In this document: piece by piece, positions 1 through 22,219 of the stretch
How positions within the stretch are numbered: position 1 is the stretch's first letter
Layout of the letters: each line of letters starts with the position of its first letter
Source: a virus
DNA: 22,219 nucleotides
Virus record (IMG/VR): IMGVR_UViG_3300009149_000320
Coordinates: 1 to 22,219 of that record
Strand: one strand, 5' to 3'
Translations under genes and position numbers: made by a program
Notes under the pieces: model-generated
Databases searched by the model: none
Seen by the model: only the letters and a program-made list of their open reading frames with translations
Told to the model about the DNA's origin: nothing

Positions 1-1
1 A

Positions 2-133
2 AGCATTGCAATAATGCGGATGCAAAAGTTAGAACCAACCGGGCGCGAAGGCGGGCCTGGAAACATTCAGACAAAGGCGTTCTGGATGAGAAAGAAAGTT
101 GAAGGAGTGGGACAATGTACAACTACCTATTAA
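2..133 (+). CDS. Partial CDS, C-terminal end of an unknown protein
   Basis: An open frame enters from the left edge and stops with TAA at 131-133, giving about 43 residues. The visible segment includes GREGGPGNIQTKAFWMRKK and is polar and basic, with no motif I recognise. Frame 1 is also open to 102, but its arginine-run translation looks less protein-like. The stop lies just before the small membrane proteins, so this could be the end of a lysis gene or of a virion gene; neither can be shown. Confidence is low because there is no start and the segment is short. Confidence 0.4.
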   Translation, partial: SIAIMRMQKLEPTGREGGPGNIQTKAFWMRKKVEGVGQCTTTY

Positions 134-151
134 AAAATGAAGGTAACTGAT

Positions 152-409
152 ATGGTCACAACCGTTTGGGACAAGATTAATGGGGTTCGATCGTTGCTTG
201 TGATCGGAAGTCTGTTCTGCGCAATGATTGGATATTCGTATGTGAATCAGTATAAAATGATTCGGCAACAAGAGGATTTGGTTTCTTTAGGTTCGGAATT
301 AAAAGAAGTATCGAAATTAGTAAGCGAAATAAAAAATCAACTTACCGCAGTAGGTGTTAGACAAGAAGGAATGATAAAAAGCATTGACGAATTGAAAGAG
401 AGACCATGA
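152..409 (+). CDS. Small membrane protein with C-terminal coiled coil (lysis-associated candidate)
   Basis: The protein has 85 residues from the ATG at 152, which has GAAGGT at 139-144 at good spacing; an in-frame ATG at 137 has no ribosome binding site. One hydrophobic segment (about residues 13-30, including LLVIGSLFCAMIGYSYV) is followed by a charged helical region to the C terminus (ELKEVSKLVSEIKNQL) that looks like a coiled coil. This single-span plus coiled-coil layout is common in small phage lysis accessory proteins such as inner-membrane spanins, and in gene products of unknown role. Its stop codon overlaps the ATG of the next small membrane protein (ATGA), so the two are probably translated together. 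No lipobox or other diagnostic motif is visible, so the lysis role is an inference from layout and neighbour. Confidence 0.7.
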   Translation: MVTTVWDKINGVRSLLVIGSLFCAMIGYSYVNQYKMIRQQEDLVSLGSELKEVSKLVSEIKNQLTAVGVRQEGMIKSIDELKERP

Positions 410-630
410 TGATGAAATACTGGAATTATCTCAATCAAAAGAAAACGGTGATTGGATCGGTTTTACTGTTTGCGGCGGTTGTCATTCAAGCAATGGTTGG
501 AATCTGGTCTGGTGAAGTTACTCCAGAATGGATCCTCAAACTGGTCGAAACGCTGGAATGGTTCGGTGGATTGATAACGGGTGTCGGCTTGGGGCATAAA
601 GGTACTAAAGCATTAAGTACCAAGCGGTGA
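406..630 (+). CDS. Holin-like small membrane protein
   Basis: The protein has 74 residues. Three consecutive ATG codons (406, 409, 412) are possible starts and the ribosome binding site (GAGAG) is weak, consistent with coupling to the upstream gene through an ATGA overlap. The N terminus is short and basic (KYWNYLNQKKT), followed by a clear membrane span (IGSVLLFAAVVIQAMVGIW). A second, weaker, glycine-rich hydrophobic stretch (WFGGLITGVGLGHKG) follows, then a basic tail. Small phage proteins with a W-x-YLN-x-KKT start and two spans are often annotated as holins, which form the hole that lets endolysin reach the wall. The lysis role is inferred; no endolysin is visible in this window. Confidence 0.65.
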   Translation: MMMKYWNYLNQKKTVIGSVLLFAAVVIQAMVGIWSGEVTPEWILKLVETLEWFGGLITGVGLGHKGTKALSTKR

Positions 631-641
631 ATGGTGGGATT

Positions 642-1283
642 ATGATTGCGGCAGCCCAAGAACCCACAGTGCTTGAACAGGTGGCAGTCCTGATCGAAGA
701 TTACGCAAGGCAAATATCCGAATGCGCTGAAGACGCTGAATATCAGCCGCTTATTAATCGAACAATGCTTGCCGAACTTCTTGATGCCGCCTATCATGCG
801 CCCAAACGCGGGAAATTAAGCGATTTGGAAGACGATGTGATGATTAATCGTGGTTCAATTCAGACTTGGATTGACAATGCAGATGATCCACGATATCCCG
901 CTTGCACAATGTTTAAGCCCATTTTTCTTAGTATCCGGGCAAAGAAAAACAGGAATCTAAATAAAATAATGGTCAGTCATGCGCACGAAGACCCCAATTA
1001 CGCATTGACTTTATTGAAGCAAACCGATGCAAAGGTTTACGGAACGCAAGTTATCGAGAAACACGAAATCAAAGAAGCGAAAATTACGATCCACACAATA
1101 CACGAAGCGAGAATGTCGATAGAACAAAGTGCAGAAAAACTTAGACTTGCCGGATTCTATCCCGATGGAAGTCGAATCTCAGCTGAAGGAACATGCACGG
1201 TTGATGGGAGAGTTCTCCAAAGTGGTTCAGGAGAATCTTCTTCTTACATACCATCCGCTCCCGAAGCAACAGATATTCCATGA
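642..1283 (+). CDS. terS: Terminase small subunit-like protein
   Basis: The protein has 213 residues. The ATG at 642, preceded by GGTGGG, is preferred to an in-frame GTG at 627. TerS recognises the viral DNA and hands it to the motor TerL. Residues 59-76 (LSDLEDDVMINRGSIQTWI region) look like a helix-turn-helix, and the following part has the AHEDPNYALTLLKQTDAKVYG type of pattern (about 114-134) seen in many small terminase subunits. Position directly before TerL is the strongest argument. The C-terminal 50 or so residues lie in a different frame over the start of TerL, and this tail is low in complexity (SGSGESSSYIPS). A regulatory DNA-binding protein is the alternative reading. Confidence 0.65.
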   Translation: MIAAAQEPTVLEQVAVLIEDYARQISECAEDAEYQPLINRTMLAELLDAAYHAPKRGKLSDLEDDVMINRGSIQTWIDNADDPRYPACTMFKPIFLSIRAKKNRNLNKIMVSHAHEDPNYALTLLKQTDAKVYGTQVIEKHEIKEAKITIHTIHEARMSIEQSAEKLRLAGFYPDGSRISAEGTCTVDGRVLQSGSGESSSYIPSAPEATDIP

Positions 1284-2655
1284 GGCCGGAAAACGATACA
1301 TCGAACGTCTTTTATTGGCTGGCAATCAGTACGGTAAAACGTACTGCGCGTGCGCTGAATTGGCGATCCATGCGCAAGGTGCGTATGATGACCTACCGTT
1401 TGAATGGATCGGACGACGATGGAACCGCCCTGTAACGATCTTGGTAATCGGACATGATTTCGAGCAGATGAGAGATTCATGTCAGAAACATTTGTTCGGG
1501 ATGCAAGGTAATTGGGGTACTGGATTAATCCAGAAATCAAGTATCGATGAAAAAAGCCCGAAAATGAGCCGTGAGAAACCTGGTTGCGTAAGCCTTTGTT
1601 ATATTAAATCAAATTATGGCGGGAACACTTTATTCCGGCTGGCTTCGGAAAGTCAGGGCGTAGAAGCAATCATGGGGGGGCAATGGGATATTATTCTTTT
1701 TGATGAAATGCCTCAAAAAAAGAAAATGCTTTCACAGGCACTTGCGAGAACGACTTGGACTTCCGGGATGATAATGATTGCCGCAACAGCAGAAAAAGGC
1801 CATACGGATATTACTGATTATTTCCTTGAAGATGAAGAAAACGAGGATATGAAACATCGTTTTTACATCATCGCGGGGGCTGACGAAAATCCTTTTCTAT
1901 CTAAAGAACATACGGACAAATTATGGTCTGGTTACAGTCGAGAAGACTATTTGATGCGCGTGAAAGGAGAAGTTCTTTATGGAACAGGATTGATCTATCC
2001 CTATTCAGAAGATTCCTTTCTTGTTGATCCGTTTCCACTCCCTGTAGAGTGGAAACGGTTATGTTCTGTTGATCCTGGATATGAAAATAGTTGGACCTCA
2101 TTACTATTTGGGGCAATCTCTCCAGATGATACGGTATATTTTCATCATCTAATAAGAAGAAAAAGAAAAAATTGCAAGCCAGCGTTGTTGTACCCACTTT
2201 ATCATACGCAATGTATTCAATGGACCGGAAACCCAAATACAAAAATACCAATGGCATACTCAAAAGATGCGAATCAACATGGACGGACGGGGATCGTAAT
2301 CGCGAATGAATACCGAAAAGTCGGTTTTCAATTAGTTAGAAAACCCGCCTCAGTCAAATTAATTGACGGGAAAATTAGCCACGGTGTTTGGGATGGGATC
2401 ACTTTTTGTCAATGCCGATTTGATGAAGGGAAAGTTAAAATATTCAAATCTCCAGTCATGGAGCCTTTTGTTAAGGAACTTCGACGATATTCTACTGATG
2501 AGGATGGAGAAATCATCCAGAAGACTAAATTTGACGTATTGGATACAATGCGCTATCTTCTAACTTCATTGAAATATGCAAGTTATGGTGGAAACGGGAG
2601 ATGCAATCGATCCGTGAAGGTTATTCCAACTTGTTCGGCAACCAATTATCATTGA
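1129..2655 (+). CDS. terL: Terminase large subunit (DNA packaging ATPase and nuclease)
   Basis: TerL is the motor that pumps DNA into the prohead and cuts it. In 508-residue numbering, residues 65-71 are a Walker A motif (GNQYGKT), 186-193 a Walker B motif ending in DE (WDIILFDE), and 218-221 (AATA) a plausible coupling motif. The RNase H-like nuclease is shown by VDPG with D315, YSKD with D380 and VLDTMRYLL with D472. The N-terminal YHPLPKQQIFHEAG followed by LLLAGNQYGKT is the arrangement seen in a TerL group common in podoviruses. The start is unsettled: GTG 1129 is the outermost, ATG 1165 and ATG 1204 are alternatives, and none has a strong ribosome binding site. All of them overlap the small subunit gene by at least 80 bases, so coupled translation is likely. 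Confidence 0.93.
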   Translation: MQKNLDLPDSIPMEVESQLKEHARLMGEFSKVVQENLLLTYHPLPKQQIFHEAGKRYIERLLLAGNQYGKTYCACAELAIHAQGAYDDLPFEWIGRRWNRPVTILVIGHDFEQMRDSCQKHLFGMQGNWGTGLIQKSSIDEKSPKMSREKPGCVSLCYIKSNYGGNTLFRLASESQGVEAIMGGQWDIILFDEMPQKKKMLSQALARTTWTSGMIMIAATAEKGHTDITDYFLEDEENEDMKHRFYIIAGADENPFLSKEHTDKLWSGYSREDYLMRVKGEVLYGTGLIYPYSEDSFLVDPFPLPVEWKRLCSVDPGYENSWTSLLFGAISPDDTVYFHHLIRRKRKNCKPALLYPLYHTQCIQWTGNPNTKIPMAYSKDANQHGRTGIVIANEYRKVGFQLVRKPASVKLIDGKISHGVWDGITFCQCRFDEGKVKIFKSPVMEPFVKELRRYSTDEDGEIIQKTKFDVLDTMRYLLTSLKYASYGGNGRCNRSVKVIPTCSATNYH

Positions 2656-2663
2656 TCTAAGTC

Positions 2664-2697
2664 TTATATAAAACCAGTTGACACTTTTTATATAAAA
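2664..2697 (+). promoter_or_regulatory. Two copies of TTATATAAAA before the head genes
   Basis: The 51-base gap between TerL and the next gene holds the 10-mer TTATATAAAA at 2664-2673 and again at 2688-2697, 24 bases apart, with TTGACA at 2678-2683 between them. No sigma70 -10 box sits at correct spacing after the TTGACA. The second copy runs into GAGG (2698-2701), the ribosome binding site of the next gene. An unusual phage promoter or regulator site is possible, but chance in an AT-rich gap is not excluded. Confidence 0.3.
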
Positions 2698-2706
2698 GAG
2701 GTTATC

Positions 2707-2904
2707 ATGGGATTTATGAAAGCATTATTCGGATTGCTCATACCGAAACTTAAGGCTGAAGGGAAGATAATAGACACCCCGGCAAATCCAGATATCGCAG
2801 AGACCCGTCGTATTCCAAACGTATTTAACACTCAACAAATATTCACGAGTCCATTAGGGGACACTTCGGAAAAGCCGGTTCGCAAAACCCGTTTAGGTGA
2901 GTAA
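2707..2904 (+). CDS. Small conserved-type protein between TerL and portal
   Basis: The protein has 65 residues, with an amphipathic start (MGFMKALFGLLIPKLK), a polar middle and the C-terminal pattern TSPLG..S.KPVRKTRLG. Short proteins with a similar TSPLG...RKTLLG-type tail sit between terminase and portal in many podoviruses; their function is not established. The ribosome binding site is GAGG five bases before the ATG. The gene ends in GAGTAA four bases before the portal ATG and its own last codons supply the portal ribosome binding site, so its translation is tied to that of the portal. A head-assembly role is inferred from place only. Confidence 0.7.
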   Translation: MGFMKALFGLLIPKLKAEGKIIDTPANPDIAETRRIPNVFNTQQIFTSPLGDTSEKPVRKTRLGE

Positions 2905-2908
2905 CACT

Positions 2909-4570
2909 ATGACACCCAAAGAGATCAAACAGCAATTTGAACAGATTGAGAATGAGCGCTCCGCCGTTGAATTGGATTGGAGAGAAGCAGAAAAATACTG
3001 TTATCCTCAAGCGGCTAATAGCGAAAGCCCGAAGACCGATCCAATCAATAAACAGGACCGATGGGAACTCGTTGATTCGACAGGAATCGAAGACACGTTA
3101 AAACTTTCCAAGGCGCTCGTATCTTTCATCGTACCTCCCAATCTTCCGTGGGTTGGGTTTGATATCCAATCCGGCGGGAAAAGTGTCTTCACAAGTGAAG
3201 ATGACGATCCATCCGATGAGCGGAAAGCATGGATAACGGATGTTTCGAAACGTGTCCAATGGGAATTTGACCAATCAAACTTCGGGAGAGAAACATCTCT
3301 TGCATTTAGGTCAACGGTTGTCTATGGAATATGCGGACTTTTATTCCAAGAGTATTTTGACATGGCCCGCGAACGGAAGCAATTCCATTTTACGTCATTA
3401 TCTCCTTGGGAAATCTATCCAATTGAGAATGAATGGGGAATCATTGATTCTAACTTTCGCAAGTACAAGATGAGTGCTGAGAACATCCTGAAAAAATGGC
3501 CCAAAGCAGAGTATGATGATAAATTTAAGGAAGCAGCAAAGAAAAATCCGTTTGAATACCACGACATCATTCACGTGGTAAAACCAAACAACAACTCAGA
3601 CGGGAAACGCTTTTCTTCTGAATCTATTCTACATGGGAAGGAATACCATCTTGAATCAGAACAATCGGCTTTTTATACAAACCCTTATATCATCGCCCGA
3701 TATGAGAGGTTGAGGAACAAGGTTTACGGAAATTCTCCAGCCATTGACGCGCTCCCATTTCTAAGAACTCTAAACAACTCTGTCCGCCTTCAAATGGCAT
3801 CTTATGATTCTTTGGTCAATGGGAAATGGGTACATGAAGAAGGATCGATTATTGATGGTGAATTAGATTTTTCAAGTTCAGTCAGTCATGCCATGACTGA
3901 TGTGAATGCTATCAAAAATCTGGCTGAACATACTGGTATCCAGGTTTCCGAAATGCTTATTTCTAAAAAACGGGAAGAGATCGACAGGATGTTGGGGATG
4001 GAAGACATTGAGATGCCAGCCCCGCAAGCGAGTCCTGCAACAGCCTTTGAGCACGCAAAACGGATCGAACAACAACTACGGCAACACGCCCCATTATACG
4101 GCGCAATACGAACAGAATTTCTTAGCCCTCTGGTCGAACGGGCTTTAGATATACTGCGAAGACGTAAAGATGGGAGCGAAATCAAGGAGTTCCCTGCTGA
4201 TTTGTCAAATCCGAATGAAGAACTCATTGCCGTCTTTAAGGGACCGTTAGCGAAATCGCAACAAATAGTCCGTTCTCAAGCAAGCGATGGGATTGTAGGC
4301 GAACTTATTTCAATTATTTCTCAGGCTCCAGCACTTTTGGAAATAGAACCCAAACTTGCTTTTTTAATCAATTACCACAAATATTTCAGTGACAAAGCCG
4401 ACGCTCATGGTGTCGATCCGCATATTTTCAATAAAAAATTGATTGTCGATATGAAGGTCAAAGAACTCCAGGAGGCCAAGCAAGCGCAAGCCGACGCAGA
4501 ACTCGCAGCAACGGCGGCAAAGGCGGCCAAAGACGGGGCACAGGCGTTTGAGCAAGGAGCTGTTCAATGA
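2909..4570 (+). CDS. Portal (head-tail connector) protein, T7 gp8-like
   Basis: The portal forms the dodecameric ring at the single capsid vertex through which DNA enters and leaves, and it docks TerL and the tail. The protein has 553 residues from the ATG at 2909, chosen because AGGTGA lies eight bases upstream; an in-frame GTG at 2897 is less likely. Its length matches T7-type connectors. The N-terminal block with WRE.EKYCYP (about 25-32), DSTG and the ALVSFIVPPNLPW segment is typical of these portals, as is the helical, Ala/Gln/Lys-rich C terminus (about 505-553). The MGMEDIEMPAPQASPATAFE region (about 360-380) fits the conserved area that precedes the long wing helices. Scaffold and capsid genes follow, as expected. 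Confidence 0.9.
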   Translation: MTPKEIKQQFEQIENERSAVELDWREAEKYCYPQAANSESPKTDPINKQDRWELVDSTGIEDTLKLSKALVSFIVPPNLPWVGFDIQSGGKSVFTSEDDDPSDERKAWITDVSKRVQWEFDQSNFGRETSLAFRSTVVYGICGLLFQEYFDMARERKQFHFTSLSPWEIYPIENEWGIIDSNFRKYKMSAENILKKWPKAEYDDKFKEAAKKNPFEYHDIIHVVKPNNNSDGKRFSSESILHGKEYHLESEQSAFYTNPYIIARYERLRNKVYGNSPAIDALPFLRTLNNSVRLQMASYDSLVNGKWVHEEGSIIDGELDFSSSVSHAMTDVNAIKNLAEHTGIQVSEMLISKKREEIDRMLGMEDIEMPAPQASPATAFEHAKRIEQQLRQHAPLYGAIRTEFLSPLVERALDILRRRKDGSEIKEFPADLSNPNEELIAVFKGPLAKSQQIVRSQASDGIVGELISIISQAPALLEIEPKLAFLINYHKYFSDKADAHGVDPHIFNKKLIVDMKVKELQEAKQAQADAELAATAAKAAKDGAQAFEQGAVQ

Positions 4571-4773
4571 AATCAACCCCATTTCGATTTATGGATTGTC
4601 CAGAAGGAAGCGAATGTATCAAACGACTCGAACAGCAATTCCCACGAAAAACGGTTGTTGGCGATCCGGTTGAAACTTATGTCCGATCATGCCAATCAGA
4701 TGTTATCGATTGGATGAAAAGAATTATAAAGGAACATGGAAAGCCCCAGGCAGGGGAAACAAACGAGGTGTAG
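4567..4773 (+). CDS. Small hypothetical protein between portal and scaffold
   Basis: The protein has 68 residues, overlaps the portal stop (ATGA) and has a strong ribosome binding site (AAGGAG, 4554-4559). It has three cysteines (DCPEGSEC at about 10-17 and SCQSD near 42) and a helical basic C-terminal half (DVIDWMKRIIKEHGK). No family is recognised. Its end (GAGGTG, 4765-4770) supplies the ribosome binding site for the scaffold gene, so it lies inside the head operon. A minor assembly role is possible but not shown. Confidence 0.6.
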   Translation: MKSTPFRFMDCPEGSECIKRLEQQFPRKTVVGDPVETYVRSCQSDVIDWMKRIIKEHGKPQAGETNEV

Positions 4774-4777
4774 AACG

Positions 4778-5653
4778 ATGCCGGACCAAGAAATCGCCGT
4801 ACTCGAACCAAACCCGCCCGAAACGGAACCGACTCCAAGTAGTCTTGAGCCAGGAGATAAGCATTGGTATCAAAACGAAGCGTTTGGGATTCCCGAAGAA
4901 ATCCAGAAAAGCCCATTTATTCAGCGTCAACCCGATCTTCCAACGGCCCTAAAATCGTTGGATCATCAAGGTCGAACTCTCAGCAATAAACTGACGGCCA
5001 AGCCAACCGATGAATCCTCGCCAGAAGAACGGGGAAAATTCTATAACGAGATGGGCCGTCCAGAAAAGATGGAAGATTATAAAGTTTCCATCATGGTCAA
5101 AGGTGAAGACGACAAGCCGGTTGCAATAGAATTTGACGAAACGCAACAAAAGGTAGTTGACAGGTTAAAGAAATTAGCACATAATTCTGGGCTAAGTAAC
5201 AAAATGTTCAATACGGTTCTTGAAGAGATCATCGAAGAGGAACAGGAATCGTACACACAGAGGAATAGCCCGGAGTCGGCGACCGCAACTTTGAAAGAAA
5301 TGTGGGGCAAGGATTATGCAAAAAACAGTGCGAACGCAGTACAAGGATGGAAATCAATTCCAGAACCGATACAAAAATCCTTGATGATGCTTCCGCTCGC
5401 GGACAGACACCAAATAAGCGCCCATATTGCCAGTCTGTCACAGGAACCGGTGATCCAGTCCGGCGCAGCGATAACTCAGGGGGCAACAACAGATACGATT
5501 GAAAGCATTACATCTGAACTCAGGACATTGCAGGCAGGGAATCATAAGGAGTTCGAAAATGCTTACAATAACAATCTTGACCCAAATCATGGCAAAGCCA
5601 TTGGAAGATTTTTTGAATTATCAGACAAGAAAGGGAAATTGAAAAGAAAATGA
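4778..5653 (+). CDS. Capsid assembly scaffolding protein, T7 gp9-like
   Basis: The scaffold guides capsid subunits into a prohead and is lost before maturation. The protein has 291 residues from the ATG at 4778, which has GAGGTG seven bases upstream; an earlier in-frame ATG at 4736 lies inside the preceding gene and is unlikely. The N-terminal third is acidic and proline-rich. It is followed by KSPFIQRQPDLPTALKSLDH and a FYNEMGRPEKMEDYKV segment, a pattern typical of podoviral scaffold proteins (FY..xGRPE...Y). The rest is predicted helical and charged, ending in a very basic tail (DKKGKLKRK), as scaffolds need to bind the coat. It lies between portal and capsid genes. Its stop overlaps the ATG of the next small gene (ATGA). 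Confidence 0.85.
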   Translation: MPDQEIAVLEPNPPETEPTPSSLEPGDKHWYQNEAFGIPEEIQKSPFIQRQPDLPTALKSLDHQGRTLSNKLTAKPTDESSPEERGKFYNEMGRPEKMEDYKVSIMVKGEDDKPVAIEFDETQQKVVDRLKKLAHNSGLSNKMFNTVLEEIIEEEQESYTQRNSPESATATLKEMWGKDYAKNSANAVQGWKSIPEPIQKSLMMLPLADRHQISAHIASLSQEPVIQSGAAITQGATTDTIESITSELRTLQAGNHKEFENAYNNNLDPNHGKAIGRFFELSDKKGKLKRK

Positions 5654-5841
5654 AAACTGAACCCAAAGCGGCCACAAGATCGGAAGCCCCGTCATTCAAG
5701 GAAAGACTTGAAGGAATTTCAAGGGGAAACGCGGCGTTCTTTCCGGGAACATTCCCAAGGAAAGATCGTCTTCAAGCACAGGTTTTGGCAATCGGCTTAC
5801 TCGCAATAAACGAGACGATTGAAAGATTACTTGAAAAATAA
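5650..5841 (+). CDS. Small hypothetical protein between scaffold and capsid
   Basis: The protein has 63 residues and is coupled to the scaffold gene by an ATGA overlap; it has no strong ribosome binding site of its own. It is basic in the first half (SFKERLEGISRGNAAFFPG) with a helical, hydrophobic end (LQAQVLAIGLLAINETIERLLEK) that could form an amphipathic helix or small oligomer. No family is recognised. It is the last gene before the long capsid leader. An assembly or regulatory role is possible from its place only. Confidence 0.55.
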   Translation: MKTEPKAATRSEAPSFKERLEGISRGNAAFFPGTFPRKDRLQAQVLAIGLLAINETIERLLEK

Positions 5842-6035
5842 GGTGGACGGCCCCGCAAGGGATACCCAGAAACCTTTATTATTGTCCTCTAAATCCACGT
5901 CAACCCGTTCGCGGCGCGTGGTAAATGGGCGTAGACGCCCCGTATAATCCAACGTTATGGATGAGGAAAGTCCCATTAATGGTCAACCTTTCCGAAATGA
6001 TGAACGCATTATCATTTTGAAAGGAGGCCATTATC
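5842..6035 (+). promoter_or_regulatory. Structured leader upstream of the capsid gene
   Basis: This 194-base gap is the longest non-coding stretch inside the late module. It contains a run of short hairpins: CCC(GCAA)GGG at 5852-5861 with a GNRA loop; a stem CCACG/CGTGG (5895-5899 with 5917-5921) enclosing CCG(TTCG)CGG (5905-5914); and GGGCG(TAGA)CGCCC (5927-5940). A consensus -10 box TATAAT lies at 5943-5948, but the matching -35 region (about 5919-5925) is poor. The 3' part holds the ribosome binding site switch listed separately. A capsid-specific promoter, an RNA processing site or a translational regulator are all possible. No terminator U-run is seen. Confidence 0.5.
5965..6027 (+). promoter_or_regulatory. 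Capsid Shine-Dalgarno region with two competing hairpins
   Basis: A perfect AAGGAGG lies at 6021-6027, eight bases before the capsid ATG. Its first four bases lie in GAAAGG (6019-6024), which can pair with CCTTTC (5987-5992). That stem continues inward with GAAATGAT (5994-6001) against ATCATTTT (6011-6018), giving about 14 base pairs with one bulged C and a nine-base loop. The same CCTTTCC segment can instead pair with GGAAAG at 5965-5970, which would free the ribosome binding site. The pairings are read directly; the switching function is inferred. Confidence 0.5.
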
Positions 6036-7055
6036 ATGGTCCAGGACTTCAAACTCTCCGAATTTGCCGGGGATTACCCAAACGTAACTCTAACCGAAGC
6101 GCATCTCGAAAAGATCATCTTTGATGCGCAACAAACCGACAGGCGTATCTGCAACCGGATGATGCAAAAATCACTTCCGGTTGGAACGAAACGCTTGATG
6201 ATCCCGATTTCCGAAAAGATTGACGGTACGACAGGAAGACGTGATACCATGTCAAGCGGTATCGTTTCCGCCGTCATGGGAACAACGGGGGCTGAAATTG
6301 TTTCGGCAAGCCGAGATGGAACCATTACTGATTCCGCTCGATACGATTTCACGCAAAACCAAGCACTCTCAACGAAGAAACGTCAACTTACCTCCGTCAC
6401 ATACCGTTTTGATCCGTTCACTCCAAAAGTCGATGCCATGTCTAACTGGGTCAACATCATGGAAATGATCCAGGTCAACGCAGATGCGCGATGGAATCGC
6501 TATCGAGATAGCGTTGCAAAAACGGCGCTCGGCGCTGATGCGACTGACTATCAAGACGATGTCGAGACGGGTGCTGAATCTGGAACGCCCGTACCTTTCC
6601 CGACGGCCAATATCATCAACGCCGATGGACAAGCGGAAGCAAGTGGTGATCTGCTCGAAGAAGCAATCTTCACATTCGAGAATTTGGATGTCGATATTCA
6701 ACTCGAACGGCCAATATTTTTGTGCGGTCCGATGGAGAAAAAGCAACTTCGGGAAAAGGAACATCTGATTAATAACGATTATGCGACCGGTCGTCCTTTG
6801 GATGGAAATCAACTTCCATCTGCGCTTGGATTCGATGTTGTGGTTTCGACAGGTCTTGATGTAAGTGGAGGCATTCGGACGTGTTTCGCATTTCTGCCGA
6901 GCGGAATGCTGTTTGCTGAATGGCAGGACATGGACGTGACCATGTCCATTCGACATGATCGCCAAGATGGTGTTCAGTTGGCAATGGTTCACGAATCGGG
7001 TTGCATTCGAGTCGATGACTCGAAAGTCCTGAAGATTTTTTGCAACGAAAATTAA
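6036..7055 (+). CDS. Major capsid protein
   Basis: This is the coat protein that builds the icosahedral head. The protein has 339 residues, close to the length of T7 gp10A-type coats, and follows the scaffold as in other podoviruses. It opens with VQDFKLSEFAGDYPNVTL and has a central helical part with MSNWVNIMEMIQVNADARW (about 134-152), a likely spine helix. The late strand-rich region LPSGMLFAEWQDMDVTMSI (about 286-304) and the ending MVHESGCIRVDDSKVLKIF look like the conserved end of HK97-fold coats. The fold is inferred from length, order and composition, not from a computed match. The ribosome binding site AAGGAGG is the strongest in the window, as expected for the most abundant product, and may be under hairpin control. 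Confidence 0.85.
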   Translation: MVQDFKLSEFAGDYPNVTLTEAHLEKIIFDAQQTDRRICNRMMQKSLPVGTKRLMIPISEKIDGTTGRRDTMSSGIVSAVMGTTGAEIVSASRDGTITDSARYDFTQNQALSTKKRQLTSVTYRFDPFTPKVDAMSNWVNIMEMIQVNADARWNRYRDSVAKTALGADATDYQDDVETGAESGTPVPFPTANIINADGQAEASGDLLEEAIFTFENLDVDIQLERPIFLCGPMEKKQLREKEHLINNDYATGRPLDGNQLPSALGFDVVVSTGLDVSGGIRTCFAFLPSGMLFAEWQDMDVTMSIRHDRQDGVQLAMVHESGCIRVDDSKVLKIFCNEN

Positions 7056-7089
7056 TCGGGCAACCCCGTAGAAAGGAAGGATCAAGATT

Positions 7090-7701
7090 ATGTGCATTAA
7101 ACGAATTCTAACAGTGTGTTTATTCGCTCTATTCTTTACCCCTGCTGTATCGTTTGCAACTGATTCAATGCCCTGGACCGAAAGCGTTCCCGACGATACC
7201 TATTACGCAGAAATTGGTATTGGAAATGCAACCGCAACGTCAACGTGGGCTGTCCAAATCCCCAAGGATGCAAGATGGGCGAGTATTTGGATCAAACCAG
7301 GGACACGTGCTCTAGTACAACAGATTGGCGCTAGCGGTGTGAATCTCATTAACGGAGCCATTGCCAACGCTACGTTTATGATTCAAATGTCTCCATTTGC
7401 TACTCCCGTCAATACTGCTACGCTCGGTGGCGCAACGGCGGTTATCGGGGGCGCAACTACTCCGTGGGCCGGATTTCTGATTCCGAGTCGGACTATTGTT
7501 TATGGGGCGTCTCCGCAGGTTGCCGCCAATCCGTCGAAATGGTCGGATAATACGGCTACTCCGTTCACAAATGGAATGTGGCCAGCGATTACGAACTACG
7601 GTCTGTATAACGTCGAAACTTACGCGAATCGTTGGTTCTGGATTATAAACGATCGTTCTGGTGTGTCCGTGGTAAACACCGTCATTGTACGGTTCAAGTA
7701 A
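7090..7701 (+). CDS. Secreted or surface protein with signal peptide, between capsid and tail genes
   Basis: The protein has 203 residues, with an AAGGAAGGA-type ribosome binding site about ten bases before the ATG. The N terminus is a textbook signal peptide: MCIKR, a hydrophobic core (ILTVCLFALFFTPAV), then SFA before TDS, so cleavage after residue 23 is likely. The mature part is beta-rich, with Gly, Ala, Thr and Asn (ATATSTWAVQIPKDARW, TLGGATAVIGGATTPWAG), as in head decoration or fibre-like domains. Most virion proteins stay in the cytoplasm, so a signal peptide here is odd. It could be a decoration protein with a signal-like hydrophobic start, or an exported protein acting on the host envelope. 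No family is recognised. Confidence 0.7.
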   Translation: MCIKRILTVCLFALFFTPAVSFATDSMPWTESVPDDTYYAEIGIGNATATSTWAVQIPKDARWASIWIKPGTRALVQQIGASGVNLINGAIANATFMIQMSPFATPVNTATLGGATAVIGGATTPWAGFLIPSRTIVYGASPQVAANPSKWSDNTATPFTNGMWPAITNYGLYNVETYANRWFWIINDRSGVSVVNTVIVRFK

Positions 7702-7711
7702 GGAGTGAATT

Positions 7712-8353
7712 ATGGCTACGGTCTTGGTTAACGAGCTTGCTCTGTTTGTCAACCCTGCCTTGGTTATGCTGGGGGCGGATACGCTGATCGCCCTCAGCGT
7801 ATCCGCTCCTGAAACCATTCAAAACCTCGCATCGATTACATTCTTGGGATTGGTTGAAGAGGTTTTGATGGAGGCGAACTGGGTCGATGTCCAGAAGCGA
7901 GACAGTTCTTTAACGGCGGATAGTAATCATGTCGCTGATGAATTCCCGTATGGATACGCATTGCCTTCGGACTTCGTTCATCTTGTCGGCGAACCCCGGT
8001 ATATCGGCGCGGGCGTGGTTCCCAAAGGCCAGAAGCATTGGCGAGTAAATGGCACAAAGTTGGAGACTTCTTGCCTGGGGCCTGACATCCTCTATGTCTA
8101 CAAAACGAGCGATGCGGTGGATGCAGGAACGGATGATGCGTATTACACGCTGATGAAAGCGCCGCTTCGAGCAGCGATTATTGCAAAATTGATGGCTGCT
8201 TGGGCTGCTCCGGTTGCAGGTCACGACCCGATCAAGTATGAGCAACTTTACCGTCTCAAGTTGAATTCGATGCGAACCTTGAACGCCAAGCAATCCCCAC
8301 CGGCACAAATGTCTCCAAACACCTTAATGAATATGAGGCAATTCCATGCCTAA
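7712..8353 (+). CDS. Tail tubular protein A, gp11-like (head-tail adaptor)
   Basis: This protein forms the ring between portal and nozzle in T7-like tails. It has 213 residues, similar to T7 gp11, and starts after AAGGAG (7700-7705). Typical features are an N-terminal helical block (LVEEVLMEANWVDVQKRDSS), the central FPYGYALPSDFVHLVGE segment (YxYPLPSDF in relatives), the short beta part around HWRVNGTKLET and DILYVYKT, and a helical C-terminal part with LRAAIIAKLMAAWAAPV. It overlaps the next gene by eight bases, which couples production of the two tube proteins. Position before the gp12-like gene supports the call strongly. Confidence 0.85.
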   Translation: MATVLVNELALFVNPALVMLGADTLIALSVSAPETIQNLASITFLGLVEEVLMEANWVDVQKRDSSLTADSNHVADEFPYGYALPSDFVHLVGEPRYIGAGVVPKGQKHWRVNGTKLETSCLGPDILYVYKTSDAVDAGTDDAYYTLMKAPLRAAIIAKLMAAWAAPVAGHDPIKYEQLYRLKLNSMRTLNAKQSPPAQMSPNTLMNMRQFHA

Positions 8354-11300
8354 ATTGAACCTCCATCCTGTGCTGAACAACTTCACGGGAGGTTTGATTT
8401 CTCCGGCGGTTCAGGCACGGGCTGAACTCGTGCCGGTTGACCACGGGTGCAAACAGGCGGAGAACGTTATCTTTTTGCCGCAAGGTGGGTTCGCCCGTCG
8501 AGGCGGGTTCATGTATGTTGGGGACTCAGCCCAGCCCACCGATTCAACAAAGAAAGTTCGTATCATCCCTTTTGCTTTCGCCGAAACCCCTACCCAATCC
8601 TATATCCTTGAGTTCAGCGCACTGAAGATGCGGGTTTATTGGGGTGGGGATAGGGTTCCGGTTCTGGATTCCAGTGTTGCTTCCAATACGGTCGTTTTTA
8701 AGGGTTCTGGACAAAACGACATGTATACCAATGGTGGAAGTTTTGCATATACCGGGACGTTTGCTTATACCTATAAAGTAAAGATAGACGGCACCGGAAC
8801 GCCTGACACCTATTCATGGTACAAAAACAATGTTTTGAAAGCGAGTGAGCAAAGTTGTTCGGATTCAGAGGTAGAACTTGAAGACGGCGTTTATATTGTC
8901 TTCGGTGAGACAACAGGCCATACGGTTGATGACTATTGGGTAATCACGTTTGATTCAGACCGCTACGAGTTGGCGACGGTTTATGATGAAGCCAGCATAC
9001 CGCTTCTGCGCTACGCTCAATCGGGCGATAGGCTCTATCTCGTGGATGGCACAAATGAACCGCAGGTATTAACCCGGTCCGGCCACAACAGTTGGGCGAT
9101 AGAAACAATTTCTATTTCGGGAGAGCCATTTTCGACAAAGAACAATTCTCGATATTCATTTTATCGTTACCATGACGTTTATCTCGGCAAACATGCAGCA
9201 GGTCATGTGATTGATGGACAAAATTCGCTTGAGAAATTCTACGATATATCTTCTGGCGAATCTGGAGGGCCAGAATATCTCGCTACAGGTAAATACACAA
9301 ATGACGATGCTGAAGGAATTTCCACAGAACGCGGCATATCCTTTATGTATACAGGTTACGGAGATAGTTATCCTGATGGCCCCGATGCGCTTGTTGATGC
9401 TCTTGCAAGCAGCTTTACGGGAGATTATCTATATAATATTTTTCTGAAAATGGATGGAACAATAAAGATACCGTATGCGGGTGATTGGTATTTTGCATTG
9501 AACGCTTCACGATATGCCGACTTTGCGTTCCAAAATGAAGATAATTTTCTATTGCAATTATACGGATATCGTCATTTACTGGTTCTTCCTGGTTATCGTG
9601 TGCAATATGAAAATTTCACAGATGAAAAAGGTACAAATCAAAAAAGAATATCCACAAAACAAACGAATTTGGGAGCGCATGAATATTCGTATTGGGGCCG
9701 CATGATGGCTCATAATACTGTTGGGTGGGGGTATGATCTTGCTTGGAGACTTGGTGGCGATATTGTGTTGGGTGGCGATCCAGATGTCGCACCTTCCGGG
9801 AAATTAAGTTTATATCAATTACGTGAATACAACACTTATGTCAAGCACGTATCAAACGATAATGAAAACTGGTATGGAAACCGGTGTTTAGAAGTCCAGA
9901 TATTTATGGATTCAGACACAACTTGGGGATGGAAATATAAAGAAATAACAAGTTTCGATTCAAGCGGACCTGTTTATAGTGGCGAATATGTAACTATTAA
10001 TACTGAATATGGCGTATTTACAAATTATCAACTCAACGATCCGATTGGGGGTGCGTCTGGTCCATTTGAGGGTGACGGCCAAATTGCCGATATCGATTGG
10101 GATGATTCCGATCCGGAAGTGATGGGACTTGCTGATGGGATGACATGGACATTTCGTGTTGGATTTCTTCCTATTCCTGGATCAGCGTTTATCAATACTG
10201 ATTTAACGGAAGAAACAACTTATCCGAAAGTCGTGACGATCAGCGATAACCGCCTTTGGTTTTTTAACTCTTCTGGACGGCCAAGCGCAGCGTGGGCCAG
10301 CAAGGTTGACCAGTTTACGAACTTTGTTGAAGATGCGGTTACACTAAAAGATGACGATGCTCTCTCGTTCACATTGAGTTCTAACCAGATCGATCCGATC
10401 CGATGGGCGAAGCCTGGGCGTCAAATGATTATCGGGACGGCATCAATGGAATACACGATCAAATGGCCGAATGGATTCCCCTCACCGCTCGAAGTCCCCG
10501 AAGTAAAGCCCAACACCTATTACGGCTCAAAGTTCGTTGACCCCGCTCAGGCGGCGAATATTATCGTCTTTGCAGAGAAATCCGGTCTCCGGTTGCGGTC
10601 TTATGGATATCGATTCGACATTGATGGGTATTCGGGAACCGATGACAGCGTTCTTGCGTATGAGGAAATATCCGCCGGAATCAAAGAACTTGCCTATCAA
10701 CAGGCCGGGGATATTGGATATATCAGCAGTCAAGACGGGGTCTATGCCGAATTTTCTGGCCTTGTTCTTCCGATCACAAATGCCCTTTGGATTATTACCG
10801 ACACCGGGAAACTCAAAGGAATTACACTCGAACCCGAACACAAGGTTCTGGCGTGGCATGAACACACGGATGATGCCACCGTGCCAGCCGTATTTGAATC
10901 AGTGGCGACTATCCCAGGGGCCACCGGCGATGAGGTTTGGGTTGTCGCTTTCAGGGGTGGCAACCGATATATTGAGGTTCTGGATAATACCGCTCCGATG
11001 GATGGATGGGATCGAAACCTGGATGCAGGAAACCAACCCTCGGATGCTTCAGATTTTACTGGAACGGTCGAAACTATTCCGTTTGAGATTATCGAAGGAA
11101 AAGATTCAACGATCGCACACAAAAAGCGTTGGGTTTATGTGGATGCCGACGTTTTGGCTGCTCAGAATCTCGGCGTTGCACGTGGAACAGTGGATTATGA
11201 CGCAAAAAAGCAAATATTCTCCACCATGACAAGCCCCGGCGTTGCCAGAAAAATACTCTTTGGATGGGATAAAATAGCAACACTTGTCTTGAAGGCTCCA

Positions 11301-11369
11301 GGGACTTCCGGGATTGCTTATCCAACGATTGTGAGAGCTATTCAGGGAAGGATTCAGATTAATGAGTAA
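8346..11369 (+). CDS. Tail tubular protein B, gp12-like (tail nozzle)
   Basis: The nozzle is the distal tail tube through which DNA leaves. The protein has 1007 residues, longer than T7 gp12 (about 790), so it carries extra beta-rich insertions (about residues 110-210 and 290-560). The start NNFTGGLISPAVQARAEL, followed by GCKQAENVIFLPQGGFARR, matches the conserved opening of nozzle proteins (F..GE.SP....R.....Y..G...l.N....P.GG..RRpG). A later NRLWFFNSSGRPSAAWASK and a WAKPGRQMIIGTASMEYTI stretch (about 637-705) are also typical of this family. GAGG seven bases upstream supports ATG 8346. The insertions could hold host-binding functions, since no tail fibre gene is seen nearby. Confidence 0.88.
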   Translation: MPKLNLHPVLNNFTGGLISPAVQARAELVPVDHGCKQAENVIFLPQGGFARRGGFMYVGDSAQPTDSTKKVRIIPFAFAETPTQSYILEFSALKMRVYWGGDRVPVLDSSVASNTVVFKGSGQNDMYTNGGSFAYTGTFAYTYKVKIDGTGTPDTYSWYKNNVLKASEQSCSDSEVELEDGVYIVFGETTGHTVDDYWVITFDSDRYELATVYDEASIPLLRYAQSGDRLYLVDGTNEPQVLTRSGHNSWAIETISISGEPFSTKNNSRYSFYRYHDVYLGKHAAGHVIDGQNSLEKFYDISSGESGGPEYLATGKYTNDDAEGISTERGISFMYTGYGDSYPDGPDALVDALASSFTGDYLYNIFLKMDGTIKIPYAGDWYFALNASRYADFAFQNEDNFLLQLYGYRHLLVLPGYRVQYENFTDEKGTNQKRISTKQTNLGAHEYSYWGRMMAHNTVGWGYDLAWRLGGDIVLGGDPDVAPSGKLSLYQLREYNTYVKHVSNDNENWYGNRCLEVQIFMDSDTTWGWKYKEITSFDSSGPVYSGEYVTINTEYGVFTNYQLNDPIGGASGPFEGDGQIADIDWDDSDPEVMGLADGMTWTFRVGFLPIPGSAFINTDLTEETTYPKVVTISDNRLWFFNSSGRPSAAWASKVDQFTNFVEDAVTLKDDDALSFTLSSNQIDPIRWAKPGRQMIIGTASMEYTIKWPNGFPSPLEVPEVKPNTYYGSKFVDPAQAANIIVFAEKSGLRLRSYGYRFDIDGYSGTDDSVLAYEEISAGIKELAYQQAGDIGYISSQDGVYAEFSGLVLPITNALWIITDTGKLKGITLEPEHKVLAWHEHTDDATVPAVFESVATIPGATGDEVWVVAFRGGNRYIEVLDNTAPMDGWDRNLDAGNQPSDASDFTGTVETIPFEIIEGKDSTIAHKKRWVYVDADVLAAQNLGVARGTVDYDAKKQIFSTMTSPGVARKILFGWDKIATLVLKAPGTSGIAYPTIVRAIQGRIQINE

Positions 11370-11796
11370 ACTGACCCTCCATCAAGTGGAAGATCGTGGC
11401 GAAATTCGGATGATTGATTACCGAGAAAGTGATCGATACGCAATAGAAGACATGGAACAGGTCTTTGATAATGATGGGAAACTCTGGATATACGAATTTG
11501 AAGGAACGCCCATGGCCATTGGCGGAGTGTTGCCGGTCAGGGAAGGTGTCGGGCATTTCGTCTTTGCTTGTTCTGAATCGGCTTTTGACCGGCCATTCGA
11601 TTTGATCCATGACATGAAGAGGATTATTCACGCTTGCGAGAGGACTTATTCTCTTTTTCGGTTACAGTTTATGGTTGAAGAAGGATTTGAAGCACGACTT
11701 CGGTTTGCCGATTTTCTTGGATTCAAGGTAGAGGGAATTCATCCGAAGTCAGGGCCGAATCAGACGACATGGATGTCATTCGGCAAGGTGGGATGA
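11362..11796 (+). CDS. gp13-like internal virion protein with acetyltransferase-like fold
   Basis: The protein has 144 residues and overlaps the end of the nozzle gene by eight bases; AAGGA lies nine bases before the ATG. Length and position match T7 gp13, a virion assembly or ejection factor whose sequence resembles GNAT acetyltransferases. The GNAT-like features here are the strand LWIYEFEGTPMAIGGVLPV (about 42-60), the helix with RPFDLIHDMKRIIHACE, and the ending FADFLGFKVEGIHPKSG, like the A...y..lGF pattern of GNAT proteins. The usual acetyl-CoA loop (Q/RxxGxG/A) is not evident, so catalytic activity is doubtful and a structural role is likelier. Confidence 0.7.
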   Translation: MSKLTLHQVEDRGEIRMIDYRESDRYAIEDMEQVFDNDGKLWIYEFEGTPMAIGGVLPVREGVGHFVFACSESAFDRPFDLIHDMKRIIHACERTYSLFRLQFMVEEGFEARLRFADFLGFKVEGIHPKSGPNQTTWMSFGKVG

Positions 11797-11797
11797 A

Positions 11798-12235
11798 ATG
11801 GGATTTCTCGCTCCTTTAGGGATCGCTTTAGCAGCTGCAGGAACCGTCGTTCAAGGCGTTTCACAGTATCAGCAAGGGAAATACAACGCCGCCGTCGCAA
11901 GCCAACAAGCAAAACAAATTATGATTGCTCGCGGGATCGATGCCGAACAGCAACGATTCTCGTTCGAACGGATGCTTGGGCGTAACCGGGCGATAACAGG
12001 GGCAAGCGGTATCACGATGGAAGGTTCTCCGATCATCGCGGAGATGTCGAATATCTTCCAGTTTGAGAAAGATCAATTAATCCAGGATTACAATGCTCAG
12101 ATTCAGGCCGGGCAAGCGAAGTCTCAGGCTAAGATGTCAAAGGCAATGGGAACGGCTGCTTTGGGAACCTCCTTATTGAATTCCGGGGCGTTCGCTGCTG
12201 GGAGGATGTCCTTACTGAGTAATCCGGCTAAGTAA
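11798..12235 (+). CDS. gp14-like internal virion (ejection) protein
   Basis: The protein has 145 residues and starts one base after the preceding stop, with GGTGGGA as ribosome binding site. The hydrophobic, alanine-rich start (FLAPLGIALAAAGTVVQGV) is followed by a long helical section (QYQQGKYNAAVASQQAKQI, then FEKDQLIQDYNAQIQAGQAKSQAK) and a small hydrophobic C-terminal part. This composition and order match T7 gp14 and its many relatives, which leave the capsid first and form a channel in the outer membrane during DNA ejection. The GASGITMEGSPIIAEM segment is a widespread pattern in these small core proteins. Function is by family and position; membrane insertion is consistent with the hydrophobic start. 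Confidence 0.8.
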   Translation: MGFLAPLGIALAAAGTVVQGVSQYQQGKYNAAVASQQAKQIMIARGIDAEQQRFSFERMLGRNRAITGASGITMEGSPIIAEMSNIFQFEKDQLIQDYNAQIQAGQAKSQAKMSKAMGTAALGTSLLNSGAFAAGRMSLLSNPAK

Positions 12236-12255
12236 TCCGGCAAAGGAAGAGTAGA

Positions 12256-14796
12256 ATGAGACTTCAGCATTTCGTTTCAGGAACGGCGGCAACCCGCGAA
12301 GTTCCGAATGCCATACAGCAATCTCCATTCCCGACGGTTGCCCCCGGTTTAGCCAGCCTTGGCAGTGATCTAATTCAACTGGCAGAAAAGGAACAGCGCA
12401 TTCTTCAGAATGCCGAGATTAACCAAGCAAAAAACATAGTCGATGTCGGTTTGAAACAGGCGGACCTCGCGTTTGATAGCGGCGAACTCGATATTCCCGG
12501 ATTAACCGAAGAATATAAAGCGGTTTTCTCTAATGCAAACAAAGCAATTAAATCACGCGGGGCGCAGAATGTAATCGGCCCACGCCTGGAAGCATCTCAA
12601 AAACTTGCCGAATTGCGTATCAAAGGTCTCATGCGGTTGGAGGTCGTAAACTTTGCAGATAACCAACATCAAGAACGCCTTCAAATTTTAGAGGATCAAT
12701 ACATAACTGCCGGGACTCAGGAAGAAAGACGCGCAATCCAAGCGCAGATGGAAGCCGCCGATCAAAAGATGGTTGACGATTCGGTCTATTCCGAGAAGGA
12801 CCAAACAAAACGTATTGATGAATGGAAGGATCACGCCACGGTGGCGGCGGTAGAACGGGCAATTCTTGACGATCCCCACGAGGCTTATAGAGCAATAAAA
12901 AAAGACGAGTATGATCTTGATGAAGAATTAAAAACAAAACTTCTTGTATCAGCAAAAAAATATATAAATACACAAGAAAGAGAACAGGCGATGCTATTGG
13001 GTGAGATGATCGAACAAAACCCATTTGGCGAATACAACATTGATAATAATAGGAGCATCAACGAGACCCAAAAACTTTCATTGAAAAATTATCAAAAGAG
13101 AGCGCAAGATGCACAACAAGAAATAATGCGAATCAAGGCGGATCGTGATGAGCGCAAAGTCATCATGCAGCAACAACGTGAGATTAGTAATGATTCAAGA
13201 GAATTTTATAATAAAGTAGAGTCAGGAAACCTCACACCACTTGATGTGCAAAATCATATATCGAAAATGAACCGTGCATGGGAACAAGGGACTATTACTG
13301 ACGCGGGGGCGCAACGAGAGATAGAATCTGCTAAACAAACGCTTCTTGGTATCCATGTCAATAAAATGATAGGTCTCATTGGATCGGACGGGGACTTGTC
13401 ATTAGCAAAAGATTATTTTAAAAACAACGTGTCAACAGACGAGACGCTTGGACCGGATGAAAAGCAGGACGCGCAAGACGCTTTTGCAAAGATGGAAAGT
13501 ATGACCGGAACGGGCCAAGACCTTAATCTCCGCCGTAGACTCGCTATCGCTACTATTCTGGCAAAAACACAGGGACTGCCGGATGTTCAGTCTATTGTTC
13601 CCGAAATTATAGACCGATTGCAGAACTCAACAAATCCTGCGTCTATTATGTCTGCGTTCAATGGTCTTGTAACGGTAATGGGTGAAGAGGATTTAGCCTA
13701 TCAAAAGTATTATGGACAGACATATAAAGTCGATCCAAAGGGTGCGGGGGATGACAATAAAGCAAGAAAGAAGGCATCCGATTTAGAATTGGATTATATT
13801 ATCAAAGAAAGAATGAAGGACAAAGGAGAAATCCAAAACGAAGATTATATAAAAGAAACCGCTCGAATGATTGTCGATCATGCCTTTGAAAAAAATTATG
13901 TCGCGGAACCCACACGCGCTTTAATCCGCGCCGGGAATGGGATGGATGATCCAGAAACAACCCGGCAGGTACTTGAATTGCTCTTTGACGCGAGAACAAA
14001 CCGTCCAACAGTTGCGGCCCAAATACCGGATGTAGATTACAATAACCTTCTTCCGCTACTCATTAAAATGCAACAAGGAAAAATCGATCTAAAAACAACG
14101 AACGGTCCACAATTAAAGGGGTTGATGGATGCAAGTCTTGAACAAAGCCAGGCCATCGATATCCCAGGGCGAACAAACCAATGGCAATTAACGGAGAGAG
14201 ACAGAATAACATCATTGGGAAGAAAGTCCGATATCGACAATGAATCTGATTCTTCTTTCGGTTGGTTACTCAATAAAGCACGAACCCTTTATCTTTATGG
14301 TGGAATAACCAGCATGGATGATGCGGAAGATGAAGCCGTAAGGCAATTCAATGTTGCTTATGGTAAATCGACCGTTGGAGATAAACGAAAGATGTTGTTC
14401 CCACCAACTTATTTCAATCCCGAATACGATCAAGCAACGGGGAATAAGGAGTTGAGAGGCTATTTGGACAATATCCGATCTTATGATGATACCAATCCAT
14501 ACAAGGGGAAACGATTCATTATTGAAAGCGGACCCCAAACGGAAGCGACTTCTTTCTATACGGTATTTGTGGATACCGATGGAGACGGTTCGTATGAAAC
14601 GGCAGCAATGACTGACATGATGCAAATGGTTCATTGGACGCCATTCGATCTTGGAGGAACCCCATCCATGATCGACGAATTAGACCGTTCAATACTGGAT
14701 AAGGTGCAAGAAAAAATCAAGGAAGTCAGAAAGCAAAAGGCCGCAAGACAGGAAAGAGATAAATCCGAATCGTTGTTTGGAGTGTTCCCAGGTTAA
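12256..14796 (+). CDS. gp15-like internal virion (ejection) protein
   Basis: The protein has 846 residues, somewhat longer than T7 gp15 (747), with AAAGGA well placed before ATG 12256. It is mainly helical and charged throughout, with no membrane span, as in gp15, which forms the periplasmic tunnel of the ejection complex. The opening FPTVAPGLASLGSDLIQLAEK, with VDVGLKQADLAFDSG soon after, is typical of gp15-like proteins. A central section rich in Glu, Gln and Arg (about 200-330) is coiled-coil-like, and a C-terminal beta-containing part (FIIESGPQTEATSFYTVFVD, about 755-774) precedes a lysine-rich tail. No lytic transglycosylase motif is visible. It sits between the gp14-like and gp16-like genes in the standard order. 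Confidence 0.8.
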   Translation: MRLQHFVSGTAATREVPNAIQQSPFPTVAPGLASLGSDLIQLAEKEQRILQNAEINQAKNIVDVGLKQADLAFDSGELDIPGLTEEYKAVFSNANKAIKSRGAQNVIGPRLEASQKLAELRIKGLMRLEVVNFADNQHQERLQILEDQYITAGTQEERRAIQAQMEAADQKMVDDSVYSEKDQTKRIDEWKDHATVAAVERAILDDPHEAYRAIKKDEYDLDEELKTKLLVSAKKYINTQEREQAMLLGEMIEQNPFGEYNIDNNRSINETQKLSLKNYQKRAQDAQQEIMRIKADRDERKVIMQQQREISNDSREFYNKVESGNLTPLDVQNHISKMNRAWEQGTITDAGAQREIESAKQTLLGIHVNKMIGLIGSDGDLSLAKDYFKNNVSTDETLGPDEKQDAQDAFAKMESMTGTGQDLNLRRRLAIATILAKTQGLPDVQSIVPEIIDRLQNSTNPASIMSAFNGLVTVMGEEDLAYQKYYGQTYKVDPKGAGDDNKARKKASDLELDYIIKERMKDKGEIQNEDYIKETARMIVDHAFEKNYVAEPTRALIRAGNGMDDPETTRQVLELLFDARTNRPTVAAQIPDVDYNNLLPLLIKMQQGKIDLKTTNGPQLKGLMDASLEQSQAIDIPGRTNQWQLTERDRITSLGRKSDIDNESDSSFGWLLNKARTLYLYGGITSMDDAEDEAVRQFNVAYGKSTVGDKRKMLFPPTYFNPEYDQATGNKELRGYLDNIRSYDDTNPYKGKRFIIESGPQTEATSFYTVFVDTDGDGSYETAAMTDMMQMVHWTPFDLGGTPSMIDELDRSILDKVQEKIKEVRKQKAARQERDKSESLFGVFPG

Positions 14797-14797
14797 G

Positions 14798-17779
14798 ATG
14801 CCTATTTACACAGATACCGATACAATACGGGCGATCCGGCGTTTACGGCCCACGATGGGGGCATCGAAACAGTTGACAGCCATCACTGCCCCTGAAGTAG
14901 CATCTTCTGGAGAGTTCTTTTCCGCAGTATTCCGCGCCACGTGGATGGATGATATCAAAGGTTTGGCCTCTATTTTCACCGCACGTAAACCCATTGATTA
15001 TGACTACAACGTGGTCGGTGATATCCCAGAAGATATGGCCCCGTTTTCTGAAGAATACTCGGATTCTTCAAACAAAGAAGAAACCGATTTTATAACGGCA
15101 CGACTTCGTCAGCAGATGGAGGATAACCTGGATATCGAAAGTTGGGGATGGACTGGAACTCCGATACATTTGGCTGCTGAATTTACAAGTCCTGTTTGGC
15201 TAGCCGCGTTTTACGCACTCCCCGTCAAAATGTTTGCAAGTGCTGGAGTAGAGGCAAAGAGATTCGTAGTATTTGCAGACATGATGAAAACTTATAAAGC
15301 CGCAAGAGCAGGGGAAACGATTGTTGCCGGTGCTCAAGTGGAGAAACTATTTGAAGAAGCAAAAGGAATCGGAGAAATCCTGTCTTCTATTGGAGCGAAA
15401 GAACCAATCAAATATGGTTGGATGAAAGGCTTCGCCGAAGGGGCTGCCAGAATGGGGTTCGCCTCCGCAGTCGATGAAGCGGTTGTCCAGCAAGCCCCGA
15501 ATCTTGAAACGTTTGGAGACTCTCTGAGAAATATTGCGGTACAATCAGTCTTCGGCGGACTTCTTCATGCCGGCATTGGAAGATACAACGTAAAGAATGT
15601 TGAAGTTTTTAGAAAAAAAGCACTCGCCGAATTCGACGCATACGAAAAAGACTTGAAGGGTTTTAAAGATTATGTCATGGGAGAATTCTACAAATCTCCG
15701 GCAGGATTTCAGCGATGGGAAGGAACACGCTGGACCCCGGCGGATGAATATCCGCAACCTTTCAAAAAACTTGGCGGAACTGATATCTATGGGAAGCCAG
15801 TAGGTCAAACACTGGAAGGAAAAATCGGACCCGCCGTTGATGATTTTGCAGCCGAAGCAACAAATTTCAAAGATAAAATTTATGAGGCAATTTCAAAAGG
15901 TGAAGTCACTGGAAAGCAAGCGAAAGAGTTATTTAAGCATCATGGAATCAAAGATTATGATAAAAGTAAATTAAGAAAACCAAAACCGGGGAAACCAGTT
16001 ACTGTTAAAGACATCGATGCAGTAATGAAAGACAGTTTTCACGCCTTAACCCCGCAAGAATTTCAAGACATCTCTCTGGGTATGGAATTTGACGGCGTTA
16101 CTAGGCCGTTGGCTTATTATCGTGGATTGATCGATGATCTGGTCGCCGATCCTTCCAATACAATGTTCCGAACACCAGGAGGCGAAATCCAGCGACCTTT
16201 TTTTGTCACACCGGAAGGGACCGCTTCGGAGACAATGCCTCCAGTTCCCACCCAATATCCGGCTTCCCCGCCAAAGGGCGAAGGTCCGGTCACACCGGAA
16301 GGGACCGCTTCGGAGACAATGCCTCCAGTTCCCACCCAATATCCGGCTTCCCCGCCAAAGGGCGAAGGTCCGTTTCGTCACGTCCGCTTGAGCGATGGAA
16401 CGGAAATATTTGGAGCGAAGGGACAAACCTATCCAGAAATCATTAAATCCCTGGAACATATTGGCGTTGATCTTGATGAGATTGAAAGTCCATTGAAGAA
16501 GGTTATCAAACAGGTGGCGCCGAAACCAGTCATTACCAAAGTACCAGAAGCACCGAAAGCCCCGGCCAAGAAACCTGCGATCACAAGCATAAGCACTCTA
16601 AATGAGGTTAATGATGCTTATCCAACTGCTCCCAATAAGGTTGATGGTAGAATTGTACGTTCAGAAATACCGAATCAATCTTCCATTTATTCAACCATTG
16701 ACAACCCCGAAATCCTGTCAGGAGTACGTGTTGTTCCGATGTCTGAATTTCAACTCACTGGGCGTCACTATTCTTCCGAAGGTAGTAAAAGAATAAAAGA
16801 ACTTGCAGAGGAAATTAAAGAAACCAATGAAATCAACCCATTGATAGTTGTCGTTGACGAGGAAGGCCCATATATTCTCGAAGGTGCAACTAGAGCAGAG
16901 GCACTATTTAGACTTGGTGCAACATCGTTCCCTGCACAAGTTGTGATTGACAACGATGTTTCAAATATTCCATCAGAAAATCCCGTAACAAAAGCCCCGG
17001 AGGTAGTCCCGGCGGAACCAAGTAAAGAATTAATCAAAAACATTGAAAACGAGATCGAAAAAACAAAAAGCCTCATGGAAGAGTTCGACGAATCCGCGAA
17101 GAAGAAAATGGATAAGTTGAAGCCTGCAAGAGAGCAACTTCGCCCCGCGCAAATGCAACGGGTGAAAGACTTGAGAGCGTTCGAGTTCAAGATAGACAAC
17201 ATGAAAGAAGCCAAAAGGGAACTCGAATTTGGGAATAGATTTCTTGCGAAGACTCTTCTTGACAGGATTGGGATGAAGCATGATATAAAGATTGAACCCG
17301 GAGAAACCGTTACCGCCTACAGGGGATCAAGGGGCGATTATGAGGCAATTTCCACGCATCCATATTACGTAGGGGCGACTTGGTTTACGGACACATTCAA
17401 GGGGGCGCATTCTTATGCGGGCGAAGAAGGCGGCAAAGTAACAACAGCAGAACTTAACATCCATAAAATATTTGACCAAGCAAACCCAAAGCATCTCGAT
17501 CAAGTAATGCCGGAGGTTAGACAGGCTTTCAAGAATTTACAGAAACAGGGACACGTCACGTCACAAGAATTTGAAACATTGCTCGAAAGGATTCGATTAG
17601 GAAAGCACTACCTTTTAACGCAAGAGCCTAATGTCATAAAGAAACTCAGAGAACTTGGATTTGACTCGATCCTCAACAGGGAGATTGGGTGGGACATAGG
17701 TGTTCTTTCCAAGGAAAATATCAAAGTAACGAAGCAATCTACGAAGGATACAGGTAGGGCCGAACCGAAAGCGAAATAA
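14798..17779 (+). CDS. gp16-like ejection protein with ParB-like and ADP-ribosyltransferase-like domains
   Basis: The protein has 993 residues from ATG 14798, one base after the gp15-like stop; a TTG 21 bases earlier is an unlikely start. Residues 1-260 contain hydrophobic or amphipathic stretches (HLAAEFTSPVWLAAFYALPV near 125-145; DSLRNIAVQSVFGGLLHAGI near 241-260), like N-terminal parts of large gp16-type proteins. Residues 470-525 are two identical 28-residue proline-rich repeats. Residues about 640-725 resemble a ParB/sulfiredoxin-like domain (INPLIVVVDEEGPYILEGATR, R699, then EALFRLG). Residues about 834-980 resemble an ADP-ribosyltransferase: YRG at 841-843, WFT at 862-864, AHSYA at 870-874, LGFDSIL from 953. 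Phage polyvalent proteins combine such domains and enter the host with the DNA. Domain calls are by eye; activity is inferred. Confidence 0.7.
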   Translation: MPIYTDTDTIRAIRRLRPTMGASKQLTAITAPEVASSGEFFSAVFRATWMDDIKGLASIFTARKPIDYDYNVVGDIPEDMAPFSEEYSDSSNKEETDFITARLRQQMEDNLDIESWGWTGTPIHLAAEFTSPVWLAAFYALPVKMFASAGVEAKRFVVFADMMKTYKAARAGETIVAGAQVEKLFEEAKGIGEILSSIGAKEPIKYGWMKGFAEGAARMGFASAVDEAVVQQAPNLETFGDSLRNIAVQSVFGGLLHAGIGRYNVKNVEVFRKKALAEFDAYEKDLKGFKDYVMGEFYKSPAGFQRWEGTRWTPADEYPQPFKKLGGTDIYGKPVGQTLEGKIGPAVDDFAAEATNFKDKIYEAISKGEVTGKQAKELFKHHGIKDYDKSKLRKPKPGKPVTVKDIDAVMKDSFHALTPQEFQDISLGMEFDGVTRPLAYYRGLIDDLVADPSNTMFRTPGGEIQRPFFVTPEGTASETMPPVPTQYPASPPKGEGPVTPEGTASETMPPVPTQYPASPPKGEGPFRHVRLSDGTEIFGAKGQTYPEIIKSLEHIGVDLDEIESPLKKVIKQVAPKPVITKVPEAPKAPAKKPAITSISTLNEVNDAYPTAPNKVDGRIVRSEIPNQSSIYSTIDNPEILSGVRVVPMSEFQLTGRHYSSEGSKRIKELAEEIKETNEINPLIVVVDEEGPYILEGATRAEALFRLGATSFPAQVVIDNDVSNIPSENPVTKAPEVVPAEPSKELIKNIENEIEKTKSLMEEFDESAKKKMDKLKPAREQLRPAQMQRVKDLRAFEFKIDNMKEAKRELEFGNRFLAKTLLDRIGMKHDIKIEPGETVTAYRGSRGDYEAISTHPYYVGATWFTDTFKGAHSYAGEEGGKVTTAELNIHKIFDQANPKHLDQVMPEVRQAFKNLQKQGHVTSQEFETLLERIRLGKHYLLTQEPNVIKKLRELGFDSILNREIGWDIGVLSKENIKVTKQSTKDTGRAEPKAK
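16205..16372 (+). repeat. Perfect tandem duplication of 84 bases inside the ejection protein gene
   Basis: Bases 16205-16288 are repeated without a single difference at 16289-16372. The unit is 28 codons, so the frame is kept, and it encodes a proline-rich linker containing PPVPTQYPASPPKGEGP. The unit also holds small inverted repeats, such as CGCC(AAAG)GGCG. It separates the N-terminal part from the ParB-like region, so it acts as a spacer. Identity at the DNA level points to a recent duplication or to ongoing length variation. Confidence 0.95.
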
Positions 17780-17781
17780 TT

Positions 17782-20484
17782 ATGCCGAAAATTCCGATCA
17801 AAGGGCTGAGCAAAGAACTCGCTTCTAAACTCAGCGAACTCGGACTTGATGAAATCTCCGGGAATCTTTCCAGGTTGCGGTCAGCCGCTTCTGCGAAGGG
17901 GTTCCCTCTACCTGAATCTGTCCATATCCAATCGACTGAAGGCACTGGGCGGATGAAAATACCCAAAATAAAGGAAACAAAAAAACCCGCCATTGAAAAA
18001 ATAACTGGTCTTACCTCGCCAGTCTCTAAAATCCTCGAACCCACAAACCCGGTACAAAAAGGTGTATTGAAATTTACTACAAAAACATTGGCGGGAATGC
18101 ACTGGTCCCCCGATGTCTTCTTTTATGATCGGTGGGATGGATTTCCAAAAGAAGTACAGGCGGCAGTCAAAAACTTGTCCGAAATTGCATTTTATAAAAC
18201 AACCGAAGCGGGTGGGGCTGATATAAAACCTTCCGTAGAAAGTCTTGCTAACTATAAAATTCCTGGGCTGGAAGAATCCGCGTTGAAGGGATTTACGAAT
18301 TCTTATTTTCATTATCAAAAACGCATGGCCGGTGAGTTGCCGGAAGCAGACCCGAAATTTCCGTTGATGCAAACTGCTGTACAAAATGCTCAAGCATACA
18401 AAGGAAAACTCACGGGAGAAGAAAAAGGACTCTCTAAATATGGGTTTGCCGAACTTGTTTCAAAGAAAATGCGCCGGTTCACTTCGACAACTGATTTTGA
18501 TCCAGAAGTGAAGGCGATAATAGAACACTTACGAAAAAATATATACGACCCAATTTTGGAGAAGGCTGTTAAAGTCGGTCTTGTCGATAAAAAGGTCTTA
18601 GAGAACAAAAAATTTGTCGGTAATTTTGTTCCACAGATTTGGGATCAAATAGAAATAAGACGCAAAAGCAACGATTACATTGATTTCTTGATAAGAAACC
18701 ACGCGGCGAATACAAAGAAATCCTTTGAGGCATTAACGCCCGAAGAAGCAGAACAATCTTTTGCTGACGCCACAAAAACAAAAAACAGAATCTTATCCAG
18801 CCATGATGGATTCCATCGAGATTATGAGTTGTCTCAGGGGAAGAAGAAACACGCCAAAACGAGGGAAGTTATTATTCACGATAGCATGTTGGAAGAAGCC
18901 GAAGAAAAATATTTGGTCAACGATATCAGAATAATAACTACGAAATATATCAAGGCAATGATTCCGCAGACAGAATTTATGGAACGGTTTGGAACATTAA
19001 ATTTAGACAAGCACATGGATGCGATCGATCTCGCCTATCAGAAAAAAATAAAGGAATCACCCCCTGGTAAACAATACGCTATTGAAACCGAAAGAGTAAT
19101 AACGAAAAAATATATTCAGCATTCCTTTGATAAGATTATGGGAACCGCCGGGATTCCAGACGATCCACATTCCTTATTGATGCTTGTCAATAAAGCGTTG
19201 CTGACGGGGGCGGCTGTCACAAAACTAGGTGGAGTGGTTATTACTTCATTCGCTGACGAATGTCTCCAGGTTGCTCATAATGGCTTACGTCCTTACGCTC
19301 GGTTTATTAAAGATTATGTAAGACACCCGGTTGCAATGAGTAAGAACCGGAAGGAACTTTCCGATCAAGCAAATATCGCTCAATTCTACTTATCTCAAAT
19401 GTATTCCCAGTATGCAAGCACTGAGACAACATCCTCTTTCGTTCATAGATTTCGTCGTCCAACGAGTATGGCAGAAATGAAAGGTTCGGCGCGGGATGCT
19501 GTCGAAATAGCCATTGATAAGGTTGGACGTATCGGGGGCCTTATGACGCTCCTGGGACACTGGGATCATTTCAACCAAACAAATGTCGCCATAACATCCG
19601 CCAATTCATTGATCCGCCATGCGCTCCAAAAAGAGTTAGGTGTTCCATTAGAAGATAAGGAGGTAGCGTGGCTTGAGCATATATTCGTCAATGCGGAAAG
19701 TGACTTGGAACACGTTGCCGATATGTATAGGAAATATGGGGATAAATCCGACACCGGACTCATGTTCCCAAACTTTGCTTTGTGGGAAGAGCACCCGGAA
19801 TTAGTCGAACGAATCCTTGTTGGACTAAACCGGATTGCAAAAGATACTGTGAATTATGCTTCTTCGCTTAGTAAGCCCCCCTGGTGGGATCATCCGGCAG
19901 CAAAAGTTCTAACGCATTTTATGAATTTTCCCTGGACCTTCCCGACGAAAGTATTGATTCCGGCACTTCAGAATCCAGCAACAAGCCATATTCTTCCCGC
20001 CTTATTGTTTGGTACGGTGTTGGGGGCAACGATTTATACGATCAAAGAAGTCCTAAAAGGAAATGATATCAAAGATGTTGTGAAAGACAAAAATAAACTT
20101 CTCCTTGAAGGCGTACTGCGGAGTGGGTTTCTATTTATGTTAGAAAGACCAAATAATCTTGTTACCAATCTTACTGGTGGGGACGTTGGATTGCATAATC
20201 TGTTCGGGACAGATGTACCGGCTGGATATTCCGGTAGAGGATATCAGGCCCCAAACAATTATGATCCGATGTGGGCTATTTCTAATATATTAGGGCCTTC
20301 GGTTGGAACCCTGAACGATAGCCTGAAGGCAACCAATGGGATGTATACTTATTTTAACGATCCATCGAAATTCAAACCTTCCCAGGCACGGGCAATGCGC
20401 CGATTGATGTTCATGCAAAATCACTTCCTGCTCGGAAAAATGTTCGACAAGATGGAAGAAGAAATGGTTGATAGCGCAAGATGA
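17782..20484 (+). CDS. gp16-like internal virion protein, C-terminal type
   Basis: The protein has 900 residues and starts two bases after the previous stop with only a weak ribosome binding site, so reinitiation is likely. It is mostly helical. A hydrophobic part with LLTGAAVTKLGGVVITSFAD (about 472-491) and a membrane-like stretch HILPALLFGTVLGATIYTI (about 736-754) stand out, as do PPWWDHPAAKVLTHFMNFPW (about 698-717) and a C terminus with MRRLMFMQNHFLLGKMFD. These features match the C-terminal half of large gp16-type ejection proteins (A.ltn.aD followed by a G...R region), which span the inner membrane and pull in the genome. Together with the upstream gene it would supply the full gp16 role (T7 gp16 has 1318 residues). 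No peptidoglycan-cutting domain is visible in either. Confidence 0.75.
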   Translation: MPKIPIKGLSKELASKLSELGLDEISGNLSRLRSAASAKGFPLPESVHIQSTEGTGRMKIPKIKETKKPAIEKITGLTSPVSKILEPTNPVQKGVLKFTTKTLAGMHWSPDVFFYDRWDGFPKEVQAAVKNLSEIAFYKTTEAGGADIKPSVESLANYKIPGLEESALKGFTNSYFHYQKRMAGELPEADPKFPLMQTAVQNAQAYKGKLTGEEKGLSKYGFAELVSKKMRRFTSTTDFDPEVKAIIEHLRKNIYDPILEKAVKVGLVDKKVLENKKFVGNFVPQIWDQIEIRRKSNDYIDFLIRNHAANTKKSFEALTPEEAEQSFADATKTKNRILSSHDGFHRDYELSQGKKKHAKTREVIIHDSMLEEAEEKYLVNDIRIITTKYIKAMIPQTEFMERFGTLNLDKHMDAIDLAYQKKIKESPPGKQYAIETERVITKKYIQHSFDKIMGTAGIPDDPHSLLMLVNKALLTGAAVTKLGGVVITSFADECLQVAHNGLRPYARFIKDYVRHPVAMSKNRKELSDQANIAQFYLSQMYSQYASTETTSSFVHRFRRPTSMAEMKGSARDAVEIAIDKVGRIGGLMTLLGHWDHFNQTNVAITSANSLIRHALQKELGVPLEDKEVAWLEHIFVNAESDLEHVADMYRKYGDKSDTGLMFPNFALWEEHPELVERILVGLNRIAKDTVNYASSLSKPPWWDHPAAKVLTHFMNFPWTFPTKVLIPALQNPATSHILPALLFGTVLGATIYTIKEVLKGNDIKDVVKDKNKLLLEGVLRSGFLFMLERPNNLVTNLTGGDVGLHNLFGTDVPAGYSGRGYQAPNNYDPMWAISNILGPSVGTLNDSLKATNGMYTYFNDPSKFKPSQARAMRRLMFMQNHFLLGKMFDKMEEEMVDSAR

Positions 20485-21173
20485 TGTATGGATCGTGTAA
20501 CTCTCAGATATTCGGCGTCCATGAGCAAGCGTCCGGCTTCGGGGTTGTCGGAGATACCCTCACCTATTACGGGGGGATCGATGAGTGGGCGAAAGCCGCC
20601 GACTCAACCAACGTCCGTATTATGCGAACCAGGCAAGGCGGGGAACAATGGGGATGGAATTACCCTGATGGTGTGATCGATCCCACAATAAGGCTCATCT
20701 GTGATTCAGTGAATGTTCCCCAATTCGTTTGGGAAGGAGAATCTTACCCGGACAAAGACCGCCGTGCATACGCCCCGCTCATAACGACTGACGACCGTGG
20801 CGCGTCCATAATCCCCGCCGGTGGGCACGCTGTAACTATGACCCCAATCGGAAAGACGATTCTTGAATCTCTCGAAACTGATACGATAGCCGCCTCGATT
20901 CCCTCCTGGACGGCAGATACAGTATGGACGAATGTTACCGATACATCTGGATTACTAAAGTTTATCTTCATGCAGGAATGCTCACGGGTTGGGTTGAAAC
21001 CGATTCCGAATCTCGCAGCAATCATGGCCGGGGTGAAAACCCCGAACGCCTACATCCATATTTGGCTGAAATCTGCAAGTCGAATTTTATATGCTCATTA
21101 CGGTCAGACATCTATCCCATTGATTTTGGGAAAGTTAGAAATCGACTCCGACGGTATTGTTTCCCTCGCGTAA
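20481..21173 (+). CDS. Unknown protein closing the late operon
   Basis: The protein has 230 residues and begins within the end of the gp16-like gene (ATGA overlap); adjacent ATG codons at 20481 and 20484 are both possible. It has no signal peptide or membrane span. The first half carries aromatic and charged stretches (TLTYYGGIDEWAKAADSTN, RQGGEQWGWNYPDGVIDPT) and the second is beta-rich (TSIPLILGKLEIDSDGIVSL). I recognise no family. Its place after the ejection proteins, where many podoviruses encode tail fibre, tailspike or attachment proteins, makes a virion role likely. It is too short for a complete fibre, so it could be an adaptor or minor virion component. A gap with a new promoter follows. 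Confidence 0.7.
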   Translation: MMYGSCNSQIFGVHEQASGFGVVGDTLTYYGGIDEWAKAADSTNVRIMRTRQGGEQWGWNYPDGVIDPTIRLICDSVNVPQFVWEGESYPDKDRRAYAPLITTDDRGASIIPAGGHAVTMTPIGKTILESLETDTIAASIPSWTADTVWTNVTDTSGLLKFIFMQECSRVGLKPIPNLAAIMAGVKTPNAYIHIWLKSASRILYAHYGQTSIPLILGKLEIDSDGIVSLA

Positions 21174-21191
21174 AATAAATCAAAAAAATAT

Positions 21192-21220
21192 TTGACAAAC
21201 CGTATTTTTTATGCGATACT
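21192..21220 (+). promoter_or_regulatory. Sigma70-type promoter for the small distal operon
   Basis: A perfect -35 TTGACA (21192-21197) is followed after exactly 17 bases by GATACT (21215-21220, four of six matches to TATAAT). Transcription would start near 21226-21228, leaving a short leader with GAGAGG (21238-21243) seven bases before the ATG at 21251. The tetramer ATAC recurs at 21216, 21229 and 21233, over the -10 box and start, and could be part of an operator for the first gene product. That last point is an inference. Confidence 0.75.
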
Positions 21221-21250
21221 ATCCGTACATACATACTGAGAGGAAAAAAA

Positions 21251-21451
21251 ATGAAGGGTAAATTAAAACTTCCGCCGTTGAAACCTTCGATCCAAAAACA
21301 TTTCTATCTTCAGCAGTCAACCGTTGAGAAAATGGTTGACGCAGTCTACAAACATGATATTACGCAAGTTTATTTCATTGAGGCACTTATCAGTCATTTC
21401 GATGCGTTGCCAAAGGATAAACAACACGTAATTCTTTATGGGAGTGAATAA
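21251..21451 (+). CDS. Small ribbon-helix-helix-like protein
   Basis: The protein has 66 residues and is the first gene after a good sigma70 promoter, with GAGAGG as ribosome binding site. A basic N terminus (KGKLKLPPLKPSIQK) leads into HFYLQQSTVEKMVDAVYKH (about 17-35) and DITQVYFIEALISHF (about 36-50). This fits strand-helix-turn-helix as in Arc/CopG/ParD-type repressors (xxFYLPEELLEKL..........S..ELIREAL). Such proteins bind short repeated operators as dimers and often regulate their own promoter, which suits the ATAC repeats there. The usual G or hydroxyl residue in the turn is replaced (HDITQ), so the call is tentative. The stop overlaps the next start (TAATG). Confidence 0.6.
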   Translation: MKGKLKLPPLKPSIQKHFYLQQSTVEKMVDAVYKHDITQVYFIEALISHFDALPKDKQHVILYGSE

Positions 21452-21627
21452 TGGGAAAGATAGTTGAGAGAATAATCGTAACCTGTGATGAATGTCCGTA
21501 TCACAGTTGGGTATTGCTAAGGAAAGGGGGGGGATACCATAAATGTTGGTATTTGAAGGAGAGAAAAATAGAATCCCCCAAGGAAGACGTATTCCCGTCG
21601 TTCTGTCCGTTAAAGGATTCTGAATAA
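21451..21627 (+). CDS. 58-residue Cys/His protein, possible zinc-binding
   Basis: Start ATG 21451 overlaps the previous stop (TAATG) and has GGGAG (21440-21444) at six bases. The product holds C12-x2-C15 with H18 (CDECPYHSW), then H30 and C32 (YHKCWY), and C52 in FPSFCPL. CxxC plus a later Cys and a final CP is a common layout of small zinc-binding phage proteins whose roles are mostly unknown. It may bind nucleic acid or protein. The operon neighbours, a ribbon-helix-helix-like and an OB-fold-like protein, suit a DNA-related role. The run of eight Gs at 21526-21533 is a likely spot for a frameshift error. Confidence 0.7.
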   Translation: MGKIVERIIVTCDECPYHSWVLLRKGGGYHKCWYLKERKIESPKEDVFPSFCPLKDSE

Positions 21628-21992
21628 TGAATATAGGAATCGTTTCCGGCTCCATTATCTACCTTGGGAAGTTGTCTTATAAAGAAGGCATCGCTTTCCT
21701 GGAAATTATTGTGCGGACGGATTCACCGCACCCCGGCAGAGGGCAATCGTTGAGAGTTACCCTATCCGGGAAATTCGCCGCCACTGCGGATATGTGGGTA
21801 AAAAAAGACGATTGGGTTTGTCTTGCCGGGATGTATGAATTCCCGAATAAAGTACAACGAGGCATTCTTCACGTTGGAGATGATATTCCTTTTTCAAGCA
21901 TCAAATCAAGCCCAAACAGGAGGCCATTAAAGCGCTGTTTTACTCGATTTATGGATGAACTCGGAGACACCAATTATGAATTTTATAGATAA
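21627..21992 (+). CDS. Small OB-fold-like (SSB-like) protein
   Basis: The protein has 121 residues; ATG 21627 overlaps the previous stop (TAATG) and AAAGGA lies nine bases upstream. The strand pattern resembles a single-stranded DNA binding OB fold: a first strand GIVSGSIIYLGKLSYKEG, then AFLEIIVRTD, a loop, SLRVTLSGKFAATADMWVK, then DWVCLAGMYEF. This is like the W-x-x-V...GK.AE....L.KG..V.V.G order of SSB proteins. It lacks the long acidic tail of bacterial SSB and ends in a basic stretch (SSPNRRPLKRCFTRFMDEL). A replication or recombination helper is the likely role; RNA binding is an alternative. The structured RNA begins at once after its stop codon, which raises the possibility of a link. 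Confidence 0.55.
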   Translation: MNIGIVSGSIIYLGKLSYKEGIAFLEIIVRTDSPHPGRGQSLRVTLSGKFAATADMWVKKDDWVCLAGMYEFPNKVQRGILHVGDDIPFSSIKSSPNRRPLKRCFTRFMDELGDTNYEFYR

Positions 21993-22140
21993 TGGAGCGG
22001 TCGAAGGCATCATTAGACGGAAGCAAGATGTGGCTGGCTAGCCGATGTAGGTAATAAGCCACTGAGATTTCATCTTGAGCCTTCGACCGATCGACCGCTC
22101 CAAAAAGCCGCCATGAGGTGCTAGGTAAGCACCTGAGAGT
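21993..22140 (+). ncRNA. Strongly structured RNA element, family not identified
   Basis: Directly after a stop codon, CGGTCGAAGGC (21998-22008) pairs over 11 bases with GCCTTCGACCG (22079-22089); GGAG (21994-21997) continues the stem with CTCC (22098-22101) across an eight-base bulge. Alternatively GGAGCGGTC pairs with GACCGCTCC at 22093-22101. Nested inside are CAAGATG (22024-22030) with CATCTTG (22071-22077), TGGCT (22031-22035) with AGCCA (22057-22061), and a palindrome GGCTAGCC (22036-22043). A separate hairpin AGGTGCT(AGGTA)AGCACCT follows at 22116-22134. Nested perfect stems of this kind are rare by chance. It is probably transcribed from the promoter near 21200. It may continue beyond the window. 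No U-run, so not a simple terminator. Confidence 0.55.
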
Positions 22141-22219
22141 AGGACACCAGTGACGTGGGGGGCAGGACACCAGTGACGTGGGGGGCAGGACACCAGTGAC
22201 GTGGGGGGCAGGACACCAG
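22141..22219 (+). repeat. 23-base tandem repeat at the right edge
   Basis: The unit AGGACACCAG-TGACGTGGGG-GGC is repeated exactly at 22141, 22164 and 22187, with a partial fourth copy from 22210 to the window end. The first copy is joined seamlessly to the hairpin region before it. There are no spacers, so it is not a CRISPR array. It may be a real variable repeat, part of a larger RNA or terminal structure, or the place where an assembly stopped in a repeat. Confidence 0.9.

What the first reader, a model, noticed from the sequence alone, without database searches (positions are those of the whole stretch)
14798..17779. Ejection protein carrying ParB-like and ADP-ribosyltransferase-like domains
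The gene sits where T7-like phages encode gp16, a protein that enters the cell with the DNA. Its C-terminal third looks like two enzyme-type domains: a ParB/sulfiredoxin-like part (R699 in ILEGATR) and an ADP-ribosyltransferase-like part (YRG 841-843, WFT 862-864, LGFDS from 953). Such combinations are known from phage polyvalent proteins, which are thought to act against host defences right after entry. Here the effector would be built into the split gp16 function, so the phage could modify a host target at the moment of infection.
Basis: partly seen in the sequence, partly recalled or inferred. Interest (0 to 1): 0.8.

Follow-up and report, generated by a model that had tools for sequence, protein, structure and literature searches.

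The report
Phage entry protein carrying enzyme-like domains
A short-tailed phage has split its DNA-entry protein (T7 gp16 type) in two and hung a ParB-like and a divergent ADP-ribosyltransferase-like domain on the first half, probably to deliver them into the host cell as the genome enters; the kind of protein is known, but this placement recurs in other phages and has hardly been described.

Summary
The gene at 14798-17779 encodes 993 aa. Residues ~78-266 are the N-terminal part of a T7 gp16-type ejection protein, and the next gene (17782-20484) is its C-terminal part, so gp16 is split. About 700 aa of cargo sit at the break: a Pro-rich linker, a ParB/sulfiredoxin-like domain (~640-724, R699 kept) and an ADP-ribosyltransferase (ART)-like domain (~835-983). 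The ART-like domain matches a family profile built without it at 27.6 bits (best of 2,000 shuffles 9.4), and AlphaFold2 gives a confident ART fold. The window belongs with phage polyvalent proteins. A cultured Vibrio phage (1.182.O) and metagenomic phages carry clear ART-PolyVal domains at the same gp16 break. Foldseek also places this fold in the pre-ejectosome protein of cyanophage A-4L (PDB 9k3a). The break lies just after the first gp16 membrane segment, where T7 gp16 is thought to enter the cytoplasm. Packaging, injection and targets are inferred, not shown. Verdict: real; a new variant of a known kind.

The parts
14798..17779 (+). gene for the 993-aa protein: gp16 N-half plus ParB-like and ART-like cargo
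   Evidence: ORF and translation; domain searches
15029..15595 (+). gp16 N-terminal region with first hydrophobic segment (residues ~78-266; hydropathy peak 133-151)
   Evidence: profile of nine gp16-type N-termini, 32.3 bits; phrog_342 278-365; hydropathy
16205..16372 (+). perfect 84-bp tandem duplication in the Pro-rich linker (28-aa unit at residues 470 and 498)
16715..16969 (+). ParB/sulfiredoxin-like domain (residues ~640-724); R699 codon 16892-16894
   Evidence: phrog_1033 E 4e-5; ParB_N E 0.017; L146 homologue 41% identity
17015..17242 (+). charged segment between the two domains (residues ~740-815)
   Evidence: composition; weak spectrin-like matches only
17300..17746 (+). ART-PolyVal-like domain (residues ~835-983); R842 codon 17321-17323, D956 codon 17663-17665
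17782..20484 (+). gp16 C-terminal half (900 aa), second gene of the split
   Evidence: phrog_342 545-1227 E 1.3e-32; Vibrio phage 1.254.O gp16 residues 281-1040 E 4e-39
12256..14796 (+). gp15-slot protein (846 aa), by position only
   Evidence: synteny; no significant similarity found
11798..12235 (+). gp14-type internal virion protein B
   Evidence: E 1e-9 to 'putative internal virion protein B' of Podoviridae sp. ct8d5349
2897..4570 (+). podovirus portal (head-tail connector); module marker
   Evidence: PF12236 E 8e-65

Best explanation
This is the N-terminal half of a split T7 gp16-type ejection protein that has become a polyvalent protein. A flexible linker, a ParB/sulfiredoxin-like domain and a divergent ART-PolyVal-like domain are inserted just after the first gp16 membrane segment; the cytoplasmic hub and second membrane segment of gp16 are made from the next gene. 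Most likely the protein is packaged in the head with the other core proteins, leaves through the portal in an unfolded state, inserts in the inner membrane, and exposes its C-terminal cargo in the cytoplasm as the first phage DNA enters. There the ParB-like domain would bind nucleotide or DNA (possibly as an NTP-regulated nicking nuclease), and the ART-like domain would modify, or only bind, a host target. Shown here: the domains, their order, the gp16 split, the ART fold, and recurrence of the ART at the same gp16 break in other phages. Inferred: packaging, ejection, topology, enzymatic activity, targets.
For: Two-part match to gp16: phrog_342. ART: Pfam, window-free profile, shuffles, confident AlphaFold2 model with ART-fold matches. 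ParB: phrog_1033 plus an IMG/VR relative whose protein also carries ART and DarA_C. Same placement elsewhere: Vibrio phage 1.182.O (ART E 3e-17) and L022 split gp16 with ART in the first half; L186 gp16 N-half plus ART; L158 ART gene directly before a gp16 C-half; L111 likewise, its N-terminus off the contig. Seven further contigs carry ART and an LPD38-type gp16 C-region in one polypeptide. L023 has the same split and N-half, but coiled coil where the ART is. Cyanophage A-4L gp27, whose structure is in a solved pre-ejectosome (9k3a_B), has a YHGT ART-like segment. T7 topology: TMH I 243-410, then the gp16-C part presumed cytoplasmic (PMC8954989); the gp16 N-terminal profile aligns weakly to T7 310-375.
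Against: The ART-like domain scores below Pfam's cut-off and lacks the strand-1 histidine. No close relative of the whole protein was found in any collection searched. The ParB model is of low confidence (pLDDT 40). No data show that the protein is in the virion. Similarity of this gp16 type to T7 gp16 itself is weak, so the topology transfer is tentative.
Confidence: 0.65

Rival explanations
1. The ART-like domain is a decayed or non-catalytic copy that keeps the fold but no longer transfers ADP-ribose; it may bind NAD+, ADP-ribose or a partner, or be passive bulk on gp16.
For: Strand-1 His is Arg in the window, against His in 45 of 46 unselected family members and all nine other rows of A1. 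The strand-2 position is Trp, and other common family residues differ too (the A3 positions inside the search motif are conserved by selection).
Against: The last strand's Asp (D956) and Tyr873 are kept; R in strand 1 is used by the R-S-E ARTs such as T4 Alt (PMC5512222); the ORF is intact and the fold is confidently predicted.
Confidence: 0.3
2. The added domains serve the ejection machine itself: the ParB-like domain grips or clamps the entering DNA and the ART-like domain is a structural or regulatory module, with no host target.
For: T7 gp16-C binds DNA and is thought to clamp the entering genome (PMC8954989); ParB/Srx domains bind nucleotide and DNA; 9k3a shows an ART-like segment inside an assembled pre-ejectosome protein.
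Against: The cargo is dispensable among relatives: L023 has the same split N-half with coiled coil instead, and Vibrio phage 1.254.O has unsplit gp16 with neither domain.
Confidence: 0.12
3. The protein is made late but not packaged or not delivered; it acts during assembly or lysis.
For: No virion data for this phage.
Against: gp16-type N-terminus, neighbouring gp16 C-half and syntenic core genes; a comparable protein is virion-borne in A-4L.
Confidence: 0.1
4. The ParB and ART resemblances are chance.
For: Single curated profiles score below their cut-offs.
Against: Shuffle control, fold prediction and independent recurrence at the same gp16 break.
Confidence: 0.03

Closest known systems
Vibrio phage 1.182.O._10N.286.46.E1 NVP1182O_16 (566 aa) and NVP1182O_17 (MG592548)
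   Same: Split gp16; first half = gp16 N-terminus plus ART-PolyVal domain; second gene = gp16 C-half
   Different: No ParB-like domain found; canonical YHGT ART well above cut-off; 22% identity to the window ART-like domain
Phage polyvalent proteins with Tox-ART-HYD2/ART-PolyVal domains (Iyer et al. 2017, PMC5512222), prototype Roseovarius Plymouth podovirus 1 vRNAP
   Same: Virion-type late proteins combining ART and ParB-type domains, predicted to be injected
   Different: Prototype is fused to an N4-type RNA polymerase; the window is fused to gp16, has no metallopeptidase match, a ParB-like domain that does not match the ddrB-ParB model, and R for the first His
Cyanophage A-4L gp27 pre-ejectosome protein (PDB 9k3a chain B)
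   Same: Ejection-type protein matched by the window ART model (Foldseek E 4.6e-4) and holding a YHGT segment
   Different: Single 1717-aa protein; ART-like segment near the C-terminus; no detectable similarity to this gp16 type by blastp
T7 gp16 (NP_042004)
   Same: Place in the gene order; internal-virion-protein family phrog_342; hydrophobic segments early and late
   Different: T7 gp16 is one gene with an N-terminal transglycosylase and no cargo domains; sequence similarity weak
T4 Alt
   Same: Head-packaged ART injected with DNA (PMC5512222)
   Different: R-S-E clade, different architecture; no homology claimed

Membership tests
ART-PolyVal (PF18760; Tox-ART-HYD2 clade) | profile match above the curated cut-off | tested here: not met
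   24.1 bits against 31.2
ART-PolyVal (PF18760; Tox-ART-HYD2 clade) | ART fold and detectable homology | tested here: met
   AlphaFold2 pLDDT 83.8; Foldseek MbcT 1.2e-4, 9k3a_B 4.6e-4, PARPs at E about 0.01-0.05 with probability mostly 0.75-1.00; BFVD ART-PolyVal-like proteins; 27.6 bits to a window-free profile, shuffle best 9.4
ART-PolyVal (PF18760; Tox-ART-HYD2 clade) | His in strand 1 | tested here: not met
   R842; 45 of 46 unselected family members have His
ART-PolyVal (PF18760; Tox-ART-HYD2 clade) | Tyr in strand 2 | tested here: inconclusive
   W862 at the Y/F position; Tyr873 in the next helix
ART-PolyVal (PF18760; Tox-ART-HYD2 clade) | Asp in strand 5 | tested here: met
   D956
ART-PolyVal (PF18760; Tox-ART-HYD2 clade) | NAD+-dependent transferase activity | not testable with these tools
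   needs biochemistry
ParB/sulfiredoxin superfamily | sequence-profile match | tested here: met
   phrog_1033 E 4e-5; Pfam ParB_N only E 0.017, below cut-off
ParB/sulfiredoxin superfamily | conserved active-site arginine (GxxR) | tested here: met
   R699 in GATR; GLHR in the only homologue found
ParB/sulfiredoxin superfamily | alpha+beta fold | tested here: inconclusive
   pLDDT 40; strand and helix order plausible; leading Foldseek hits are nearly all ParB or sulfiredoxin but E >= 0.06
DdrB-like ParB (PF18763) | match to PF18763 | tested here: not met
   no hit
Phage polyvalent protein | large protein combining two or more inventory domains next to virion genes | tested here: met
   ParB-like plus ART-like in the internal-virion-protein cluster; its ParB relative lies with ART and DarA_C
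Phage polyvalent protein | packaged and injected | not testable with these tools
   inferred from position and relatives
T7 gp16-type ejection protein | N- and C-regions match the gp16 family in order, at the gp16 locus | tested here: met
   phrog_342 278-365 and 545-1227 across two genes; unsplit homologues in Vibrio phage 1.254.O and others
T7 gp16-type ejection protein | single polypeptide | tested here: not met
   two genes 2 bp apart; same split in Vibrio phage 1.182.O, L022, L023
T7 gp16-type ejection protein | N-terminal lytic transglycosylase | tested here: not met
   no such domain; the review says this part is not universal (PMC8954989)

The most novel reading that the evidence does not exclude
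The stretch just after the first membrane segment of gp16 is a recurrent cargo site. Different podovirus lineages have broken gp16 there into two genes and loaded the first half with varying effector domains (ART, ParB/Srx, perhaps kinase-like domains), making the DNA-entry channel itself the carrier that presents enzymes on the cytoplasmic face during genome entry. In the window the ART has an altered, Arg-based active site.
Probability: 0.4. Interest if true: 0.72.

Novelty: new variant of a known kind. Interest (0 to 1): 0.52.

Why it matters
ARTs were found in only about 3% of podoviruses (PMC9503650), and delivery has mostly been argued from gene neighbourhood and fusions. A break in gp16, right where T7 gp16 is thought to emerge into the cytoplasm and refilled with ART or ParB cargo in several lineages, gives a concrete and testable delivery route. 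A cultured Vibrio phage with a well-scoring ART at that site, and a solved pre-ejectosome whose protein carries the same fold, make the question directly approachable.

Tried and rejected
Direct searches with the whole protein or its domains in phage records, IMG/VR and genome contigs found no relative, so the family was reached through the Iyer prototype and a motif scan. My first motif pattern was two bases short: its 4 + 44 hits held no ART and serve only as a negative control; the corrected pattern gave at least 120 contigs, and 109 domain hits below E 1e-5. Because that set was picked with YHGT...F..FD, those positions say nothing about conservation; only unselected domains were used for the His/Arg count. 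ART-PolyVal was rare in bacterial genomes (2 of 249). The ParB alignment matched 15 of 398 genomes weakly, mostly over a fragment of the domain, and was not followed. PADLOC gave nothing. The chance-resemblance idea was rejected on the shuffle and fold results. 'DdrB-like ParB' was rejected (no PF18763 match). The A-4L structure paper (Hou et al. 2025, PNAS e2423403122, cited in PMC12810830) is not held.

Full report
OBSERVATION. The window is a 22,219-bp IMG/VR virus record holding the morphogenesis module of a short-tailed phage: large terminase, portal, capsid, tail and internal virion proteins. A second contig of the same virus (L002, 99.95% over window 1-8479) supports the assembly but does not reach this gene.

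GP16 IS SPLIT. Residues 85-184 match phrog_342 (internal virion protein with endolysin domain) at 278-365, and the next gene matches the same family at 545-1227 (E 1.3e-32). Vibrio phage 1.254.O has the unsplit form: its residues 281-1040 align to the window's second gene (E 4e-39) and its residues 92-143 to the first (E 0.006). A profile from nine gp16-type N-termini hits residues 78-266 at 32.3 bits, with nothing comparable in the neighbouring proteins. The two window genes are 2 bp apart and in different frames, so this is not one internal stop codon; the same split exists in Vibrio phage 1.182.O and in IMG/VR contigs L022 and L023. Between the two gp16 parts the window carries about 700 aa of added sequence.

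ART-LIKE DOMAIN (~835-983). Pfam ART-PolyVal E 6.6e-5 on the domain alone, 24.1 bits, under the 31.2 cut-off. A profile built without the window gives 27.6 bits; the best of 2,000 shuffles 9.4. The closest homologue found, a short IMG/VR protein (L134; Pfam ART-PolyVal E 1.9e-18), has phmmer E 2.6e-8 and 27% identity. AlphaFold2 with 41 sequences: pLDDT 83.8. Foldseek: MbcT (E 1.2e-4), the cyanophage A4 pre-ejectosome chain 9k3a_B (4.6e-4), then tankyrases and PARPs, weaker in E-value but mostly at probability 0.75-1.00; among viral models, many named ART-PolyVal. Phage polyvalent ARTs are described with a His-Tyr-Asp site (PMC5512222). The window has Arg842 for His, Trp862 at the strand-2 position, Tyr873 in the next helix, and keeps Asp956. 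Among family members found without selecting for the motif, 45 of 46 with that column filled have His and none has Arg. I therefore call it an ART-PolyVal-like homologue, not a canonical member.

PARB-LIKE DOMAIN (~640-724). phrog_1033 E 4e-5; ParB_N E 0.017. A 41%-identical domain occurs in an IMG/VR protein (L146) that also has ART-PolyVal and DarA_C, a domain named for phage P1 DarA. R699 and the surrounding GxxR are kept in it. The structure model is poor (two sequences, pLDDT 40), though the leading Foldseek hits are nearly all ParB or sulfiredoxin, at E 0.06 and worse.

RECURRENCE. Vibrio phage 1.182.O NVP1182O_16 is a gp16 N-half with an ART-PolyVal domain (E 3e-17) directly before the gp16 C-half; L022 is its relative (67% identity, ART E 7e-13). 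L023 has the same split and a homologous N-half but coiled coil in place of the ART, so the cargo is exchangeable. L186 (gp16 N-half plus ART) and L158 (ART gene directly before a gp16 C-half) repeat the pattern; L111 has an ART gene before a gp16 C-half but its N-terminus is off the contig. Seven further contigs join ART and an LPD38-type gp16 C-region in one polypeptide of 1,600-3,000 aa; that C-region type is that of Pelagibacter phage gp16-slot proteins. These counts come from one motif-selected sample and are not frequencies.

MECHANISM. In T7, gp16 crosses the inner membrane with TMH I (243-410), and residues 411-1118 are presumed to form the cytoplasmic hub (PMC8954989). The gp16 N-terminal profile aligns to T7 310-375, weakly (6.1 bits); the window's only strong N-terminal hydrophobic peak is 133-151, and the second gene has one at 733-758. 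Cargo placed after the first segment would thus be expected to face the cytoplasm. This is inference: packaging, ejection, topology and activity are untested.

PLACE AMONG KNOWN THINGS. Polyvalent proteins and head-packaged ARTs are known and were predicted to be injected (PMC5512222, PMC9503650). A library search found no paper that joins 'ejection protein' with 'polyvalent protein', but the key A-4L structure paper could not be read, so the ART there may already have been described. New here, as far as I could check, are the split-gp16 placement with ParB plus ART, the substituted first active-site residue, and the recurrence of ART at that break.

Noticed in passing
window 16205-16372: Perfect 84-bp tandem duplication (28-aa unit VTPEGTASETMPPVPTQYPASPPKGEGP twice) in the Pro-rich linker before the ParB-like domain; either a very recent duplication or an assembly effect.
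   Followed up: partly
window 22141-22219: 3.4 perfect copies of a 23-bp unit at the very end of the contig, possibly a terminal repeat region or an assembly edge.
   Followed up: no
window 11362-11796: Small protein similar to the 'putative acetyltransferase' (GNAT-type) that several podoviruses carry between the tail tube and internal virion genes (E 1e-7 to Pelagibacter phage Lederberg).
   Followed up: partly
L111:3-3419: ART-bearing protein before a gp16 C-half also contains a P-loop stretch (FTAGGTGAGKTTGINML) resembling zeta-type kinases, by eye only.
   Followed up: no
L146:7992-12131: Polyvalent protein of at least 1380 aa combining DarA_C, ART-PolyVal and a ParB-like domain of the window's type, next to a DnaJ-domain protein.
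   Followed up: partly
L200:20116-25269 (Anabaena phage A-4L gp27, PDB 9k3a_B): Pre-ejectosome protein annotated only as 'tail protein' has a YHGT ART-like segment at about residue 1425.
   Followed up: partly
window 20481-21173: 230-aa protein after the gp16 C-half with no match in Pfam, PHROGs or PADLOC.
   Followed up: partly

Follow-up and report, generated by a model that had tools for sequence, protein, structure and literature searches.

A long bulged hairpin and a 23-nt tandem array at the end of a small gene cluster in a podovirus contig

Results and Discussion

Source contig and phage relatives

The window analysed here is the whole 22,219-base stretch of a virus record, classed as a linear contig in IMG/VR. 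A podovirus gene set was identified in it, comprising a terminase large subunit (PF03237, E 7.5e-15), a portal protein (PF12236, E 7.8e-65), a capsid gene matching PF19821 (E 3.6e-19) and internal virion proteins matched by phrog_342. At an E-value of 0.001 or lower, the 900-aa virion protein matched 58 annotated records. The closest were Vibrio phages of about 32 kb with 22-25% identity, together with small numbers of coliphages and of Klebsiella, Alteromonas and Microcystis phages, and a single uncultured podovirus. Used alone as query, this protein found no relative in the viral contigs. An alignment of it with five distant proteins led to 80 loci with identities of at most 25%, most of which were, by name, sequenced isolates.

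Searches with the terminase and capsid proteins returned one contig only, L002 (9.7 kb), which was 100% identical in both proteins. L002 overlaps the window from position 1 to about 8480 and adds about 1.25 kb beyond its left end; the end of this added part (1-1254 of L002) reads, by eye, like a tail-fibre gene. L002 had no match to 21200-22219 and does not cover the hairpin region described below. No close relative of the phage other than L002 was found in the collections searched.

Among the structural genes, the virion protein encoded at 14783-17779 contains an internal-virion-protein-like stretch, a ParB-like stretch (residues 667-719, E 4e-5) and a weak match, below the cut-off, to ADP-ribosyltransferases in polyvalent proteins (residues 840-964, E 0.0038). 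Judged from these matches, the product may be a polyvalent protein that is injected and acts on the host bacterium. An exact 84-bp tandem duplication is present inside the same gene at 16205-16372.

Small genes preceding the hairpin

The last gene on the structural side lies at 20481-21173. It is followed by a promoter-like site and three small open reading frames:

21192 to 21220, + strand: sigma-70-like promoter, TTGACA-17-GATACT with TG before the -10 element, 10 of 12 matches
21251 to 21451, + strand: ORF of 66 aa, no family, codon score 0.308
21451 to 21627, + strand: Cys-rich ORF of 58 aa, its ATG overlapping the preceding stop codon (TAATG), codon score -0.039
21627 to 21992, + strand: ORF of 121 aa, its ATG likewise overlapping the preceding stop codon (TAATG), codon score 0.16, its last base directly preceding the hairpin

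The region holds five promoter-like sites where shuffles have 3.0 on average, and the site at 21192-21220 is therefore to be taken as a consensus match only. Given its codon score, coding by the 58-aa ORF is weakly supported. A fourth TAATG, at 21990, opens an ORF of only 20 codons (21992-22054) with no clear ribosome site ahead of it.

The 121-aa gene had been described as OB-fold-like in an earlier, sequence-only reading of this DNA. This description was not confirmed. A single-sequence model of the protein was all-beta in the first 83 residues, at low confidence (mean pLDDT 51.9), and a structural search with it gave a best E of 0.12, to unrelated folds. The protein had no Pfam, PHROG or NCBIfam match and no homologue in the viral contigs; among phage records matches were seen only at E of about 2. 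The single-stranded DNA-binding protein family SSB (PF00436) gave no match in the window at E 10, the control being detected in 12 of 14 genomes, and no SSB match was seen in 26 further records, made up of distant relatives and hits that had been set aside.

Architecture of the main hairpin

As the sequence-only reading had stated, the element starts at the first base after a stop codon: the TAA of gene 21627-21992 occupies 21990-21992, and the hairpin begins at 21993. Its parts are as follows:

21993 to 22008, + strand: 5' arm of the main hairpin, 16 nt, TGGAGCGGTCGAAGGC
22030 to 22035 and 22057 to 22062, + strand: inner stem, GTGGCT/AGCCAC, predicted probability 0.98-1.0
22079 to 22102, + strand: 3' arm of the main hairpin, carrying an 8-nt tandem duplication, TCGACCGA TCGACCGC, at 22083-22098

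The two arms form a 16-bp helix that is interrupted by an 8-nt bulge caused by the repeated TCGACCG. The 5' arm TGGAGCGGTCGAAGGC pairs base for base with GCCTTCGACC plus GCTCCA, with the 8-nt duplication in between. The 16 pairs are Watson-Crick throughout, and perfect pairing is seen in the outer stem, TGGAGCGGTCGA/TCGACCGCTCCA, between 21993-22004 and 22091-22102. The minimum-energy structure of the hairpin contains 35 pairs, two of them G-U. A slip of the outer stem by eight bases had been proposed from the occurrence of GACCG at both 22085 and 22093. Both copies are present, and the slip amounts to an 8-nt bulge that is movable along the stem between registers of nearly equal energy: the two extremes differ by 0.5 kcal/mol (-46.4 versus -45.9 kcal/mol), and the pair probabilities are divided between them.

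Three nested perfect stems had also been claimed. The outer and inner stems were recovered in the prediction. For the middle stem, 22024-22030 and 22071-22077 are perfectly complementary over 7 nt, but G22030 is also needed by the inner stem, and the predicted probability of the middle stem was 0.01 or less. The energy model replaced it by three short helices, and forcing it gave -42.3 versus -46.4 kcal/mol, a penalty of about 4 kcal/mol. By this prediction, the three perfect stems do not form together.

The bases after the outer stem are AAAAAGCC, and the + strand has no U-run at this point, in agreement with the sequence-only reading. No intrinsic terminator site was found in 20400-22219 by a scan covering loops of 3-8 nt; the main stem, with its long loop, was judged from the sequence. 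Terminator-like sites in 2600-22219 numbered 22 against 20.6 in shuffles, which is no excess. A 13-nt perfect inverted repeat was also observed, joining 21649-21661, at the start of the 121-aa gene, to 21986-21998, which spans the stop codon and the first hairpin bases. It could compete with the hairpin, or it could be due to chance.

Strength of the fold

The fold of 21993-22105 was clearly better than expected by chance (z -4.71, with none of 200 shuffles as good), and the longer stretch 21985-22160 gave z -3.97 against shuffles. The hairpin was equally distinct when folded as a DNA strand (z -4.57), so the fold gives no preference for an RNA function. The window has three perfect stems of at least 12 bp with a loop of at most 110, where 60 shuffles gave 0.28 on average and 3 at most. 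In distant phages the same class of stem was seen four times in 195,298 bases, or 0.46 per 22 kb, as counted in 11 stretches picked from 92 loci to limit redundancy; the loop was at least 40 in one of the four.

When 5528 windows of 112 nt were ranked by folding energy, the hairpin came tenth and was the third distinct locus. The loci that folded more strongly, at 7.7 kb and 16.2 kb (minus strand), each lie within coding genes. After adjustment for GC the hairpin ranked eighth, once more as the third locus. The fold of the hairpin is real in the sense of non-random, yet it is unexceptional within its own contig. The sequence-only reading had found here more structure than a terminator needs; this is a fair description, but coding genes of the contig fold equally or more strongly, and strength alone therefore does not show a functional RNA.

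The strongest fold of the contig was observed at 7705-7880, at the start of gene 7712-8353. This gene also contains a 13-bp perfect stem (7775-7787/7794-7806), and a 12-bp perfect stem with a 6-nt loop is located at 2029-2058 within the terminase gene.

Second hairpin and tandem array

Two further features were found between the main hairpin and the contig end:

22116 to 22122 and 22128 to 22134, + strand: separate hairpin, AGGTGCT-AGGTA-AGCACCT, -12.0 kcal/mol for 22110-22140
22141 to 22219, no strand assigned: perfect tandem array of the G-rich 23-nt unit AGGACACCAGTGACGTGGGGGGC, with 3.4 copies up to the point where the contig stops

The separate hairpin had been noted in the sequence-only reading and is present as described. 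As a whole, 22103-22219 folded no better than shuffles (z 0.16). The perfect array had been overlooked. Its 16-nt core occurs in three exact copies, against 0.09 expected in shuffles even when up to three mismatches were allowed, and a fourth match to the core, with three mismatches, lies away from the array at 3563. The GC content of the tail jumps to 63%, a level attained by 0.2% of 117-nt windows. The contig ends inside the array, and the right-hand context is therefore lost. The array, at least 79 bases long, is itself a likely cause of the contig break.

Coding test across the element

A coding frame across the element, which had been named beforehand as an observation that would speak against a structured RNA, was looked for by codon scoring and was not seen. 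Codon frequencies were taken from 14 of the 17 listed genes and applied to pieces of 75 codons. Pieces of genes scored 0.271 bits per codon (sd 0.095), compared with -0.043 (sd 0.106) for pieces read out of frame. Over 21993-22219 the six frames scored from -0.294 to 0.071, with stop codons in five of the six, and an open frame on the minus strand (21949-22218) scored -0.22 bits per codon. A coding gene over the hairpin was ruled out, as the six frames and the open minus-strand frame score like non-coding sequence.

Searches for known families and homologues

GOLLD and ROOL are non-coding, structured RNAs of several hundred bases, ornate in their folding, and some of them are linked to phages. 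The element resembles them in being non-coding and structured, but differs in having no covariance-model match. A search of the whole window against Rfam at E up to 5 gave a single unrelated chance match (10585-10646). A search of 21980-22219 at E up to 10 gave three chance matches, none of them to GOLLD, ROOL or HEARO. All these chance matches lay far below the thresholds of their families. The sequence-only reading had likewise been unable to match the element to GOLLD, ROOL or HEARO, and membership in them is unsupported. To a HEARO or IscB-type guide RNA the likeness extends to a structured, intergenic element and nothing further, and the difference lies in the missing Rfam match and in a window with no nuclease gene, its right side being lost. 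For GOLLD and ROOL, see PMC12286853.

No tRNA or tmRNA was found in the window. 5S rRNA was tested because TGAGAGTAGGACACC (22133-22147) resembles the bacterial 5S rRNA loop E strand; RF00001 gave no match at E 10 in the window, the control being detected in 12 of 14 genomes, and this candidate was rejected. Retrons, IS110 bridge RNAs, type III toxin-antitoxin repeats and integron attC sites were also considered, and no defining gene for any of them was seen in the window.

Three DNA patterns of the element gave no true match in 2.9 million viral contigs, and two gave none in bacterial and archaeal genomes (genome_contigs). Exact patterns would miss diverged copies, and these negatives are therefore absence of evidence. 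Five hits to the stem pattern (L003-L007) were rejected by eye as unrelated and apparently coding, with no further similarity, and one more (L094) was likewise unrelated by eye and apparently coding. A DNA search in phages, with the tail included, gave nothing believable; a plasmid search gave five weak matches (best E 0.7); and E. coli genomes gave no match. In 92 loci, none of the proteins of 121, 58, 66 and 230 aa had a convincing match, and neither did the element (best E 0.84 and 3.2). Across the collections searched, neither the element nor the 121-aa gene before it had a homologue.

Interpretation of the locus

The hairpin is tentatively interpreted, with somewhat less than an even chance of being right, as a transcript-level element at the close of a small operon, probably an early one, in an uncultured podovirus, where it acts as a processing site or a 3'-end protector. 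Transcription from the promoter at 21192-21220 would run through the three overlapping genes before reaching the hairpin. The helix, with 16 Watson-Crick and about ten interrupted pairs, could serve as an RNase III-type substrate or as a block to 3' exonucleases. Cleavage would separate, or protection would shield, the operon mRNA while transcription continues; it would not end at the hairpin because no U-run follows.

The interpretation starts from features seen directly, namely the hairpin, its position after the stop codon, the missing U-run, the non-coding stretch and the overlapping gene starts. RNase III sites call for a double-stranded stem of about two turns, and the predicted 16 bp plus interrupted pairs would provide one. 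That the hairpin is transcribed, and that the mRNA is cut or protected there, we infer from these features, and the genes are presumed to be early from their place after the structural genes and from the promoter. In T7-like phages, RNase III processing hairpins lie between the early genes. The present hairpin is like these in its position at the end of small genes, its long irregular stem and the lack of a U-run; it differs in that the window has no T7-like RNA polymerase and in that the hairpin is known from sequence alone, and no sequence relation to the T7 hairpins is expected. A hairpin that processes or protects the transcript is the simplest account, and it agrees with the position, the extent of the perfect helix and the lack of a U-run. 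Against it stand the equally strong folds within coding genes of the contig, and the adjacent 23-nt array is left unexplained.

The array is better accounted for by the main rival, which we consider rather unlikely: a control locus acting at the DNA level, such as a replication origin or a site of packaging or concatemer processing. The 23-bp direct repeats, about two helix turns in length, would bind an initiator or a similar protein, and the hairpin, whose fold is equally distinct as a DNA strand, would work as single-stranded or cruciform DNA. Plasmid origins also carry iterons, and near-identical direct repeats, the mark of an iteron-type origin, are present here as 3.4 perfect copies. The three exact core copies and the jump in GC point in the same direction. 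The locus shares with the iteron arrays of phages and plasmids exact direct repeats about two helix turns apart beside a hairpin. It differs from them in that the window shows no initiator gene and no A+T-rich stretch next to the array, which is cut by the contig end. The window contains no replication or initiator gene, and for this rival the initiator gene is lacking because the contig breaks at the array. The neighbouring gene is also not a recognisable SSB, and a distantly related phage (L008) has no array of this kind. In lambdoid phages, arrays of O-protein iterons are located at the origin, according to PMC7466680.

Somewhat less probable still is that the inverted repeat and the array are chance products or by-products with no function, or that the tail was misjoined at the contig end. 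The other perfect stems of at least 12 bp, in the terminase gene and in gene 7712-8353, agree with this, as do the odd composition of the tail and the position of the junction, which has no independent coverage since the sole overlapping contig ends at about 8480. However, the stem and its bulge exceed what shuffles produce, and the rarity of such stems in distant phages argues against chance.

It is quite improbable that the element is a non-coding structured RNA from a family not yet described, or the start of one running past the contig end. The sequence-only reading had proposed a structured RNA without a family, which is a prediction from the fold of one sequence. Such an RNA would be consistent with the z-score of -4.71, the start directly after the stop codon, the two nearly equal registers and the lack of an Rfam match at the thresholds used; against it, the exact patterns found no second example in the viral contigs or in genome_contigs, and the downstream part folds like shuffled sequence. 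Equally a long shot is a joint role of the hairpin, with the 8-nt bulge that shifts along its stem, and the G-rich 23-nt array as a two-part control element in a phage lineage not yet described. If this were true, a switch of RNA or single-stranded DNA with two nearly equal registers would be coupled to the array, and the pair would represent either a structured RNA family or a type of phage origin that is new.

Most simply, the element is an ordinary hairpin that ends a gene cluster, and nothing shows a new kind of RNA. It also serves as a caution that a strong fold of a single sequence is by itself no sign of a functional RNA, given that coding genes of the same contig fold equally strongly. 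At present its worth is that of one more strong intergenic phage hairpin, real but unremarkable. Interest would come mainly with extension of the contig. Compensatory changes in the same stem among relatives would make it a new RNA family, and an origin function of the array, if demonstrated, would likewise give the element weight.
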